DNA of 64,000 bases from Micromonospora okii (GTDB lineage: Bacteria > Actinomycetota > Actinomycetes > Mycobacteriales > Micromonosporaceae), in contig NZ_BBZF01000013.1 in the NCBI RefSeq assembly GCF_020884795.1, forward strand, positions 375,791 through 439,790. Direction: 5' to 3'. A program made the translations under genes and the position numbers. Positions 1 to 64,000 of this stretch are shown piece by piece; positions within the stretch are counted from its first letter, which is position 1; the number at the start of each line of letters is the position of its first letter. The notes beneath the pieces are model-generated. The model was not told the origin of the DNA, searched no databases, and worked only from the letters and a program-made list of their open reading frames with translations.

Positions 1-314
1 CGGCGTTGCAGCGACCCGATCCGCTGGGCGAGCGCGTCGGCCTGCCGGCGCTTGGCGGCGAGGTCCTGACGGGTGGCGTTGTGCCGCTCGATGAGCGGTT
101 CGAGCGTGTTCCAGTCCTCGTCGAGCTGCCGCTCGATCTCGGCGACCGTGGGGTCGGCGTGGGCCACGGTCGGCGCGCCGGTCAGGACGACGGCGGTGCC
201 GGCCAGGGCGACGACGGCGGCGGTGAGGCGTGACCGGCGTGGGCGCGGCGCGGCCGGCGTCCGGTCGGCCGGGGCCGACGGGCGTGCCGGATGCCGCGGG
301 GCAGGGTGTGCCAC
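1..314 (-). CDS. NlpC/P60-type secreted hydrolase, N-terminal part only
   Basis: Partial gene running off the left edge. The reverse strand from a GTG at 314 reads a basic N-terminus, a hydrophobic signal segment ending near a VAHA cleavage-like site, then DPTVAEIERQLDEDW and a charged helical stretch. This closely parallels the N-terminus of the complete NlpC/P60 protein at 2783-3793 (AEPSVDEIEAQIDKQWERL). The expected product is a secreted peptidoglycan endopeptidase with an N-terminal coiled coil; the catalytic domain lies outside the window, so the family call rests on that paralogy. An AGGAG at 326-330 precedes the GTG by 11 nt. A c-di-AMP riboswitch sits immediately upstream. Confidence 0.8.
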   Translation of the reverse strand, partial: MAHPAPRHPARPSAPADRTPAAPRPRRSRLTAAVVALAGTAVVLTGAPTVAHADPTVAEIERQLDEDWNTLEPLIERHNATRQDLAAKRRQADALAQRIGSLQR

Positions 315-340
315 CGGGCTCGGTTCTCCTTCTTCCTCTC

Positions 341-450
341 CGCCTACCGGGTTAGCTGACGGGTTCGGGCGGGAAGGGAGCGCCCTACCGCGGCGGGTGC
401 TGCGGATTCACCCCGGCGTACCTGGGTCCCCGGCTCGCCCCGGGAAGGCG
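341..450 (-). ncRNA. ydaO-type c-di-AMP riboswitch
   Basis: Read on the minus strand, the leader contains the characteristic conserved blocks of the ydaO/yuaA riboswitch in order: GAGCCGGGGACCCAGGTA, GGGGTGAATCC, GCGGTAGGG, CGAACCCGTCAGCTAACC and GGTAGGCGG, followed by a purine-rich GAGGAAGAAGGAGA. A closing stem can pair CGCCT (446-450) with AGGCG (341-345). This class senses c-di-AMP and in actinobacteria is commonly found upstream of cell-wall hydrolase genes, which fits the NlpC/P60 gene starting at 314. Ligand binding is inferred from the sequence match; the usual actinobacterial mode is down-regulation of hydrolase expression. Confidence 0.9.
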
Positions 451-676
451 ACTCGGCGGTGTCGGACCGTCACCGCCCGGCTGGCGGTGCAGCTAGCGGT
501 CGACGATTGACCAGGGTAGAGACGACCGTTATCGATTCGCAACCCGCCGGGCCGCGCCACGCCGCACGAATCCACCCCGGAAATTTTCTTCGCCTACCTA
601 TAACCAATGGAAAAGTATTGACGTGGGCCGGACGGCGGCGGGAGGGTGGCCACATCCGCACCTACCAGGAGGTTCG

Positions 677-2665
677 ATGCCCCGCTCCACCGTGTCGCCG
701 AGCAGGCGCGTCCTGCTCGGCGCCGCCGTGGCCGCCGCCACGGCGCTGACGCCCCTCACCGCCGCCCCGGCAGCGGCCGAGACGCCCCCCGACCGCCAGC
801 AGCAGTACGCGGACGCCGCCGCCGAGTACGGCGTGCCCGAGAGCGTGCTGCTCGGCGTCTCCTACCTCCAGTCCCGCTGGGACACCAACGCCGGCACCCC
901 CAGCACCAGCGGGGGCTACGGGCCGATGCACCTCACCGACGCCGCGTACGTGGCGAGCCTGCCCACCGGCACGCACCACGACTCCGGCGACGAGGACCCG
1001 CGCGGGGACGACTCCCGCCCCGCCCGCACCCCCGCCGCCCAGCCGCCGGCCGAGGACGGCCCGGACGCGGAGTCCCTGCGCACCCTCGACGCCGCCGCCA
1101 CCCTCACCGGCGCCGACGAGGCCGCCCTGCGCGCCGACGCGCCCACGAACATCCGCGGCGGGGCGGCGCTGCTCGCGTCGTACCAGAAGCGGATCGGCGC
1201 CCCCGTCGGCGCCCACACCGACCCCGCGGCCTGGTACGGCGCGGTGGCCCGGTACGCCGGCGCGGACAGCGCCGACGCGGCGGCGGCCTTCGCCGACGAG
1301 GTCTTCGGCACCATCGCCAAGGGCGAGAGCCGGGTGACCGACGACGGGCAGCGGGTCACCCTCGCCGCCCGCGCGGTGACCCCGCAGCGGTCCTGGCTGG
1401 ACCGGCTGGGCCTGCGCCCGCCGCAGCGGCCCGACGGCGTCGAGTGCCCGACGGGCATCTCCTGCGAGTGGATTCCCGCCCCCTACCAGTCGCTCGGTGC
1501 CGACCCCGGCGACTACGGCAACCACGACCTGTCCGACCGGCCGAAGCGGCAGAAGGTCGAGTACATCCTCATCCACGACACCGAGGGCGGCTACGACGGC
1601 ACCCTCAAGATGGTGCAGGACCCAACGTACGTGAGCTGGCACTACACGCTGCGCTCGTCCGACGGGCACATCGCCCAGCACGTCAAGACCAAGGACGTCG
1701 CCTGGCACGCCGGCAACTGGTACGTCAACTCCAAGAGCATCGGCCTGGAGCACGAGGGCTTCGCCGCCCAGGGCACCTGGTACACCGAGAAGATGTACCG
1801 CACCTCGGCGAAGCTCGTCCGCTACCTGGCGCAGCGGTACGACGTCCCGCTGGACCGGCAGCACATCATCGGCCACGACAACGTGCCCGGCACCGTCGCC
1901 TCCACCGTGAAGGGCATGCACTGGGACCCGGGGCCGTACTGGGACTGGTCGCACTACTTCGACCTGCTGGGCGCGCCCGAGCGGAGCACCGGCAGCCCGC
2001 GCACCGGCCTGGTCCGCATCGACCCGGACTTCGCCGCCAACCAGCCCGCGTTCACCGGCTGCGTGACGGCGGGCGTGCCCTGCACCCCGCGCGGCTCCTC
2101 GTCCGTGGTGCTGCGCAGCGCGCCGCGCGCCGACGCGCCGCTGGTCAACGACGTCGCGCTGCGGCCCGACGGCTCGCCTGCCACGATGCACATCTCCGAC
2201 CACGGGGCCCGCGCCTCGTCCGGCCAGACGTACGCGCTGGCGGGCCGCGAGGGCGACTGGACGGCGATCTGGTACCTCGGGCAGAAGGCGTGGTTCCACA
2301 ACCCCGCCTCCGCGCCCACGGCGGCGTGGACGAACGGCCTGGTGGCCACCCCGAAGGCCGGGAAGGCGACGATCCCGGTGTACGGGCGGGCGTACCCGGA
2401 GGAGGCCGCCTACCCGGCCGGCGTGCCGTACCAGCCGATCTCGCCGTTGCAGTACACCCTCTCCGCCGGCCAGCGGTACGCCGTCGGCGGCGTCCTGCCC
2501 GGCGAGTACTACCGGGCCACCACGTTTGACGGCTCCGCGCCCGGTGACTGGACGGTGATCCGGGGCGAGAAGCAGTACGTGCAGATCCAGTTCGGTCACC
2601 GGATCATGTACGTCGACCGCGCCGACGTCGACCTGCGGCCGTCGCCGGTGGGCGCGCCCCGCTGA
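677..2665 (+). CDS. Secreted N-acetylmuramoyl-L-alanine amidase (Amidase_2) with N-terminal SLT-like domain
   Basis: Predicted to cleave the MurNAc-L-Ala bond of peptidoglycan outside the cell. The start ATG at 677 has AGGAGG at 667-672; longer upstream reading lacks a ribosome site. The signal peptide contains SRRVLLG, compatible with Tat export, ending near AAPAAAE. Residues about 45-90 resemble a lytic-transglycosylase fold (VPESVLLGVSYLQSRW...GGYGPMHLTD), but the usual catalytic Glu position is Gln. The Amidase_2 domain lies at about residues 290-430, with likely zinc ligands in ILIHDTEGG and MHWDPGPYW. The C-terminal ~200 residues carry SH3-like repeats. It is 662 aa and monocistronic, with a strong terminator after the stop. 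Confidence 0.9.
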   Translation: MPRSTVSPSRRVLLGAAVAAATALTPLTAAPAAAETPPDRQQQYADAAAEYGVPESVLLGVSYLQSRWDTNAGTPSTSGGYGPMHLTDAAYVASLPTGTHHDSGDEDPRGDDSRPARTPAAQPPAEDGPDAESLRTLDAAATLTGADEAALRADAPTNIRGGAALLASYQKRIGAPVGAHTDPAAWYGAVARYAGADSADAAAAFADEVFGTIAKGESRVTDDGQRVTLAARAVTPQRSWLDRLGLRPPQRPDGVECPTGISCEWIPAPYQSLGADPGDYGNHDLSDRPKRQKVEYILIHDTEGGYDGTLKMVQDPTYVSWHYTLRSSDGHIAQHVKTKDVAWHAGNWYVNSKSIGLEHEGFAAQGTWYTEKMYRTSAKLVRYLAQRYDVPLDRQHIIGHDNVPGTVASTVKGMHWDPGPYWDWSHYFDLLGAPERSTGSPRTGLVRIDPDFAANQPAFTGCVTAGVPCTPRGSSSVVLRSAPRADAPLVNDVALRPDGSPATMHISDHGARASSGQTYALAGREGDWTAIWYLGQKAWFHNPASAPTAAWTNGLVATPKAGKATIPVYGRAYPEEAAYPAGVPYQPISPLQYTLSAGQRYAVGGVLPGEYYRATTFDGSAPGDWTVIRGEKQYVQIQFGHRIMYVDRADVDLRPSPVGAPR

Positions 2666-2681
2666 CGGTCGCCCCCGCACC

Positions 2682-2718
2682 ACGAAGGCCCCCGGTCGGT
2701 GAGACCGGGGGCCTTCGT
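2682..2718. terminator. Bidirectional intrinsic terminator
   Basis: A perfect 16-bp stem, ACGAAGGCCCCCGGTC (2682-2697) with its complement at 2703-2718, encloses a 5-nt loop. It sits between the convergent amidase and NlpC/P60 genes and can serve both. Confidence 0.9.
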
Positions 2719-2782
2719 CGTGCGCCGCGTCCGGGCGGCCTTCGCGGGGGCCGCGCCGGGGCGCTCGGGGCTGTGCCGAGCG

Positions 2783-3793
2783 TCAGCCGGGTCGGCGGAA
2801 GCCGGCGATCGGCATGTGGTTGATGCTCGCCACCTGGACCGGCTTGCCGGCCCGGGGCGCGTGGACCATCATGTCCTTGCCCAGGTAGAGGCCGACGTGG
2901 TGCAGGTCGCTGAAGAAGAACACCAGGTCGCCGGGGCGGGCCTCGGAGCGCGGGATGGCCCGGCCCTCGTTCCACTGCGCGCCGGTGAAGTGGGTCAGCG
3001 AGATCCCGGCCGCCCGGTAGGCGAACTGGGTCAGGCCGGAGCAGTCGAACGCGTTCGGACCGGTGGCGCCCCAGACGTACGGGTCGCCGACCTGGGCGCA
3101 GGCGGTCCTGATGGCCGTGCGCGCCGCCGCGCTGACCACGCCGGTGATCGTCGGGCAGCCCGGGCTGGACACCACGGTCTTCGGTATCGACGCCTGGAGC
3201 CGCTTGATCTCGGAGTTGATCTCCTTCTTCTTCTCCGCCAGCTCCTTGGTCTGCTTCTCCTGGGTGGCGATCAGCGTGTCGAGCTTCTGCTTCTCGCGGT
3301 CGTACCGGGCCCGGACCTCGAGCACGCCCTCGACCTGCTTGCGCTCCTGCGCGGCCAGCCGGTCCAGGATGGTGAGCTGCTCGGCGAGGGTGCCCGGCTT
3401 GGTGCTGACCAGCAGCGCGCCGAGGTCCTGCGGCGGGCCGGAGATGTAGTACCGGGAGGCGAGGTCGCCGACCCGGTTCATCGCCAGCTCCGTCTCCAGC
3501 GACAGCGGCTCGATCTTCTTCTGGAGTTCTTCCGACTTCTTCTTGTTTGTCTTGAGCTGGGCGCGCACCTTGTTGTGCTGCTCGATGGTGGGTTCGAGCC
3601 GCTCCCACTGCTTGTCGATCTGCGCCTCGATCTCGTCGACCGACGGCTCCGCGTACGCGGGCGCGGTCAGCATCCCGGCGCCCACGGCGACCGCCGCCGC
3701 CAGGGTGAGCAGGCGGTGTACGAACCGGCGGGCACCGCGTGGGCGGGCGGGCGACCGTTCCGGGGCATGGCGATGAGGGGGCGTGGTTGCCAC
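2783..3793 (-). CDS. Secreted NlpC/P60 peptidoglycan endopeptidase with N-terminal coiled coil
   Basis: Predicted to hydrolyse peptide cross-links in peptidoglycan (RipA-like family). The chosen GTG at 3793 follows GGAG with 9-nt spacing and gives VATTPPHRH, matching the start type of the paralogue at 1-314; a longer frame to 3862 has no better signal. The 336-aa product has a signal peptide ending at AYAEPS, a coiled coil over residues about 40-190 (many K/E/Q/L heptads), then an NlpC/P60 domain with catalytic Cys in FDCSGLTQFAYR and His in LHHVGLYLG. No ydaO-type element was found upstream, unlike the left-edge paralogue, so the two hydrolases may be regulated differently. Confidence 0.93.
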   Translation of the reverse strand: MATTPPHRHAPERSPARPRGARRFVHRLLTLAAAVAVGAGMLTAPAYAEPSVDEIEAQIDKQWERLEPTIEQHNKVRAQLKTNKKKSEELQKKIEPLSLETELAMNRVGDLASRYYISGPPQDLGALLVSTKPGTLAEQLTILDRLAAQERKQVEGVLEVRARYDREKQKLDTLIATQEKQTKELAEKKKEINSEIKRLQASIPKTVVSSPGCPTITGVVSAAARTAIRTACAQVGDPYVWGATGPNAFDCSGLTQFAYRAAGISLTHFTGAQWNEGRAIPRSEARPGDLVFFFSDLHHVGLYLGKDMMVHAPRAGKPVQVASINHMPIAGFRRPG

Positions 3794-3877
3794 CGGCACC
3801 GACTCCTTCGCAACCGACCGCCGGGCGCCTCGCGAGAGGGAAGATCGAGGCAGACGACCCACAGCGGTCAGCGCCCC

Positions 3878-3906
3878 ACATTAGGGAAGCGAAGGCACGG
3901 AATCAA
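3878..3906 (-). promoter_or_regulatory. Likely sigma70-type promoter for the NlpC/P60 gene
   Basis: On the minus strand a -35 TTGATT (3901-3906) is followed by a 17-nt spacer and a -10 TAATGT (3878-3883), about 85 nt upstream of the GTG at 3793. It sits in the 388-bp gap 3794-4181, which otherwise holds only the terminator of the next gene. Confidence 0.55.
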
Positions 3907-4125
3907 GGCGGGCCGACCCACCGTCACACCCTGACAGACACCGATGCACCAGGCGTTGCGCGGAGTCATCCGTCCGGCCGACACCCTCGCGCCGATCGGC
4001 CGTCGACGGCTGTCGGGACGGCGTCGGAGAGCGGTCGTCCGTCCACCCGCCGCGCGCCGCCGCGCCGCTCGGCTGAGCAACGGCACGGCACCGGGAAGAC
4101 GGCACCACGCCGTACCGGAAGACGG

Positions 4126-4163
4126 CGACGCGGCGTCACCCTCGTCGGGGCGACGCCGCGTCG
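4126..4163 (-). terminator. Intrinsic terminator after the Fe-S reductase gene
   Basis: A 12-bp perfect stem CGACGCGGCGTC (4126-4137) pairs with GACGCCGCGTCG (4152-4163) around a 14-nt loop. It begins about 20 nt downstream of the stop of the minus-strand gene at 4182-6380. Confidence 0.7.
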
Positions 4164-4181
4164 GCGGACGGTGGGTGGCGG

Positions 4182-6380
4182 TCAGCCGGCGGCCGGGGCC
4201 GGCTGCTTCTCGCCCGACGCCGGCTCCGGCTTGACCGAGCGGAGCAGCACGCTGGCCACGTCGATCACCTCGACCTGCTCGCCGGCCCCCTTGCCGTTCA
4301 CGCCGTCGCTGAGCATCGTCGAGCAGAACGGGCAGCCGACCGCGATGGTCTTCGCCCCGGTGGACATGGCCTCCTCGACCCGGTCCACGTTGATCCGCTT
4401 GCCGATCTTCTCCTCCATCCACATCCGGGCGCCGCCGGCGCCGCAGCAGAAGGAGCGCTCGCTGTTGCGCGGCATCTCGGTGACCTCGCCCTCGATCGAG
4501 GAGCCGAGGACCTCGCGCGGCGGGGTGAAGACCCGGTTGTGCCGGCCCAGGTAGCAGGGGTCGTGGTAGGTGACGCCGCCGTCGACGGGCTGCACCGGGG
4601 TGAGCTTGCCGGTGCTGACCAGGTGGGCCAGGAGCTGGGTGTGGTGCACCACCTCGAACTCGCCGCCGAGCTGCCCGTACTCGTTGCCCAGGGTGTTGAA
4701 GCAGTGCGGGCAGGTGGCGACGATCTTGCGCTTGCTCTTCTCCCGGCCCTCGAACGCCTCGTTCAGGGTCTCCACGTTCTGCTGGGCGAGCATCTGGAAG
4801 ACGAACTCGTTGCCGATCCGGCGGGCCGGGTCGCCCGAGCAGGTCTCGCCCTCGCCGAGGATCGCGAACTTCACGCCCGCCTCGTTGAGCAGCGTGGCGA
4901 CCGCCCGGGTGGTCTTCTTGGCCCGGTCCTCGAACGCGCCGGCGCAGCCGACCCAGAAGAGGTACTCGAAGTCCTCCACCTCGCCGACGCGGGGCACCTC
5001 GAAGCCGAGGCCCTTGGTCCAGTCCTCGCGGGTGTTCTGCGGCGCGCCCCACGGGTTGCCCTTGTTCTCCAGGTTGCGCAGCATCACGCCGGCCTCGGAC
5101 GGGAAGCTCGACTCGATGAGCACCTGGTAGCGGCGCATGTCGACGATGTGGTCGACGTGCTCGATGTCGACGGGGCACTGCTCGACGCAGGCCCCGCAGG
5201 TGGTGCAGGACCAGAGCACGTCCGGGTCGATGACGCCGCCTTCCTCGGCGGTGCCGATCAGCGGCTTCTCGGCCTCGGCGAGCGCCAGCACGTCGACGTG
5301 GGCGAGCTGGGCGGCGGTGGCCTTCTCCTCGCCGGTCAGGTCCTTGCCGCCGCCGGCCAGCAGGTACGGCGCCTTGGCGTACGCGTGGTCGCGCAGGCTC
5401 AGCACGAGCAGCTTCGGCGACAGCGGCTTGCCGGTGTTCCAGGCCGGGCACTGCGACTGGCAGCGGCCGCACTCGGTGCAGGTGCTGAAGTCCAGCAGGC
5501 CCTTCCAGGTGAACTGCTCGACCTGGGCGACACCGAACTGATCTTTCTCGGGGTCGGCCTCCTCGAAGTCCAGCGGCTTCCCCTCGCTGGTCATCGGCCG
5601 CAGCGGGCCGAGGCCCGAGCCGGCCGGCTTCGCCGGGTCGCGCTTGAAGAAGATGTTCGGGAACGCCAGGAAGCGGTGCCAGGCGACGCCCATGGTGACG
5701 TTCAGCGAGATCACGATGAGCCAGGTCATCGAGATGGTGATCTTGATGAGGGCGGCCACGCTGACGCCGGCCTCCCAGGCCGGCAGGGCGTTGCCGACCG
5801 CGTGGCTGAGCGGGGTGGCCCAGGCCGGGTACTCGAAGTGGTCGGTGGCGACCTTGAAGCCCCGGATCAGGAAGCCGAAGATCAGGACCAGCAGCACGAC
5901 CCACTCGACGAAGTAGCCCTGCCACATGGTCGAGCCGGTGAACCGGGACTTCCCGCCGGGCCGGGTCGGCCGGTTGCGCAGCCGGATCGCCATGAGCACC
6001 ACGATGCCGACCAGGCCCAGGATGCCGATCCACTCGGTGGCCAGGCCGAAGACCGTCCAGTGCCCGATGACCGGCAGTCCGGCGGTGGTGCTGACCACCT
6101 CGAAGTACGCCTCGAGCACCAGCAGCGACAGCACGACGAACGCCACCATCACGAACCAGTGCGCCGCGCCGACCACGCCCCACTTGAACATCCGGGTGTG
6201 ACCTGCGGTCTCCACCAGCATCTTCTTCGTGCGGGCGCCCTTGTCGGCGAACCGCTCCGGGGCGGGTTGCCCGAGCCGGACGACTGCCACCATCTTCATG
6301 ACCGCGCGCACCGCAAGCCACACCGCCACGGCGGTGATGGCGGCTGCGAGGATCGTGGTGACGATCTGGACGCTGCCCAT
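4182..6380 (-). CDS. Membrane-bound Fe-S oxidoreductase, EtfD-like (HdrD/GlpC-type CCG protein)
   Basis: Probably passes electrons from acyl-CoA dehydrogenases, via electron transfer flavoprotein, into the membrane quinone pool, as proposed for mycobacterial EtfD (Rv0338c). The first ~270 residues hold several transmembrane helices like a cytochrome b/nitrate-reductase gamma domain. Two 4Fe-4S motifs follow, CTECGRCQSQCP and CTTCGACVEQCP. Two CCG-type cysteine clusters come next, around CPHCFNTLGNEY plus HDPCYLGRHN, then CCGAGGARMW plus GCPFCSTML. The C-terminus is Ala/Pro-rich. The ATG at 6380 has GGGAGG 8 nt upstream. At 732 aa it is typical for the family. It may serve the acyl-CoA dehydrogenase encoded at 33.6 kb, which is an inference. 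Confidence 0.88.
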   Translation of the reverse strand: MGSVQIVTTILAAAITAVAVWLAVRAVMKMVAVVRLGQPAPERFADKGARTKKMLVETAGHTRMFKWGVVGAAHWFVMVAFVVLSLLVLEAYFEVVSTTAGLPVIGHWTVFGLATEWIGILGLVGIVVLMAIRLRNRPTRPGGKSRFTGSTMWQGYFVEWVVLLVLIFGFLIRGFKVATDHFEYPAWATPLSHAVGNALPAWEAGVSVAALIKITISMTWLIVISLNVTMGVAWHRFLAFPNIFFKRDPAKPAGSGLGPLRPMTSEGKPLDFEEADPEKDQFGVAQVEQFTWKGLLDFSTCTECGRCQSQCPAWNTGKPLSPKLLVLSLRDHAYAKAPYLLAGGGKDLTGEEKATAAQLAHVDVLALAEAEKPLIGTAEEGGVIDPDVLWSCTTCGACVEQCPVDIEHVDHIVDMRRYQVLIESSFPSEAGVMLRNLENKGNPWGAPQNTREDWTKGLGFEVPRVGEVEDFEYLFWVGCAGAFEDRAKKTTRAVATLLNEAGVKFAILGEGETCSGDPARRIGNEFVFQMLAQQNVETLNEAFEGREKSKRKIVATCPHCFNTLGNEYGQLGGEFEVVHHTQLLAHLVSTGKLTPVQPVDGGVTYHDPCYLGRHNRVFTPPREVLGSSIEGEVTEMPRNSERSFCCGAGGARMWMEEKIGKRINVDRVEEAMSTGAKTIAVGCPFCSTMLSDGVNGKGAGEQVEVIDVASVLLRSVKPEPASGEKQPAPAAG

Positions 6381-6595
6381 CGAGTTGGCCTCCCGGTCTG
6401 CTGCCTGGTCGAGCGGCTCGGCGACCGGGGGTCGGCTCAGGGGCGGGCCCGGCGCTCCGCCGTCACCGCACCCCGACCGGACCGGTCGATGACCTCGCTC
6501 CGCTCGGTCATGCAGTGCAGCCTACGCGCAAGGTTACCCATCGGTAACGTGAGTCTTCTCGCACGGGCCACGCCGCCCTGCCGACACCTTAGGAT

Positions 6596-6662
6596 GCCCG
6601 GCGCCGAAGCGCCGGGCAGGGGCTCGGCGGGGTGACGCGGCGCGCCCCGACGCGGGGCGCGC
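6596..6662 (-). terminator. Tandem hairpins after crgA
   Basis: Two perfect stem-loops follow the crgA stop on the minus strand. The first is a 10-bp stem (6640-6649 with 6653-6662) and the second a 9-bp stem (6596-6604 with 6609-6617) with a CGAA loop. No T-run is present, which is usual for GC-rich actinomycetes. Confidence 0.6.
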
Positions 6663-6664
6663 GG

Positions 6665-6928
6665 TCAGCGCCAGCGGGAGAGCAGGACCAGGGAGGCGAC
6701 CATCGCGCCGAAGCCCACCGCGAGGTTCCAGTAACCCCACGCCATGACCGGGTACTCCTGCTCGGACAGGTAGTACACGACCAGCCAGGCGATGCCGGCG
6801 ACGATCAGCGCGACCGCCGTGACGGGCAGCCAGACCGGGCTGGGCTTGCGCGTCGCCGCCGTCGCCGTCGGACGCACGTCCGTCGGCGGGGTGTACACCT
6901 TCTTCTTACGGACCTGAGACTTGGGCAC
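6665..6928 (-). CDS. crgA: Cell division protein CrgA
   Basis: Small integral membrane protein of the actinobacterial divisome that helps coordinate FtsZ-ring and septal peptidoglycan synthesis. The GTG at 6928 (VPKSQVRKKKVYTPP) is preceded by GGAG with 6-nt spacing and gives an 87-aa protein of normal family size; the longer frame to 7000 adds an arginine-rich tail without support. The basic KVRKKK-like N-terminus, two transmembrane helices (about residues 31-52 and 63-82) and the short SRWR end match CrgA. It stands divergent to the DUF881 gene and close to the pknB/pbpA/rodA operon, its usual neighbourhood. Confidence 0.95.
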   Translation of the reverse strand: MPKSQVRKKKVYTPPTDVRPTATAATRKPSPVWLPVTAVALIVAGIAWLVVYYLSEQEYPVMAWGYWNLAVGFGAMVASLVLLSRWR

Positions 6929-7165
6929 GACGCTCTCCAGAGGGGGTGACGACCTCGTCCGGCCTGACAACCGGGCGCGGGGGCGACGGTCCATGGCCAA
7001 TAATGTTCGACAGCTAGCGTAGTCCGGAAGACCCGTTCAAGCCATGAATGGGGTCAGGCCGATGCGCCCAGTGACCGAAAAAGGCGGGACTGTTCCGGTC
7101 CTCGCCCCGGCTCGCGCCCTCGCGGGCCGACCCCAGACGACCAGACGAGGCGGAAGGAACGCTCG

Positions 7166-7972
7166 GTGGAGTACACGTCCGGCGCGACCTCCTGGCAGAA
7201 GGCCCTCCGGCGGGCGGTCGTCGCCCTCCTGCCCCGGCGTCGGCGGCAGCGGCGGCGGGGCTGGTCGATCGGGGTGCCGCTGATCGCCGCGGCGGCCGGG
7301 CTGCTCTTCACCACGACCGCCACCACCGCCGGGGGCACCGCCCTGCGGGAGGACCGCCGCCCCCAGCTCACCCAGCTCATCGAGGACCGCCGGGAGCAGG
7401 TCGCGGCGAGCGAGCGCCGGGCCGCCCAGCTACGGGACGAGGTCGAGGACGAGACCGCCGCCCTCGCCCACTCCGACGGGCCGATCAAGGAGCAGCAGGA
7501 CCGCGCCGCCGGCAGCCGGCAGTCCGCCGGGTTCACCGCGCTCACCGGCAGCGGGGTCACCGTCGAGCTCAACGACGCCCCCGGCCGGCCCGACCAGGGG
7601 ATGCCCGACGGGGCCACCAACGACGACCTGGTCGTCCACCAGCAGGACGTCCAGGCCGTGGTGAACGCGCTCTGGGCCGGCGGCGCGGAGGCCATGTCAA
7701 TCATGAACGTCCGCGTCCTCGCCACCAGCGCGGTACGCTGCGTGGGTAACACCCTGCTGCTGCACGGTCGGGTGTACTCCCCTCCGTTCAAGATCGTTGC
7801 AATCGGCGACCCCGCTGCGCTCCAGCAGGCCCTCGCCGCTTCCGAGGGGGTCAAGATGTTCAAGGGCGCGGTCGACGACTACCAGCTCGGCTACCGCGAG
7901 ACCGTCTCGACGGTCACCGTGCCGGCCTTCGAGGACTCCACAGCCCTGCGCTCCGCGACGGTGCCGAGATGA
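7166..7972 (+). CDS. DUF881 family membrane-anchored protein
   Basis: Conserved in actinobacteria next to division genes; biochemical role unknown. The GTG at 7166 follows GGAAGGA at 7 nt. The 268-aa protein has a very basic cytoplasmic N-terminus, one transmembrane helix (about residues 35-58), a charged coiled-coil stretch (about residues 60-110) and then the DUF881 fold with [39 protein letters not shown] and [15 protein letters not shown]. The extracellular placement of the DUF881 domain is predicted from the single helix. Its stop overlaps the sortase start by 4 nt (ATGA), so the two are probably translationally coupled. Confidence 0.9.
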
Positions 7973-9027
7973 ACCGGCCGCCCGACGACCACACGGACGG
8001 CGGGCACCGTGGCCGGGGCGAGGACCCCACCGCCTTCCTCCCCCGGCTCGACCGTTCCACCCCGGCGGCGCCCCGGCCACCCGGCCCCACCGGCCCCTGG
8101 CCGGCCCCGGACCCGGCCGCCCCCGCACTGGTCCCCGCAGGGCACGGCCGTCCGCCCGCCCACGATCCCGCCCTCGACTCGACCGCGCTGATGGGCGCGG
8201 TGCCCCGCACGCCGCAGACGGGCGCGCCCACCGACGCCGAGCCGGGCGAACCGCCCCGGCCGCGCCGCGGCGAGCGGGTGGTGCAGCTCCGGCCCGAGCA
8301 GACCGCCGAGGGCTACCGCAGCGTCTACTCCGAGCTGACCCGGCCGTCGTTCGGGGCCCGGCTGCGCGCCGGGGTCCGGTTCACCGGCGAGGTGCTGATC
8401 ACCCTCGGCCTGGTGGTGCTCCTCTTCGCCGGTTACGAGGTGTGGGGCAAGTCGGCCATCGTCGACGCCCACCGGGACGACCTCAGCAACCAGCTCGCCC
8501 GCGAGTGGGGCCCGACCGGCGACCGCACGGTGGCCCCCAGCGCCCGTGCCGCCGCGACGCCGAAGCCGCCCGTGCGGGGCAAGCCCATCGCCGGGCTCCA
8601 CATCCCCCGGCTCGACAAGAACTGGATCGTCGTCGAGGGGGTCGGCCAGGAGGACATCCGGTACGCCCCCGGCCACTACCCGGACAGCGCCATGCCCGGC
8701 GAGGTGGGCAACTTCTCCATCGCCGGCCACCGCAACCGGGCCACCTTCTGGCGGCTGGACGAGCTGACCGACGGCGACGTCATCGTCGTCGAGGGCAGGA
8801 CCGAGTGGTACGTCTACCGGGTCGACAAGACGCGGATCGTCCGGCCGAACCAGGTCGAGGTCGTCGCGCCGGTGCCGATGCAGCCGGGCGCGAAGCCGAA
8901 GCGGAAGCTGCTGACCCTCACCACCTGCAACCCGAAGTTCGACAACTACCAGCGGCTGATCGTGCACGCCGAGCTGGAGCGCGCGCAGCCCAAGTCGGCG
9001 GGCCGCCCGGCGGAGCTGGGAGGCTGA
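7969..9027 (+). CDS. Class E sortase
   Basis: Membrane transpeptidase that attaches surface proteins to peptidoglycan; class E enzymes usually recognise LAXTG-type signals. Residues 1-~115 are Pro/Ala-rich and probably disordered in the cytoplasm, then a transmembrane helix (about 133-155), then the sortase beta-barrel. Catalytic His lies in [12 protein letters not shown], Cys in [10 protein letters not shown], and the following Arg in YQRLIVH. The substrate segment [10 protein letters not shown] at the start of the domain is also typical. At 352 aa it is longer than minimal sortases because of the N-terminal tail. No LPXTG/LAXTG substrate gene was found in this window. Confidence 0.93.
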
Positions 9028-9028
9028 C

Positions 9029-9307
9029 GTGTACGGCTGGATCTGGCGCAGGCTGCCGCTCGGGCTGCCCGGCAAGCTGGTCGGCTCGCTGCTGCTCGCC
9101 AGCGCGGCGGTCGCCCTGCTCTGGTACGTGGTCTTCCCCTGGGCGGAGCCGCTGCTCCCCTTCGACGACGTGCAGGTCACCCAGGACTCCGGCGTGCCGG
9201 GCGGCGAGCCCGGCAGCGGCGCCCCGGACGCCCCCGCGGGCGACGAGCACGACCTGCCGTACGACACCGAACAGAACAACTCCCCGCCCCCCACCCCCGA
9301 CAGGTGA
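9029..9307 (+). CDS. Small single-pass membrane protein downstream of sortase
   Basis: A 92-aa protein of unknown function. The GTG start lies right after the sortase stop, so it is probably co-translated. A short basic N-terminus is followed by one transmembrane helix (about residues 14-38, LVGSLLLASAAVALLWYVVF) and an acidic, Pro/Gly-rich tail of about 50 residues. Its position between sortase E and pabA suggests a conserved accessory membrane protein. No domain is recognised. Confidence 0.8.
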   Translation: MYGWIWRRLPLGLPGKLVGSLLLASAAVALLWYVVFPWAEPLLPFDDVQVTQDSGVPGGEPGSGAPDAPAGDEHDLPYDTEQNNSPPPTPDR

Positions 9308-9311
9308 GCCG

Positions 9312-9962
9312 ATGCGCGTCCTGGTGATCGACAACTACGACTCGTTCGTCTTCAACCTGGTGCAGTACCTCGGCCAGCTCGGCGTCGACTGCGAGGTCCG
9401 GCGCAACGACGAGATCGACGTCGCGGAGGTGGGGCGGGTCGGCGCGGCCGGCGTCCTGCTCTCCCCGGGGCCGGGCAGCCCGGACCGGGCGGGCGTCTGC
9501 CTCGACGTCATCCGACGGTACGCGGGCGAGCTGCCCATCTTCGGCGTCTGCCTCGGCCACCAGGCGATCGGCGAGGCGTTCGGGGCCACCGTGGCGCGCG
9601 CGCCGGAGCTGCTGCACGGCAAGACCTCCGAGGTGCGGCACCACTCGGTGGGCGTGCTGGCCGGGCTGCCGGACCCGTTCACCGCGACCCGCTACCACTC
9701 CCTCGCCGTGCTGCCCGAGACGCTTCCCGACGAGCTGGAGGCCACCGGCTGGACGGGCTCGGGCGTGGTGATGGCCATGCGGCACCGGACGCTGCCGGTC
9801 GAGGGCGTCCAGTTCCACCCGGAGTCGGTGCTCACCGAGGGCGGGCACCTCGTGCTGGCCAACTGGTTGGCGAGCTGCGGCCACCCGGAGGCGCTGGAGC
9901 GCGCGCCGGAGCTGGCCGCCGAGGTCGACGCCCGCCGCCGCGCCGCCTTCGCCACGGCGTGA
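9312..9962 (+). CDS. pabA: Glutamine amidotransferase component II of aminodeoxychorismate/anthranilate synthase
   Basis: Class I glutamine amidotransferase that supplies ammonia to chorismate-derived 4-amino-4-deoxychorismate (folate) or anthranilate (tryptophan). The nucleophile Cys lies in FGVCLGHQAIGE, and the His/Glu pair in VQFHPESVLTEGG. The N-terminus VLVIDNYDSFVFNLVQYL is diagnostic of TrpG/PabA. It is 216 aa, with ATG 4 nt after the previous stop. A lone copy beside pknB is a known actinobacterial arrangement and may serve both pathways; the sequence alone does not separate PabA from TrpG. Confidence 0.93.
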   Translation: MRVLVIDNYDSFVFNLVQYLGQLGVDCEVRRNDEIDVAEVGRVGAAGVLLSPGPGSPDRAGVCLDVIRRYAGELPIFGVCLGHQAIGEAFGATVARAPELLHGKTSEVRHHSVGVLAGLPDPFTATRYHSLAVLPETLPDELEATGWTGSGVVMAMRHRTLPVEGVQFHPESVLTEGGHLVLANWLASCGHPEALERAPELAAEVDARRRAAFATA

Positions 9963-9981
9963 CGGGCGCAGGTCGTACCGG

Positions 9982-11799
9982 TCAGCGCTCGGACTCCCGG
10001 GCCGGAGGGGTCGGGAAGAGCGGCAACCCGCCACCGCCTCCGGGCGCGGTCGGCGTGGTGGTGGGGCTCGGGGACGACGGTTCGGCCGAGTCGGTCGGGT
10101 CCGGGGTGGGCTCGGGGACGTCGACCTCGATGGTCACCCGCTTGCCCCGCTCCAACTGGGTGCCGCCGCGGGGGTTCTGGCCGGACACCTTGCCGGCCTG
10201 GTCGGCGGGCACCTCGTCACCGTCGACGATCCGCACCACGTAGCCGGCCTGCTCCAGCTCCCGCTTCGCGTCGTTCGCCGACGAGCCGATGACGTTCGGC
10301 ACCTGCCGGACGTTGCCCCTGGAGACCTTCACCGTCACCTTGGTCTGCTCGGCGACCTTGGTGCCCGAGTCCGGGTCGACGTTCGTGACGACGCCCTCGG
10401 GCTGGGGGCTGGAGACCTCCTCCTTGTCCACCTTCAGGTTGAGGCCCTGGAGCTGCTGTTCGACGTTCTTGAACTGGGAGCCGACCAGCCCGTTCGGAAT
10501 CGTCACCTCCGGCTTGCCGCCGCAGAGCTGGATGGTGACCCCCCGGCCCTTCTCGCTCTGGGTGCTCGGCGGCGGGTCCTGCTGGGCGACCGTGCCCTTC
10601 TTGCAGGTGCTGTTGAAGACCGGGTCGCCGACCGTGGGGACCAGGCCGGCCTTCTCGATCGCTGCCGTCGCCGCCTCCTGGGTCTGGTTGGCCAGGTCGG
10701 GCACGGCGACCTTGTCCGGGCCGCTCTGGTTCATCAGGATGGCGGCGACCAGCGCGATCACCGCGAGCACGCCGAGCGCGGCGAAGACGGCGATCACCCA
10801 GGAGGACGCCTTGCGCTGGCGCGGGTCGCCGACCCGGGCCGGCGGCTGCTGCGGGGTGGTCGCGCCACCGACGACCTGGGTCGGGTACCCGGAGGCGGCG
10901 GTCGCCATCGGCGTGGTCTCGGCCTCGCGCATCAGCGGGGTGGCCAGCACAGGCCGGCCGGCGGCGGCCCGGAGCAGGTCCGCCCGCATCTCGCCGGCGC
11001 TCTGGTAGCGGTTCAGCGGGTTCTTCGACAGCGCCTTGAGCACGATCGCGTCGACGGCGGGGTTGACGTCCGGGTTGATGTCGCTCGGGGTCGGCGGGGC
11101 CTCCCGGACATGCTGGTAGGCCACGCTGACCGGGCTGTCCCCGACGAACGGCGGGTGCCCGCAGACCAGCTCGAACAGCACGCAGCCGGCCGCGTACACG
11201 TCGGAGCGGGCGTCGACGGCCTCGCCGCGCGCCTGCTCGGGGGAGAGATACTGCGCCGTGCCGATGACCGCGCTGGTCTGGGTCATCGTGGTGGCGCCGG
11301 AGGCCAGGGCCCGGGCGATGCCGAAGTCCATCACCTTGACCTGGCCGGTCTGGGTGAGCATCACGTTGCCGGGCTTGATGTCCCGGTGGATGATGCCGTG
11401 CCGGTGGCTGAACTCCAGCGCGGCGCACATGTCGGCGCAGATCTCCAGCGCCCGGCGCGGCTGGAGACGCCCCTCGACGCCCAGCACCTCCTTGAGCGTC
11501 CGCCCGTTGACGAACTCCATCACGATGAACGGCAGCGTCTCGCCGGTCGGCCCGGTCTCCTCGCCGGTGTCGTAGACCGCGACGATGGCCGGGTGGTTGA
11601 GCGAGGCGGCGTTCTGCGCCTCCCGGCGGAACCGCATCTGGAACGTCGCGTCGCGGGCCAGGTCGGCCCGGAGCATCTTGATCGCGACGTCCCGACCGAG
11701 CCGGAGGTCGCGGCCGCGGTGCACCTCGGCCATGCCGCCGTAGCCGAGCAGCTCGCCGACCTGGTACCTGCCACCGAGCAGGCGGGCCTGCGCTGTCAT
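9982..11799 (-). CDS. pknB: Ser/Thr protein kinase PknB with extracellular PASTA domains
   Basis: Transmembrane receptor-like kinase controlling cell-wall synthesis and growth. The kinase domain covers residues about 10-270, with glycine loop LGYGGMAEVHRG, catalytic loop HRDIKPGNVML and DFGIARA. A Pro-rich linker leads to one transmembrane helix (about 335-355). Three PASTA repeats then begin at KVAVPDLAN, EVTIPNGLVG and RQVPNVIGSS, predicted to bind muropeptides or lipid II outside the cell. The protein ends in a Pro/Thr/Gly-rich tail. It is 605 aa. Its ATG overlaps the pknA stop by 4 nt; it is the last gene of the fhaA-to-pknB operon. Mycobacterial PknB has four PASTA units, so this one has one fewer. 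Confidence 0.97.
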   Translation of the reverse strand: MTAQARLLGGRYQVGELLGYGGMAEVHRGRDLRLGRDVAIKMLRADLARDATFQMRFRREAQNAASLNHPAIVAVYDTGEETGPTGETLPFIVMEFVNGRTLKEVLGVEGRLQPRRALEICADMCAALEFSHRHGIIHRDIKPGNVMLTQTGQVKVMDFGIARALASGATTMTQTSAVIGTAQYLSPEQARGEAVDARSDVYAAGCVLFELVCGHPPFVGDSPVSVAYQHVREAPPTPSDINPDVNPAVDAIVLKALSKNPLNRYQSAGEMRADLLRAAAGRPVLATPLMREAETTPMATAASGYPTQVVGGATTPQQPPARVGDPRQRKASSWVIAVFAALGVLAVIALVAAILMNQSGPDKVAVPDLANQTQEAATAAIEKAGLVPTVGDPVFNSTCKKGTVAQQDPPPSTQSEKGRGVTIQLCGGKPEVTIPNGLVGSQFKNVEQQLQGLNLKVDKEEVSSPQPEGVVTNVDPDSGTKVAEQTKVTVKVSRGNVRQVPNVIGSSANDAKRELEQAGYVVRIVDGDEVPADQAGKVSGQNPRGGTQLERGKRVTIEVDVPEPTPDPTDSAEPSSPSPTTTPTAPGGGGGLPLFPTPPARESER

Positions 11800-13271
11800 C
11801 GCGTCTGTCGTCCTTCGCTCGTCGTCGTCTCGCCGCCGCCCGGCAGGAGCCGTTCCACCCGACGGTACGGCGTCCGGGACGAATCGTCGCCCCAGCAGCC
11901 CCGCAGCGCGCCGGAGGCCACGGCCCGGGGGCCGGAGGCGCCGGGGTCACCGGCCGCCGAGTTCTTCCGCACGTTGTAGGAAATCACGCCGGAGCAGAGC
12001 AGGACCAGCGCGGCCAGCAGCACGATCACCAGCACCGCCCCCGGCCTGGACCCGGGGGACTGGGGCGGGGGCGGGGGCAGGGTGGGCTGGCGCGCGTACC
12101 CGACCGGGCCGGGGTGGCGGACCGGAGCCGACGGCACGGCCGCAGCGGCGCGCGGGTAGGCCGGCGCGGCCGTCGCCGGAGGGCGGGGCGCGGGCTGCGG
12201 CGGGGCTGCCGTCATCGGAGGGCGGGGGGCGGGCTGCGGCGGGGCGGCCGGCGGCCGGGGCGCGGCCACCGCGGGGCTGACCGGCGGTGGGGGCTGCGGC
12301 GGGGCGGACGTCGGGACCGGCCGCTGTGCCGCCGCTGGCGGGCGGGGCGGCTGCCGCGACGCGAGCGGCACCTGGGCACGGGCCTGCCGGGTCGGCGGGG
12401 ACGCCGGCGCGGCCGAGACCTGGCCGAGGTGGCCGCCGCCGCGCGACTGCTGCCCGAGCGAGAGCTTCGCCTGCCGGGCCACCCCGGCCAGGGCGGCGGC
12501 GCTGGGCCAGCGCGCGGCCGGGTCCTTGGCCATCGCCCGCTCGACGATCGCCCGGACCTGCGGCGGGATGTCCGCCGGCAGGGGGCGGGGAGCGTCCCGG
12601 ACGTGCTTCATGGCGATTTCGAGCGGGTTGTCGCCCTCGAACGGGCGTCGGCCGGCGAGGCACTGGTACGCGACCACGCCGAGGGCGTACACGTCGGAGG
12701 CGGGCGTGGCGACCGCCCCGGTGGCCTGCTCCGGCGAGATGTACGACGCGGTGCCGAGCACCGAGCCGGCGGCGGTGAGCTGCCCGACCAGGTCGGAGCG
12801 GGCAATGCCGAAGTCGGTGAGCACGAGCGTGCCGTTGGGCCGGACGAGCAGGTTGCCGGGCTTCACGTCGCGGTGCACGATGCCCTTGCAGTGCGCCGCG
12901 TGCAGGGCGTCGGCGGCCTGGGCGAGCAGCGCCATGGTGCGGGCGGGGGTGAGCCGGCCGACCCGGCTCAGCGCCGAGGAGAGGGCGTCGCCCTCGACGT
13001 ACTCCATGACCAGGAAGGCGACCTGCTGGTCGCTGCCGAAGTCATAGATGTCAACCACGCCGGGGTGGTTGATGGTCGCCATGGTGCGGGCCTCGCCCCG
13101 GAACCGCTCGGCGAAGCCCGGCTCGTCCAGCAGCGCCGGGAGCAGGCTCTTCACCGCGACCGTACGGCCCAGCACCTGGTCGGTGCCGCGCCACACGTCA
13201 CCCATGCCGCCACTCGCGATCCGCTCGTCCAGGCGGTAGCGGTTGCCGAGCTGGACGCCGGGGCTGAGCAT
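11796..13271 (-). CDS. pknA: Ser/Thr protein kinase PknA
   Basis: Cytoplasmic-facing kinase acting with PknB on cell-shape and division substrates. The ATG at 13271 (MLSPGVQLGNRYRL) lies 1 nt after the pbpA stop; the longer frame upstream is inside pbpA. The kinase domain (residues about 12-270) shows ERIASGGMGDVWRG-type loop, HRDVKPGNLLV and DFGIARSD. A long Pro/Ala-rich linker (about 290-415) includes imperfect AAPPQPAPRPP repeats, followed by one transmembrane helix (VLVIVLLAALVLLCSGVIS) and a short exported tail. It is 491 aa and has no PASTA domains, as in mycobacterial PknA. Confidence 0.95.
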   Translation of the reverse strand: MLSPGVQLGNRYRLDERIASGGMGDVWRGTDQVLGRTVAVKSLLPALLDEPGFAERFRGEARTMATINHPGVVDIYDFGSDQQVAFLVMEYVEGDALSSALSRVGRLTPARTMALLAQAADALHAAHCKGIVHRDVKPGNLLVRPNGTLVLTDFGIARSDLVGQLTAAGSVLGTASYISPEQATGAVATPASDVYALGVVAYQCLAGRRPFEGDNPLEIAMKHVRDAPRPLPADIPPQVRAIVERAMAKDPAARWPSAAALAGVARQAKLSLGQQSRGGGHLGQVSAAPASPPTRQARAQVPLASRQPPRPPAAAQRPVPTSAPPQPPPPVSPAVAAPRPPAAPPQPAPRPPMTAAPPQPAPRPPATAAPAYPRAAAAVPSAPVRHPGPVGYARQPTLPPPPPQSPGSRPGAVLVIVLLAALVLLCSGVISYNVRKNSAAGDPGASGPRAVASGALRGCWGDDSSRTPYRRVERLLPGGGETTTSEGRQTR

Positions 13272-13272
13272 G

Positions 13273-14778
13273 TCAGCGGCCCCCCGAATCGGCGGCGGCC
13301 GCCTGCATGATCTTGCCGGCGATCCTCGCCGCCTCGCCGCTGCCCCCGTCGCCCGCCTCCTCCAGCACCACACAGACCGCGGAGACCGGGGTGCCGTTCT
13401 TGTCGAGCGCGAAGCCGATGAACCAGCCGTGCGGCGGGGTGCCGGGGCTGACGTCCGCGGTGCCGGTCTTGCCGCCGACCTGGTAGCCGTCGAAGTTCGC
13501 GTTGCGGCCGGTGCCGTTCTTCACCACGCTGACCATCATGTCGCGCAGGTCCGACGCGACCTGCCCGCTGACCGGCTGGCGCAGCTTGTTCGGCTTCGCC
13601 GTGTAGTAGCTGGTGGTGCGGTCGGGTGCGAGCAGCTGCCGGACCAGGTGGGGGCGCATCTGGCTGCCGCCGTTGGCGATCGCCCCGGCGATCAACGCCC
13701 CCTGGAGCGGGGTCATCTTCACGTCGCGCTGCCCGATGGAGGACTGCGCCAAGGCGGCCGGGTCGGTGGCGCCGTCGGGCGCCTCCATCGACCCGGTGCG
13801 GCTGGGCGCCGTCGGCAGCCCGCCCTCGCCGAGCTGGCCGACGGTGAGGTCGTCCTGCTCGAAGCCGAACTGGCGGGCCTTCTCCTTCACCTTGTCGGCC
13901 CCGAGCTTGACGCCGAGCTGGGCGAAGCCGGTGTTGCAGGACTCGGTGACCGCGTTGATGAGGGTGACCTCGGGCTCGGGGCAGATTCCCGGGGCGGCGT
14001 TGCGGATCGGGGCACCCGAGGTCGGCGGCGTCCAGCTCGGCCCCGCCGGGATCGAGGTGTCCTTGCCGACGCCGTTCTCCAGCGCGGCGGCGGCGACCAC
14101 GATCTTGAAGGTGGAGCCCGGGGGCAGCACCTCCGACAGGGCCCGGTTCTTCAGCGGGCCGCCCGGCGCGTTCTCCAGCTTGTTGAACGCGGCCGTCGCC
14201 TCTTCGCTGTCGTGACTGGCCAGCGGGTTCGGGTCGAAGCTCGGCATCGAGACCAGCGCCTGCACCGCGCCGGTGCGCGGGTCGATCGCGATGGCCGCGC
14301 CCCTCTTCGCCCCGACCCGGTTGTCGGCCAGCCCGTTGTACGCGGCGTCCTGGGCCCGCTTGGAGAGCGTGAGCAGGACGTTGCCGCCGCCGGTCTCGTC
14401 GCCGGTGAACATGTCCTTGATCCGGTTGGCGATCAGCGCGTCGCTGGTGCCGGCCAGGAAGTCGTTCTCGACCCGCTCGATGCCGGTGTCGCCGAGGTTG
14501 ACCGGCTTGTAGCCGAGCACGTGCGCGTACTTCTGCCCGCCCGGGTAGGTGCGCAGGTACCGCAGCTTGCCGCTGGTCTCCTTGCTGGTGGCCAGGGCGG
14601 TGCCACCGGCCTCGATGTTGCCGCGCCGGCGCTCGTACTCGGCCACCTGGACCCGGCCGTTGTAGTCGCTGTTGCGGTACTCGTCGGCCTTGTACGCCTG
14701 GATCCAGTTCAGGTTGGCGAAGAGCAACCCGAACAGGACCATGGCGACCACGCCGACGCGGCGAAGGGGTGCGTTCAC
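13273..14778 (-). CDS. pbpA: Class B penicillin-binding protein (PbpA)
   Basis: D,D-transpeptidase that cross-links septal or lateral peptidoglycan, paired with the RodA-type polymerase encoded just upstream. It has one N-terminal transmembrane helix (VGVVAMVLFGLLFANLNWI), a dimerisation domain, and a transpeptidase domain with SxxK in PGSTFKIV, SxN in ESCNTGF and KTG in VGGKTGTAD. It is 501 aa, typical for actinobacterial PbpA. The start overlaps the rodA stop by 4 nt, and pknA follows after 1 nt, indicating tight translational coupling. Regulation by PknA/PknB phosphorylation is known in the family, not visible here. Confidence 0.96.
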   Translation of the reverse strand: MNAPLRRVGVVAMVLFGLLFANLNWIQAYKADEYRNSDYNGRVQVAEYERRRGNIEAGGTALATSKETSGKLRYLRTYPGGQKYAHVLGYKPVNLGDTGIERVENDFLAGTSDALIANRIKDMFTGDETGGGNVLLTLSKRAQDAAYNGLADNRVGAKRGAAIAIDPRTGAVQALVSMPSFDPNPLASHDSEEATAAFNKLENAPGGPLKNRALSEVLPPGSTFKIVVAAAALENGVGKDTSIPAGPSWTPPTSGAPIRNAAPGICPEPEVTLINAVTESCNTGFAQLGVKLGADKVKEKARQFGFEQDDLTVGQLGEGGLPTAPSRTGSMEAPDGATDPAALAQSSIGQRDVKMTPLQGALIAGAIANGGSQMRPHLVRQLLAPDRTTSYYTAKPNKLRQPVSGQVASDLRDMMVSVVKNGTGRNANFDGYQVGGKTGTADVSPGTPPHGWFIGFALDKNGTPVSAVCVVLEEAGDGGSGEAARIAGKIMQAAAADSGGR

Positions 14779-16271
14779 GGCCGGATCACCTCCGTGGGGG
14801 CACCGTGCAGTTGCTCGGGCGGGCCGCCTCCGGGCCGGGCCGCCGTGCCGCCGGGCCCCCCGGTCATCGGCCGGCGCGCGGCGTCGGAGACGCGCATCAG
14901 CACGATGATGAGCAGCCAGTTCGCCATCAGCGACGAGCCACCGGCGGAGAGGAACGGGGTGGTCTGGCCGGTCAGCGGGATGAGCTTGCTGATGCCGCCG
15001 ACGATCACGAAGACCTGGAGGCCGAGGGTGAAGGCGAGACCCCCGGCGAGCAGCTTGCCGAACGAGTCCCGGACGGCCAGCGCGGCGCGCAGCCCCCGCT
15101 CCACGATCAGCAGGTAGACCACCAGCAGGGCGGAGAGCCCGAACAGGCCGATCTCCTCGCCGATGCCGGCGAAGATGAAGTCGTTCTGCACCTCGGGGAT
15201 CTCCAGCGGCTCGCCGCCGCCCGGCCCGGCCCCGAACAGGCCGCCGCTGCCCAGCGCCAGCAGGCCCTGGACGAGCTGGTAGCCGTCCTGGTAGGGATCG
15301 GCGAACGGGTCCAGCCAGATCTCGGCGCGCAGGTGGAAGTTGGCGAACGGCCCGCCGATGACGCCCCCGAGCACGTACGCGAGGTAGGCGCCGCCGAAGA
15401 ACAGGATCAGGCCGATGAGCAGCCAGCTCACCCGTTCGGTGGCGATGTAGAGCGTCACCACGAACATGCCGAAGTAGAGCAGCGAGGTGCCCAGGTCCTT
15501 CTCGAAGACGAGCACCAGCACGCTCAGCGCCCAGACCGCGAGCACGGGCCCCAGGTCCCGTCCGCGCGGGAAGTCGATGCCGAGGAACCGGTGGCTGGCC
15601 AGGGAGAGCACCTCGCGCTTGCGCACCAGGTAGTAGGCGAAGAAGGCGAGCAGCGCGAGCTTGGCGAACTCACCGGGCTGAATCTGCCCCAGCCCGGGGA
15701 TGATGATCCAGAGCTTCGCGCCGTAGATCTCCGAGTACCTCGCGGGGAGCACCGCCGGGATCATCACCAGCACGATGCCGGCCAGGCCCAGGGTGTACGC
15801 GTACCGGGACACCGAGCGGTGGTCCCGCATCAGCGCCAGCAGCCCGGCGGCGAGGGCCACCGACGCGAGCGTCCAGGCGAGCTGACGCCCGCCGTTGCCG
15901 GCGAAGATCGCCAGCGTCTCCCGGTCGCCGGGGTCGGCCTTGGCCAGGTCGAGCCGGCGCAGGAACCCGACGCCGATCCCGTTGAGCAGCGCCACCGCGG
16001 GCAGCAGCGCGGGATCGGCGAACGGTGCCAGGAACCGGACGGCGACGTGCATGGCGAGGAAGAGCGCCGCCAGCACGGCGGTCGGCATCCAGAAGTCCGC
16101 GGTGACCGTGTCGAGCACGGTCGCCTCCACCGTCGCGCCGTACGCGGCGACCAGCACCAGGGCCAGCAGCAGCAGCGACAGTTCGGCGTTGCGCCGGGAC
16201 CGGGCCAGGCGCACGCCGGGCTGCTCGCCCGTCGTGGCGGGCGAGGCTGCCGGTGCGGCCGCTGCGGTCAC
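14775..16271 (-). CDS. rodA: FtsW/RodA/SpoVE family peptidoglycan polymerase
   Basis: SEDS-family integral membrane glycosyltransferase that polymerises lipid II. About ten to twelve hydrophobic helices are visible over 498 aa. Family signatures include GIGVGFLRRLDLAKA near residue 95, the PGEFAKLALLAFFAYYLV region, the catalytic-type Asp region EKDLGTSLLYFGMF, and the C-terminal GGISKLIPLTGQTTPFLSAGGSS. The GTG start at 16271 is preceded by GAGGAC. The C-terminus is Pro/Gly-rich. It lies directly upstream of pbpA, its expected transpeptidase partner. Confidence 0.96.
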   Translation of the reverse strand: MTAAAAPAASPATTGEQPGVRLARSRRNAELSLLLLALVLVAAYGATVEATVLDTVTADFWMPTAVLAALFLAMHVAVRFLAPFADPALLPAVALLNGIGVGFLRRLDLAKADPGDRETLAIFAGNGGRQLAWTLASVALAAGLLALMRDHRSVSRYAYTLGLAGIVLVMIPAVLPARYSEIYGAKLWIIIPGLGQIQPGEFAKLALLAFFAYYLVRKREVLSLASHRFLGIDFPRGRDLGPVLAVWALSVLVLVFEKDLGTSLLYFGMFVVTLYIATERVSWLLIGLILFFGGAYLAYVLGGVIGGPFANFHLRAEIWLDPFADPYQDGYQLVQGLLALGSGGLFGAGPGGGEPLEIPEVQNDFIFAGIGEEIGLFGLSALLVVYLLIVERGLRAALAVRDSFGKLLAGGLAFTLGLQVFVIVGGISKLIPLTGQTTPFLSAGGSSLMANWLLIIVLMRVSDAARRPMTGGPGGTAARPGGGPPEQLHGAPTEVIRP

Positions 16272-16302
16272 GACGATGTCCTCGGTTCTCTCGCCCCGAC
16301 GC

Positions 16303-17730
16303 TCACTCGGCCGACCGGCACCCGGCCGGGTCGACCGGCGGCACGGTGTCGGTGGGAAGCACGTCGGGTGTGACGGTCGGCTCGGTGGTCGGTGTGGCGG
16401 CGGGTCGGCCGCTGCTGGACGCCTTGCCGCTCGGACGGGGGCTGGCCGGCGTCTTCGAGGCCGACGGGGACACCGCGCCCGGGGTGGGGCTCGGCGTCGG
16501 GGTCGGCTGGCAGATCGGCTTGAGGTTCGGGTTGAGCGGGTCGTCGCTGGTCAGCTCGGCGAGGCGGCGCTCGGCGTCGGGCTCGTCCTTGGCCGGGATG
16601 CCCTGCTTGACCTGCTCCTGCGCGGCCAGGGTCAGGTCGTCCAGCTCGGCCGGGCTGGTGGAGTGCACCGCCGAGAGGTCCAGGCCGGCGATCTGCCCCT
16701 CGACGCCCCGGAAGACGGCCACCCGGCCGTCGTCGGTGGCCCCGACGTAGTACTGCCGCTGGGTGTAGCTCCACCCGCCGAAGAGCGCGCCGCCGAGGAT
16801 GACCAGCAGGCCGGCCAGCGTCGCCAGGGTCCGCAACGGGCGGCGCTTCGGGCGCTCGTCGCCCTCGTCGTCGGCCGGTTCCTCGGGCGCGGGCGGCCGG
16901 GGCGCGGAGAGCGCCGAGGCGCGCGCGGCGGGGGTGGAGACGTCGGCAGAGGTGGCCATGCCCCGGTCCCGGGCGGCGGCGCCGCCGACGATGGGGCTCG
17001 CCTCGACGATGTCCTGGTCGGTGGCGTCGGCGATGATCACCGTGATGTTGTCCGGGCCGCCACCGCGCAGCGCGAGCTGGACGAGCCGCTCGACGCACTG
17101 CTGCGGGTCGGCGTACTCGCGCATGGTGTCGGCGATGGTCTCGGCGCTGACCACCCCGGAGAGACCGTCGCTGCAGATCAGGTAGCGGTCGCCGGGGCGT
17201 ACCTGGCGGACGCTGTACTCCGGGTCGATGTCGCGGCCGTCCAGCGCCCGGGTGAGCAGCGAGCGTTGGGGGTGGCTGCTCGCCTCCTCGGCGCTGATCC
17301 GGCCCTCGTCGACGAGCATCTGGACGTACGTGTCGTCCTTGGTGATCTGCGCGAACTCGCCGTTGCGCAGGAGATAGGCCCGCGAGTCGCCGATGTGGAC
17401 CATGCCCAGCTTGGTGCCGGAGAAGAGGGTCGCGGTCAGCGTGGTGCCCATCCCCTCCAGTTGCGGGTTGGCGTCCACGGTGTCGCGGAGCTGCTGGTTG
17501 GCGGTGCCCACGGCCGAGCGCAGCGCGTCGACGAGGGCGTCACCGGGGACGTCCTGGTCGAGCGGCTCCATGGCACCGATGACGATGTTGCTGGCGACGT
17601 CACCGGCGGCCATGCCGCCCATGCCGTCGGCGACGGCGAGAAGCCGCGGCCCGGCGTAGACGGAGTCCTGGTTACCGTCTCGGATCAGACCGCGGTCGCT
17701 GTGGGCCGCATAGCGCAGGGTCAGAGTCAT
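16303..17730 (-). CDS. pstP: PP2C-family Ser/Thr phosphatase PstP
   Basis: Metal-dependent phosphatase that reverses PknA/PknB phosphorylation. The catalytic domain covers residues about 1-235, with DGNQDSVYAGPRLLAVADGMGGMAAG split over two metal-binding motifs (DxxNQDS and DGMGG) and SDGLSG plus the GGPDNITVI end motif. A basic linker precedes one transmembrane helix (about residues 300-320), then an extracellular Pro/Ser/Thr-rich tail ending in PAGCRSAE. It is 475 aa. The start overlaps the fhaB stop by 4 nt. Confidence 0.96.
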   Translation of the reverse strand: MTLTLRYAAHSDRGLIRDGNQDSVYAGPRLLAVADGMGGMAAGDVASNIVIGAMEPLDQDVPGDALVDALRSAVGTANQQLRDTVDANPQLEGMGTTLTATLFSGTKLGMVHIGDSRAYLLRNGEFAQITKDDTYVQMLVDEGRISAEEASSHPQRSLLTRALDGRDIDPEYSVRQVRPGDRYLICSDGLSGVVSAETIADTMREYADPQQCVERLVQLALRGGGPDNITVIIADATDQDIVEASPIVGGAAARDRGMATSADVSTPAARASALSAPRPPAPEEPADDEGDERPKRRPLRTLATLAGLLVILGGALFGGWSYTQRQYYVGATDDGRVAVFRGVEGQIAGLDLSAVHSTSPAELDDLTLAAQEQVKQGIPAKDEPDAERRLAELTSDDPLNPNLKPICQPTPTPSPTPGAVSPSASKTPASPRPSGKASSSGRPAATPTTEPTVTPDVLPTDTVPPVDPAGCRSAE

Positions 17731-18215
17731 GGCCGTAATTCGAGAGAGGTGCGGCCGATGCGGATCGGCACGCCGAGGGGAACGGGGGTCGGTCCGGTGA
17801 CCTTAGCGCGATCCAGGTAGGTGCCGTTAGTCGATCCGAGGTCCTCCACGAACCACTGCCCGTCGCGCGGCACGAGCCGGGCGTGTCGCGCCGAGGCGTA
17901 GTCGTCGGTGATGACCAGCGTCGAATCCTCGGCCCGCCCGATGGTGATCTGAGCCTCGCCCAGGGTGATCCGGGTGCCGGCGAGCTGGCCGGCGGTCACC
18001 ACCAACTGGTGCGCGGCCCTGCCCCGCTTCGCCTTCGCCGGCTTGGGCGCCGGCTGCCCGGTCGCGGCCCCCACCGTGCGCGGCGCGGCCACCAGCCGGC
18101 CCGACCGGGCCCCGGCGAACAGGTCCCGGCGGATGACGCCGACCACCGTGAACACGAAGATCCACAGAAGGATGAGGAACCCGAACCGGGCGACGGTGAT
18201 GACGAGTTCCGGCAA
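17727..18215 (-). CDS. fhaB: FHA-domain protein FhaB
   Basis: Membrane-anchored phosphothreonine reader for the PknA/PknB pathway (FipA-interacting family). The start is a rare TTG at 18215, supported because the N-terminus MPELVITVARFGFLILLW matches the family start; no convincing ribosome site precedes it, so translation may be coupled to fhaA, whose stop is 6 nt upstream. It has a transmembrane helix at residues 8-28, a basic linker and an FHA domain with GRAEDSTLVI, DYASARHARLV and STNGTYLD. It is 162 aa. Confidence 0.93.
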   Translation of the reverse strand: MPELVITVARFGFLILLWIFVFTVVGVIRRDLFAGARSGRLVAAPRTVGAATGQPAPKPAKAKRGRAAHQLVVTAGQLAGTRITLGEAQITIGRAEDSTLVITDDYASARHARLVPRDGQWFVEDLGSTNGTYLDRAKVTGPTPVPLGVPIRIGRTSLELRP

Positions 18216-18221
18216 GGCGGA

Positions 18222-19013
18222 TCAGCCGTCCACGCGGAAGGTCAGGGTGGTGGTGCCGAGCTGGATCATGTCGCCCGGGTTGAGGGCGACGGCGGAGACC
18301 CGCTGGCCGTTGACCATCGTGCCGTTGGTCGAGCCGAGGTCGGTCAGCACGACCTGGCCGCCGTCGAAGTCCAGCCGGGCGTGTCGCCGGGAGATCCCGA
18401 CGTCGGGCAGCCGCAGGTTGGCCTGGTCGCCCCGGCCGATCACGGTCGAGCCCATCTGGAGCGGGTAGGTGCGGCCGTCACCGGAGACCAGCCGGACGTT
18501 GCGCCCGCCGCCGTGCCCCGGGGGTGGGCCGTAGCCGCCGCCCTGGTCGTACGCCGGGTACGCCGGCGGGCCCTGGTCGTAGCCGCCCTGGTCGTATCCG
18601 CCCTGGTCGTAGCCGGGCGCGGAGACCGGGGCCACGTCACCGCCGGTGTAGACCTCGGCGGTGACCCGGAACATCCCGGTGTCGAGGCCCTCGCCCCGCT
18701 CGATCTCGACGATCACGTCGCCGTAGACCGTCCAGGCCTGCTCGCCGATGAACTCCGCCTGCGACTGGGCCAGCTCCTGGGCCAGCGCGGCGGCGTACGG
18801 CGCCAGACGGCTGTGGTCGTAGGGCGAGAGATCGATCACGTAGCGGTTGGGCACGAGCGTGCGCCCACCGGCCAGGATCGCCTTGTGCGCCTCGGCCTCC
18901 CGCTGCATGGCGTTGAGGATCTCCACGGGGTGTACCACCCCTTTGAAGACCTTGGCGAAGGCTCCCTCCACCAGGCCTTCCAGACGCTTCTCGAAGCGTT
19001 GCAGCACGCTCAC
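18222..19013 (-). CDS. fhaA: FHA-domain protein FhaA with DUF3662 N-terminal domain
   Basis: Cytoplasmic regulator of peptidoglycan synthesis; in mycobacteria FhaA binds the phosphorylated pseudokinase domain of MviN. The GTG at 19013 (VSVLQRFEKRLEGLVEGAF) has AGGAGG 5 nt upstream and matches the family start; an ATG nine codons earlier is an alternative. Residues 1-~125 form the DUF3662/FhaA_N domain. A linker with repeated YDQGG units (about residues 130-165) follows, then the C-terminal FHA domain with VIGRGDQANLRL, GISRRHARLDF and STNGTMVNG. It is 263 aa and the first gene of the operon running to pknB. Confidence 0.94.
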   Translation of the reverse strand: MSVLQRFEKRLEGLVEGAFAKVFKGVVHPVEILNAMQREAEAHKAILAGGRTLVPNRYVIDLSPYDHSRLAPYAAALAQELAQSQAEFIGEQAWTVYGDVIVEIERGEGLDTGMFRVTAEVYTGGDVAPVSAPGYDQGGYDQGGYDQGPPAYPAYDQGGGYGPPPGHGGGRNVRLVSGDGRTYPLQMGSTVIGRGDQANLRLPDVGISRRHARLDFDGGQVVLTDLGSTNGTMVNGQRVSAVALNPGDMIQLGTTTLTFRVDG

Positions 19014-19250
19014 CGGCTCCTCCTCGGGTCCCGAGGACATGATGGTATCCGGCCGGCGCGCTCGCAGCTCACACGCCGCTCGGCCGCTCGGCGAAGGCCG
19101 TCTCGGAAGGGCCCGTCCGACCGTGCTACAGTTTCGTCCGCCGCGGGCGGTAAACCGGTCGCGGCGCAGGCCAGGCGCACCGTAGGATGTGCCGAGCCCG
19201 CTGGAGACAGCGGGACCGGGGCAGGCTAGAGTGATCCGGGTCGAGGCCAC

Positions 19251-19336
19251 GGGGAAGTGGCGGAATGGCAGACGCGCACGGTTCAGGTCCGTGTGCCCGA
19301 AAGGGCGTGGGGGTTCAACTCCCCCCTTCCCCACCA
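19251..19336 (+). tRNA. tRNA-Leu (anticodon CAG)
   Basis: The cloverleaf is complete. The acceptor GGGGAAG pairs with CTTCCCC, the anticodon arm CACGG/CCGTG carries loop TTCAGGT with CAG at 19284-19286, a long class II variable arm (CCCGAAAGGG) follows, and the T-arm is GGGGG-TTCAACT-CCCCC. The 3' CCA is encoded (19334-19336). Its place next to fhaA is conserved in actinomycetes. Confidence 0.97.
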
Positions 19337-19464
19337 GAGCGAGGGCTCCGCGACGACGCGGGGCCCTCGATTCGTTTTCCGAGGCTCCCGTGGCGTCCGG
19401 TCGGTGCCGGACGTCACGCTATGCTCCGATCGTTTCCCTGCCTCCGATGGACCAGGAGTGGCGT

Positions 19465-20538
19465 GTGAGTGTCGCGTTGGTGACCGGGTCGGGCGGCCTG
19501 ATCGGTTCCGAGGCGGTCCGGCACTTCGCCGGCCTCGGTCTCGACGTCGTCGGCATCGACAACGACATGCGGCAGGAGTTCTTCGGCGCCGAGGCGTCGA
19601 CCGCGTGGAACGTCCGGCGGCTGTCCGAGGAGCTGGGCGGGGCGTACTCGCACCACAGCATCGACATCCGGGACCGCGACTCGCTGGGCGGGCTCTTCGC
19701 CCGGTACGGCCGCGACATCGCCGTGGTGATCCACACCGCCGCGCAGCCGTCGCACGACTGGGCGGTGCGGGACCCGTACACCGACTTCGACGTCAACGCC
19801 GGCGGCACCCTCAACGTGCTCCAGAACGTGCGCGAGCACTGCATCGAGGCGCCGGTCATCCACTGCTCCACCAACAAGGTGTACGGCGACCGCCCCAACA
19901 GCCTGCCCCTGGTCGAGCTGGAGACCCGCTGGGAGATCGAGCCGGGGCACCCGTACGAGCAGGGCATCCGCGAGGACATGTCGATCGACGCCTGCCTGCA
20001 CTCGGTCTTCGGCGCGTCGAAGGTCGCCGCCGACGTGATGGTGCAGGAGTACGGCCGCTACTTCGGCATGCGCACCGCCTGCTTCCGGGGCGGCACGCTG
20101 ACCGGCCCGGCGCACTCCGCCACCGAGCTGCACGGCTTCCTCGGGTACGTCATGCGGGCGAACATGGAACGCCGGACGTACAAGATCTTCGGGTACCAGG
20201 GCAAGCAGGTCCGGGACGCGATCCACAGCTCGGACGTCGTCTCGGCGTTCGAGGCGTTCTTCCGCGCCCCGCGCTCGGCGGCCGTCTACAACCTGGGCGG
20301 CGGCCGGCACTCCAACACCTCCAACCGTGAGGCGTTCGCCCTGGCCGAGCAGATCACCGGCCAGGAGATGGTCACCGAGTACGTCGAGGCGAACCGGATC
20401 GGCGACCACAAGTGGTGGATCGGCTCGAACGAGGCGTTCCAGGCCGACTACCCGGACTGGAAGCAGGTCTACGACGTACCGATGATCATGCGGGAGATCT
20501 ACGAGGCCAACGTCGACAAGTGGGTCCCGGGCGCATGA
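19465..20538 (+). CDS. NAD-dependent epimerase/dehydratase (extended SDR, CDP-paratose 2-epimerase-like)
   Basis: Likely converts a nucleotide sugar for surface-glycan synthesis; the substrate is unknown. The GTG at 19465 has AGGAG at 6 nt; longer frames run back through the tRNA. The Rossmann motif [12 protein letters not shown] opens the 357-aa protein, followed by [10 protein letters not shown] and [25 protein letters not shown] is typical of CDP-tyvelose/paratose epimerase relatives. The usual YxxxK position reads FGASK, with Phe for Tyr. The stop overlaps the next gene's ATG by 4 nt, so it works with the WecG-type glycosyltransferase. Confidence 0.85.
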
Positions 20539-21341
20539 CCGACGGCAGCAAGCGCAACGTCCTCGGCGTCCTGGTCGACGCCACCGACTACGCCACCGCG
20601 ACCGAGCGGGTGGTGGCGGCGGGCCGCGAGCGCCGGCCGCTGGCGCTCACCGCGCTGGCCGTGCACGGCGTGATGACCGGGGTGCTCGACCCCGCGCACA
20701 ACGCCCGGCTCAACTCTTTCGACGTGGTCACCCCCGACGGGCAGCCGGTGCGCTGGGCGCTGAACCTGCTGCACCACGCCGGCCTCGCCGACCGGGTCTA
20801 CGGCCCGCAGCTCACCCTGGAGGTGCTGCGCCGGTTCGCCGAGGAGGGCCTGCCGGTCTACCTCTACGGCTCGACGGAGGAGACCCTCACGCGGCTGATC
20901 CCGGCGCTGGAGCGGATGTTCCCGGCGCTGAAGATCGCCGGGGTCGAGGCGTCGAAGTTCCGCGCCGTGCAGCCGGGCGAGGACGTCCGGATCGCCGACC
21001 GCATCCGGGCCAGCGGGGCCCGGCTCGTCCTGGTCGGGCTGGGTTGCCCGCGCCAGGAGGTCTTCACGTACGCGATGCGGCCCCTGCTGGACATGCCGCT
21101 GATGGCCGTCGGGGCGGCCTTCGACTACCACGCGGGGCTGCTGCGCAACCCGCCGCCGTGGATGCAGCGGGCCGGCCTGGAGTGGTTCTGGCGGCTCGGC
21201 CTGGAGCCGAAGCGGCTCTGGCGTCGGTACGTGATCCTCAACCCGGCCTACCTGGCCCGGCTCGCCGCGCAGAAGACCGGCCTGTGGAAGGCGAAGCCGC
21301 CCGCCCCGGCGACCGAGCGCCCCGCCACCTTCGCCGTCTGA
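20535..21341 (+). CDS. WecG/TagA/CpsF family glycosyltransferase
   Basis: Transfers an acetylated aminosugar or related sugar onto a lipid-linked acceptor in teichoic-acid or polysaccharide synthesis; donor unknown here. The ATG at 20535 overlaps the epimerase stop (ATGA). The 268-aa protein shows family motifs: [11 protein letters not shown] near the N-terminus, [59 protein letters not shown] and GLEWFWRL. No other glycan genes flank this two-gene unit. The C-terminus is Ala/Pro-rich. Confidence 0.9.
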
Positions 21342-21365
21342 CCCGACCGGGGCGGCGCACCGGGC

Positions 21366-21776
21366 TCAGCGCGAGCGGCCCGCCCCCTGCACGTACAGCA
21401 GCTCCAGGATCGCCCGGGTCGCCTCGAACCAGCGGTCCAGCCAGCCGGGGGGCGGCACGCTGCCCCTGGGCGGCAGCTCCAGCAGCAGGCCGCGCAGCAG
21501 CGGGTGGTCGACCAGCGACTCGGTGGCGGCCGGCCCCGCCGGCCAGCCGGACGGCGGGAACGACGGCTCGGTGAGCGGGTTCGGGTCCAGCGACGGCAGC
21601 GACAGCGGCGCGCCGGCCTGTTCGAGGGCCGGCGACGCGCCCTCCCGAACGCCGATCTCGTCGTTGGCGACCACCTCGGTCAGGACGGTGTCCCGCCGGG
21701 CGCCGCGGTACTTGCCACCGAAGCGCTCCGGCTTACCCGGACCGTTGGTGAGGTTCTCTGACCCGATCGTCGTCAT
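21366..21776 (-). CDS. Hypothetical protein
   Basis: A 136-aa protein without recognised domain. The ATG at 21776 (MTTIGSENLTNGPGK) has a purine-rich GGCGAG region upstream; an in-frame longer reading to 21845 is less supported. The N-terminal half is polar with KYRGARRDTVLTEVVAND, the middle is Pro/Leu-rich and the C-terminal part (LVDHPLLRGLLLELP, WLDRWFEATRAILELLY) is probably helical. It is convergent with the glycosyltransferase gene. Confidence 0.65.
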   Translation of the reverse strand: MTTIGSENLTNGPGKPERFGGKYRGARRDTVLTEVVANDEIGVREGASPALEQAGAPLSLPSLDPNPLTEPSFPPSGWPAGPAATESLVDHPLLRGLLLELPPRGSVPPPGWLDRWFEATRAILELLYVQGAGRSR

Positions 21777-21920
21777 CGTCTCGCCTGCCTCGCTCGGTTG
21801 CCGTCCGTGCGGCGGTGGTGACCAGCGCCGTAACGAGGGGTTCAACGAACCGGGGCGGCGGTGGCGACGGGTGCGCCCCCGATCCGTGGCCGGAGCGGGG
21901 GCGCGGTCAGCGGGAACGCG

Positions 21921-21967
21921 ACGGGCGCGGCCCGCCGGCCACGCTGCCGGAGGAGGGCCACGCCCGT
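21921..21967 (-). terminator. Hairpin downstream of DUF397 gene
   Basis: 12-nt arms ACGGGCGCGGCC (21921-21932) and GGCCACGCCCGT (21956-21967) pair with one mismatch, and the loop contains a further CCGGC/GCCGG stem. It starts 17 nt past the stop of the minus-strand DUF397 gene. Confidence 0.6.
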
Positions 21968-21983
21968 CGTGTGCCTGTGCCGA

Positions 21984-22205
21984 TCAGTCCCGGGCGAACA
22001 TGCCGTTCCTGGCCCCGGCGACGAAGGCGTGCCAGTCCACCGGCGTGAAGGTCAGGTTGGGCCCGCTCTTGTCCTTCGAGTCCCGTACCCCGACCGCGTC
22101 GGTCACGTACGCCACCTCGACGCAGTTGTCACAGTTCGGCCCGCTCTTCGAGCTCTTGAACCACGTCGCCTGCGTCAGGTCCCCATGGAACCCCTTGGTC
22201 GCCAT
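21984..22205 (-). CDS. DUF397 domain protein (module copy 1)
   Basis: A 73-aa DUF397 protein; this family is nearly always encoded beside a DUF5753/Scr1-type HTH regulator and has been discussed as its small partner or antagonist. Core features are present: TWFKSSKSGPNCDNCVEVAY, then VGVRDSKDKSGPNLTFT and WHAFVAGA. The start is placed at ATG 22205; an ATG two codons earlier (22211) is equally possible. Either way it overlaps the end of the HTH gene by about 31-37 nt, implying translational coupling. Confidence 0.88.
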   Translation of the reverse strand: MATKGFHGDLTQATWFKSSKSGPNCDNCVEVAYVTDAVGVRDSKDKSGPNLTFTPVDWHAFVAGARNGMFARD

Positions 22206-23056
22206 TTCCACAACGGCTCCTCTGCCAGTTCTGCGATATGTGCGATGGATTCCTCCGGTCGCGTGGCCGCTGCTCGAATGTGATCGAAGATGAAGTCGTA
22301 CTTCTGCAGTTCGTCGCTCTTCTCGAGGAAGAGCCCACCCGTGGCGTTCTCCGCGTACACGACATCGGGATCACCCGCCTCAGGAAAGCTGAGGATGGTG
22401 AAGGGGCCGTCCATGCCGGCGTGCGCCCCGACCGAGAAGGGCAGGATCTGGAGCGTCACGTTCGGCAAGCGCGCCACCTCCACCAGCCGGTTGAGCTGAC
22501 CACGCATCACCGCGTCGCCGCCCACCGGCCGGCTCAGCACCGCCTCATCGAGCACCACCCACAGATCGACCGGATCGTCCTGGGTCAACAACGACTGACG
22601 GTTGAGTCGGACACGGACCCGGCGCTGAATTTGTTCGGCGGTGAAGTCCGGGCGGGCGGCGCGGATCATCGCCGAGGCGTACTCCTCGGTCTCCAGCAGG
22701 CCCGGAACCACCTGCTGCTCGTACGTGCGGATCGAGCTGGCGGCCTGTTCCAGGCCGACGTACGCCCCGGCGAGCACCGTGCTGAACGGGTGCCACCAGC
22801 CCTTCTGCCGGGCCTCGCGGGCGATCTGCACCAGCTCGTCGATGTCCCCGCAGGGCACCCCGTAGATCAGCAGCATGTCCCGCACGTCGCGGGGGCTGGC
22901 GGTGGTGTGCCCGGTCTCGATGCGGGAGATCTTCGACGCGGAGCACTCCAACCGCTCGGCCACCGCCTCGATGGTGATGCCGGCGGCGTCGCGGTGCCGG
23001 CGGAGTTCCGCTCCGAGCCGCCGACGCCGGATCGTGGGGCCACGCCGCTCGGTCAC
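22175..23056 (-). CDS. HTH (XRE) regulator with DUF5753 domain, Scr1/WhiJ-type (module copy 1)
   Basis: DNA-binding regulator of the family common in developing actinomycetes. Residues about 10-70 form an XRE helix-turn-helix (LGAELRRHRDAAGITIEAVAERL, SASKISRIETG). Residues about 95-280 are DUF5753, with EQAASSIRTYEQQVVPGLLQ-like sequence (VPGLLETEEYASAMIRA) and LPFSVGAHAGMDGPFTIL. It is 293 aa with a GTG start at 23056. It overlaps the downstream DUF397 gene and is divergent from the small conserved gene at 23692. A second such set occurs at 56.2-57.8 kb. Confidence 0.9.
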   Translation of the reverse strand: MTERRGPTIRRRRLGAELRRHRDAAGITIEAVAERLECSASKISRIETGHTTASPRDVRDMLLIYGVPCGDIDELVQIAREARQKGWWHPFSTVLAGAYVGLEQAASSIRTYEQQVVPGLLETEEYASAMIRAARPDFTAEQIQRRVRVRLNRQSLLTQDDPVDLWVVLDEAVLSRPVGGDAVMRGQLNRLVEVARLPNVTLQILPFSVGAHAGMDGPFTILSFPEAGDPDVVYAENATGGLFLEKSDELQKYDFIFDHIRAAATRPEESIAHIAELAEEPLWKWRPRGSMGT

Positions 23057-23691
23057 GACAGCCCACCGTGGGCCGCTGGGCCGCGTCGCTCGCTGTTCGC
23101 GCTCACCCGGTTACCTCCGGTCGGTCGCGCCGGGGTGGGACGCCAGCCGGGGGGCGCGACCGTCGATCGGCGGGCGAGCGTTCGCGGCGGGGGTGGTGCC
23201 GGTCGTCGACCGGCCGCGACGGGCGAAACCGGCGTCCAGTGTGCCGTTTCGGAGACAGCGGCATCAAGGTCTATTTCCGCGGGTCGCTCGCGTATCGGCA
23301 AAAGTCGACATGCAACTTGCAAGGATCACGCGACTGATGCAATCTGTCCGTAGGGCTCGGATCACTCACCGTTCCGGTCGGCCGCCGGGCGGGGGCGCTC
23401 CCGTCGCGACGGAGCGCCCGGGCGAGCGACCCCTGTCCGGCACCGCACGACAGACCTGCCCCCGGAGGAAGGGCCCCGCTGCCGCACGACAGTTTGGCTG
23501 TGGTGGCGGGAGCGACGACCGGGAGCGGTCGGGTGATGGTCGGGTGACGGCACGCCACCAGCGGGCCCGGCCCGACCAGCACCACCACAGCAGACCGGTT
23601 CACCGGGGCACGACCCCGTCGCCGGGCGAGAAGTCCCCCGAATCACCCTCCGCCGGCCAAGTCCGCCGGCCGAACCTCCCAGGAGCCCTCT
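23057..23691. promoter_or_regulatory. Divergent intergenic region of regulator module copy 1
   Basis: This 635-bp gap has no convincing gene. It separates the HTH gene (minus) from the small gene (plus). The segment around 23265-23350 is less GC-rich than its surroundings and holds an 11-bp palindrome, TGCAACTTGCA (23311-23321), a candidate operator for the HTH protein. Short Arg/Pro-rich open frames run through it in several frames and look like composition artefacts. Confidence 0.45.
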
Positions 23692-23976
23692 GTGCTTCCC
23701 CGCCCAGGTGACGTGCTGCACGTGACGCGCGCGGCGAGTGTCCAGTTCCTCAAACCGATCATGTTCCGGGTGATCAAGGCGCACGACTGGCCCACGTACC
23801 AGGGTTGGGTGTGGCTCGACGGCTACGAGCTGAACGCGGCGGGGGAGGCGGTCACCCGGCGGTCGATCTACGTGCAGGCGGCCGGGCTGCGCCAACTCCG
23901 GTCCGCGCCGCAGCCCCGGCAGCACACCTCACGAACCCGCCGACCTGCGGCCCGCGTGCCCGCCCGGGTGCACTGA
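23692..23976 (+). CDS. Small conserved protein of regulator module (copy 1)
   Basis: A 94-aa protein of unknown function. The GTG at 23692 has AGGAG at 6 nt. The core GDVLHVTRAASVQFLKPI, then FRVIKAHDWPTYQGW and WLDGYELNAAGEAVTRRS, aligns closely with the protein at 57511-57792, so both are real genes of one family. The pattern of short beta-type segments suggests a compact beta-barrel, possibly SH3-like; this is inference. The tail after residue 65 is basic. Both copies sit divergent to a DUF5753 HTH/DUF397 pair. Confidence 0.8.
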   Translation: MLPRPGDVLHVTRAASVQFLKPIMFRVIKAHDWPTYQGWVWLDGYELNAAGEAVTRRSIYVQAAGLRQLRSAPQPRQHTSRTRRPAARVPARVH

Positions 23977-24077
23977 CCCCGCCGAAACCCGGTGCCGGGG
24001 TGTGCCGCTGACATAGGATCGGTACGCCCACCCCGGCGAACGTCTCCACCCCGCGCGCCCCGGACCCTGAACCTGGG

Positions 24078-24539
24078 ATGGTCATGGTCATTCTGCCCGC
24101 CGCGCGGCGGCACCACAGGTCCCGCACCCTCTACGCCTTCGGGCTGCTGGCGCTCCTCGGTGCCGCAACCACCCTCGTGCTGGTGGTCCGCTACCCCGCC
24201 CTGTCCGCGACCGAGCTGGCCGTTCCGGTGCCCGCGCCGGAGATCACGGTGACCGACGAGAAGCCCGGGCCTCTCGACGGGGAACCCGGGCTCGACTGGG
24301 GCGACCCGGCGGCCCCCTCCGGCCCCGGCGCGGCGGCCCCCACCGGGGTCACCGACGCGCCGGCCGGCGCGGGAGCCGGCGCCGGGGCGGACACGCTGGT
24401 GGGGGCCGGACGCCACCCGGGCGCACCGACCGCCGGGTGGGACGGCACGAGCCGCTCCCTGTTCTGGTCCGGCGTCCTCGGCCTGGCCATCTCCCTGGCC
24501 GGGCTGGGCCTGGTCGGGACCAGACGCCGAATGTGGTGA
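24078..24539 (+). CDS. Two-helix membrane protein, unknown function
   Basis: A 153-aa protein with a hydrophobic helix near the N-terminus (about residues 17-38, after RRHHRSR), a low-complexity Pro/Gly/Ala linker and a second C-terminal helix (about residues 126-147) ending in RRRMW. The layout resembles a sortase substrate anchor (hydrophobic segment plus basic tail), but no LPXTG or LAXTG motif precedes the helix. The start is uncertain: ATG 24078 or 24084. It ends 7 nt from the convergent PASTA gene. Confidence 0.6.
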   Translation: MVMVILPAARRHHRSRTLYAFGLLALLGAATTLVLVVRYPALSATELAVPVPAPEITVTDEKPGPLDGEPGLDWGDPAAPSGPGAAAPTGVTDAPAGAGAGAGADTLVGAGRHPGAPTAGWDGTSRSLFWSGVLGLAISLAGLGLVGTRRRMW

Positions 24540-24546
24540 GCGCCCC

Positions 24547-25272
24547 TCAGGACGTCGGGGTGGCCCCCGCCGTCGGGCCGGCCGCGCCCGACGTGGGCGT
24601 CGGGGCCGCCGCGACCACCAGGGTGACCACCTCGCCGGGCGGCACCGGCTCGCCCGCCTCCGGGTCGGTCTCGACGACCGTGCCGGCCGGGCGGTCCGAC
24701 ACCCGGGTCTCGACCCGGTGGTCGACGCCGAGCCGGTCCAGGACCCGCTCGGCCGTCGCCCGGGGCAGCCCCACGAGCGGCGGCATCGGCACCTCCACCG
24801 GCTCGGTGGAGGGCGGCGCCGTGGACGGAGGCGCCGTGGACGGCGGGGCCTCGGTCGCCCCGGTGGTCGACGCCCCGGTCGTCGCCGGGGCCGTGGTCGG
24901 TCGCGCCGGAGGGGTCTCCTCGGGGCCACCGTCGTCGGCCGACGTCGCCAGCCAGAGACCGCCGCCGAGCAGGCCGAGCAGCAGCAGCGCCACGACGCCG
25001 AGCGCGATCGGCGTCCACCAGCGCCGGCCGGGCTGCTCCTCGCCGTACCACTCGCCCGCGGCTGGCTCCCGGTACTCCACCGGCCGGGGCGGTGGCACCC
25101 CGGCGCGGCCGGACCACACGGCCGGGGCGGGCGGCTCCGGGCGGGTGGTCTCCCCGGAGCGCGGCAGCGGGCGGGTCCGGTCCGTGGGCTCCCCGTGCGG
25201 GGTGCCGTCGGCCGGCTCCGGTAGCGGACGGGTCGCGTCGTCGGAGGGCGGGTCCTGGCGGTCGTCGCTCAT
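24547..25272 (-). CDS. Membrane-anchored single-PASTA-domain protein
   Basis: A 241-aa protein with a long polar, Pro-rich cytoplasmic N-terminus (about 1-85), one transmembrane helix (about 86-108), a Thr/Ala/Pro-rich stalk with three APPSTAPPST-like units, and one C-terminal PASTA domain (about 160-225: PPLVGLPRATAERVLDRLGV, DPEAGEPVPPGEVVTLVV). There is no kinase domain. The topology places PASTA outside the cell, suggesting peptidoglycan binding. A second PASTA protein follows upstream at 25349-26047. Confidence 0.85.
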   Translation of the reverse strand: MSDDRQDPPSDDATRPLPEPADGTPHGEPTDRTRPLPRSGETTRPEPPAPAVWSGRAGVPPPRPVEYREPAAGEWYGEEQPGRRWWTPIALGVVALLLLGLLGGGLWLATSADDGGPEETPPARPTTAPATTGASTTGATEAPPSTAPPSTAPPSTEPVEVPMPPLVGLPRATAERVLDRLGVDHRVETRVSDRPAGTVVETDPEAGEPVPPGEVVTLVVAAAPTPTSGAAGPTAGATPTS

Positions 25273-25348
25273 CGCACGTCCTCTCCCCCACCGCGCGGCG
25301 CGGGCCTCGACGTCCCACGCTAGCGGCTGCCGACGGGATCGGCCGGGA

Positions 25349-26047
25349 TCAGCGCGGCGAGCCGCGGTCCGGGGGTGAGCTGCCCTGCCGGTCCGGCTTC
25401 TTCTGCTTCTTGCCGCAGGTCAGGGCCACCTCGTCGTTCCAGTACGCCGTGCTGTCCGGCTCCGGGTCCTGGGCGGTGACGGTGCCGGCCCCGCCCGTGG
25501 GGTAGCGCGGGTAGAGCCCCTCCTCGACCAGGTCCTCCGCGGCCTCGTCGCAGTCGTCGCCGATCAGGTCCGGCACGTCGACCGCAGGGGCGGCCCCGGC
25601 GACGTGGAGGGCGACGGTGACGCCCCGCCGCACCTCGGCTCCGACCGGCGGATCGGTACGTTGCACGTCGCGGCCCGTCCCCGAACCGAAGACCAGGCGC
25701 CAGCCCAGCCCCCGTTCCCGCAGTTCGTCCCGGGCGTCCTCGAAGTCCGTGCCCACCACGGGCGGGACGGTCAAGCCGGTGGACCGCTTGGGCGCGCTGG
25801 TCCGGGGCGCCGGCGCGGTCGTCCGGGCGGGTGGGCTGGCGGAGGAGGACCGGGGGGCGGCGACGCCGGCCTCCGCGACCGGTGGCACGGGCGGCGACGC
25901 GTCCTCGCCGGCCAGCACCCAGCCGCCGGCGGCGCCGATCGTGGCGAGGAGCGCGGCGGCCAGGCCGCCGCCGAGCACCTTCGCCCCGCGCCCCGGACCG
26001 GCCGCGCCGGGCTCACCGGGGTACACGGCCGTGTTCCCGTCCGTCAT
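25349..26047 (-). CDS. Membrane-anchored protein with two PASTA domains
   Basis: A 232-aa protein: short N-terminus, a transmembrane helix (about residues 25-48, LGGGLAAALLATIGAAGGWVL), a Pro/Ala/Thr linker, then two PASTA units, VPPVVGTDFEDARDELRERG and VDVPDLIGDDCDEAAEDLVEEG, the second with Cys residues that may pair with the Cys in VALTCGKK. The tail is basic and polar. It lacks a kinase domain. Together with the neighbour at 24547 it may be a non-kinase peptidoglycan sensor; the function is not known. Confidence 0.85.
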   Translation of the reverse strand: MTDGNTAVYPGEPGAAGPGRGAKVLGGGLAAALLATIGAAGGWVLAGEDASPPVPPVAEAGVAAPRSSSASPPARTTAPAPRTSAPKRSTGLTVPPVVGTDFEDARDELRERGLGWRLVFGSGTGRDVQRTDPPVGAEVRRGVTVALHVAGAAPAVDVPDLIGDDCDEAAEDLVEEGLYPRYPTGGAGTVTAQDPEPDSTAYWNDEVALTCGKKQKKPDRQGSSPPDRGSPR

Positions 26048-26156
26048 CGCGCCATCACCTCACCATCGCTGACCGTACCGGGACTGCGCGAGGCGTCCCG
26101 AAACGGTCTCTCAACCAGGCTCGCCGGCCCGATCCCGGGACGTTACGCTGCCCGGC

Positions 26157-27428
26157 ATGGCCAGACGGGGCTGGGGAGGACCGATCGCCACCGCGATCGG
26201 GGTCGCTGCCGGCGCGGGCGCGGCCCAACTGGGCTTCGGCTACGGCCTGGGCATCATCGACTGGGCGGCGGCGACGGGCCCGGGCGCGGGCGAGGCGGCC
26301 TGGGTGGCGAGCCTCGCCTGGGCGAGCTGGATCGCGGCCACCTCGACCGTCGCGGGCGCGATCTGCGCCGGGCGCATGCGACGCGGTGCTGCGGGCGGTC
26401 CCGGGGCCGCCGCGCTGGCGGCCGCCGCAGCGCTCGGTGCCCTCGTCGCCGCGCTGCTGGTGGCCGCGCCGGCCCGGGTGGCGAGCGTGCCGGGCGTCGC
26501 CGCCCCGCAGGCCGTGGCCGCCGGGTACGCCGGTGCGGGCATCCTGATCGGGCTGCTGGTGGCGGTCTGGGCGCTGCGCTCGCCGGCTGCGGCGGCCAAC
26601 GTGATCGCCACCGTCGGCTGGCTCTGGCTGCTCGCCGTGGTCGCGGTGCTGGACGGGGTGCTCGCCGGGCGCGGGCTCACCGCCGCCCAGCTCGGCATCT
26701 GGCAGTTCAGCGGCGACCGGGCCGGCTTCTGGCTGCGGGACTGGTTCTACTGGCCCGGCGCGCTGCTGGCGCTCGGCTCGGCGCTGCTGATCGGGGCGCT
26801 GGCCGCGCGCCGGGCCGCCCGGTCGGCGGAGCACCGGCTCGGGGCTGCCGCCTCGGGCGGGGCCGGCCCGCTGCTCGTCGCGCTGGCGTACCTGCTGGCC
26901 GTGCCCGGGCTGACCACGCTGGGCAGGGAGCAGGTCTCGGCGCACCTCGTCGCCCCGTACGCCGTCGTCGTCGGCTTCGCCGGGTCGGTGCTGACCGCCG
27001 CGCTGGCCCAGCGCGCGGCCGGGCGGCGGGCCGTCGCGCCGGCCGCCGGCACCGGGCCGACCGATCGGTGGATCCCCCGGCAGCGCTCCGGCGGGAGCGA
27101 CCCGGCCCCGACGGAGCCAGCCGCCGTCCCGGCAGGGCCCGACCAGGGCGCGGAGGCCGGCCCGGACGCGGGGACCGCCTTGGAGGCGAGGACCGGCCCG
27201 AACGCGGAGGCCCGCCCGGACGCGACGGCCGGACCGGAGACGACGGCCGGACCGGAGACGACGGCCGGACCGGAGACGGGGGCGGAACCCGGGCCGGTGG
27301 CCCCGGCCGGGGGCGGGGTCGCGGCGGGGGCCGCCTCGGATCCCGTACCCGGGGAGGGTGCTCAGGGGGCCACGCAGCGCCGGCCGCCGGCGGGGCCGAG
27401 GCACCGCGACACCCGGCGCGCCCGCTGA
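26157..27428 (+). CDS. Polytopic membrane protein with repetitive hydrophilic tail
   Basis: A 423-aa protein of unknown function. About eight to nine hydrophobic helices occupy residues 10-295, rich in Ala/Gly. The C-terminal ~125 residues are acidic and low-complexity (Pro/Ala/Gly/Glu/Thr), including three tandem TAGPET units encoded by a perfect 18-bp repeat. No transporter or enzyme motif is evident. ATG at 26157 follows GGC with a weak ribosome site. It stands divergent from the PASTA gene and convergent with the GCS2-type ligase. Confidence 0.75.
   Translation: MARRGWGGPIATAIGVAAGAGAAQLGFGYGLGIIDWAAATGPGAGEAAWVASLAWASWIAATSTVAGAICAGRMRRGAAGGPGAAALAAAAALGALVAALLVAAPARVASVPGVAAPQAVAAGYAGAGILIGLLVAVWALRSPAAAANVIATVGWLWLLAVVAVLDGVLAGRGLTAAQLGIWQFSGDRAGFWLRDWFYWPGALLALGSALLIGALAARRAARSAEHRLGAAASGGAGPLLVALAYLLAVPGLTTLGREQVSAHLVAPYAVVVGFAGSVLTAALAQRAAGRRAVAPAAGTGPTDRWIPRQRSGGSDPAPTEPAAVPAGPDQGAEAGPDAGTALEARTGPNAEARPDATAGPETTAGPETTAGPETGAEPGPVAPAGGGVAAGAASDPVPGEGAQGATQRRPPAGPRHRDTRRAR
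27224..27277 (+). repeat. Three perfect 18-bp tandem repeats
   Basis: The unit GACGGCCGGACCGGAGAC occurs three times end to end (27224-27241, 27242-27259, 27260-27277) inside the membrane-protein gene, encoding repeated Thr-Ala-Gly-Pro-Glu-Thr. The unit keeps the reading frame, so copy number could vary without breaking the protein. Confidence 0.9.
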
Positions 27429-27435
27429 CCCCGGC

Positions 27436-28914
27436 TCAGTCGACCGGCCAGGTGTGGACCGGCTCGTTGCTCCGCTGGAGTTCGGCGTAGCGCTGCACCA
27501 TGTGGTGCAGGGCCGCGTCGCGGTCCATTCCCCGGTGGCGCTCGGCGGCCCAGACGGCCTCGGTCTGCCACACCGCGCCGTTGCGGCCGGTGCGGCAGCG
27601 CTGCTCGATGATCCCGAGCAGGCGGTCGCGCTCGGCCGGCGCGACGCCGAAGCGGTCCAGCCCGGTCGCCGCCTTCGGCAGCAGCGTGTCGAGCACCAGC
27701 TTCGTCACCGGCACCTCCCCGAGGCGCGGCCAGTGCAGGACCGCGTCCATGCCCCGCCGGGCGGCGGCGTGGAAGTTCTCCTCCGCCGAGCTGAACGTGA
27801 GCTGGCTCCAGATGGGGCGGTCCGCCTCGGCGAGGCCCCGGGCCAGCCCGAAGTAGAAGGCCGCGTTCGCGAGCATGTCGACCACGGTCGGCCCGGCCGG
27901 CAGCACCCGGTTCTCCACCCGCAGGTGGGGGCGGCCGTTCATGATGTCGTAGACGGGCCGGTTCCAGCGGTACACCGTGCCGTTGTGCAGCCGCAGCTCC
28001 GCCAGCTCGGGCACGCCACCGGCGTGCAGGACCTCGACCGGGTCCTCGTCCTCACAGATCGGCAGCAACGGCGGGAAGTAACGGACGTTCTCCTCGAACA
28101 GGTCGAAGATCGAGGTGATCCAGCGCTCGCCGAACCAGACCCGGGGGCGTACCCCCTGGGCCTTCAGCTCGTCGGGCCGCGTGTCGGTGGCCTGCTGGAA
28201 CAGGGCGACCCGGGTCTCCGCCCAGAGCTGGCGGCCGTACAGGAAAGGGGAGTTCGCCCCGACCGCCACCTGGACGCCCGCGATGGCCTGGGAGGCGTTC
28301 CAGTAGTCGGCGAAGCTGTCCGGCGCAACCTGGAGGTGGAACTGGAGGCTGGTGCAGGCGGCCTCCGGCGCGATGGAGTCGGTGTGCGTGCGCAGCCGCT
28401 CCACCCCACGGATGTCCAGCTCGATGTCCTCGCCGCGGGCACCCACGATCTGGTCGTTGAGCACCCGGTACCGCGCGGCGGTGGAGAGGTTGTCGGCCAC
28501 CAGGTGCCGCTCGGTGAGGGTGGGCAGGATGCCCACCAGGACGATGCGGGCGTCGGAGGTCGCCGCCCGCTCGTCGGCCCGGTTGAGGCTGTCGCGCAGG
28601 TCCCGTTCGTAGTCGGTGAAACCGGCGCCCTCGATCAGCCGGGGCTGGGCGTTCAGCTCCAGGTTGAACTGCCCCAGCTCCGTCTGGAACAGCGGGTCGG
28701 CGATGTCGGCGAGGATCTGCTCGTTGCGCATCGCCGGCTCGGCGGCCGGGTCCACCAGGTTCAGCTCGATCTCCAGGCCGGTCATGGGCCGGTCGGAGTC
28801 GAACCCGAAGTCGTCCAGCATCAGTGCGAAGACGTCCAGGCACCGCCGGACCTTCTGCCGGTAGCGGACCCGGTCCTCTCGGGAGAAGGCGCCCTGCTCG
28901 ACGTCCCTGCCCAT
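27436..28914 (-). CDS. Glutamate-cysteine ligase-like carboxylate-amine ligase (GCS2 family)
   Basis: ATP-dependent ligase of the YbdK/GCS2 fold, joining a carboxylate to an amine; the exact substrates are uncertain. The ATG at 28914 (MGRDVEQGAFS) has GGGAGGA just upstream, favoured over an in-frame start at 28965. The 492-aa protein shows MTGLEIELNLVDP near residue 40, ELGQFNLELNAQP, GILPTLTERHL, CTSLQFHLQV and HLRVENRVLPAGPTVVDM, typical of the family. It is long compared with the ~370-aa YbdK proteins and may be a distinct actinobacterial subgroup. No thiol-synthesis genes lie next to it. Confidence 0.85.
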   Translation of the reverse strand: MGRDVEQGAFSREDRVRYRQKVRRCLDVFALMLDDFGFDSDRPMTGLEIELNLVDPAAEPAMRNEQILADIADPLFQTELGQFNLELNAQPRLIEGAGFTDYERDLRDSLNRADERAATSDARIVLVGILPTLTERHLVADNLSTAARYRVLNDQIVGARGEDIELDIRGVERLRTHTDSIAPEAACTSLQFHLQVAPDSFADYWNASQAIAGVQVAVGANSPFLYGRQLWAETRVALFQQATDTRPDELKAQGVRPRVWFGERWITSIFDLFEENVRYFPPLLPICEDEDPVEVLHAGGVPELAELRLHNGTVYRWNRPVYDIMNGRPHLRVENRVLPAGPTVVDMLANAAFYFGLARGLAEADRPIWSQLTFSSAEENFHAAARRGMDAVLHWPRLGEVPVTKLVLDTLLPKAATGLDRFGVAPAERDRLLGIIEQRCRTGRNGAVWQTEAVWAAERHRGMDRDAALHHMVQRYAELQRSNEPVHTWPVD

Positions 28915-29327
28915 GTGTCCTCCCGGCGCGAGGCGCGACGGGGCATCCCGCCCCGCAGCGCGCATTGTGAAACATCTACGGTAAAAGCGCCCTACCGCGC
29001 CCGGCCAGAGGCCGACGCCGGACGATCACCGTGTCGGCGACCGCGACCGGCCCGGAAAAGCGCTCCCGACCGGCTCTCTACCCAGGTGGGACGGCTGTCG
29101 ACCCGTTGCGACCGAGAATGACCCGTGACAATTCGCACCTTCGGGGCCGACGGCCCGAGACCGGTCCGAGGGCGGACAGCGGCCCGAGACATGGCCCGAA
29201 GGCGGACGGGCGACCCGAGACACGCTCGAAGGCGGACGACGGCCCGGTGCACCACCCGAGGGGCGGACGGCACCGGGCCCGCGCCGACTGGTGCGGCGCG
29301 GGCCCGGGGTCCGATGGATGCGCGGGG
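28915..29327. other. 413-bp intergenic region with imperfect 30-bp repeats
   Basis: There is no convincing gene. At least three imperfect 30-bp tandem units (29168-29197, 29198-29227, 29228-29257) share a GARGGCGGAC start and CCCGAGAC-like middle; a weaker unit precedes them from about 29138. The section 28965-28985 upstream of the ligase is relatively A+T-rich and may hold its promoter. Confidence 0.5.
29168..29257. repeat. Imperfect 30-bp tandem repeat array
   Basis: Three adjacent 30-nt units begin GAGGGCGGACAGCGGCCCG, GAAGGCGGACGGGCGACCCG and GAAGGCGGACGACGGCCCG. Divergence is concentrated at the ends of units. The array is non-coding by context. Confidence 0.7.
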
Positions 29328-29909
29328 TCAGCCCTGGCGGACGGCCTCGCCCTCGATCTCGATCTTGATCTTCTTTCCGACCAGCACGCCGCCGGTCTCC
29401 AGGGCGACGTTCCAGGTCAGGCCGAAGTCCTCGCGGTCGATCTCCGCCGAGGCGGAGAAGCCGAAGATGTCCTGGCCGAAGGGGCTGCGGCCGGCGCCCT
29501 CGAACTCGACCTCCAGCTCCACCGGGCGGGTGACGCCCTTGACCGTCAGCTCGCCGGTGAGGACGAACTCGTTGCCCGCGTGGGACTTCACGCCCGTGCT
29601 GCGGTACTCCAGGGTCGGGAACGCCTCCGCGTCGAGGAACTCGGGGCTGCGCAGGTGGTTGTCCCGGTCGGTCTGCTTGGTGTCGATGCTGGCGGCCTGG
29701 ATGGTGGCGGTCACCGAGGAGGCCAGCGGGTCCTCCGCGACGGTGATCGTGGCCGTCGCGTCCGCGAACTCACCCCGGACCTTGCTGACCATCATGTGCC
29801 GGGCGACGAAGCCGACCCGCTTGTGCGCCGGGTCCAGCAGGTAGGTGCCGGGGGCCGGGATCGTGAGACCGTCCCACTCGCGGGTGGCCGGTCCGGTGCT
29901 GCTGGTCAT
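29328..29909 (-). CDS. YceI family lipocalin-like protein
   Basis: A 193-aa YceI-fold protein; family members bind polyisoprenoids or similar lipids in a beta-barrel and are linked to stress or isoprenoid-quinone handling. Diagnostic segments: GTYLLDPAHKRVGFVARHMMVSKVRGEF, SVTATIQAASIDTK, RDNHLRSPEFLDAEAFP and GELTVKGVTRPVELEVEF. It lacks a signal peptide, so it is probably cytoplasmic. The ATG has GGAGG upstream. It is divergent from a MarR regulator with a shared 100-bp control region, and is probably its target. Confidence 0.93.
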   Translation of the reverse strand: MTSSTGPATREWDGLTIPAPGTYLLDPAHKRVGFVARHMMVSKVRGEFADATATITVAEDPLASSVTATIQAASIDTKQTDRDNHLRSPEFLDAEAFPTLEYRSTGVKSHAGNEFVLTGELTVKGVTRPVELEVEFEGAGRSPFGQDIFGFSASAEIDREDFGLTWNVALETGGVLVGKKIKIEIEGEAVRQG

Positions 29910-29959
29910 GGTGCTGCCTCCAGGGTAGATCGTTTAAGAACCCAACGACTGACTAAGCA

Positions 29960-29990
29960 ACTATAAGCGAAACAACATTCCCTGTGTCAA
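29960..29990 (-). promoter_or_regulatory. Promoter of the YceI gene
   Basis: On the minus strand a perfect -35 TTGACA (29985-29990) is followed, after 18-19 nt, by TATAGT/TTATAG (29960-29966). This is one of the few consensus-like promoters in the window and lies in the region shared with the divergent marR gene. Confidence 0.65.
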
Positions 29991-30009
29991 GCACTGCTAC
30001 GATGGAGGC

Positions 30010-30513
30010 GTGGACCAGAACGTGTTCGACGACCCCCGGATCACCGCGGTCGGCCTGCTCTTCGAGGCGCACGCCGGCCTGTCGGCCCGGTTCGCCGCCC
30101 AGTTCGAGGAGCATGGCCTCTCCGCGGTCGAGTTCGAGGTGCTCACCCGCCTCGCCCGCTCGCCCGAGAACCAACTGCGCATGACCGACCTGGCCGCCCA
30201 GACCTCCCTCTCCACCAGCGGGGTGACCCGGGTGGTGGACCGGATGGAGCGCGACGGCCTGCTCTGCCGCCGGGCCTGCCCCTCCGACCGGCGCAGCTCC
30301 TACGCCTGCGTCACCGTCGCCGGGCTGAAGCGCCTCGACGAGACCCTCCCGGGGCACCTGCGGATCATCGAGCAGTGGTTCACCGGGCAACTGGAGCCGG
30401 CGGCGCTGCGCGCCCTGCTCGACGGCCTCCGCCAGGTGCGCGACGCGGTGCACCCGGGGGCGACCGCCGGCAGCGTCGAGTCGGCCCCGGAGGAGCAGCC
30501 GGCCGTCAAGTGA
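30010..30513 (+). CDS. MarR family transcriptional regulator
   Basis: A 167-aa winged-helix repressor-type protein. Motifs: LARSPENQLRMTDLAAQTSL, STSGVTRVVDRMERDGLL and CPSDRRSSYACVTVAG (wing). The N-terminal helix contains FEAHAGLSARFAAQFEEHG. The GTG at 30010 has its only purine-rich stretch (GGAGG, 30004-30008) one base away, too close for a ribosome site, while a -10-like TACGAT ends at 30003. The mRNA may therefore be leaderless. Divergent from the YceI gene, which it probably regulates together with itself. Confidence 0.9.
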   Translation: MDQNVFDDPRITAVGLLFEAHAGLSARFAAQFEEHGLSAVEFEVLTRLARSPENQLRMTDLAAQTSLSTSGVTRVVDRMERDGLLCRRACPSDRRSSYACVTVAGLKRLDETLPGHLRIIEQWFTGQLEPAALRALLDGLRQVRDAVHPGATAGSVESAPEEQPAVK

Positions 30514-30659
30514 CGCCGGAGTCCGACCGGGTGGCGACGCCCACCGGCAGAAAGACCGGCAGAACCGACCCATTCAGCGGCAGCTATCCGGGCGCATGGG
30601 ACGAAAGCCCTATCCACGGTGGCTACTGTGATCTCAGCGGGGGCGCACCGGGGGGTGCC

Positions 30660-30710
30660 GGCGCGAGCGATGAGCGAGGGGTAACGCCAGGGGGCTTCTT
30701 CGCTCGCGCC
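30660..30710. terminator. Long inverted repeat between marR and the NB-ARC regulator
   Basis: GGCGCGAGCGA (30660-30670) and TCGCTCGCGCC (30700-30710) form an 11-bp perfect stem with a 29-nt loop, in the 271-bp gap between convergent genes. It may act as a bidirectional terminator; no other feature was seen in that gap. Confidence 0.4.
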
Positions 30711-30784
30711 GCCCCCGCGGCAACCTCCCGCCGCCCTTCTGCGACAACTTCCCGACGGGCCCACGGCCTTCTCCCCGCCCGACC

Positions 30785-33457
30785 TCAGGGCCGCGCGGCA
30801 CCCGGGGGGACGCGGCTCAGCAGGGCCGCCTCCCGGGGCAGCAGGCTGATCCCGCCCTCCCGGCAGGCCCGGTCGAGCCGGTCGAGCACGTCCGGGTCGC
30901 CGGTGCTCGCCGCGAGCCCGACCAGGGCCTCCACCACGTCCCGCCGGTCCTGGCCGTCGACCGCCGCCTCGGCCGCGGCGGCGAACCACTCCGCGGCCAA
31001 CTCCCGGTCGCCCCGGCGCAGGGCGATGTTCGCCTCGATCAGTGCGCACGCCCCCTCCTCCCGCCGCCGCCCCGGGCAGCCGCGCGCCGGCTCGGAGCGG
31101 AGGGCCGCCGCACAGGTGGGGCGGGAACGCAGGCTCGACAGCACCTCGGCCGCCTCCTCCGGACGCCCGCCCTGGGCCAGCGCCAGCCCGACCGTGCCCA
31201 GGGCCCGGCGTCGCTGGCCGGGATCGCCGAGTTCCGCCAGGCCGGCGACCACGCGGCGGCCCTGCGCGACCGCGTCCGCGTACCGGCCCGCCAGCCGGGC
31301 CACCTCGGCGAGGTTCGCCCGGGCCAGCACGCGCAGCCGCCGCTCGCCCGCCTGGGCGGCCAGCCGGTCCACGGCGGCCAGCCGGCGGCGGGCGCCGGCC
31401 AGGTCCCCCACCCGGATGTCGTGCCAGGCGAGGTTGTTCTGCGCCACGGCCATGTCGCGTGCCCGGTGATGCCGGGTGGCCAGGGCGAGGACGGCGGCGG
31501 CCTGGTCGCGCGCCTCCCCGTGCCCGCCGGTGGCGATCAGCAGCGCGCAGAGCACCGTTCGCGCCTCCAGCTCCCCGGCCACGTCGCCGGCCCGGTGGAA
31601 GACCTCCAAGGCGTCCCGCGCCGCCGGCAGCTCCTGCGCCGCCGCGCCGTGCTCGACCGCCAGCCGGGCCGCCCCGATCGCCGCCCACGCACGCAGCCGG
31701 GGGTCGGCGTCGGCGGTACGCGGGTCGGCCAGCAACCGGCGGAGCCACTGCCGCCCGACGACATCCCGGCCCCGGAACCGCCACCAGCGGGCCAGGCCGG
31801 CGGCCAGCCGCAGCGCGGTCACCGGATCGTCGACGGCCGCGTGGGCCAGCGCGGCGGTGATGTCGCCGGTCGCCTCGTCCAGCCGGCGCAGCGCCGGGAG
31901 GAGCTGGGCCCCGGCCACCTCGGCGGCCGTCACGGCCACCAGCCGCGCGACGACCTCGGCGTGCCGGCGCCGTACCTCCGGCAGCTCCCCGGCCCCGGTA
32001 GCCTGCTCGGCCGCGAACTCCCGGACCGCGTCGAGCAGCCGGAACCGGAGCGGGCCGGTGCCCCGGACGCTGAGCAGCCCGAGCTGGAGCAGCCGGTCCA
32101 GCAGCGGCACCGGGTCGACCGACACCGTGCCCTCCGGGTCGCCGTCGTCGGCCAGCATCTCCTCGGCCAGCTCCACGGACCAGCGGTTGCGGAACGTGGA
32201 GAGCCGGCGCAGGGCGGCGCGCTCGTGCGGGGCGAGGAGGCGGTAGCTGGCCGCCACCGCGTCCCGCAGGGTGACGGTCGCCCCGTCCCCCGTCGTGCCG
32301 GCCGGTCGGTGACCCCGGGACGCGTGCCCCGCCCGGCCGCCCGGCTCGGCCGCCGCCCAGCCCGGACCGGGCGACGCCACGGGCGGGGTGGCGAGGTCGA
32401 GGACGCGGTCGCCGTACCGGTCGAGAAGCTCGTTGAGGTCGAGGATGCGCCCGCGGGCGGCCATCAGCTCGATGGCCAGCGGCAGCCCGCCCAGCCGGCG
32501 GGCCAGCGCGGCGAGGGCGGGCAGCTCGGCCGGGTCCGGCGGCTCGCGCCGCACCTGGGCCAGGCGGGCGGTGAACAGCGCCACCGCCGGGTAGCCGGCC
32601 AGCACGTCCGGCTCTGCCGGGTCGAGTTCGGGCGGGGGCACCTCCAAAGGGGCCACCGGCCGGACCCGTTCGCCGGACACCCCGGCCGGGTGCCGCCCGG
32701 TGACCAGCACCCGCAGGGTGGGCACCGCCCCGGCGAGCCGGTCCAGCGCCTCGGCCACCGGGTCGGGCGCGCGCTCCACGGCGTCGATCAGCAGCAGCGC
32801 CGGCCGGGCCGCGAGCCGGACGGTGAGGTCGGGCGGGCGGACCGCGCCGAACGCCGTCGCCACGGCGGAGAGCACGTCGGTCGCGTCCGAGCCCTCCCCG
32901 ACGAGCACCCCGGCCACGTCGCCCGGGGTGCGGGCGGCGACGGCGTGGGCGACGGTGAGGGCCAGCGCGGTCTTGCCCACCCCGGCCAGCCCCACCAGGC
33001 TGACCACCCGGGGACCGTGCTCGGCGGTGAGCAGGTCGACCAGCTCGGCCACGTCCCGCTCCCGGCCGATCAGCTCGACCGGGGGCGGGAGCGCCCCCGG
33101 CGTGCCGCCGGAATGGGCGACCGGCGGCGGCCCGGCGGGCGGGACGTGCGGGGAGCCCGGCGACGCGGACGCCGCGCGGGCCGGGCCGGCGGGCGGGACC
33201 GGGCCGCGGGCCGCCGCCTCGAACGCCGCCCGCGCCGGCCCGGTGAGGCCCAGCGCACCGGCCAGCAGGTCGACGGTGGTCCGCTGCGGGCGCGCGGACC
33301 GACCTCGCTCCAGGTCACGGACGGTCCGCACGCCGATGCCCGCCCGGGACGCCAGCTCGGCCTGGGTCAGGCCGGCGGCGCGCCGGTGCGCCCGCAGCAG
33401 GTCAGACATTCCGGTACGACCGTCCGCGCCCGCCGGACGGTCATGATCGGGAGTCAT
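30785..33457 (-). CDS. HTH-type regulator with NB-ARC-like ATPase and TPR-like C-terminal region
   Basis: Large multidomain regulator (890 aa from ATG 33457). An N-terminal XRE helix-turn-helix (RAHRRAAGLTQAELASRAGIGVRTVRDLERG) is followed by a Pro/Ala linker and an ATPase module with Walker A GLAGVGKTALAL, Walker B-like PALLLIDAVE and GLPLAIELMA, typical of STAND/NB-ARC regulators. The C-terminal half is Ala/Leu/Arg-rich helical repeat, like TPRs of AfsR-related proteins. The start is uncertain: MTPDHD at 33457 or MSDLLRAHR at 33409. Neighbours do not suggest a target. Such regulators often control secondary metabolism. Confidence 0.8.
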   Translation of the reverse strand: MTPDHDRPAGADGRTGMSDLLRAHRRAAGLTQAELASRAGIGVRTVRDLERGRSARPQRTTVDLLAGALGLTGPARAAFEAAARGPVPPAGPARAASASPGSPHVPPAGPPPVAHSGGTPGALPPPVELIGRERDVAELVDLLTAEHGPRVVSLVGLAGVGKTALALTVAHAVAARTPGDVAGVLVGEGSDATDVLSAVATAFGAVRPPDLTVRLAARPALLLIDAVERAPDPVAEALDRLAGAVPTLRVLVTGRHPAGVSGERVRPVAPLEVPPPELDPAEPDVLAGYPAVALFTARLAQVRREPPDPAELPALAALARRLGGLPLAIELMAARGRILDLNELLDRYGDRVLDLATPPVASPGPGWAAAEPGGRAGHASRGHRPAGTTGDGATVTLRDAVAASYRLLAPHERAALRRLSTFRNRWSVELAEEMLADDGDPEGTVSVDPVPLLDRLLQLGLLSVRGTGPLRFRLLDAVREFAAEQATGAGELPEVRRRHAEVVARLVAVTAAEVAGAQLLPALRRLDEATGDITAALAHAAVDDPVTALRLAAGLARWWRFRGRDVVGRQWLRRLLADPRTADADPRLRAWAAIGAARLAVEHGAAAQELPAARDALEVFHRAGDVAGELEARTVLCALLIATGGHGEARDQAAAVLALATRHHRARDMAVAQNNLAWHDIRVGDLAGARRRLAAVDRLAAQAGERRLRVLARANLAEVARLAGRYADAVAQGRRVVAGLAELGDPGQRRRALGTVGLALAQGGRPEEAAEVLSSLRSRPTCAAALRSEPARGCPGRRREEGACALIEANIALRRGDRELAAEWFAAAAEAAVDGQDRRDVVEALVGLAASTGDPDVLDRLDRACREGGISLLPREAALLSRVPPGAARP

Positions 33458-33560
33458 GGGCAGGAAGGTTACGGATCGGGTCCGACGGCCGGCAGGCAAC
33501 CGTCGCCCTGACGACGTCCGACGGCGCGGATATCCGACAATGGGCCCCCCGGCGGTCGCC

Positions 33561-33612
33561 CGTGACAGGGGTTCCCTTCTCCACCGGGGGCGTTAAGAAG
33601 GTGCCCTTCCTT
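33561..33612. repeat. GTTAAGAAGG-type intergenic element after the acyl-CoA dehydrogenase
   Basis: The sequence TTCCCTTCT, then CGTTAAGAAGGTGCCCTTCC, abuts the stop of the minus-strand acyl-CoA dehydrogenase. AGAAGG can pair with upstream CCTTCT or with downstream CCTTCCT, giving alternative hairpins. From memory, similar GTTAAGAAGG...CCCTTCCT elements recur between genes in Micromonospora; this could be a repeat family acting as terminator. Confidence 0.5.
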
Positions 33613-34770
33613 TCAGCTCAGGCCGAGGTCGCGGGCGATGATCATGCGCTGGACCTCGCTGGTGCCCTCGCCGATCTCCAGGATCTTGGAGTCGCGCCAG
33701 AACCGCGCCACCGGGTACTCGTTCATGAAGCCGTAGCCGCCGTGGATCTGGGTGGCCTCGCGGGCGTTGTCCACCGCGATGGTGGTGGCGTGCAGCTTGG
33801 CGATGGCCGCCTGCCGCTTGAACGGCTCGCCGGCCAGCATCCGGGCCGCCGCGTCGTAGTAGGCCAGGCGGGCGGTGTGCGCCTTCATCTCCATGTCGGC
33901 GATCTTGAACTGGATCGCCTGGTAGGCACCGATCGGCTGGCCGAACGCCTGACGCTCCTTCGCGTACCCGATCGACTCGTCGACGCAGCCCTGGGCGAGG
34001 CCGACGGCGAGGGCGGCGATGGCGATCCGACCCTCGTCGAGGATGCGCAGGAACTGGGCGAAGCCCCGGCCGCGCTCGCCGAGCAGGTTGGCCGCCGGGA
34101 CCCGGCAGTCGTCGAACGTCAGCTCGTGGGTGTCGGAGGCGTTCCAGCCGACCTTCGAGTAGCCGGGCGCGACGGTGAAGCCGGGGGTGCCGGACGGCAC
34201 GATGATCGTGGACAGCTCCTTGCCGCCGTCCGGTCGAGTGCCGGTGACCGCGGTGACCGTCACCAGGGCGGTGATGTCGGTGCCCGAGTTGGTGATGAAC
34301 GCCTTCGAGCCGTTGATCACCCACTCGTCCGTGGACTCGTCCAGCACGGCCCGGGTCTGGGTGCCGCCGGCGTCGGAGCCGGTGCCCGGCTCGGTGAGCC
34401 CGAAGCCGGCGAGGGCCTCGCCGCTGACCAGCTTCGGCAGCCAGCGCGCCTTCTGCTCGGCCGTGCCGAAGCGGAAGATCGGCATCGCGCCGAGGGAGAC
34501 CGCCGCCTCCAGGGTGATCGCCACGCTGGAGTCGACCCGGGCCAGCTCCTCCAGCGCCAGGCAGAGCGCGAAGTAGTCGCCGCCCATGCCGCCGTGCTCC
34601 TCCGGGAAGGGCAGCCCGAACAGGCCCATCTTGCCCATCTGCCGGATCACCTCGTACGGGAAGGTGTGCTTCTCGTAGTGCTCGGCGATGACCGGGGCGA
34701 CCACCTCGCGGGCGAAGTCCCGCACGCTGGACCGCAGCGCCTCTTGCTCGTCGGTGAGCCGGAAGTCCAT
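33613..34770 (-). CDS. Acyl-CoA dehydrogenase (isovaleryl/short branched-chain type)
   Basis: FAD enzyme oxidising an acyl-CoA to the 2,3-enoyl-CoA and passing electrons to ETF. The 385-aa protein is standard size, with GFGLTEPGTGSDAGG (FAD/substrate), KAFITNSG, GWNASDTHELTFDDCRVP, QAFGQPIGAYQAIQFKIADM and the C-terminal IHGGYGFMNEYPVARFWRD followed by EGTSEVQ, whose Glu is the likely catalytic base. It lies downstream of AccD1 on the same strand. With HMG-CoA lyase, AccA1 and a TetR gene further along this suggests isovaleryl-CoA oxidation in leucine breakdown; substrate assignment is contextual. Confidence 0.9.
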   Translation of the reverse strand: MDFRLTDEQEALRSSVRDFAREVVAPVIAEHYEKHTFPYEVIRQMGKMGLFGLPFPEEHGGMGGDYFALCLALEELARVDSSVAITLEAAVSLGAMPIFRFGTAEQKARWLPKLVSGEALAGFGLTEPGTGSDAGGTQTRAVLDESTDEWVINGSKAFITNSGTDITALVTVTAVTGTRPDGGKELSTIIVPSGTPGFTVAPGYSKVGWNASDTHELTFDDCRVPAANLLGERGRGFAQFLRILDEGRIAIAALAVGLAQGCVDESIGYAKERQAFGQPIGAYQAIQFKIADMEMKAHTARLAYYDAAARMLAGEPFKRQAAIAKLHATTIAVDNAREATQIHGGYGFMNEYPVARFWRDSKILEIGEGTSEVQRMIIARDLGLS

Positions 34771-34883
34771 CGGTTCCTCCTGGTACGGGTTCCTCCGCCG
34801 GGCGCTCGTGACGCCGACGGGTGGGGTGGTTCTCGAATCCGGGGTGCCGGTGCCGCCCGGGGGTGGGGGCGGTCGCCCGCCGG

Positions 34884-36416
34884 TCAGACCGGGGTGACGC
34901 CGTGCCGACGGCGGGAGAAGTGCCGGTCCTTGGTGCGGGCGGCGGCGAACCGGCGGACCAGTTCGGCGCGCAGCTCGTGCGGTTCGACGATCGCGTCGAC
35001 CACCAGTTCGCTGGCGAGGCGCACGACGTCGATGTCCCGCTCGTACTCCTCGCGCTTGGCGGCGACGTAGGCGGCCCGCTCGGCCTCGTCGGCGATGGCC
35101 GCGATCTTGTTGGCGTAGACGGCGTTGACGGCGGCCTCCGCGCCCATCACCGCGATCTTCGCGGTGGGCAGGGCGATCGTGGCGTCCGGCTCGAAGCCGG
35201 GGCCGGCCATCGCGTAGAGGCCCGCGCCGTACGCCTTGCGCACCACCACGCAGATCTTCGGCACGGTCGCCTCGGAGATCGCCGTGATCATCTTCGCCCC
35301 GTGCCGGATGATGCCCTGCTTCTCCACCGCGCTGCCGACCATGAAGCCGGGCACGTCGGAGAGGAACAGCAGCGGCACGTTGAACGCGTCGCAGAGCTGC
35401 ACGAACCGGGTCGCCTTGTCGGCCGAGTCGACGAAGAGCACCCCGCCCTTGAACATCGAGTTGTTGCCGACCACGCCGACGACCTCACCGTTGAGCCGGC
35501 CGAAGCCGATGGTCAGCTCCTTGGCCCAGAGCGCCTGGATCTCGAAGAAGGACCCGTCGTCGAGCAGGCCCTTGACGTACCGGCGCATGTCGAACGCCTG
35601 CCGCTCGCTGGCCGGGACGAGCGCGGCCAGATCGGCCTTCTCCGGCGCGGCCACGGCCTCGGCGGCGGGCGGCGGCTGCGTCCAGTTCGCCGGCAGGTAG
35701 GACAGGTAGCGCCGGACCACGTCGAGCGCGTCGGCCTCGGTCTTGCAGAGGAAGTGCCCCACGCCCGACTCGGCGCAGTGCACCTTGGCCCCGCCCATCG
35801 CCTCCAGGGTCGTCTTCTCGCCGGTGACCATCTCGACCATGCGGTCCGAGCCGAGGTACATGCTCGCGTTGCCGTCGACCATCGCGACCACGTCGCAGAA
35901 CGCCGGGATGTATGCCCCGCCGGCCGCGCTCGGGCCGAACAGGGCGCAGACCTGGGGGACGGAGCCGGAGGCGCGGACCTGGTTCCAGAAGATCTTCCCG
36001 GCGCCGCGCCGGCCGGGGAACAGGTCGACCTGGTCGGTGATCCGCGCGCCGGCCGAGTCGACCAGGTAGACCATCGGCACGCCGGTCGAGTACGCGCGCT
36101 CGATGATCCTGATGATCTTCTCGACGGTCCGCGCGCCCCAGCTTCCCGCCTTGACCGTGGAGTCGTTGGCCATCAGGCAGACCTGCCGGCCGTCGATGGT
36201 GGCGGTGCCGGTGACCACGCCGTCGGCGGGCAGGCCGTCGGCCAGGGCGTTGGCGTAGAGGCCGTCCTCGACGAACGAGCCCTCGTCGACCAGGAGCGCC
36301 ACCCGCTCCCGGGCGAAGAGCTTGCCCTTGGCGGCGTTCGCCGCGTGGTACTTGTCCGCACCGCCGGCCCGGGCCCGCTTACGCAGTTGCTCCAGTGCCT
36401 CACCGTCGAGCGTCAC
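34884..36416 (-). CDS. accD1: Acyl-CoA carboxylase carboxyltransferase (beta) subunit, methylcrotonyl-CoA type
   Basis: Transfers carboxyl from carboxybiotin to an acyl-CoA, probably 3-methylcrotonyl-CoA. The 510-aa protein carries the two crotonase-like halves: RERVALLVDEGSFVE, YLVDSAGARITDQ, GPSAAGGAYIPAFCD, and the second half with PLLFLSDVPGFMVGSAVEKQGIIRHGAKM and VVVRKAYGAGLYAM. The GTG at 36416 follows GGGAG. The acyl-CoA dehydrogenase gene follows at 113 bp. The best catalytic partner in the window is AccA1 at 54717-56054, some 18 kb away on the same strand. A palindromic operator candidate lies about 27 bp upstream of the start. Confidence 0.9.
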   Translation of the reverse strand: MTLDGEALEQLRKRARAGGADKYHAANAAKGKLFARERVALLVDEGSFVEDGLYANALADGLPADGVVTGTATIDGRQVCLMANDSTVKAGSWGARTVEKIIRIIERAYSTGVPMVYLVDSAGARITDQVDLFPGRRGAGKIFWNQVRASGSVPQVCALFGPSAAGGAYIPAFCDVVAMVDGNASMYLGSDRMVEMVTGEKTTLEAMGGAKVHCAESGVGHFLCKTEADALDVVRRYLSYLPANWTQPPPAAEAVAAPEKADLAALVPASERQAFDMRRYVKGLLDDGSFFEIQALWAKELTIGFGRLNGEVVGVVGNNSMFKGGVLFVDSADKATRFVQLCDAFNVPLLFLSDVPGFMVGSAVEKQGIIRHGAKMITAISEATVPKICVVVRKAYGAGLYAMAGPGFEPDATIALPTAKIAVMGAEAAVNAVYANKIAAIADEAERAAYVAAKREEYERDIDVVRLASELVVDAIVEPHELRAELVRRFAAARTKDRHFSRRRHGVTPV

Positions 36417-36442
36417 GCCGACTCCCTCGCCAGACCGACCTA

Positions 36443-36452
36443 AACGATCGTT
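36443..36452. promoter_or_regulatory. Palindromic operator candidate upstream of accD1
   Basis: AACGATCGTT is a perfect 10-bp palindrome flanked by near-symmetrical CCTA and AGG. It sits just upstream of the accD1 start, in a short A+T-enriched stretch, where a TetR-family repressor such as the one at 58155-58781 could bind. No second copy was seen before the other leucine-pathway genes. Confidence 0.45.
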
Positions 36453-36463
36453 AGGCTAACGTA

Positions 36464-37273
36464 TCAGGGCACGCTCCGGCGAACCACCGGGGGAAACGTC
36501 GGGCCGCCCCACCCGCGCGACGTGGTGGGGTCGAGAATCCGGGAGAGGAACGACCTGGTCCGCTCGTGGCGTGGCGCGCCGAGCACCTCCCGTGGCGGCC
36601 CCTGCTCGACCACGACGCCGCCGTCCATGAACACGACCCGGTCGGCGACCTCTCGGGCGAACGCCATCTCGTGGGTGACCACCAGCATCGTCATGCCCTC
36701 CTCGGCCAGCCCGCGCATGACGGTGAGTACGTCGCCGACCAGTTCCGGGTCGAGCGCGGAGGTCGGCTCGTCGAAGAGCATGAGCTTGGGCTCCATCGAC
36801 AGCGACCGGGCGATCGCCGCCCGCTGCTGTTGTCCGCCGGAGAGCTGCGCCGGAAACGCGTCGGCCTTGTCGGTCAGCCCGACCCGGTCCAGGTTGGCCC
36901 GGGCGATCCGCTCGGCCTCGGCACGACCGCGCCGGAGCACCCGGCGCTGGGCGATGGTGAGGTTGGCCGACACGGTCAGGTGCGGGAAGAGATTGAACGA
37001 CTGGAAGACCATGCCGATGCCCCGACGTACGGCGTCGATCTCGACATCGGGATCGGTCAGCTCGACCCCGTCCACCCAGACCTGGCCGGCGGTCGGCTCC
37101 TCCAACAGGTTTACGCAGCGCAGCAACGTCGACTTGCCCGAGCCGGACGGCCCGATGACGCAGACCACCTCGCCGTGCCCGACCTCGAGGTCGATGCCCC
37201 TGAGCACGTCGAGCCTGCCGAAGGACTTGCGCAGGCCACGGAGTTCGACGGCGGGGCGGGCGGCGGTCGTCAT
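36464..37273 (-). CDS. Polar amino-acid ABC transporter ATP-binding protein
   Basis: ATPase of a polar-amino-acid importer (GlnQ/HisP family). Walker [14 protein letters not shown]-loop [13 protein letters not shown], signature [14 protein letters not shown], Walker [14 protein letters not shown] and H-loop VVTHEM are all intact. Starting at ATG 37273 gives 269 aa; a GTG at 37282 overlapping the permease stop (GTGA) is a good alternative. The C-terminus extends about 25 residues past the usual end ([17 protein letters not shown]). It is the last gene of a three-gene importer operon that stands divergent to the biosynthetic cluster. Confidence 0.92.
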
Positions 37274-37278
37274 GCGGA

Positions 37279-38073
37279 TCACCGGGCCTTGGCGTAGCGG
37301 AGTTCGAGGCGGCGTACCACCTGGGACAGGGGGAGGGTGACGACCAGGTAGGCGAGGCCGGCCACCAGCAGTGGCGTGGCGTTCACCCGGTCGTTGAGCA
37401 TGTCCCGGCCGAACTTGGTGACCTCGATGGTCTGCGCCGTCACGCCCAGCACGTAGGCCAGCGACGAGTCCTTGGTGAGCAGGATGAGCTCGTTCGTCAG
37501 CGGCGGGATCACGATCCGGAACGCCTGCGGGACGACGATGGTGCGCATCGCGGTGACGTGCGACATGCCGAGGGTGCGCGCCGCCTCCATCTGCCCCTTC
37601 GGCACCGCCTGGATGCCGGCCCGGATGGTCTCGGCCATGTACGCCGAGGCGGTCAGCCCGAGCCCGATCGCGATCGCGCCGAACACGCCCCCCGGAATCT
37701 CCCGCTCCGGGAAGGCGATCGGGATGCCGTACCCGACGAGGAAGAGGACCAGCAGCGCGGGCAGCCCCCGGAACAGCTCGACGTAGGCCGTCGCCACCCA
37801 GCGGTAGGGGGCCACCCGGGACAGCCGCATCAGCGCGAGGAGGGTGCCGAGCACGAGGCCGAAGGCGAACGCCCCCAGCGTGTAGAGGATGGTGTTGCGC
37901 AGCGCGACGGTGATGATCGTCGGGAACATCGCCTCGACGATGTCGACGCGGAAGAACGCGGCTCTCAGCCGGCCCCAGTCCGCGGCGACGAGCACCGTGG
38001 CGACGACGGCGAGGAAGGCGAGGTACTGCAACCCGAGGGACAGCCGCTCGCGCTGGCGACGTCTGAGCCTCAT
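37279..38073 (-). CDS. Polar amino-acid ABC transporter permease
   Basis: Membrane subunit of the importer (HisM/GlnP family), 264 aa. About five to six helices, with the EAA-type loop region [23 protein letters not shown] and [17 protein letters not shown]. The ATG at 38073 overlaps the binding-protein stop by 4 nt; an upstream in-frame start at 38097 lies inside that gene. Only one permease gene is present, so it probably works as a homodimer. Confidence 0.92.
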
Positions 38074-38888
38074 CGGTTCGGTCGCCTGCCGATCCACCTC
38101 TCGTAGATCGAGTCGTAGGTGCCGTCCTGCCTGGCCCTGGCCAACACCTCGTCGATCTTTCTGAGCAGTTCCGGGTTGCCGTCCTTGCGCACCGAGAACC
38201 CGTACTGCTCGCCGGTGTCGAACTCGGCCGCCACCACGAAGCCGCCGGGGTTCTCCCGGATGTACTCCGCCCAGACCGGCAGGTCGTTGATGGCGGCCTC
38301 CACCTGGCCGTTGGCGAGGGCCTGCTGCTCGGCGGCGAGATCCTCGAACTCCACGAGCCGCAGGCCCTTCTCCTTCGCGAACCTGCGGGCGTAGTCACGG
38401 CCCGTCGTGGCCGCCTGGACGGCGACCTTCCTGCCGCGGAGGTCGTCCAGCGACCGGTACGTCTTGCCGGTCTTGACCAGCAGCGCCTGGGTGGCGTCGA
38501 AGTAGGGGGCGGAGAAGTCCATCACCTTCTGCCGCTCCGCGGTGATCGTCATGCCGGCGGCAGCCGCGTCGCACTTGCCCGTGTTCAGGTCCTGCCCGGA
38601 CTTGATCCCCTCGAACGGCGTGTCGACGATCGCCTGCTGGACGCCCAACTCCTTGGCGACCAGGTCCATCAGGTCGACGTCGAACCCGACGACCTTGCCG
38701 GTGGAGTCCTTGGACTGGAACGGCGCGTACGGCAGGTGGGTGCAGACGGTCAGCGTGCCCTTCTGCACGAGCCTGACCCCGCCTGCCTGAACCTCGCTCT
38801 CGTCCTTCTTGGCGCATCCCGCGATGGCGACCAGGGCGACCATCGTCACCAAGAAGCCGGCCTTCCGGGCCGGGCTGAGACAATTCAC
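38070..38888 (-). CDS. Polar amino-acid ABC transporter substrate-binding lipoprotein (family 3)
   Basis: Extracellular binding protein of the importer, 272 aa. The signal peptide ends in a lipobox VAIAGC, so it is lipid-anchored. The family 3 fold is shown by [59 protein letters not shown] and the late segment [27 protein letters not shown] at 38888 follows AAGGGA. The ligand is not predictable by eye. It may import a precursor amino acid for the adjacent cluster; this is inference from position only. Confidence 0.92.
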
Positions 38889-39344
38889 GGCGATGTCCCT
38901 TCGATTCCCCCGCAGATCGGGCAGTCAGGGTCGCAACAGGGGGACCGTACCCGATCAGGCGAGCCACACCTAGGCGAAATAACTATCTGCGGGAATCCCA
39001 TCCCGAATGTGGAAGATTCACCGACTGACGCCAATCTTCCTGACACGCCGACCCCATCCGCTTGACCGCAGATCAAGAACCTCGCCACCACCCCGACGGG
39101 CACCCGGACGACCACCCGCAGCGCCACACACCACCATTACTAAACGCGAAGCAGTCGGACATTATCGCTATGCCCTTTTCATCGCCGACAGACGATCGAC
39201 GCCTATGCATAGACAATTGACCAAGATCATAATTACCATCCGATGCAGTCAATGGGGACTTACCGATCTTGTCGGCCGCCCCTCGCGCCGGCAGGCCAGA
39301 GAACTGCTCGGGAGAGGTGCCCCCGTGGTCTCCTCAGCAACACG
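38889..39344. promoter_or_regulatory. A+T-enriched divergent control region of the biosynthetic cluster
   Basis: The 456-bp gap separates the importer operon (minus) from the biosynthetic operon (plus). Base composition falls sharply; 39181-39240 is 45% GC by my count, against well over 70% in the flanking genes. It contains a 10-bp palindrome CTATGCATAG (39203-39212) and a TTGACC hexamer at 39217-39222. A short open frame, best read from a GTG at 39325 with GGGAGAGG upstream, ends in a TGA overlapping the GTG start of the next gene. No regulator gene lies here. Confidence 0.6.
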
Positions 39345-42300
39345 GTGAAGATCTCCGCGACCGACGGCGCGAGCCGGAGCCCCGCCGAGGTCGGCGCCCT
39401 CCTCACCGGGCCCGTCCGGCCACGTCCGGTCGACATGACCGTGGTGGACCTCGTCGACCGGAGCGTCCGACGACACCCCGACGCCGTCGCGGTCGTCCAC
39501 CCGGCCGGCGCGTTGACGTACCGGGACGTGGACCGGCTCGCCGACACGGTGGCCGCCGACCTGCACGCCGTGGGCGCGGGCCGGGGTGGCTTCGTGGTGC
39601 TCCTGCTCGACGACCCGGTGGAGATCCTCGTCGCCATGCTCGGCACCATGCGCTCGGGCGCGGCCTTCGTGCCGTTCGACCGCGCCTGGCCGGCCCAGCG
39701 GCAGGCACGGATGCTCACCGGCCTCGGCCCGGCGGCGGTCCTCGGGCCCCACCCGCCGCCGGGCGGGTCCGCCGCGCCGGTGATCGGCGTACGGATCGGG
39801 CCGGGCCCGGCGCGGGCGCGCCCGCCCGCCACCCCGCCCCGGCCGGGGGACCCGATCTACGCCTTCTTCACCAGCGGCTCCACCGGCCTGCCGAAGTGCG
39901 CGGTCAACCTGCACCGGGGGCTGGTCAACCGCTTCCTGTCGATGACCGAACGGTTCGCCGCCGACGGCGACGTCGTCCTGCAGAACTCGGCGCACACCTT
40001 CGACTCGTCGATCTGGCAACTGCTGTGGCCGCTGACCCGCGGCGCCACCGTGGTCATTCCCGACCGCGGCGGAATCCTCGACTTCGACGCGACCCTGGCC
40101 CAGATCCACCGACACGGGGTCACCATGACCGACTTCGTGCCGAGCATCCTCGACCTGCTGGTCGAGCGGTTGCGAGGCCGGCCGCAGGACCGGCACCTGC
40201 TGGCCTCGCTGCGTCAGGTCTTCATCGGTGGCGAGGCCGCGAAGCCGCACACCGTGCAGGCCTTCCGACGGATGCTGCCGGGCCTGCGGGTGACCAACAC
40301 CTACGGCCCGACGGAGGCGTCGATCGGATCGGTCTTCCACGCCGTGGGTGACGCCGACCGGCAGGCCATCCCGCTCGGCCTGCCCCTGCCCAACACGTCC
40401 GTCCTGCTGCTCGACGAGCACGGCGACCCCACCCCACCCGGCGTCGTCGGGGAGATCCACCTCGCCGGCGTCTGCCTGGGCGCGGGCTACCACGGCGACG
40501 CCGAGCGGACCGCCCAGGTCTTCGTGCCGAACACGTACGCCGGCGTGCCGGGCGACCTGCTCTACCGCACCGGAGACTTCGGCTGGGTGCGCGAGGACGG
40601 GCTGTTGATGTTCAGCGGCCGCCGGGACGCCCAGGTCCAGATCGCCGGGGTCAGGGTGGACCTCGGCGAGGTGGAGCACGCGGTCACCACGCTGCCCGGC
40701 CTGCGCCAGGTGAAGGTGCTCGTCGACGAGGCCGGTGCCACGGCCGCCCTGGTCTGCTTCTACTCGGCGGACCGTGGGGTCACCGAGGCGGCACTGCGCG
40801 AGCACGCCGGTGCCACCCTGCCCGGCGCGCTGGTGCCGGCCCGGTTCGTCCGGCTCGCCGCCCTCCCGCTGCTCGCCAACGGCAAGGTGGATCAGGAACG
40901 ACTGCGCCGCCGGCTGACGGGTGTCGGCGGACGGACCGCCGACGCCGGGGCGGCGTACCCGCCGGAGAGCGTCGAGGCGCGGATCGCCGGGATCTGGACG
41001 CGGGTGCTTGGCCTCAGCACGTACGACGACGGCTTCTCCACCCTGGGCGGGACGTCGCTCGGCGCGGCCCGGCTGACGGTGGAGTTCGAACGCGCCTTCG
41101 GCGTCCGGCTGGACGTGCGCGACCTGCTCCGGGCCGCCACCATCCCCGCGCAGGCCGCGCTGGTCCGCCGGGGCGGGCCCCTGCCGCCGCCCACCGCCGC
41201 GCCGGGCGTACCGGCCGGGGACCTGCGGCTCGACGACCTGGGCCCGGCCCGCGCGCGGCGGGCCGGCGACCCGGGCGCGATCCTGCTGGTCGGCGCGACC
41301 GGCTTCATCGGCTCGCAGGTGCTCGCCGCCCTCGCGACGCGGGGTGACCGACCGGTCGTCTGCCTGGTCCGCGCCACCGACGACGAGGCCGCCCGGCACC
41401 GGGTGGCGACCGCGCTCGCGGCGGCCGGCCACCGGCGCGGGGAGACGTGCGGTTGGTCCGCCCTCGCCGGTGACCTGACCCGACCCCAGCTCGGGCTGAC
41501 CCCGCGCCAGTGGCGACGGCTCCACCGGGAGGTCGGCACGATCGTCGACGCCGGCGGCCACGTCGACACCCTCCGCGACTACGCCGACCTGCGGGCCACG
41601 AACGTCCACGGCCTGCGCACCCTCGTCCGGCTCGCCGGCACGCACATCCGCAAGAGGCTCATCTCCCTGTCGACGACGACGGTGCGCGGCGCTGCGGGCA
41701 CGCCGCTCGCGGAGTCCTTCCTGGCACCCTGGTCGACGCTTCCCGCCGACGGCTACAGCCAGTCCAAGTGGGTCGGCGAGCAGCTCGTGCGGGTTGCCGC
41801 CGAGCAGGGTGTCCCGGCCGCCGTCGTGCGGCTCGGCGAGGTGGCCCCGCACTCGCGCACCGGCCACGCCAACCCGCGCTCCTCGCTGACGATGCTCATG
41901 CGGCTCTGTCTGCGCCTCGGCGTGCGACCACCGACGTGCCTACGCGTCGACTGGACCCCTGTCGACGTGGTCGCCCGGATGGTGGCCGCGCTCACCGAAC
42001 CGCACCGTCCCGTCCCGCCCGGCGGCGTCCTGAACGCGGTGGCGCCCGGCTCGGTGCCCGTGGCCGACCTGCTCTCCCGGCTCCGCACCGGTTCCGGGGC
42101 GCTGCCGGAAGTGCCGTACGACCGGTTCCTCGACCGGGCCGCCGACGCGGTCGGCGATGACGAGACGGCTCGCTGCCTCGCTGTTCTTCGGCCCCGCAAC
42201 GCCGCGGAGTCCGACCCACTGGCCGGGGTGTGCCACGACGCCCTGGTCGGCACCGACACGATCCGGGCCGCTCGGCTGGCCCGGGAGCTGGGGCTCGCCT

Positions 42301-42407
42301 GGGACACGGGCCGGGGCCGGGAGATCGACACGATGATCGACCGTCTCGTCGGGACGCCTCCCCTGTCGGTGGATCGTTCGCACCTGTCCAGCGCGACCGC
42401 CCAGTGA
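39345..42407 (+). CDS. NRPS-like A-T-R protein: adenylation, carrier and thioester-reductase domains
   Basis: Likely activates an amino acid or other carboxylic acid, tethers it and releases it reductively as aldehyde or alcohol. From GTG 39345 (1020 aa) the adenylation domain spans about 20-520: TSGSTGLPK near 176, NTYGPTEAS near 317, YRTGDFGW, and NGKVD near 511. The carrier domain has LGGTSLGAARL with the phosphopantetheine Ser near 570. The reductase domain begins with GATGFIGS near 649 and has YSQSKWVGE near 803. The start is uncertain; the TGA of a short upstream frame overlaps this GTG. No condensation or thioesterase domain is present, so this resembles carboxylic-acid or aminoadipate reductases rather than a full NRPS. 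First gene of an eight-gene operon. Confidence 0.9.
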   Translation: MKISATDGASRSPAEVGALLTGPVRPRPVDMTVVDLVDRSVRRHPDAVAVVHPAGALTYRDVDRLADTVAADLHAVGAGRGGFVVLLLDDPVEILVAMLGTMRSGAAFVPFDRAWPAQRQARMLTGLGPAAVLGPHPPPGGSAAPVIGVRIGPGPARARPPATPPRPGDPIYAFFTSGSTGLPKCAVNLHRGLVNRFLSMTERFAADGDVVLQNSAHTFDSSIWQLLWPLTRGATVVIPDRGGILDFDATLAQIHRHGVTMTDFVPSILDLLVERLRGRPQDRHLLASLRQVFIGGEAAKPHTVQAFRRMLPGLRVTNTYGPTEASIGSVFHAVGDADRQAIPLGLPLPNTSVLLLDEHGDPTPPGVVGEIHLAGVCLGAGYHGDAERTAQVFVPNTYAGVPGDLLYRTGDFGWVREDGLLMFSGRRDAQVQIAGVRVDLGEVEHAVTTLPGLRQVKVLVDEAGATAALVCFYSADRGVTEAALREHAGATLPGALVPARFVRLAALPLLANGKVDQERLRRRLTGVGGRTADAGAAYPPESVEARIAGIWTRVLGLSTYDDGFSTLGGTSLGAARLTVEFERAFGVRLDVRDLLRAATIPAQAALVRRGGPLPPPTAAPGVPAGDLRLDDLGPARARRAGDPGAILLVGATGFIGSQVLAALATRGDRPVVCLVRATDDEAARHRVATALAAAGHRRGETCGWSALAGDLTRPQLGLTPRQWRRLHREVGTIVDAGGHVDTLRDYADLRATNVHGLRTLVRLAGTHIRKRLISLSTTTVRGAAGTPLAESFLAPWSTLPADGYSQSKWVGEQLVRVAAEQGVPAAVVRLGEVAPHSRTGHANPRSSLTMLMRLCLRLGVRPPTCLRVDWTPVDVVARMVAALTEPHRPVPPGGVLNAVAPGSVPVADLLSRLRTGSGALPEVPYDRFLDRAADAVGDDETARCLAVLRPRNAAESDPLAGVCHDALVGTDTIRAARLARELGLAWDTGRGREIDTMIDRLVGTPPLSVDRSHLSSATAQ

Positions 42408-42435
42408 AGCGCGGCCAACCGGTCCAGGAGACGCC

Positions 42436-43989
42436 ATGAAGGTCAACCTCTACTACGCCCCGTACCCCTCCCAGATCTTCCAGGGCGAGAGCGAGCCGAT
42501 CAACACCGAGCGGCCGCACAACCCCAAGAGCGCACTGACCACGATCGCCGCCGGCCTGCGCGCGTACGCGTCGCACTTCGGCTACTCCTGCGACATCGAG
42601 ATCGTCGATCTCCAGCTCGGCGGGGAGCGGGTGAAGTACAAGTCGCTGCCGTACGGCCCCCGCGTCATGGACTGTTTCCGGTACGGCACCCCGTTCGAGG
42701 AGGCCGACGAGAAGATCCGGTCGGCCGACGTGCACGGCATCACCTGCAACTTCACCAACAGCGCGCAGATCGTCGCCGACCTGGCCCGGCACATCAAGCG
42801 GGTCGACCCGAAGGCACTGGTCGTGGTGGGCGGGGTCGACTGCACCGCCCGCCCGCAGTACTACCTGGCCCGGGGCGCCGACGTCGTGGTGCGCGGCGAG
42901 GGCGAGCTGACCTTCGCGCGGGTCGTCGACGCGGTCAACCGGCGCCGGGACCTGGGCACGGTGCCGAACATCTCGCTGCCGGGCCGGCTGATCCCCACCA
43001 AGGTGGACACCTCCGAGACCGTGCCGATGGACTCGATCGAGCCGATGGCCCTGGACCTGGTCCCCGACCTGGCGGTCTACGACGACACCGCCGAGGGGCC
43101 GCCGCCGGAGGGCGTGCAGGGCAGCTTCATCTGCTGGGAGACGTCGCGGGGCTGCGCGTGGCGGTGCTCGTTCTGCACCGCGCCGTCCCGGGGCGGGTAC
43201 CGCTACATGAGCCTGCCGACGATGGAGAAACACCTGAAGACCTTCCAGGCGTACGGCATCAAGACGATCGTCTGGCAGGAGGACAACCCCCTCTCCCGCA
43301 TCCAGCAGAACGGCGCGGGGCGGTACCTGTACGACTCCGGGCGCGAGGAGGTCCTCGCGATGTTCCACATGTTCCGCGACCACGGCTTCGCCTGGGAGTT
43401 CGCCAACGGCATCGAGTTCGGCAAGTTCATGCAGGGCGGCACGTTCGACCACGAACTGGCCGAGGCCCTGCTCGGCAGCAAGATGGTCGACGGCCGGTGG
43501 GTCGGCTGCTACCGGGTGCAGATCCCGCTGGACAACATGAACGTGAAGAAGCGCCGGTTCCCCAAGCTGCTCGGCTTCGACGAGCAGGTGGACGTCCTGG
43601 CCACGATGCTCACCGACCACGGCGTCGGCCACCAGACGTACGACCTGTTCATCGGCTATCCCGAGCACGACCATGAGGGCATCGACATGTTCACCGACTA
43701 CTGCCTGCGGCTCAAGGAGGAGCTGACGGCGGTCGGGCGGGGCAGGTACCAGCCGTACTTCAACGTCTTCAACCTGTCGCTGCTGCCCGGCGCGCGGGAC
43801 TGGACCACCCTGCACCACCTGCTCCAGTTCGACATCGACGAGAACCCGGAGGTGATCGGGATCTTCCTGTCGGCCATCAACACCGAGCACTTCACCTACT
43901 GGGACATCTACCAGAAGCGCCTCGAGATGACGACCATGCTCAACGACCGCGAGATGCACCGTCTCTACGACGGCATCTACGCCGGCTGA
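42436..43989 (+). CDS. B12-binding-type radical SAM enzyme 1
   Basis: Predicted to use a 4Fe-4S cluster, S-adenosylmethionine and probably cobalamin, as in class B radical SAM methylases or rearrangement enzymes. The N-terminal ~200 residues have a cobalamin-binding-like Rossmann pattern (GITCNFTNSAQIV, VVVGGVDCTARPQYYL, ADVVVRGEGELTF). The radical SAM core starts with SRGCAWRCSFC, ligands C240, C244 and C247, followed by IKTIVWQEDNPLSRI and EFANGIEFGKFMQGG. It is 517 aa with AGGAG before the ATG. It is a paralogue of the next gene (shared PYPxQ, NPKSAL, NFTNSA, WEFANG and GCYRVQIPL). Reaction and substrate are unknown. Confidence 0.88.
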   Translation: MKVNLYYAPYPSQIFQGESEPINTERPHNPKSALTTIAAGLRAYASHFGYSCDIEIVDLQLGGERVKYKSLPYGPRVMDCFRYGTPFEEADEKIRSADVHGITCNFTNSAQIVADLARHIKRVDPKALVVVGGVDCTARPQYYLARGADVVVRGEGELTFARVVDAVNRRRDLGTVPNISLPGRLIPTKVDTSETVPMDSIEPMALDLVPDLAVYDDTAEGPPPEGVQGSFICWETSRGCAWRCSFCTAPSRGGYRYMSLPTMEKHLKTFQAYGIKTIVWQEDNPLSRIQQNGAGRYLYDSGREEVLAMFHMFRDHGFAWEFANGIEFGKFMQGGTFDHELAEALLGSKMVDGRWVGCYRVQIPLDNMNVKKRRFPKLLGFDEQVDVLATMLTDHGVGHQTYDLFIGYPEHDHEGIDMFTDYCLRLKEELTAVGRGRYQPYFNVFNLSLLPGARDWTTLHHLLQFDIDENPEVIGIFLSAINTEHFTYWDIYQKRLEMTTMLNDREMHRLYDGIYAG

Positions 43990-44005
43990 CGGGAAGGTTC
44001 CGGCC

Positions 44006-45583
44006 ATGCGCGTCACCCTGTTCTACGCCCCGTACCCGGGGCAGTCGTTCCGCGACGCGGACACCACCATCAGCCCGGTGCGCGTCCGCAACCCGAAGAG
44101 CGCCCTCGTCACGCTGGCCGCCGGCACTCGCGCCTACCTGCGGGAATGGGGGGTCGAGGCGGAGTTCAGGATCGTCGACACCCAGGTCGACGCCGGCGAG
44201 CCGGTGCACTACGCCTCGTTCCGGTACGGACCGCGCACGGTCGACTGCCACCGCTACGGCGGCGCGTTCGAGGCGTACGCCGACGAGGCCCGCGCCGCCG
44301 ACGTCATCGGGATCTCGAACAACTTCACCAATTCGGCGCGTGTGGTGACCGACTTCGCCAAGTTCCTCAAGCAGGCCAACCCGGAGGCGCTGATGGTCGG
44401 CGGCGGGATGGACGTCACCGCCCGGCCGGAGTGGTACCTGGCCAACGGCTTCGACGTGGTGATCCAGCTCGAGGGCGAGCAGACCTTCGCCCGGCTGATC
44501 CAGGCCCGGGCGACCGGCAGGCCCGTCGAGGAGACGGTGCTGACCCGGCGGGTCGGCGACGGCTTGGTGATCATGGGCGGCCCCCAGCTCAACCTGGCCG
44601 AGCTGCCGCCCATGGCGCTCGACCTGATCGACGACCTGTCGGTGTACGACGACACCGGCGAGGGGCAGCCACCGGCGACCGTGCGCGCGCCCTTCACCTG
44701 CTTCGAGACCTCGCGCGGCTGCTACCGCACCTGCTCGTTCTGCGCGACCCCGATGCGGGGGCACTACCGCTACATGAAGCCGGACGTGGTCCGCCGGCAC
44801 CTTGAGCACCTCAGGTCGATGGGCATCTCGAACATCCTCTTCCAGGAGGACAACACGCTGTCCCGGATCCAACGGTCGGGGCGGGGCACGCTGCTGCACG
44901 ACAGCGGGCGGGAGGACACCCTGGAGATCTTCCGGATCGCCCGCGAGATGGGGTTCTCCTGGGAGTTCGCCAACGGCCTCGAATTCGGCAAGTTCCTCGA
45001 CCTGGGCGAGGTCGACCGGGAGCTGATGGAGACCCTGTTCTGGAACGACACCAGCGGCGACCGCTGGATCGGCTGCTACCGGGTGCAGATCCCTTTGGAA
45101 TACCTCGGTGACGAGCCCACCAAGAAGTTCAACAAGCTGCGGCCGTTCCAGGAGCAGATGCGGATCATCACGTCGATGCTGGACCTCGGCGTGCGGTACC
45201 TCACCTTCAACATGCTGATCGGGCACGACGACGACGACCTGCCGATGATCGACATGTATCTCGACCGGTGCCTGGAGCTCAAGGAGAGGCTCACCGAGAC
45301 CAGCTCCGAGGCGATCAACTACTTCAATGTCTTCAACCGGACACTGCTGCCGGGAACAGCGGACTTCCGCAAGAAGGCCGATCGGCTATCGTTCGACATC
45401 GAGGAAACGCCGGAGGTGATCAGCGTCTATCTCTCGCCGATGCCCTCGAAACACCTGTCGTACTATGAGCTGTTCGAGCAACGCCTCCGCCTCACCGAGG
45501 CGCTGAACGGTTCGCTGATCGACCAGTACGACGGGATCTACCGACCGGGAACCACGCAGAAGGAGTCCGTCCCCGTTGTCTGA
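44006..45583 (+). CDS. B12-binding-type radical SAM enzyme 2
   Basis: A 525-aa paralogue of the upstream enzyme, starting MRVTLFYAPYPGQSFRD. It has the same layout: N-terminal cobalamin-binding-like fold (GISNNFTNSARVV, MVGGGMDVTARPEWYL, FDVVIQLEGEQTF) and radical SAM core at SRGCYRTCSFC, ligands C239, C243 and C246, then ILFQEDNTLSRI and WEFANGLEFGKFL. The Cys motif spacing is canonical CX3CX2C. Divergence in the substrate-facing C-terminal third suggests the two act on different positions or at different steps. GGAAGG precedes the ATG; the gap to the first enzyme is 16 nt. Confidence 0.88.
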   Translation: MRVTLFYAPYPGQSFRDADTTISPVRVRNPKSALVTLAAGTRAYLREWGVEAEFRIVDTQVDAGEPVHYASFRYGPRTVDCHRYGGAFEAYADEARAADVIGISNNFTNSARVVTDFAKFLKQANPEALMVGGGMDVTARPEWYLANGFDVVIQLEGEQTFARLIQARATGRPVEETVLTRRVGDGLVIMGGPQLNLAELPPMALDLIDDLSVYDDTGEGQPPATVRAPFTCFETSRGCYRTCSFCATPMRGHYRYMKPDVVRRHLEHLRSMGISNILFQEDNTLSRIQRSGRGTLLHDSGREDTLEIFRIAREMGFSWEFANGLEFGKFLDLGEVDRELMETLFWNDTSGDRWIGCYRVQIPLEYLGDEPTKKFNKLRPFQEQMRIITSMLDLGVRYLTFNMLIGHDDDDLPMIDMYLDRCLELKERLTETSSEAINYFNVFNRTLLPGTADFRKKADRLSFDIEETPEVISVYLSPMPSKHLSYYELFEQRLRLTEALNGSLIDQYDGIYRPGTTQKESVPVV

Positions 45584-45594
45584 GCTGGGCACCA

Positions 45595-46857
45595 GTGTCG
45601 CTGGGTGAAGCCGTCGGGCGCTACGCCGCGCTCTGGCGCACGCCCGGCGTTCCCCGGGTGATGTTGCCCGCCATGCTCGCCCGGCTGCCGGTGGCCATCG
45701 AACCGCTCGCGATCTTCCTGCACATCAGCGCCGAGACCGGCTCCTACCCGGCCGGCGCGACGGCCCTCGGCGTGTTCTCCGCCGCGCTCGCGGTCGCCTG
45801 GCCGCTGCACGGCCGGCTCATCGACCGGCGCGGGCTGCGGGGCGTGCTGCTGGCGCTGGCGGCCCTGCACTCGGCGGCGCTGGCCGGGTTCGTCGCCGTG
45901 CGTGACGGCCCGGCCTGGCTGCTGGTGGCGTCGGTGGCGCCCGTGGCGCTCACCCTGGCCCCGGTCGGCTCGACCGTCCGCGCGGCCTGGGCGCTGATCC
46001 TCCCGCCCGGGCCGGCGCTGAACACCGCCAACGCCCTGGAGGCGGTGCTGGTCGAGGTCTTCTTCGTGATCGGGCCGGCAGCGACCGGCCTGCTGACCGG
46101 CTCCTTCAGCGCCCTCACCACCACGCTGCTGGCCGGCGGCATGCTGGTCGTCGGCTCCCTCCTGTACGGCACCGCGCCGGCGCTCTCGACGCGACGCCCG
46201 GAGGCCGGCCGGTCCGGGCCGGCCGGCCCGGCGCGCGGAGCCGAGCGCGGTCGGGGCGACGTGCGCCCCTGGCGGGTTCCCGGCGTCGTGGCGATCATGG
46301 TGGCCGCCGGCGGTGCGGCCGCGGCCTTCGCCGTACTCGAGGTCACGGTGCCCGCGAGCGTCGCGGCGCGCGGCGACTCGGCCGCGACGGGCGTGGCGCT
46401 GCTGTCGATACCGCCGGCGGCCAGCGTCCTCGGCGGCCTGGTCTACGGGGCCCGGCGGCACACCCGGCTGCCGATCCACCGGTACCTCGTGCTGCTGGCG
46501 GTGGCGTTCGCCTGCATGGTTCCGCTGGTCTTCGCCAGCTCGGTCGCGGTGCTCGCCGCGTGTCTGTTCCTCGCGGGCCTGCCGCTGGCGGCGCTCAGCT
46601 CGGAGGAGTTCGGGTTGCTCGGCAGCCTGGTGCCCAAATCCGTGATCAACGAGTCGTTCGCGCTGGCCGCGACGATGATGGCGGTGGGCAGCGCCGCCGG
46701 AACGCTGGCGGCCGGTGCCGTCCTGGGCGAAATCGGTCCCATGACGGCGCGCGTGCTGTCTCCGGTGGCCGCGTTCGTCGCATTCGCGGCCGTCCTGCTG
46801 GTGCGGGGCACGCTGAGCCGCGTCGACGACCTGGTCGGCGCGGAGAGCCGACAGTGA
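45595..46857 (+). CDS. MFS transporter, probable exporter
   Basis: A 420-aa Major Facilitator protein with about twelve hydrophobic helices and a central basic loop (STRRPEAGRSGPAGPARGAERGRGD) between the two halves. The motif-A-like loop LHGRLIDRRGLRG after helix 2 is recognisable. GTG at 45595 lies 11 nt after the previous stop. Position in the operon suggests export of the product or self-protection. The specific substrate cannot be predicted. Confidence 0.85.
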   Translation: MSLGEAVGRYAALWRTPGVPRVMLPAMLARLPVAIEPLAIFLHISAETGSYPAGATALGVFSAALAVAWPLHGRLIDRRGLRGVLLALAALHSAALAGFVAVRDGPAWLLVASVAPVALTLAPVGSTVRAAWALILPPGPALNTANALEAVLVEVFFVIGPAATGLLTGSFSALTTTLLAGGMLVVGSLLYGTAPALSTRRPEAGRSGPAGPARGAERGRGDVRPWRVPGVVAIMVAAGGAAAAFAVLEVTVPASVAARGDSAATGVALLSIPPAASVLGGLVYGARRHTRLPIHRYLVLLAVAFACMVPLVFASSVAVLAACLFLAGLPLAALSSEEFGLLGSLVPKSVINESFALAATMMAVGSAAGTLAAGAVLGEIGPMTARVLSPVAAFVAFAAVLLVRGTLSRVDDLVGAESRQ

Positions 46858-46910
46858 CGTTCCGCCCCGCCGGCCGGCGGGGCGGGAGGTGAGACGACGG
46901 GGGGGGATCA

Positions 46911-48236
46911 GTGAGCGACTACCACGGCGCTCGCAGCACGGGGGTGACCGCGCCGGAAGCGCTGGGCCGGCACCGGGCGGACGACGCGGGAGAGGTCGTC
47001 GTGATCGTCGACCCGTTCTCGACCGGCGCCCTGCTGGCACCCGCGTTCGCCCGGCACGGCCGGCGCTGCGTCGCGGTGCTCAGCGGCACGATCAACGAGA
47101 GGTACGCCGCCGGTCTCCGCGCGGACGACTTCCTGACCGTGCTGACCGCTCCGGGCGACTCCCCGCACGCCGTCCGTCACCTCGCCGAGCTCCTCGCCCC
47201 GGCGCGCCCCGCCGAGGTGCTCGCGGGAAGCGAGTGGGGCGTCAACCTGGCCGACGACCTCGCCGACGCGCTGGGGCTGCCCGGCAACGCCCGTTCGGCC
47301 GACCGCCCCCGGCGGGACAAGCCCGCGATGATGAGGGCGGTGGGCGGCGCGGGGCTGCGGGTGCCGCTCGGCGCGCCGGTGCGCAGCGTGGCGGAGCTCG
47401 CCGACTGGCTGGCCTCGACGCGGGTGCTGCCGGTGGTGGTGAAGCCCGTGTCCAGCGCCGGCTCCGAGGGGGTGCACTTCTGTGCGGACGCGGAACAGGC
47501 GCGGGCGGCCACGGCGAGGCTGCTCGGCACGACGGACGCCATGGGTCAGCCCATCGAGTCGGTGCTGGTGCAGGAGCAGCTCGTCGGTCAGCAGTACTTC
47601 GTCAACAGCGTGAGCCTCGACGGCCGGCACCACATCCACGAGGTTTGGCAGGACGACCGGTTCTTCGTCGACGGGCGGCCCGTGTACGACCGCCAGGTGC
47701 TGCTCGACGGCAGCGGCGACACCCAGAAGCTGCTGGGCAGGTTCGTCGAGGAGGTGCTGGACGCGCTCGGGGTGCGCAACGGGCCGGCCCACACCGAACT
47801 CCTCGTCGACGACCGGGGCCCGGTGCTGATCGAGTCCGGGGCCCGGCTGGAGGGCGGCGTCACCCCGGCCGGCCCCGAGCGGGCGACCGGCGAGAGCCAA
47901 CTCTCGCTGACCGTCGAACGCTACGTCGCTCCGGACCGCTTCGCCCGCCGGATCGGCCGGGGTTACCAGCGGCAGCGGGCCATGACGGTCGTCTGCCTGG
48001 TCGCGCCGCACGACGGTCTCGTCGCCGACGGCGCGGCGGAACGGCTGGCCGCCCTGCCGTCGGTCTTCTGCGGATCGGCGCTGGACCTGCGGCCGGGCAC
48101 CCCGGTGCGCAGGACGGTGGATCTGTTCACCTCGCCCGGTCATCTCTACCTGATCGCCGACGATCCGGCCCGGTTGGAGGAGGACTACCAGCGAATTCGC
48201 GCCCTGGAGACGAACGCCCTGTACGGGTACAGGTAG
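46911..48236 (+). CDS. ATP-grasp amino-acid/peptide ligase
   Basis: Predicted to form an amide bond through an acyl-phosphate intermediate, like L-amino-acid ligases. Residues about 25-130 form the preATP-grasp Rossmann domain (VVVIVDPFSTGALLAPAF). The ATP-grasp core has the Lys in LPVVVKPVSSAGSEGVHFC, the adenine-binding segment VLVQEQLVGQQYFV, and metal ligands in GPAHTELLVDDRGPVLIE plus SGARLEGG. It is 441 aa. GTG at 46911 follows a G-rich ribosome site. It could join the radical-SAM-modified amino acid to a second amino acid; that is inference. Confidence 0.88.
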   Translation: MSDYHGARSTGVTAPEALGRHRADDAGEVVVIVDPFSTGALLAPAFARHGRRCVAVLSGTINERYAAGLRADDFLTVLTAPGDSPHAVRHLAELLAPARPAEVLAGSEWGVNLADDLADALGLPGNARSADRPRRDKPAMMRAVGGAGLRVPLGAPVRSVAELADWLASTRVLPVVVKPVSSAGSEGVHFCADAEQARAATARLLGTTDAMGQPIESVLVQEQLVGQQYFVNSVSLDGRHHIHEVWQDDRFFVDGRPVYDRQVLLDGSGDTQKLLGRFVEEVLDALGVRNGPAHTELLVDDRGPVLIESGARLEGGVTPAGPERATGESQLSLTVERYVAPDRFARRIGRGYQRQRAMTVVCLVAPHDGLVADGAAERLAALPSVFCGSALDLRPGTPVRRTVDLFTSPGHLYLIADDPARLEEDYQRIRALETNALYGYR

Positions 48237-48295
48237 CGGTGGATCTTCGTTGAGTTGGCGATATCCTGATCGCTTATCTGCTGAATGAGGATCCA

Positions 48296-49612
48296 ATGGA
48301 CGAATTCACTTATCGCGACGGCTCGCTGTGGTGCGAGGGGGTATCGCTGACCTCGGTCGCCAACCGGTTCGGCACCCCCACGTACGTGTACTCCGCGAAC
48401 ACCCTGATCGACCACTACCGCCGTTTCGCGAAGGCCTTCGACGCGGTCAACCCGCTGATCTGCTTTTCGGCGAAGGCGCTGAGCAACGTGCATCTCCTGC
48501 GGTTGTTGGGCCAGGAGGGCGCCGGCATCGACGCGGTGAGCGGCGGTGAACTGCACCGGGCCACGGTGGCGGGCATCGATCCCGAGCGCACCGTGCTGGC
48601 CGGGGTGGGCAAATCCGAGGACGAGCTTCGCGACGCCGTGCGCAGAAAGATCCGCTGCATCAACGTCGAGTCCGAGGCGGAGGTGGAACTGCTGTCCCGG
48701 ATCGCGCGGGAGGAGGGCGAGCGCCCACGGCTGGCGATCCGCGTCAACCCGGATGTCGCTCCGGACCAGCGCACCCCGGCCCGGACCACCACCGGCACCC
48801 GGGGCGGCAAGTTCGGCGTGGACATCGAGCGCGCCGCGGCGCTCTTCGCGCACGCCGCCGCCGACCGGTCGCTACGCATCGAGGGCTTCCACGTCCACCT
48901 CGGCAGCCCGATCTTCGACCCCCAGGTGTACGCCACCGCGCTGGACCGCCTGCTCGGCCTCGTGGCCCGGCTGGAGGCCGAGGGGCACCGCATCACCACC
49001 CTCAACCTCGGCGGCGGCTTCCCCGCCGAGTACGTCGACCGCACCGCGCCGAGCTGGGACGACTTCGCCGAGGTGATCGTGCACCGGCTCGCCGGGTTCC
49101 GCCGCGGCGGCGGCCAGGTGATCTTCGAGCCGGGGCGGACCATCGCCGCCAACGCCGGCATCCTGCTCAGCACGGTCCGCTACCTCAAGCAGGCCGGCGA
49201 CCAGCAGCTCGCCGTGATCGACGCGGGCATGACCCACCTGGCCCGGGCGGCCATGTACGACAGCTACCACTTCATGTGGCCGGTGCTGCCCCCGGCGGAG
49301 GCCGTGCCGGTCTCCCGCGACGTGTCGGGCCTCGCGGGCCTGACGGCGTACGACGTGGTGGGCCCGATCTGCGAGTCCAGCGACTACCTGGCCCGGGGCC
49401 GGTCGCTGCCGGTGCTGGCGGCCGGCGACCACCTGGCGATCTTCACCGCCGGGGCCTACGGCATGACGATGACCAGCAACTACAACAGCCAGCTCCGGCC
49501 GGCCGAGGTGCTGGTCCAGGGCGACCAGGTGACGCTGGTCCGGCGGCGGGAGACGTACGCCGACCTGGTGGCCCTGGAACTGCTCGACACCAGCGACCAC
49601 CGGGACGGGTGA
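48296..49612 (+). CDS. PLP-dependent decarboxylase, diaminopimelate decarboxylase (LysA) fold
   Basis: Fold type III enzyme decarboxylating a D-configured or diamino acid; meso-diaminopimelate is the family substrate but a modified analogue is likely here. PLP Lys60 lies in FSAKALSN (the common form is YAxKAN). Other motifs: FHVHLGSPI, LNLGGGFPAEY, FEPGRTIAANAG, active-site CESSD (Cys359-Glu360) and GAYGMTMTSNYNSQLRP. It is 438 aa with GAGGA before the ATG. It is not next to lysine genes, and housekeeping lysA would be expected elsewhere in the genome. The stop overlaps the next ATG by one base. Confidence 0.9.
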   Translation: MDEFTYRDGSLWCEGVSLTSVANRFGTPTYVYSANTLIDHYRRFAKAFDAVNPLICFSAKALSNVHLLRLLGQEGAGIDAVSGGELHRATVAGIDPERTVLAGVGKSEDELRDAVRRKIRCINVESEAEVELLSRIAREEGERPRLAIRVNPDVAPDQRTPARTTTGTRGGKFGVDIERAAALFAHAAADRSLRIEGFHVHLGSPIFDPQVYATALDRLLGLVARLEAEGHRITTLNLGGGFPAEYVDRTAPSWDDFAEVIVHRLAGFRRGGGQVIFEPGRTIAANAGILLSTVRYLKQAGDQQLAVIDAGMTHLARAAMYDSYHFMWPVLPPAEAVPVSRDVSGLAGLTAYDVVGPICESSDYLARGRSLPVLAAGDHLAIFTAGAYGMTMTSNYNSQLRPAEVLVQGDQVTLVRRRETYADLVALELLDTSDHRDG

Positions 49613-50802
49613 TGGACGGCGACGTGTCGGTCACGGCCCTGCGATCGGTCGCCGAGATCGGCGAGGACCAGTGGAACAGCCTCGCCGAGGGCAACGGGTT
49701 CTACCTGGGCTACCCCTGGATGGCCTGGGCCGAGACCGACCCGTCGTTCGTCACCACCTACCTGGTCGCCCGGGACGCCACGGGAGCCGTGCTGGCGGCG
49801 GTGGCGACCTACCTCTGGGGCGGCGTGAGCGTGCCGTCGATGAACCTGGCGTACAGCCCGGGCCACATCTGCGAGGAGAACCTGGGCCGGCCGCTGTCGC
49901 CCGATGAACACGCGTCCTTCCTGCCGGCCCTGCTGGTGGGCTCGCGGGCCGGCTACCACGGCGCCGTCGCGATCTCCGCCGCGCTCACCGCCGACCGGCG
50001 GGACGCGGTGCTCACCGCGATCTTCACCGAGGTGGAGGCGCTGGCCGCGCGGCTCGGCGCGGCCAGCGTCGCCCTGCTCTACACCCCGGCCGCGAACGCC
50101 CCGGCCTACCGGGCCGCCTGGGACCGGGCGGTCGGCCCGTCCGGCCGCGGCCCGGTGGCCGCGCCGCTCTCCGCCGAGGCGGTGCTGACCGCGCCCGGGC
50201 GCGGAGCCTCCGAGCGGGCGGCCGAGGCCGCGCAGCGGCGGGAGTGGCGGCGCGAACAGCGGCGGTACGACGCCACGGTGGACCGGGTCGAGACGGCGCG
50301 GCTCTCCGAGTGCGTCGACGTGGTCGCGCCGCTGCTCGGTGCCACCCAACGCAAGTACGGCGGGCCGGACACCGACGCCGCCATGCACCACTACTTCGCC
50401 TCGCAGGTGCCGGCGCTCGACGCGTACAGCCACGTGCTCCTGGAGTACGCCGGCGACGCCGTCGTGGGGTTCAGCCTGAACTACCTGTGGCACGACGGGG
50501 TGTACGTCCGCGCCGCCGGGTTCACCGAGCGGGCCGCTCCGTACTCGTACTTCAACCTGACGATGTACCGGCCCCGGGAGCTGGCGGCGGCGCGCGGGCT
50601 TGCCTCGGTGCACCTCGGGGCCGGCACCTACGGCGCGAAGCGCGCCCGGGGCGCCGAGCCGCGCTGGACGGCGGGGCTGGTCCGGCCGCCGGTGGGCGTC
50701 TCCGCCGAGCTGGCGCGTGCCTTCGCCGTTCCCGGCTCCGACCACCGGCAGGCGGTGCGGACCTGGGGAGAGGACGTCCCCGCCCCGCGACCAGAGAGGT
50801 GA
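49612..50802 (+). CDS. FemAB/GNAT-like protein (peptidogalycan biosynthesis type, PF04339-like)
   Basis: A 396-aa double-GNAT-fold protein. Relatives include acyl transferases and tRNA-dependent aminoacyl transferases; the actual donor here is unknown. Recognisable parts are FYLGYPWMAWAETDP near the N-terminus, YSPGHICEENLG, RREWRREQRRYDATV in the middle, GFSLNYLWHDGVYVRAAG, YSYFNLTMYRP and the family-typical LHLG-like end (SVHLGAGTYGAKRARG). The ATG at 49612 overlaps the decarboxylase stop by one base (TGATG). It could acylate or aminoacylate the pathway amine formed by the decarboxylase. Confidence 0.78.
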   Translation: MDGDVSVTALRSVAEIGEDQWNSLAEGNGFYLGYPWMAWAETDPSFVTTYLVARDATGAVLAAVATYLWGGVSVPSMNLAYSPGHICEENLGRPLSPDEHASFLPALLVGSRAGYHGAVAISAALTADRRDAVLTAIFTEVEALAARLGAASVALLYTPAANAPAYRAAWDRAVGPSGRGPVAAPLSAEAVLTAPGRGASERAAEAAQRREWRREQRRYDATVDRVETARLSECVDVVAPLLGATQRKYGGPDTDAAMHHYFASQVPALDAYSHVLLEYAGDAVVGFSLNYLWHDGVYVRAAGFTERAAPYSYFNLTMYRPRELAAARGLASVHLGAGTYGAKRARGAEPRWTAGLVRPPVGVSAELARAFAVPGSDHRQAVRTWGEDVPAPRPER

Positions 50803-50805
50803 CCC

Positions 50806-51789
50806 ATGCGCTACCGCAGGTTCGGCCGGTTGGGCTGGCAGATCAGCGAGGTCTCGTACGGCATGTGGGGGGTCGGCGGTGGCCTCCACGGCTGGACCGG
50901 CGTCGACGAGGACGAGAAGTTCGCCGCCCTCCAGCGGGCCGTCGACCTCGGCTGCAACCTCTTCGACACGGCCTGGATCTACGGTCGCGGGCACAGCGAG
51001 CGGCTGTTGGGCGAGCTGGTCCGGGCCAACCCGGGCACCCGGCTGCACGTGGCCACCAAGGTGCCGCCCAAGGACCTGCGCTGGCCGTCGACCCGCGCGT
51101 CGGCCCTGGACGACGTCTTCCCGCCCGACCACATCGAGGAGTACGTCCACAGGAGCCTCGACAACCTGGGCCTGGAGTCGATCGACCTGCTCCAGTTGCA
51201 CGTCTGGGAGGACTCGTGGGCGGACGACCCGCGCTGGCAGCGGACGCTCACCGGGCTGCGTGACCAGGGCCTGATCGGCGGGATCGGCATCTCGGTCAAC
51301 CGCTGGGAGCCGTGGAACGGCGTACGGGCGGTCGGGACCGGTCTCGTCGACGCCGTCCAGGTCATCTACAACATCTTCGACCAGGATCCGGAGGACGAGT
51401 TGTTCCCGGCGGCGGTGGAGCACGACGTCGCGGTCATCGCCCGGGTCCCCTTCGACGAGGGCACCCTCACCGGCACGCTGACCCTCGACTCGACCTGGCC
51501 GGAGGGCGACTGGCGGAACTCGTACTTCGTGCCGGAGAACCTTGCCGCGAGCGTGGCCAGGGCGGAGGCGCTGCGCGCGGACCTGCCCGCCGGGATGTCG
51601 ATGCCGGAGGCGGCGCTGCGCTTCGTCCTGGCGGACCCGAGGGTCTGCACCACCATCCCCGGGATGCGTCGGGTTCCGCACGTCGAGGCCAACACCGCCG
51701 TGAGCGACGGGCAGCCGCTCGACCCGGGCGTGCTGGCGGCCCTGCGTCGGCACCGCTGGTCGCGGCAGCCGACCTGGTGGTCGCAGTAG
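50806..51789 (+). CDS. Aldo/keto reductase
   Basis: NADPH-dependent reductase of the AKR (TIM-barrel) superfamily, 327 aa. Motifs: RRFGRLGWQISEVSYGMW, DLGCNLFDTAWIYGRGHSERLLGE with catalytic Asp and Tyr, TKVPPKD with Lys, LQLHVWED with His, and the C-terminal nucleotide-binding ALRFVLADPRVCTTIPGMR. GAGAGG precedes the ATG, 3 nt after the previous stop. It is the last gene of the operon; it may reduce an aldehyde released by the reductase domain of the A-T-R protein. Confidence 0.92.
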   Translation: MRYRRFGRLGWQISEVSYGMWGVGGGLHGWTGVDEDEKFAALQRAVDLGCNLFDTAWIYGRGHSERLLGELVRANPGTRLHVATKVPPKDLRWPSTRASALDDVFPPDHIEEYVHRSLDNLGLESIDLLQLHVWEDSWADDPRWQRTLTGLRDQGLIGGIGISVNRWEPWNGVRAVGTGLVDAVQVIYNIFDQDPEDELFPAAVEHDVAVIARVPFDEGTLTGTLTLDSTWPEGDWRNSYFVPENLAASVARAEALRADLPAGMSMPEAALRFVLADPRVCTTIPGMRRVPHVEANTAVSDGQPLDPGVLAALRRHRWSRQPTWWSQ

Positions 51790-51792
51790 CGA

Positions 51793-51829
51793 CGGTGGAG
51801 GGGCCGGCACGCCGCCGGCCCCTCCACCG
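51793..51829. terminator. Strong bidirectional terminator ending the biosynthetic operon
   Basis: A perfect 16-bp stem CGGTGGAGGGGCCGGC (51793-51808) and its complement (51814-51829) enclose loop ACGCC. It lies between the plus-strand aldo/keto reductase gene and the convergent HMG-CoA lyase gene. Confidence 0.9.
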
Positions 51830-51841
51830 CTTCCCGAACCG

Positions 51842-52762
51842 TCAGGCCGGCAGCGGCGTCAGCCGGGTGCGCGGGCCCGCCCGCAGGACGCCGGAGGGGA
51901 GCTTCTTGCCGAGCAGGTGCTCGGCCAGCTCCGCCGCCTCGACGAGGGCCGCCAGGTCGATGCCGGTGTCGATGCCCATGTCGTGCAGCATGTGCACCGC
52001 CTCCTCGGTGGCCAGGTTGCCGCTGGCCCCCGGCGCGTACGGGCAGCCGCCGAGGCCGCCGACGCTGGCGTCGAACTCGGTCACCCCCAGCTCCAGCGCG
52101 GTCAGCAGGTTGGCCAGCGCCGCGCCCCGGGTGTTGTGGAAGTGCAGCAGCACGGGGACGTGCGCGTTGCGGTCGCGTACCGCGCCGACCAGCTCGCGGA
52201 CCCGGCGGGGCGTGCCCATGCCCGTGGTGTCGCCGAACGCGACCCGGTCCGCGCCGTCGCGGACCACCCGGTCGACGATGCCGGCGACCCGCGCAGGGTC
52301 GACGTCCCCCTCGTACGGGCAGCCGAAGCTGGTCGCCACGATCACCTCGGCGGTCGCGCCGGCGCCGTGCAGCAGGTCGATCAGCTCGGCGATGTCGTCG
52401 AGCGACTCGGCGGTCGACCGGTTGACGTTGCGCCGGTTGTGCGTGTCGCTGGCCGAGACCACCACCTCGATCTCGGTGAACCCGGCCGCCAGGGCGCGCT
52501 GCGCGCCCCGGGTGTTCGGCACCAGCGCCGAGTAGCGCACCCCGGGGGCCTTCGCGGCCCGCCGCCACACCTCGTCGGCGTCGGCCATCTGCGGGATGGC
52601 CCTGGGGTGCACGAACGACACGGCCTCGATCCGGCCGACCCCCGTGCCGGAGAGGGCGTCGATCAGCCGCACCTTGGCGTCGGTCGGGATCGGCTCCTCG
52701 TTCTGGAGCCCGTCGCGGGGCCCGACCTCCCGGATCGAGACCGCCGCTGGCATCTGGCTCAT
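51842..52762 (-). CDS. Hydroxymethylglutaryl-CoA lyase
   Basis: Cleaves HMG-CoA to acetoacetate and acetyl-CoA, the last step of leucine breakdown. The 306-aa protein has the catalytic Arg/Asp motif REVGPRDGLQNE, metal and substrate residues in SFVHPRAIPQMADA, ATSFGCPYEG, HFHNTRG and the C-terminal Cys motif GGLGGCPYAPGASGN. The start is placed at ATG 52762, which has GAGG 5 nt upstream; a GTG two codons earlier is possible. It sits between the biosynthetic operon terminator and a regulator segment, 15 kb from accD1. Confidence 0.93.
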   Translation of the reverse strand: MSQMPAAVSIREVGPRDGLQNEEPIPTDAKVRLIDALSGTGVGRIEAVSFVHPRAIPQMADADEVWRRAAKAPGVRYSALVPNTRGAQRALAAGFTEIEVVVSASDTHNRRNVNRSTAESLDDIAELIDLLHGAGATAEVIVATSFGCPYEGDVDPARVAGIVDRVVRDGADRVAFGDTTGMGTPRRVRELVGAVRDRNAHVPVLLHFHNTRGAALANLLTALELGVTEFDASVGGLGGCPYAPGASGNLATEEAVHMLHDMGIDTGIDLAALVEAAELAEHLLGKKLPSGVLRAGPRTRLTPLPA

Positions 52763-53187
52763 GGTCACCTCGCTGTGACGTCGGGCCGCCCGGGTACCGC
52801 CGCGCCGCCGCCCCTCGTGGGGGCGGCCCGCGTGCGACGCCGGACGGCCGGTGGTCCCCCCAGGGAACCAGAACCCCGGGGCGACCCGCCAGGGCCGGGC
52901 CGAGCGGCGAGGCCGGGCGCGCCGAGGGCCGAGGCCCGGCGGCCCCTACCCGGCCGCGCGACCAGGGGATCGGACCTGCTGTGCGTCCGCCTTTCGCCGC
53001 AGTGGCCCTTCCGGCCGACTGCGGAAGCACGTTGGTCGCACCGGGAGTCCGTACGGTCGGAACCACCCTGCCGTGCCGATCGGGAGTCCCGCCGGATCGT
53101 TGCGTTGAGGACGGCCCAACCGCCAGGGCGGGCCGCAGCGGCGAGGCGCCGGGCACCGACCCGACACCTCGCCACCGCCTCCGGGGA
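52763..53187. other. Intergenic region without recognised gene
   Basis: This 425-bp stretch upstream of the HMG-CoA lyase gene shows only Arg/Pro/Gly-rich open frames in all phases and no convincing ribosome sites or hairpins beyond what GC-rich sequence gives by chance. It may hold the lyase promoter. Confidence 0.4.
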
Positions 53188-53397
53188 TCAGGGCTGCGAC
53201 GGTCCTTCCAAGAGCTCCGCAGCGCTCCGGAGCGCCGCCGAGAGGACGCCGGCGCACGCGGCGGCGTCCTCTCGGCCCAGGAGCACGGCCAGGGCCGCCG
53301 CCCCGTCGACGCCCGCCGACACCGCCCGGAGTCCCCGGGCCGCCCCGGGACGCGCGGCCCGGCGCCGGGCGCCGTCGATCTGTCTTCCTCTTGTCAT
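53188..53397 (-). CDS. Small hypothetical protein
   Basis: A 69-aa candidate gene. The ATG at 53397 is preceded by GGGTGG. The N-terminus is basic (MTRGRQIDGARRRAARPG) and the C-terminal half is Ala/Leu-rich and helical (ALAVLLGREDAAACAGVL, ALRSAAELLEGPS). The sequence encoding ELLEGP is repeated in inverted orientation at 53751-53768. A palindromic operator candidate lies just upstream of the start. It is divergent from the gene at 53798. No family is recognised. Confidence 0.45.
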   Translation of the reverse strand: MTRGRQIDGARRRAARPGAARGLRAVSAGVDGAAALAVLLGREDAAACAGVLSAALRSAAELLEGPSQP

Positions 53398-53768
53398 TTC
53401 CACCCACCAGTGCGGCAAGATGCAGCGGTGGAATTTCCACCGGCCGATTGCACGCACCGACAATGGGAAGCACCGATCGCCCGCCCCCGTGTCGGTTACG
53501 CGCCGGGAACAACGACGCGGACCGGCCGGGCGCGCGCCGTTCTGGCCGGGTAGCCGCCCGGGTGGCCGGCCAGAGTGGACGGCCCACGCCCGCGCGACGC
53601 GGCCCGGAGCCGAAAAGGGATCGAGGCGGGGCGGCCACGAGGAATAGGACCGTCCAACCCGGACAAGCACCCGGCCAGAAACCGTCCACCGGCGCAGGGA
53701 AAGTCCGTCCAGGGTTGATCAGAGGGGGTACAAATACTGTTCCGCGTCATGGAGCTCTTGGAAGGACC
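53201..53768. repeat. 18-bp inverted repeat pair flanking the regulator intergenic region
   Basis: GGTCCTTCCAAGAGCTCC (53201-53218) is the exact reverse complement of GGAGCTCTTGGAAGGACC (53751-53768). The left copy lies in the 3' end of the small gene at 53188-53397; the right copy lies 30 bp before the plus-strand gene at 53798. The arms are 532 bp apart. Confidence 0.85.
53426..53442. promoter_or_regulatory. 17-bp palindromic operator candidate
   Basis: CGGTGGAATTTCCACCG has perfect 8-bp arms around one central base. A further half-site TTTCCACC occurs at 53397-53404, overlapping the start of the minus-strand small gene, 37 bp from the equivalent half of the palindrome. The arrangement suggests a dimeric regulator controlling the divergent pair 53188-53397 and 53798-54637. 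Confidence 0.5.
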
Positions 53769-53797
53769 TGTGACCGCCCCCGATCCTGGAAGGAACG

Positions 53798-54637
53798 ATG
53801 ACATCGAATCGAACCTCGCCTTTCCCGGCGAGGGAACAGCACCAGCGGCACCGGCTCGTCCCCCGAGAGACGCTGGCCGCCGACTACGAGAAGGAGTACG
53901 GCTCGGCGGCCGTCGCCGACTACGCCCTGGCGGTCCGCGACCTCGTCGAGCAGTGCCCGGAGATCGGGCCGGTCGACACGTGGAGCAGGTTGGCCCAGCG
54001 GATCTGCCGGGGTCGGGCCGCGCGCGACCGGAAAAACTGGCGCAAGAGGCTGTCCCGGCACTTCACCACCGAGTCGAAGGGCCCCCCGTGGCAGACGGTG
54101 GAGCTGGTCGTGAAGCACACCGTGCCGGAGCCCGACCGCGCCGCGACGCTGCGCCGCCTCGGGCTGCTGTACGAGGCGGCCCGGCTGGAGAAGCCCCCCT
54201 CGCACGCCGACGGAACGACCGGGGACGGCGGAACGACCGAGGGCGGCGTCGGCAACCGCCCGGGGGCCGTCGACGATGCCCTCTATCGCCGGGCGCGGCA
54301 GCGGATCGCCGCGTTGGAGCGGGAGCTGGCCGCCACCCGCGCCGAGGCCGACCGGCTGCGCGCGCAGCTACGCGCGCCCGGCCGGCAGGCCGGTCAGGGG
54401 CCCTCACGGCACCGGCCGCTCGGTGAGGGCCCCCTCCCGAAGGACATGCCCCGGCAACGGGACTCCTCGGCCCACGGCGGGCCTCCCCGCGTGGGACGGA
54501 ACCCGGGCCGGTTCGCCGCCGCCCCCGCTTCCCGGATGCCCCGGCTGGACCAGGTCTGGCTCGACCCGGGCACCCGGGCCCCGACCTACCGGCTGGACGC
54601 GCGCACGCACCTCCCCGGCGGCGTGCCCCGGGCCTGA
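53798..54637 (+). CDS. Hypothetical protein with N-terminal folded region and coiled coil
   Basis: A 279-aa protein of unknown function. ATG 53798 follows GGAAGGA, a strong site. Residues about 20-130 look folded and helical (ETLAADYEKEYGSAAVADYALAV split by DLVEQC; DTWSRLAQRICRGRAARDR; HFTTESKGPPWQTVELVVKH; LRRLGLLYEAARLE). The WQTVELVVKH...PDRAATLRRLG region recalls short regulatory or signalling proteins common in actinomycetes, possibly DNA-binding. Residues about 155-185 form a coiled coil (ARQRIAALERELAATRAEAD). The rest is basic and disordered. It may be a regulator together with the divergent small gene. Confidence 0.7.
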   Translation: MTSNRTSPFPAREQHQRHRLVPRETLAADYEKEYGSAAVADYALAVRDLVEQCPEIGPVDTWSRLAQRICRGRAARDRKNWRKRLSRHFTTESKGPPWQTVELVVKHTVPEPDRAATLRRLGLLYEAARLEKPPSHADGTTGDGGTTEGGVGNRPGAVDDALYRRARQRIAALERELAATRAEADRLRAQLRAPGRQAGQGPSRHRPLGEGPLPKDMPRQRDSSAHGGPPRVGRNPGRFAAAPASRMPRLDQVWLDPGTRAPTYRLDARTHLPGGVPRA

Positions 54638-54639
54638 CC

Positions 54640-54676
54640 AGGGGGTTCGCGTCGGCGGGCGAGCCGCGAACCCCCT
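54640..54676. terminator. Bidirectional terminator
   Basis: A perfect 12-bp stem AGGGGGTTCGCG (54640-54651) pairs with CGCGAACCCCCT (54665-54676). It lies between the convergent genes at 53798-54637 and 54717-56054. Confidence 0.85.
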
Positions 54677-54716
54677 GTCGGGGCGGCGGCCCCGGCCGCG
54701 ACTCCCGGTCGGAACG

Positions 54717-56054
54717 TCAGCGCATCCGGCCGACGATGCCGGTGTCGTAGTCGCCGGAGCGGAACTCCTCGTTCTCCAGCAGCTCGGCGAAGAACGGGAG
54801 GTTGCACTTCGGGCCGGCCACCTCGAAGGCCGCCACCGCCGCGCGGGCCCGGTCCAGGGCCTCCGCCCGGTCCCTGCCGCTGACGATCAGCTTCGCCATC
54901 AGGCTGTCGTAGAACGGGGTGACCGGGTTGCCGTCGACGTAGCCCGAGTCGACCCGGACGCCCTCGCCGGCCGGCTCGTTCCAGGTGGTGATCGTCCCCG
55001 GGCCGGGCAGGAAGCGCTTCGGGTCCTCGGCGTTGATCCGCAGCTCGATGGCGTGCCCGCGCGGCGTCAGCGCGTCCGGGTCGAACGTCGGGGCGAGGCC
55101 GGCGGCCACCCGGAGCTGCTCCTCGACCAGGTCGACGCCGTAGACGCACTCGGTGACCGGGTGCTCGACCTGGAGCCGGGTGTTCATCTCCAGGAAGAAG
55201 AACTCACCCGTCGCCACGTCGAGCAGGCACTCGACCGTGCCCGCGTTGCGGTAGCCGACCGCCTCGCCCGCGCGCACGGCCGCGCCGAGGAGGCGCTCGC
55301 GCAGCTCCGGGGAGACCGCCGGGGACGGCGACTCCTCGACGAGCTTCTGGTTGCGCCGCTGCACCGAGCACTCCCGCTCGCCGAGCGCCACCACCCGGCC
55401 GTCGGCCAGGCCGAGGATCTGCACCTCGACGTGGCGCACCCGGGGGAAGTACCGCTCGATCAGCACCGAGCCGTCGCCGAACATCCGCTCGGCGAACGCG
55501 CGCACCTTGTCGTACTCGGTGCGCAAAGCGGCCTCGTCGGCGGCCACGGCCATGCCCATGCCCCCGCCGCCGGCTGCGGCCTTGACCATCACCGGGTAGC
55601 CGATCCCGCCGGCGGCGGCGAGCGCCGCGGCCAGGTCGGCGGCCGGCTCGGTGGTGCCGGGCGCGACCGGCACGCCGGCCGCCGCCATCAGGTTCCGGGC
55701 GTTGATCTTGTCGCCCATCGCGGTGATGGCCTCCGCGCCGGGCCCGACCCAGATCAGGCCGGCCTCCTCCACGGTACGGGCGAACTCGGCGTTCTCCGAC
55801 AGGAAGCCGTACCCGGGGTGGATCGCCTGCGCGCCGGTCGACTTGGCGGCGGCGAGGACGGCGTCAACGTTGCGGTAGCTCTCGGCCGGGTTCGCCGGCC
55901 CGACGCAGATCGCCTCGTCGGCCTCGGTCACGAACGGCAGGCCAGCGTCGGCCTCCGAGTGCACGGCGATCGCGCGGATCCCGAGCCGCCGTGCGGTGCG
56001 GATGATCCGGCGGGCGATCTCGCCCCGGTTGGCGACCAGCAGCGAATCGATCAT
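54717..56054 (-). CDS. accA1: Biotin carboxylase subunit of acyl-CoA carboxylase
   Basis: Carboxylates biotin using ATP and bicarbonate; likely partner of AccD1 in 3-methylcrotonyl-CoA carboxylation. The ATG at 56054 (MIDSLLVANRGEIARR) has GGAGGA upstream. The 445-aa protein contains the full biotin carboxylase: VKAAAGGGGMGM (ATP-grasp loop), ERYFPRVRHVEVQ, GERECSVQRRNQKLVEESP, FLEMNTRLQVEHPVTE and HAIELRINAEDP. It stops after the C-terminal domain and has no biotin-carrier (BCCP) domain with an MKM motif, whereas MCC alpha subunits are usually about 650 aa. The carrier must be encoded elsewhere, or be missing. Confidence 0.92.
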   Translation of the reverse strand: MIDSLLVANRGEIARRIIRTARRLGIRAIAVHSEADAGLPFVTEADEAICVGPANPAESYRNVDAVLAAAKSTGAQAIHPGYGFLSENAEFARTVEEAGLIWVGPGAEAITAMGDKINARNLMAAAGVPVAPGTTEPAADLAAALAAAGGIGYPVMVKAAAGGGGMGMAVAADEAALRTEYDKVRAFAERMFGDGSVLIERYFPRVRHVEVQILGLADGRVVALGERECSVQRRNQKLVEESPSPAVSPELRERLLGAAVRAGEAVGYRNAGTVECLLDVATGEFFFLEMNTRLQVEHPVTECVYGVDLVEEQLRVAAGLAPTFDPDALTPRGHAIELRINAEDPKRFLPGPGTITTWNEPAGEGVRVDSGYVDGNPVTPFYDSLMAKLIVSGRDRAEALDRARAAVAAFEVAGPKCNLPFFAELLENEEFRSGDYDTGIVGRMR

Positions 56055-56168
56055 GCTCTCCTCCAGCGGCGTCCAAAAGGTGGGACGGAGGCAAGGAAAC
56101 CACGAATGACCCGCCATCCACGAGTCGGCCGCCAAGCCGCAGCCGCCAGCGCGCCCGTGTCGGGCCGA

Positions 56169-56192
56169 GGCCCCCGGCGTATGCCGAGGGCC
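56169..56192 (-). terminator. Hairpin downstream of DUF397 gene (module copy 2)
   Basis: GGCCCCCGGC (56169-56178) and GCCGAGGGCC (56183-56192) pair with one mismatch around a GTAT loop. It is placed after the stop of the minus-strand DUF397 gene and upstream of accA1. Confidence 0.6.
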
Positions 56193-56225
56193 TGCGGGAT
56201 GGAAGTTCTTGCGGGGCGCGTGCGG

Positions 56226-56411
56226 TCAGCCGACGGTCTTCGCGAGGTCGAGGAAGCCACGCCACGCGGCCGGCGAGAAGGAGAGGGTTCCGCCGTCGCG
56301 GTCCTTCGTGTCACGGACGAGGACGACGCCGGGCAGATTGTCAGCGACCTCGACGCAGTTGCCCTGGTTGTTGCCGCTCTTCGTTGACTTGCGCCACTGC
56401 GCGCCGCTCAT
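56226..56411 (-). CDS. DUF397 domain protein (module copy 2)
   Basis: A 61-aa DUF397 protein with SGAQWRKSTKSGNNQGNCVE, VVLVRDTKDRDGGTLSFSP and WRGFLDLAK. The ATG at 56411 overlaps the stop of the HTH gene by 4 nt (ATGA), indicating translational coupling; an ATG two codons earlier (56417) also fits. It is shorter than copy 1 at 21984 but has the same core. Partner of the DUF5753 regulator upstream. Confidence 0.88.
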   Translation of the reverse strand: MSGAQWRKSTKSGNNQGNCVEVADNLPGVVLVRDTKDRDGGTLSFSPAAWRGFLDLAKTVG

Positions 56412-57190
56412 GTCCATGCTGCCGCCGCTTCCCGCAGAAGGTCCAGGGACTGCGACCGAGACAGGGCCTCGCCTCGGATGCGCTCCCACCGTCGCTCCAG
56501 GGTAACAAGATCCGCCCCTTGCTCCAGGATCTGCGCCTGCGCCTGACTGTCCACATACGCCACGCGCGCCCCGCCAGGCAACTCGGCAAGCGTGAACGGG
56601 CCGCCGAAGCCCGGGTACATCCCGGCGGACGCCGGCACGATGTGAATCTGCACCGAGGGAAGCTGCGCGCACTCCACCAGATGTTGCGTCTGCGCCGCCA
56701 TCAACGCGCGGTCGCCGGGGCGGGCGCGGCGCAGGACGCCCTCGTCGACGACGGCGACGTAGAGCGGCCCCCCGTGCCGTCGCAGGATCGCCTGCCGGGC
56801 GAGCCGCGTCGCCGCCAACTCATCGACCTCGGATGGCGACAGGCCCTCACCCTCGACCGTCGCCCGCGCATACGCCTCGGTCTGCAGGAGTCCCGGCACC
56901 CACGCAAGCTCGAATCCGCGCAGCGCGACGGCCTCGCGCTCGATCTCCACCCACGGCCGGAACCACGCCGGCTCACGTCGCTTCAGAACGTCCGGCCAAA
57001 GGTCCTCTACGTCCCGCCTGAGGATCGCTGCGAGCTGCGAGCGGCGTTGGGGTCTCGGTATACGCCCCAGGCTCACCCATCGCTGAGCGGTCTTTGGATC
57101 CACCCCCACCTGAGCGGCGAGGCTCTCCGCAGTTTCGCCAGCCTGAGCCATGGCCGCTATGAGTCCGTGATTCACCGCGTCCTCCTGCAT
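56408..57190 (-). CDS. HTH regulator with DUF5753 domain, Scr1-type (module copy 2)
   Basis: A 260-aa regulator. The N-terminal HTH (ESLAAQVGVDPKTAQRWVSLGR) differs from copy 1 and is shorter. DUF5753 follows, with FELAWVPGLLQTEAYARA, LARQAILRRHGGPLYVAVVDEGVL, LPSVQIHIVPASAGMYPGF and GGPFTLAEL. Divergent from the small-gene set starting at 57392. Same module layout as 21984-23976, but with low similarity in the DNA-binding part, so different operators are expected. Confidence 0.9.
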   Translation of the reverse strand: MQEDAVNHGLIAAMAQAGETAESLAAQVGVDPKTAQRWVSLGRIPRPQRRSQLAAILRRDVEDLWPDVLKRREPAWFRPWVEIEREAVALRGFELAWVPGLLQTEAYARATVEGEGLSPSEVDELAATRLARQAILRRHGGPLYVAVVDEGVLRRARPGDRALMAAQTQHLVECAQLPSVQIHIVPASAGMYPGFGGPFTLAELPGGARVAYVDSQAQAQILEQGADLVTLERRWERIRGEALSRSQSLDLLREAAAAWT

Positions 57191-57314
57191 TGACGTCCCG
57201 AACGCCCCGAAGTCCTACCCTAACGCTGTGTCTGCGTCCCATCACGATGCGGCAGGTTGGTTTTCAGGACGGCGCGGGTCGGCTGGGGAAGGTACGCCCC
57301 GGCCCGTGCTCGTC

Positions 57315-57363
57315 GAGGGGGCCGCCCGGTCGGTCCTGCGCACGAAGCGCGGGCGGCCCCCTC
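57315..57363 (+). promoter_or_regulatory. Long hairpin in the leader of the small-gene set
   Basis: GAGGGGGCCGCCCG (57315-57328) pairs perfectly over 14 bp with CGGGCGGCCCCCTC (57350-57363), leaving a 21-nt loop. It lies 28 nt upstream of the ATG at 57392. It could be a transcription attenuator or a terminator of leader transcription. Confidence 0.6.
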
Positions 57364-57391
57364 TCCAGTCGCCACGGAAAGGGGGACAACC

Positions 57392-57514
57392 ATGCCAAGC
57401 CGAGAAGGACGGCACCGCGCTGACAACCACCGTCGCCAGCACCTCGCGCGTCCGGGCCTGCGAACCACCGAACTCGCCGCGGGTGACGCACGGGCCCCCG
57501 GGGGACAGCAATGA
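57392..57514 (+). CDS. Very small ORF coupled to the module small gene
   Basis: A 40-residue basic, Arg/His-rich frame (MPSREGRHRADNHRR start). The ATG follows AGGGGG at a good distance, and its stop overlaps the next start in an ATGA arrangement (57511-57514), which argues for translation. It may act as a leader that couples expression of the following gene rather than as a functional protein. No counterpart was seen in module copy 1. Confidence 0.4.
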   Translation: MPSREGRHRADNHRRQHLARPGLRTTELAAGDARAPGGQQ

Positions 57515-57792
57515 CCGCCCGACCGTTCCAGACGGGCGACCTACTGCACCTGACCCGTGCCGCGAGCCCGCAGTTCGTCAAGCCGATCATCGTGCGGGTC
57601 ATCCGCGAGATGAAGGACAGGCACACCTACTACGGCTGGACGTGGATCGAGGCATACGAGCTGGACGCGGCAGGCGATGCCGTCGCGAAGCGCGAACTGT
57701 TCGTGCGGCGCGAAGGGTCACGCCCACTCCGCCTGCCCCTGCGGCAGGCCGCGCCGGCCCGGGGCACGAACCGCCCCAACCGGGTGCCCTGA
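57511..57792 (+). CDS. Small conserved protein of regulator module (copy 2)
   Basis: A 93-aa homologue of the protein at 23692-23976. Shared core: GDLLHLTRAASPQFVKPI, then VRVIREMKDRHTYYGW and WIEAYELDAAGDAVAKRE. Conservation of GDxLHxTRAASxQFxKPI and YELxAAGxAV across two loci that also share an HTH/DUF397 pair shows a genuine gene family. The tail is basic. The ATG overlaps the stop of the 40-residue frame; the stop overlaps the next start (TGATG). Function unknown. Confidence 0.82.
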   Translation: MTARPFQTGDLLHLTRAASPQFVKPIIVRVIREMKDRHTYYGWTWIEAYELDAAGDAVAKRELFVRREGSRPLRLPLRQAAPARGTNRPNRVP

Positions 57793-58058
57793 TGCTCCGC
57801 CCGCACCTGCCGATGCGCCCCGCCTGGCTCTGCCGAATCTGCGCCGCCCCGTGGCCCTGCCCGGCGGCGCGGCTCGACCTGTCCACCGAGTTCCACGGTC
57901 ACACCGTCGCGCTCGCGTTCTACCTGGCCACCATGATGCGCGACGCCCTGGACGACACCTACCGGCTGGGCGGCCGTCCCGACCCGACCGCGCTGCACGC
58001 CCGGTTCCTCGGCTGGCTTTCCCCGACACGCCGGCCACGCCGCACCGAACACCACTGA
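57792..58058 (+). CDS. Small Cys-motif protein, unknown function
   Basis: An 88-aa protein starting MLRPHLPMRPAWLCRICAAPWPC. The CxxCxxxxxxC pattern in CRICAAPWPC could bind a metal. The rest is helical (VALAFYLATMMRDALDDTY). Proteins like this are common next to Scr1-type regulators in Micromonosporaceae and, from memory, are sometimes mis-named flavin reductase; no flavin motif is visible. The ATG overlaps the preceding stop by one base. Confidence 0.7.
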   Translation: MLRPHLPMRPAWLCRICAAPWPCPAARLDLSTEFHGHTVALAFYLATMMRDALDDTYRLGGRPDPTALHARFLGWLSPTRRPRRTEHH

Positions 58059-58154
58059 CCGCCCGCCCCCGTCGACTGCACCGCGCCCGGACCTTGGGCC
58101 GTCGTCGTCAAGGTGAACAAAACTGCCCAGGATTCGCGCTTCCGGGCGGCGGGC

Positions 58155-58781
58155 TCAGGCCGGGTCGGTCGGTGCCAGCAGGGCGGCCAGGGTGGCGGCG
58201 CGCAGCAGCGCGGCCCGACGCCGCCGGTCCACCTCGCCGCCGAGGAACGGCGTCGAGTTCATCAGGCCGAACGCGGCGTGCGCCAGCACCCGTGCCTCGC
58301 CGTCGGGCAGGCCCGGGTGCAGCGCGGTCAGCACCGTCACCCACTCCTCCACGTAGAGCCGCTGGAGCTTGCGGATGCGGCGGCGCGGCTCGTCGGGCAG
58401 GCGGTCCAGCTCGTGCAGGTGCAGGGCGATCACGGCCGGGTTGGCCAGCGCGAACTCGACGTGGAAGTCGATCAGCGACTCCAGCACGCCGCGCGGGTCG
58501 TCCGGGTGGCCGGCGGCGCGCTCGCGCCCGCCCTCCAGCAGCCCCTCGCTGACCGGGATCAGCGCGGCGGCCAGCATGGCCTCCTTGCCGGCGAAGTGGT
58601 GGTAGAGGGCGGGGCCGGTGACGCCGGCCGCGGCGCCGATGTCGTCCATCGACACCCCGTGGTAGCCGCGCGCGGCGAAGAGGCCGACCGCGATCTCCAG
58701 GATCTCGTCCCGCCGGGACCGCCGCCGACCCGTGCCCGCCACGCCGCCCGCCGATCCCCGTGCCCGTTGTCCCACCGTCAC
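58155..58781 (-). CDS. TetR family transcriptional regulator
   Basis: A 208-aa TetR-type repressor from GTG 58781 (VTVGQRARGSAGG); a GTG at 58808 is also possible. The HTH is RDEILEIAVGLFAARGYHGVSMDDIGAAAGVTGPALYHHFAGKEA in order. The C-terminal ligand domain contains FHVEFALANPAVIALHLHELDRLP. TetR regulators of this type are typical neighbours of methylcrotonyl-CoA/isovaleryl-CoA genes in actinomycetes, so it probably controls the scattered leucine-catabolic genes on this strand. AACGATCGTT before accD1 is a possible operator. Confidence 0.88.
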   Translation of the reverse strand: MTVGQRARGSAGGVAGTGRRRSRRDEILEIAVGLFAARGYHGVSMDDIGAAAGVTGPALYHHFAGKEAMLAAALIPVSEGLLEGGRERAAGHPDDPRGVLESLIDFHVEFALANPAVIALHLHELDRLPDEPRRRIRKLQRLYVEEWVTVLTALHPGLPDGEARVLAHAAFGLMNSTPFLGGEVDRRRRAALLRAATLAALLAPTDPA

Positions 58782-58854
58782 CGGGCAAGCGTAGACCCGC
58801 CCGGTCACGGGGCGTTGCCACGGTCTCCCTGAGCAGCACCGGCCGCCTCGCCGG

Positions 58855-61671
58855 TCACTCCTCCTCGGTGGGGAGGCCGTGCTCCGCCCGGACCGCCGCC
58901 GCCTCGTCCGGGCGGCCCAGCTCGTCCAGCACCCGGGCCAGCAGCCAGGCGGCCTGGGCCGCCGGCCGGGAACCCGACGGCAGGCCGCCGAGCACCTCCC
59001 GCAGCACCGGCTCGGCCTCGCCGGGCCGCCCCGCGCGCGCCAGCAACTCCCCGCCGAGCAGCTCCACCCGGGCGGCCTCGCCGAACGCCTCGATCGACCG
59101 GAGCCGGCCCGGCACCCCAGCCAGCCGCTCCAGCCCCTCGTCCGGGCGGTCGTCGCCGGCCAGCACCCGGGCCGCGACCTCGGCCGCGAGCGCCACCTCG
59201 TACGTCACCACGGGCGGCTCCTCCGGGGCGCCCGTCAGCGCGGCGGCGAGCGAGTCCACCACCCCGACCGCGCGGACCGCCGCCGCCACGTCGCCAGACC
59301 AGTGCAGGGAGTCGGCCTCCCGGCGTCGGGCGCGCAGCTCGTCGACCCGCGCCCCGGCCAGCCGGTACGCCGTCGCCGCCTCGGCGAACCGCTGCGCGGC
59401 CAGCGCGTCCCGGTCGGCGTCGTAGAGCAGCCCGCCGGCCTCCTCCAGCACCTGCGCCCGGTGCGGCAGGTTGTCCGGCCCGTCGAGGTTGCGGGCGAGC
59501 TGGTCCAGCAGGGCGAGCGCCGGGTCCAGCTCGCCGAGGTCGACGTAGATCCCCGCCAGCAGGTGCCGGCACCCGTCCGCCTCGGCCTGCGCCCCGAGGC
59601 GGTCCAGCCCGAGCACCGCCTCCTCGGCCACCTCGGCGGCCTCGGCCGGCCGCCCCGCGACCCGGTACGCGTTCGCCAGTTCCCAGCGCAGGAAGGCGTC
59701 CCCCTCGGCCCCCTGCTCGACGCAGAGCGTGACCGCCTCGGCGAAGTCCTCCACCGCCTCGGCCGCCCGGTCCGCCGTCATCAGCGCGCGGGCCCGGAAC
59801 ACCCGCACCGGCAGCAGGGCCTCCGCCGGGGCGACGCCCAGCGCCTCGTCGCATGCGGCCACCCGCCCGGCCGGGTCGTCGGTCGCCCGCGCGCACGCCA
59901 GGTTCGCGGCGGCGACCAGCTCGCCCACGCCCACCTCCCGGGCGAGCCGGCGGGCGTGTCCGGCCGCCGCCCGGAACTCCTCCGGCCGCTCCAGCTCCTC
60001 CAGCACGTGCGCGCGGTGCAGCGCCGACCGAGCGGCCAGCCACGGGTCGACGTCGGCCTCGGCGGCGGCCCGGTCGGCGGCGGCGAGCGCCTCCTCCCAG
60101 CGGCCCAGGTGCGCCAGTGCCAGGGCGAGCCGGTCGTGGGCGGCGGCCCGCTCCCGGGCGTCGCCGTGGGCGGCGAGGAAGTCGGCGGCCTCCCGGACCA
60201 GCGCCAGCCCCTCGTCGCTCTCCCCGGTCGCGCAGAGCGCCACCCCCAGCCGGCCGGCGACGACCTGCGCCCGCACCGGGTCGCCCAGCTCCCGGTACGC
60301 GGCCAGCGCCGCCCGGTTCGCCTCCCGCCGGCCGTCGTCGTCGGTCAGCTCGCCGGCGCGCAGCTCCAGCCGGCGGGCCGCCGTGCGGGGCGGGACGTCG
60401 GCCGTGCCGTACCGCTCGTCGTAGGCGGCCAGCGCGGCGAGGAACGCGGGCCGGCGATGGCTGCGCCAGGTCTCGTCCGCCAGGTCGAGCAGCTCGTCGG
60501 CGTCGGCCTCGGCCGGAACGGTCACCTCCTCGGCGGGGACCTCCGGCGGCGGCGCGGGCCGGGCCGGGCGGCGCAGGCTGGCCGAGAGCGGCAGGTGCTC
60601 CCCGGTGGGCTGGGTGGCCAGCCGCCGGGCGATCCACTCCGACTGGTGGGTGGTGCCGTTGCGCTCGTCGAAGCGGGCCGCCAGCGCGGTCGCCGTGCCG
60701 GTCAGCTCGTCGGCCAGCGCGGCGGCGGACACCTCGCCCGCCGGCCGGTCGCCGGCCGCCCGCCGGTGCACGGTGACGTCGCCGGCCCGGCGCAGCGCGG
60801 CGGCGGCGGTCGCCGCGAAGTGCATCGCGGCGGCCGGCGTGGGGGCCCGGTCGAGCCAGTCCAGGTGCCGCTCGACGATCTCCACGGCCCGGGCCACGTT
60901 GCCGGTCAGCGTGCAGAACTCGACGTGGTCGCCGATGTCCCACAGGTCCGCCAGGTTGCCCCGCAGTCGCCGGTACGCCTCCCGGTGCGCGTCCCGCGCC
61001 GCCTCGTGCCGCCCGCTGCGCAGGTACGGCACCAGCAGCGCGGTGAGGATCGCCTGCGGCTGTTCCGTGCAGCTCAGCCTGCCGGCGAGGACCGGCTCGG
61101 CCAGCGCCACCGCCTCCTCGTGCCGGCCGACGTGGGCGAGGTACGCGACCTGGGTGGTGGGGTCGCAGCCGGCGCAGTCCGACAGGTCGTCGCGCGGGGC
61201 GGTCAGCCACTGCCGGTACCACCGCTCGGCGGCCTCGGCGTCGCCCAGGTGGTCTGCGACCAGGTAGCGGTGCTTGTACACGGCCTGGAGGCTGTGCCCG
61301 GCCTCCCGGTACCGGCGCTCCATGTCGTCGAGGACCGCGTAGGTGCGGTCCAGCGGCAGCTCGGGGAACTTCAGCAGGGCGTTGACCATGTACTTGAACT
61401 GCCAGAGGAGCTGCCCGGCGTAGGGCTGGTGGTAGGGCTGCGGGTCCTGGTCGAACTCGGCGAGGCAGCGGGAGAAGGTGACGAAGGACTTGCCCGGCTC
61501 GCCGCCGTGGACGTACCCGGTGGTGGCCTCCATCCGGGCGGCGAAGGCCAGGTGGCGGTCCGCTCCGGCGTCGGTCCGGCGCAGCAACTGCTCCAGGGCG
61601 GCGGTGCGGCCGGCGCCGTACGGCATGCCGGTGATCTCCCGCAGCATCCGCCACAGCTCGTCGTCGCTCAT
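58855..61671 (-). CDS. TPR-repeat protein partnered with an HSP90-family ATPase
   Basis: A 938-aa, Ala/Glu/Arg-rich all-helical protein with many TPR-like units (for example AEAAERWYRQWL, DPALALLDQLARNLDG, LAAQRFAEAATAYRLAG). The N-terminal ~330 residues are less repetitive and include a DCAGCDPTTQ motif and MLREITGMPYGAGR. No enzymatic motif was seen. Its start lies 9 nt after the HSP90-family gene's stop, so the two form one operon. TPR proteins are classical HSP90 co-chaperones in eukaryotes; a similar partnership is inferred here from adjacency. Confidence 0.85.
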   Translation of the reverse strand: MSDDELWRMLREITGMPYGAGRTAALEQLLRRTDAGADRHLAFAARMEATTGYVHGGEPGKSFVTFSRCLAEFDQDPQPYHQPYAGQLLWQFKYMVNALLKFPELPLDRTYAVLDDMERRYREAGHSLQAVYKHRYLVADHLGDAEAAERWYRQWLTAPRDDLSDCAGCDPTTQVAYLAHVGRHEEAVALAEPVLAGRLSCTEQPQAILTALLVPYLRSGRHEAARDAHREAYRRLRGNLADLWDIGDHVEFCTLTGNVARAVEIVERHLDWLDRAPTPAAAMHFAATAAAALRRAGDVTVHRRAAGDRPAGEVSAAALADELTGTATALAARFDERNGTTHQSEWIARRLATQPTGEHLPLSASLRRPARPAPPPEVPAEEVTVPAEADADELLDLADETWRSHRRPAFLAALAAYDERYGTADVPPRTAARRLELRAGELTDDDGRREANRAALAAYRELGDPVRAQVVAGRLGVALCATGESDEGLALVREAADFLAAHGDARERAAAHDRLALALAHLGRWEEALAAADRAAAEADVDPWLAARSALHRAHVLEELERPEEFRAAAGHARRLAREVGVGELVAAANLACARATDDPAGRVAACDEALGVAPAEALLPVRVFRARALMTADRAAEAVEDFAEAVTLCVEQGAEGDAFLRWELANAYRVAGRPAEAAEVAEEAVLGLDRLGAQAEADGCRHLLAGIYVDLGELDPALALLDQLARNLDGPDNLPHRAQVLEEAGGLLYDADRDALAAQRFAEAATAYRLAGARVDELRARRREADSLHWSGDVAAAVRAVGVVDSLAAALTGAPEEPPVVTYEVALAAEVAARVLAGDDRPDEGLERLAGVPGRLRSIEAFGEAARVELLGGELLARAGRPGEAEPVLREVLGGLPSGSRPAAQAAWLLARVLDELGRPDEAAAVRAEHGLPTEEE

Positions 61672-61680
61672 CTTCCCGAC

Positions 61681-63468
61681 TCACTCCCGTCCCGGTACGG
61701 CCCGGCCGAGCAGGCCGAGGAAGGAACTGTTCAGCAGCGCGGCGTCGGCCGCGCGGATGGGGTGGTGCCCGAGCAGGAGGGCCTGCCCGTACAGCGCCTC
61801 GACGGAGAGGCGGACCAGCTCCGGGTCGTCGAGCGTGGTGACCCGGCGGACCAGCGGGTTGCGGTGGTTGAGCACGAGCTGCGGGCGGTCCGGCGGGGCC
61901 GACGCGGCGAGGGCGTCGAGCACCCCGCCCCACAGCTCGTCGGCGGCGTCCCGGCTCGCGGCGAGCTCGTCGTTGAACGACGCCGACCGGCTGACCAGGT
62001 AGAGGGCGGGCAGCGACACCGGGTCGTACCCCCGGATCACCACCTCGCAGCCGAGCCGTTCCAGGGCCCGCTGCGCGGCGGCGAGGAACGGCCGCAGGGC
62101 CAGCTCGACCTTCGGGTCGAGGGCGTCGAAGCGGGTGGTGAGGTCGCTGGGCTCCAGCCGCTCGATGAGCGTCGACGGGTCCGCCGCCGGCAGCCGCTCG
62201 ACGATCTGGGCGTCGTACGTGTAGCCGGCGTTGACCACCGCGAGGTCCTGCGCGGCGGCGACGGCGGCGAGCTGGCGGAACTCGTCGAGGCTGGCCGCGT
62301 ACCGGACGAGGCCGTGGCGCTGCCGGAACTCGGCCAGGGTGAGCGCGCCGACGTTGGTCTCCATCGGCCACCACTGGTCGACCAGCCGGAGCATCTCGTC
62401 GTCGTGCAGGGCGAGCGCCTTGACCCCGAGGTGGTGCACCTGGAGGAACTCGGCGAGCCGGCGCGGGTCGTGCCGGGCCAGCCGGACCAGCCAGCCGCGC
62501 ACCTGCTCGCCGAGGGCCTCGCGGGTGGCGGTGAGCAGGGCGTCCTCGTAGAGCGCCTCGCGGCTGGCGGTGGGCCGCAGCTCGCCGGCGTCGACCACGC
62601 AGTGCGCGAAGAACGCCCACTCGGGCAGCAGGCCGTCGGCGTGCTCGGTGAGCAGCATCCGCTTGAGGTAGACCCGGTGACCGGCGCGGGCCGCCGGGTT
62701 CACCGGGGCCGGCAGGATGAACGCGACCCCGGTGAGGCCCGCCTCCGGCACCGAGAGCGGCACCACGTCGAACGGTGTGACGCCGAGGAGTTCGCGGGCG
62801 TACCGGATCAGGGCCGGCCGGTCGGGGGGCGTGCCTGGCGTGGTCGGCCACGGCGGGCCCCCGGCGGTGGTGACCACGTCGCCGACCCGGACGGTCACCG
62901 GCAGCAGCGCGCCGTAGAGCCGGGCCAGGTCGGTGACGGTGGCGGTGGCGAACCACTGGTCGGCGTCGCGGCGCGGGACCAGGGTCACCGTGGTCCCCGG
63001 CTCCGGGCGCTGCCGGCCGGCGGGGGCGGTCTCGACGGCGTACCGGCCGTCGGAGTGGCCGGTCCAGAGCACCGTGGGCTGGTCGGCGTGCCGGGTGACC
63101 ACCCGGATCTCGTCGGCGACGAGGAAGCAGGAGAGCAGCCCGATGCCGAACTGGCCGAGGAACTCGTGCCGGGAGAAGCCCAGCTCGTCGCGCTTGGAGC
63201 TGCGGCCGATGGTGGCCAGCAGCTCGTGCACCTGCGCCTCGGTCAGGCCGATGCCGGTGTCGTGCACCCGCAGCGTGCCGTCGCCGGTCAGCTCCGGCGG
63301 CTCGATGCGGACCAGTGCCGGGGCGTCGGGTTCCGTCGCCCGGCGGGCGGTGATCGCGTCCACCGCGTTCTGCATCAGCTCGCGGACGTACACCCGCGGG
63401 CTGCCGTAGAGGTGATGACTGAGCAGGTCGACCACGCCCCGGAGGTCGACCTGGAAGGTGTGGTCCAC
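61681..63468 (-). CDS. HSP90-family (HtpG-like) GHKL ATPase
   Basis: A 595-aa HSP90-type protein. The GHKL ATP-binding domain (about 1-200) shows YVRELMQNAVDA (N box), RVHDTGIGLTEAQ (G1), GRSSKRDELG and EFLGQFGIGLLSCFLVA (G2). The middle domain includes AGHRVYLKRMLLTEHAD, LPEWAFFAHCVVDAGELRPTASREALYED, typical of HtpG. The C-terminal part is divergent, and no MEEVD end is present (it ends in GRE). It is shorter than canonical HtpG. It probably acts as a specialised chaperone with the TPR protein downstream. Confidence 0.92.
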   Translation of the reverse strand: MDHTFQVDLRGVVDLLSHHLYGSPRVYVRELMQNAVDAITARRATEPDAPALVRIEPPELTGDGTLRVHDTGIGLTEAQVHELLATIGRSSKRDELGFSRHEFLGQFGIGLLSCFLVADEIRVVTRHADQPTVLWTGHSDGRYAVETAPAGRQRPEPGTTVTLVPRRDADQWFATATVTDLARLYGALLPVTVRVGDVVTTAGGPPWPTTPGTPPDRPALIRYARELLGVTPFDVVPLSVPEAGLTGVAFILPAPVNPAARAGHRVYLKRMLLTEHADGLLPEWAFFAHCVVDAGELRPTASREALYEDALLTATREALGEQVRGWLVRLARHDPRRLAEFLQVHHLGVKALALHDDEMLRLVDQWWPMETNVGALTLAEFRQRHGLVRYAASLDEFRQLAAVAAAQDLAVVNAGYTYDAQIVERLPAADPSTLIERLEPSDLTTRFDALDPKVELALRPFLAAAQRALERLGCEVVIRGYDPVSLPALYLVSRSASFNDELAASRDAADELWGGVLDALAASAPPDRPQLVLNHRNPLVRRVTTLDDPELVRLSVEALYGQALLLGHHPIRAADAALLNSSFLGLLGRAVPGRE

Positions 63469-63552
63469 GCTGTGCTCCCCGGTCCGATGCCGGCGCCCAC
63501 CGTACCGGTGGTCACCGACGCCCGGCTGCCCCCGTCGGCGCGAACCCGGGTC

Positions 63553-64000
63553 CTACCCGTGGCCGGGGTGCTCCGCCGGGGCGGGTGGGCCGTCCGGGTG
63601 GGCGCGCTCGCTCAGGCCGCTGAGTCGCAGGGCGAGGCGGCGGCGGGCGGCCGGGACGGCGAAGACCGCCCGGAGCAGGGCGTTGCGCAGTGCCCGCCGC
63701 CCGGGCGGAACGGTCGCGACCCGGGTCAGCCGGGCGGCGAAGCGGACCACGTCCTCGGCGACCGGGCGGCGCTGCTCGGCGTACCGGTCGAGGAGTCGGT
63801 CGGGGCCGCCGCCGAGCACGTCCGCGAGCGCCTCGCCGAGGGCGACGGCGTCGCGCAGGCCAAGGTTCATACCCTGCCCGCCGGCGGGACTGTGGACGTG
63901 CGCGGCGTCCCCGGCGAGCAGCACCGGGCCGGCGCGGAACCGCTCGGCCACCCGGTGGTGGACCCGGAACCGGGAGCCCCAGATCACCTCGGTGACCCGG
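63553..64000 (-). CDS. FAD-dependent monooxygenase (PF01494 type), C-terminal part
   Basis: The 5' part lies beyond the window edge; the frame is open to base 64000. The visible ~149 residues contain the diagnostic FAD-binding motif LLAGDAAHVHSPAGGQGMNLGLRDAV split as GDAAH and GGQGMNLG, then LDRYAEQRRPVAEDVVRFA and a basic tail. This matches aromatic-ring or polyketide hydroxylases of the UbiH/PHBH class. Substrate unknown. Confidence 0.9.
   Translation of the reverse strand, partial: RVTEVIWGSRFRVHHRVAERFRAGPVLLAGDAAHVHSPAGGQGMNLGLRDAVALGEALADVLGGGPDRLLDRYAEQRRPVAEDVVRFAARLTRVATVPPGRRALRNALLRAVFAVPAARRRLALRLSGLSERAHPDGPPAPAEHPGHG

Follow-up and report, generated by a model that had tools for sequence, protein, structure and literature searches.

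Twin B12-binding radical SAM enzymes in a candidate small-peptide biosynthetic cluster of Micromonospora okii

What could be made by two B12-binding radical SAM enzymes encoded side by side with an A-T-R protein, an ATP-grasp ligase, a LysA-type decarboxylase and a FemAB-like protein? The question is raised by a locus at positions 39345–51789 of a 64,000-nucleotide stretch, referred to here as the window, of the genome of the soil bacterium Micromonospora okii. The product is very probably a small and unusual molecule of peptide-like character. The genes belong to a 15.4-kb block inserted in a locus of the leucine-degradation type, and in our estimate there is about an even chance that they form a cluster devoted to such a metabolite and follow the route proposed below. 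A described pathway with the same eight-gene set was not found in the literature, chiefly its openly accessible part.

Gene content, insertion site and distribution

All eight genes are present on a single strand in the order given by the original prediction, and the tight spacing that it claimed is borne out by intergenic gaps of 28, 16, 11, 53, 59, −4 and 3 bp (Table 1). The genes are real, with two corrections: the ATP-grasp gene is at 46911–48236, and the FemAB-like gene starts near 49609 in place of 49276. A longer mechanical ORF, 46889–48253, was rejected as the ligase gene, having zero Pfam or NCBIfam matches. Each of the predicted domain assignments is supported by domain matches, the FemAB-like one being the weakest, with PF04339 below its cut-off. 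In a comparison among carriers, dN/dS ranges from 0.07 to 0.40 across the cluster genes (M. tarensis was paired with the window alone and was omitted for four genes); selection thus disfavours amino-acid change, which supports their coding status. Gene content, conservation, the integrity of domains and motifs and the boundaries of the insertion were observed directly for the cluster.

Table 1. Features of the cluster and its flanks (positions in the window; pairs of values are score vs cut-off)
Feature	Position	Strand	Evidence or remark
ABC transporter ATPase, polar amino-acid type	36464..37282	-	ABC_tran; GlnQ/TcyN-like NCBIfam below cut-off
ABC permease, polar amino-acid type	37279..38073	-	BPD_transp_1; TIGR01726 over cut-off
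Amino-acid substrate-binding protein	38070..38888	-	SBP_bac_3
Promoter-like site TAGACA-18-TACCAT	39210..39239	+	0.1 expected; 5/5 Micromonospora carriers
Conserved leader, promoter-like site to A-T-R start	39241..39344	+	aligned in 4, then 5 carriers
A-T-R protein: adenylation, carrier, NAD(P)-dependent thioester reductase	39345..42407	+	TIGR01733, TIGR01746, PF00550
B12-binding radical SAM enzyme 1, 517 aa	42436..43989	+	PF02310, PF04055 over cut-off
B12-binding radical SAM enzyme 2, 525 aa	44006..45583	+	PF02310, PF04055 over cut-off; CxxxCxxC
MFS transporter	45595..46857	+	PF07690 51.1 vs 33.4
ATP-grasp L-amino-acid-ligase-like enzyme, 441 aa	46911..48236	+	PF13535 48.2 vs 27
DAP-decarboxylase-type PLP enzyme	48296..49612	+	TIGR01048 419.4 vs 297.9 (equivalog)
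FemAB/GNAT-like protein, putative aminoacyl transferase	49609..50802	+	PF13480 35.3 vs 22; PF04339 25.6 vs 27
Aldo/keto reductase	50806..51789	+	PF00248 167.5 vs 24
Perfect 16-bp inverted repeat, loop 5	51793..51829		arms 51793-51808 / 51814-51829

The unit exceeds the eight genes, as a divergent amino-acid ABC transporter (36464–38888) lies within the same 15.4-kb insertion. The insertion sits between a carboxyl-transferase gene and an HMG-CoA-lyase gene, at one site in five Micromonospora genomes, M. okii included; at 29 other Micromonospora loci the site is empty in 26, filled in two and unclear in one. Each of the four other Micromonospora carriers has a homologue of the substrate-binding protein next to its cluster; the ABC ATPase and permease have no match at the loci of M. 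acroterricola, M. tarensis, M. alfalfae and G1127 (E 1e-10). The gene set was found in seven genomes of two genera, that is, in these five Micromonospora and two Streptomyces, so the genes do travel together, and one of the two refuting conditions named in the original prediction did not hold. In both Streptomyces, gene order and strand are reshuffled and the co-occurrence is therefore not mere synteny. The S. harenosi cluster locus lacks the FemAB-like gene; the sole match there belongs to its other, halogenase-bearing cluster.

A control region had been predicted at the front of the operon, and the 456 bp preceding the first gene are indeed low in GC (59.6%, with 69–79% in the window) and contain a promoter-like pair; each of the five Micromonospora carriers has TAGACA and TAC[CG]AT at one and the same spacing (alignments judged by eye). 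In RNAalifold, the leader from four sequences gave 28 pairs, three of them with compensatory changes; single-sequence folding of the four was no better than that of shuffles (z 0.14, 0.50, −0.25 and 0.02), and an Rfam search yielded no family, with one chance-level match (mir-2217, 19.5 bits vs a gathering threshold of 60). A structured RNA or riboswitch is not claimed, the fifth carrier disrupting four of eight outer-helix pairs. At the other end, the predicted 16-bp terminator is a perfect inverted repeat between two convergent genes; it has no T-run.

Enzymes of the cluster

The adenylation, carrier and thioester-reductase domains of the A-T-R protein form one chain, each scoring over its cut-off (TIGR01733 339.7 vs 317.4, PF00550 41.6 vs 20.8, TIGR01746 220 vs 213.35); an alternative start of its gene is at 39243. 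The carrier serine and the reductase YxxxK are intact in six of six aligned orthologues, and the A-domain pocket positions are the same in all six bar one F/L, at an overall identity between genera of 40–43%. The A-domain code fits no specificity that could be assigned. The order of domains is common to this protein and myxochelin MxcG-type enzymes, MxcG being the top NCBIfam model (439 bits); the score is, however, far under the equivalog cut-off of 2300, and no condensation domain was found with Pfam.

The two radical SAM enzymes are 48% identical to each other and score 49.4 and 47.3 for PF02310 (cut-off 32.1) and 38.7 and 41.5 for PF04055 (cut-off 29.5). The CxxxCxxC motif of enzyme 1 (C240/C244/C247) is invariant in the alignment. 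The cobalamin-binding plus radical SAM layout is shared with TokK and CysS, TokK being the nearest PDB sequence (E 2.4e-8; 5.2e-9 by profile), but the likeness is limited to about 165 residues. Among NCBIfam subfamilies, including KedN5, PhpK and RiPP C-methyltransferase, the 16 and 13 listed models are all far under cut-off (for example, TIGR04479 51.7 vs 600), so that C-methylation is a default guess and not a tested conclusion.

The ligase matches the PDB entry 30vh, ‘L-amino acid ligase’, over nearly its full length (residues 28–434, E 2.3e-61). Its AlphaFold model is weak (pLDDT 61.9, pTM 0.36); the structural matches of that model are ATP-grasp ligases, the best being 4fu0 (Z 13.0, rmsd 3.0, 160 residues), with 3vot at Z 10.8 but rmsd 20.9, and 30vh is not among the structures listed. 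A second FemAB-like domain is fused N-terminally to the ligase in the four other Micromonospora carriers; as judged from sequence, the window ligase has lost this domain in frame. Ligase dN/dS is 0.33 and 0.25 in comparisons with the window vs 0.15 for M. acroterricola/M. alfalfae. Relaxed selection after the domain loss was rejected as an explanation; the rise is nothing specific, because the MFS, aldo/keto reductase, A-T-R and both radical SAM genes are raised as well. Homologues of the second domain occur in 18 of 394 and 9 of 300 genomes (E <= 1e-15). Of these 27 neighbourhoods, 25 were covered (all but that of the M. acroterricola cluster and that of a partial hit), and 16 of them have an ATP-grasp gene no more than 6 kb away, a count that is only suggestive.

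The C-terminal lysine K344 of the separate FemAB-like protein is invariant in five homologues and is possibly the counterpart of FemX Lys305 and DhpH-C Lys329. Homologues are present in at least 67 of 394 Streptomycetaceae genomes (E <= 1e-20), a lower bound, with just four first-look candidates scored per genome. Forty of their neighbourhoods (tblastn, E <= 1e-8) contain zero radical SAM relatives and zero LysA-type genes, and these homologues were set aside as a route to further clusters of this kind.

In the decarboxylase, the PLP lysine and the motifs EPGR, R..xY, CES[SGT]D and GAY..SxYN, which we take to be functional in DAP decarboxylase, are kept in four aligned cluster copies and in a presumed housekeeping copy, and PDB DAP decarboxylases show them alike. 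The presumed housekeeping lysA lies elsewhere in the genome, next to a gene reading by eye as homoserine dehydrogenase.

Proposed route and alternatives

The most natural reading of these genes remains the chemistry of the original prediction, a modified amino acid or dipeptide that would be reductively released, finished by a reductase and exported. In the proposed route, the two radical SAM enzymes would modify a DAP- or lysine-type amino acid, which the LysA-type enzyme would decarboxylate at its D-centre. The ATP-grasp ligase would add one residue, and the FemAB-like protein another with aminoacyl-tRNA as the donor. The A-T-R protein would tether the acid to its carrier domain and then set it free by reduction as an aldehyde or alcohol; the aldo/keto reductase would reduce this further, and the MFS protein would export the product. 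We infer all the substrates, the order of the steps and the product. That the latter is a small peptide, reductively released and built on a lysine- or DAP-type residue altered by radical chemistry, stands at an even balance of probability, its chemistry being likewise inferred. The narrower version, in which the radical SAM pair alters the skeleton of meso-DAP or lysine, LysA-type tailoring gives a C-branched lysine, ATP-grasp/FemAB condensation follows and an amino aldehyde or alcohol is released, is unlikely; we know of no precedent for a C-branched lysine route of this type.

The LysA-type enzyme may just supply lysine. In a cluster of the same kind, the paralogue would then raise the supply of L-lysine, and the target of the radical SAM enzymes would be a different residue or the completed peptide. 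The intact motifs, as in a genuine DAP decarboxylase, favour this version, which is nevertheless somewhat unlikely: the cluster enzyme belongs to a lineage of its own, sharing 35% identity with the presumed housekeeping enzyme, and its gene is present in all seven carriers. An improbable alternative is modelled on butirosin: the substrate of the decarboxylase would be an aminoacyl group bound to the A-T-R carrier and loaded there by the ATP-grasp enzyme. BtrK is homologous to the decarboxylase in the PDB (7ru7, E 3.8e-45; 2j66, E 5.1e-45), and the cluster does encode an ATP-grasp enzyme as well as a carrier domain. The best PDB DAP decarboxylase, however, scores 338 bits vs 157–158 for BtrK, the distal-group motifs are intact, and the carrier's own protein already has an A domain.

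It is very improbable that this is a RiPP pathway in which the radical SAM enzymes work on a precursor peptide. That reading draws on the sole full-length non-actinobacterial relative (R. hungatei, 46%), in whose neighbourhood a LanM-like enzyme is encoded along with a C39-peptidase ABC transporter and a protein weakly matching a daptide RRE. In the cluster, however, gaps of at most 59 bp across the eight genes leave no space among them for a precursor gene, and the upstream ORF 39007–39348 overlaps the promoter-like site and has only fragmentary matches in other carriers, where a stop or frame change interrupts it. RiPP pathways, moreover, do not typically contain A-T-R, ATP-grasp and LysA genes.

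Related systems and significance

We know of no FemABX small-molecule pathway that combines two B12 radical SAM enzymes with an A-T-R protein and a LysA-type enzyme. FemABX-like proteins do occur in small-molecule clusters (PMC12945691), and such a protein is common to those and the present cluster. The cluster's FemAB-like protein gave no FemX match in the PDB by profile up to E 10. Bacilysin is made by an ATP-grasp peptide pathway. Belactosin and cystargolide (PMC11427300) also come from ATP-grasp peptide pathways, in which, as proposed here, an amide of a small peptide is formed by an ATP-grasp enzyme. Belactosin, cystargolide and bacilysin differ in warhead chemistry, whereas the eight-gene cluster has an A-T-R protein and two radical SAM enzymes.

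The halogenase-bearing cluster of S. harenosi shares homologues of the ligase (49%), the FemAB-like protein (38–41%) and the second FemAB-like domain (39%); its transporter and the one of the ODS25 cluster share 38% identity, and its LysA-fold homologue is distant (30%). It has a HalD-family enzyme, two methyltransferases, an aminotransferase and two TldD/PmbA proteins, and is without radical SAM, A-T-R or aldo/keto reductase genes. The nearest PDB matches of the halogenase, which is of the lysine/ornithine type, are Halogenase B, Halogenase D and lysine halogenases; since lysine hydroxylases match too, the enzyme need not halogenate. Several features of the M. okii locus had not been foreseen: the DAP-decarboxylase signature, the transporter, the insertion boundaries, the lost FemAB-like domain and the module found in the halogenase cluster.

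The comparison of the two clusters suggests an interchangeable module, in which one ligase/FemAB kit serves varied radical modifications of, perhaps, lysine-type residues. The set is compact and conserved, and its two B12-radical SAM enzymes stand alongside four that lend themselves readily to assay, namely the ligase, the decarboxylase, the A-T-R protein and the aldo/keto reductase. Identifying what the decarboxylase or the A domain acts on would reveal the role of the radical enzymes, commonly the hard part.

Conserved gene set and its distribution

The eight genes at 39345-51789 form a real, conserved and rare biosynthetic cluster. In the genome of M. okii (6.44 Mb, 36 contigs) they are all co-directional, with intergenic gaps, in order, of 28, 16, 11, 53, 59, -4 and 3 bp, and the cluster ends at a perfect 16-bp inverted repeat without a T-run, with convergent genes on both sides. 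A longer ORF lying over the ATP-grasp gene in another frame was rejected as spurious. The dN/dS of the cluster genes is 0.07-0.40, so they look maintained; comparisons involving the window are somewhat above the remaining pairs in most genes.

Features of the eight-gene cluster, its surroundings and the S. harenosi halogenase-bearing cluster
Feature	Position	Details
Carboxyl-transferase, MccB-like	34884-36416	left of block; adjoins acyl-CoA dehydrogenase gene
Amino-acid ABC transporter, divergent	36464-38888	complete; inside insertion
Promoter-like site and leader	39210-39344	5' of A-T-R gene
A-T-R (adenylation, carrier, thioester reductase) protein	within 39345-51789	TIGR01733 and TIGR01746 over cut-off
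Two B12-binding radical SAM enzymes	within 39345-51789	517 and 525 aa; 48% mutual identity
MFS protein	within 39345-51789	
ATP-grasp ligase	46911-48236	true frame
Diaminopimelate (DAP)-decarboxylase-type (LysA-type) enzyme	within 39345-51789	TIGR01048, 419.4 bits (cut-off 297.9)
FemAB/GNAT-like protein	within 39345-51789	PF13480 over cut-off, PF04339 slightly below
Aldo/keto reductase	within 39345-51789	
HMG-CoA-lyase-like protein	51842-52762	right of block
ORF	53749-54423	no Pfam match
Biotin carboxylase	54717-56054	after HMG-CoA-lyase-like gene
DUF5753 protein	56408-57190	
TPR-rich protein and HATPase/HSP90-like protein, adjoining	58855-63468	938 aa and, on the minus strand, 595 aa
S. harenosi tight gene run	L097:1071-13539	HalD-family enzyme (PF23169), two methyltransferases, LysA-fold decarboxylase, ATP-grasp ligase, aminotransferase, FemAB-like, second FemAB-like, MFS, two TldD/PmbA proteins

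One genome per species, from 84,980 bacterial and archaeal species, was scanned with the alignment of the radical SAM pair; the scan used two peptide patterns only, may have missed relatives, and returned 16 loci. Ten of these, from metagenome bins, are partial (26-34%), and six are full-length relatives. The cluster is present at five of the six (M. tarensis, M. alfalfae, M. acroterricola, Streptomyces sp. ODS25 and S. harenosi). Micromonospora G1127, found via a leader search, has all eight genes at the same insertion site. The test proposed with the original prediction did not refute it: the set travels together in seven genomes, the window counted, of Micromonospora and Streptomyces. It is also rare: full-length radical SAM relatives occur in 2 of 300 Micromonosporaceae genomes, M. 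okii's own included (the remaining 137 matching genomes reach at most 61 bits), and in a single one of 396 genomes sampled phylum-wide, M. okii itself.

The ODS25 locus encodes the A-T-R protein, both radical SAM enzymes, LysA-type enzyme, ligase, FemAB-like protein and aldo/keto reductase in a different order and on two strands, together with an amino-acid permease; its MFS gene is not matched by the window's MFS protein at E 1e-10. The S. harenosi locus has the same gene set but no FemAB-like gene there. The ligase and FemAB-like genes of M. tarensis (L043:15428-16672 and 18046-19220) appear frameshifted, possibly through draft errors. The sixth full-length relative, in Ruminiclostridium hungatei, is a single radical SAM gene (46%) in quite unlike surroundings (L048:3534-20323), near an aminotransferase, a methyltransferase, a LanM-like protein, a C39-peptidase ABC transporter and a protein that weakly matches daptide-RRE; this neighbourhood is perhaps a RiPP cluster.

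Insertion site and upstream region

Judged by content, the flanking genes presumably belong to a leucine/isovalerate degradation locus. A lyase search in 41 Micromonospora genomes returned 30 loci, the window's own and 29 others, the 11 genomes with no returned locus falling outside the counts. The site is empty in 26 of the 29, with the carboxyl-transferase inside the lyase's 1.5-kb flank, and therefore the insertion spans about 36417-51841; it is filled in M. acroterricola and M. alfalfae, and one locus lacks the carboxyl-transferase in the lyase flank. In the four other Micromonospora carriers, the substrate-binding protein is the sole part of the ABC transporter found beside the cluster. 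Window DNA at 52783-54715 and 56103-58160, including the DUF5753 gene and the ORF without a Pfam match, finds no match in the stretch of M. acroterricola with which it was compared.

A promoter-like pair, TAGACA-18-TAC[CG]AT, read by eye, precedes the cluster in all five Micromonospora carriers; a conserved leader, about 100 nt long, comes after it. Across these carriers no fixed RNA structure was supported for the leader, and no Rfam family matched it.

Predicted enzyme functions

The carrier Ser (LGGTS) and reductase YxxxK of the A-T-R protein are intact in all six aligned orthologues, and the substrate-pocket positions, located by GrsA numbering, read D-S-W-D-F/L-G-T-I-G by eye in all six. 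Because these positions are kept despite just 40-43% identity between genera, the orthologues probably load one common acid in all carriers. The PLP Lys, EPGR, R..xY, CES[ST]D and GAY..SxYN of the LysA-type enzyme are kept in four aligned cluster copies; the same motifs occur in the presumed housekeeping lysA copy, which is 35% identical and, by eye, adjoins a probable homoserine dehydrogenase gene. Since these residues grip both ends of DAP, the kept motifs predict DAP or a close analogue as substrate. BtrK of butirosin is more distant from the cluster enzyme than DAP decarboxylases are (158 bits versus 338 for the best of them).

The nearest solved relative of the ligase is 30vh, an 'L-amino acid ligase' (E 2.3e-61). 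K344 of the FemAB-like protein, invariant in five sequences, may be the counterpart of the FemX catalytic Lys; a PDB sequence search with this protein did not find FemX. Both radical SAM enzymes have the B12 domain and the radical SAM domain with its cysteine motif, and resemble TokK and CysS over about 165 residues; no subfamily model reached cut-off, and methylation is a default guess at their putative activity.

Sister module and predicted product

In S. harenosi the FemAB-like profile has a single match, in a halogenase-bearing cluster (L097) on contig C877, a different contig from the radical SAM locus. The best PDB matches of its HalD-family (BesD/HalB-family) enzyme are Halogenase B (197 bits) and Halogenase D (171), followed by lysine halogenases (142-148) and lysine hydroxylases (141). 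Compared with the eight-gene cluster, its ligase is 49%, FemAB-like protein 38-41% and second FemAB-like protein 39% identical, and its decarboxylase merely 30%; its transporter is 38% identical to that of the ODS25 cluster. Because a lysine/ornithine-type halogenase (or hydroxylase) stands beside the same ligase/FemAB kit, this context lends circumstantial support to a lysine-type core residue in the eight-gene cluster. No publication was found that seems to describe L097. Two other Streptomyces loci encode, by Pfam, a radical SAM protein, DUF1152, two ATP-grasp enzymes, MFS and FemAB-like proteins (L153:2867-10512), and DUF1152, ATP-grasp and FemAB-like proteins (L156:3010-10498); several further neighbourhoods have an ATP-grasp gene similarly distant from a FemAB-like gene.

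As far as our searches go, the eight-gene cluster is undescribed: the literature yielded no description of this gene set together, and the novelty is in the combination, the enzyme kinds being known. To judge from chemistry deduced throughout from the genes, its product is most probably a short peptide with a radical-modified lysine/DAP-type residue, released reductively.

At the N-terminus, the ligases of M. acroterricola, M. alfalfae, M. tarensis and G1127 have a FemAB-like domain some 310 residues long; its Pfam matches are weak and under cut-off (18.9 and 19.3 bits). In the window ligase (46911-47010, read by eye), the first residues of this domain remain and lead straight into the ligase. 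In M. acroterricola (L045:14477-15436), an 11-bp direct repeat, GGTCGTCGTGA, flanks the piece absent from the window; its two copies are spaced by 861 bp. This distance is divisible by three, and such a repeat would account for the clean loss of the domain from the window ligase without a change of frame. If the N-terminal domain adds a residue, the product of the window strain should be one residue shorter.
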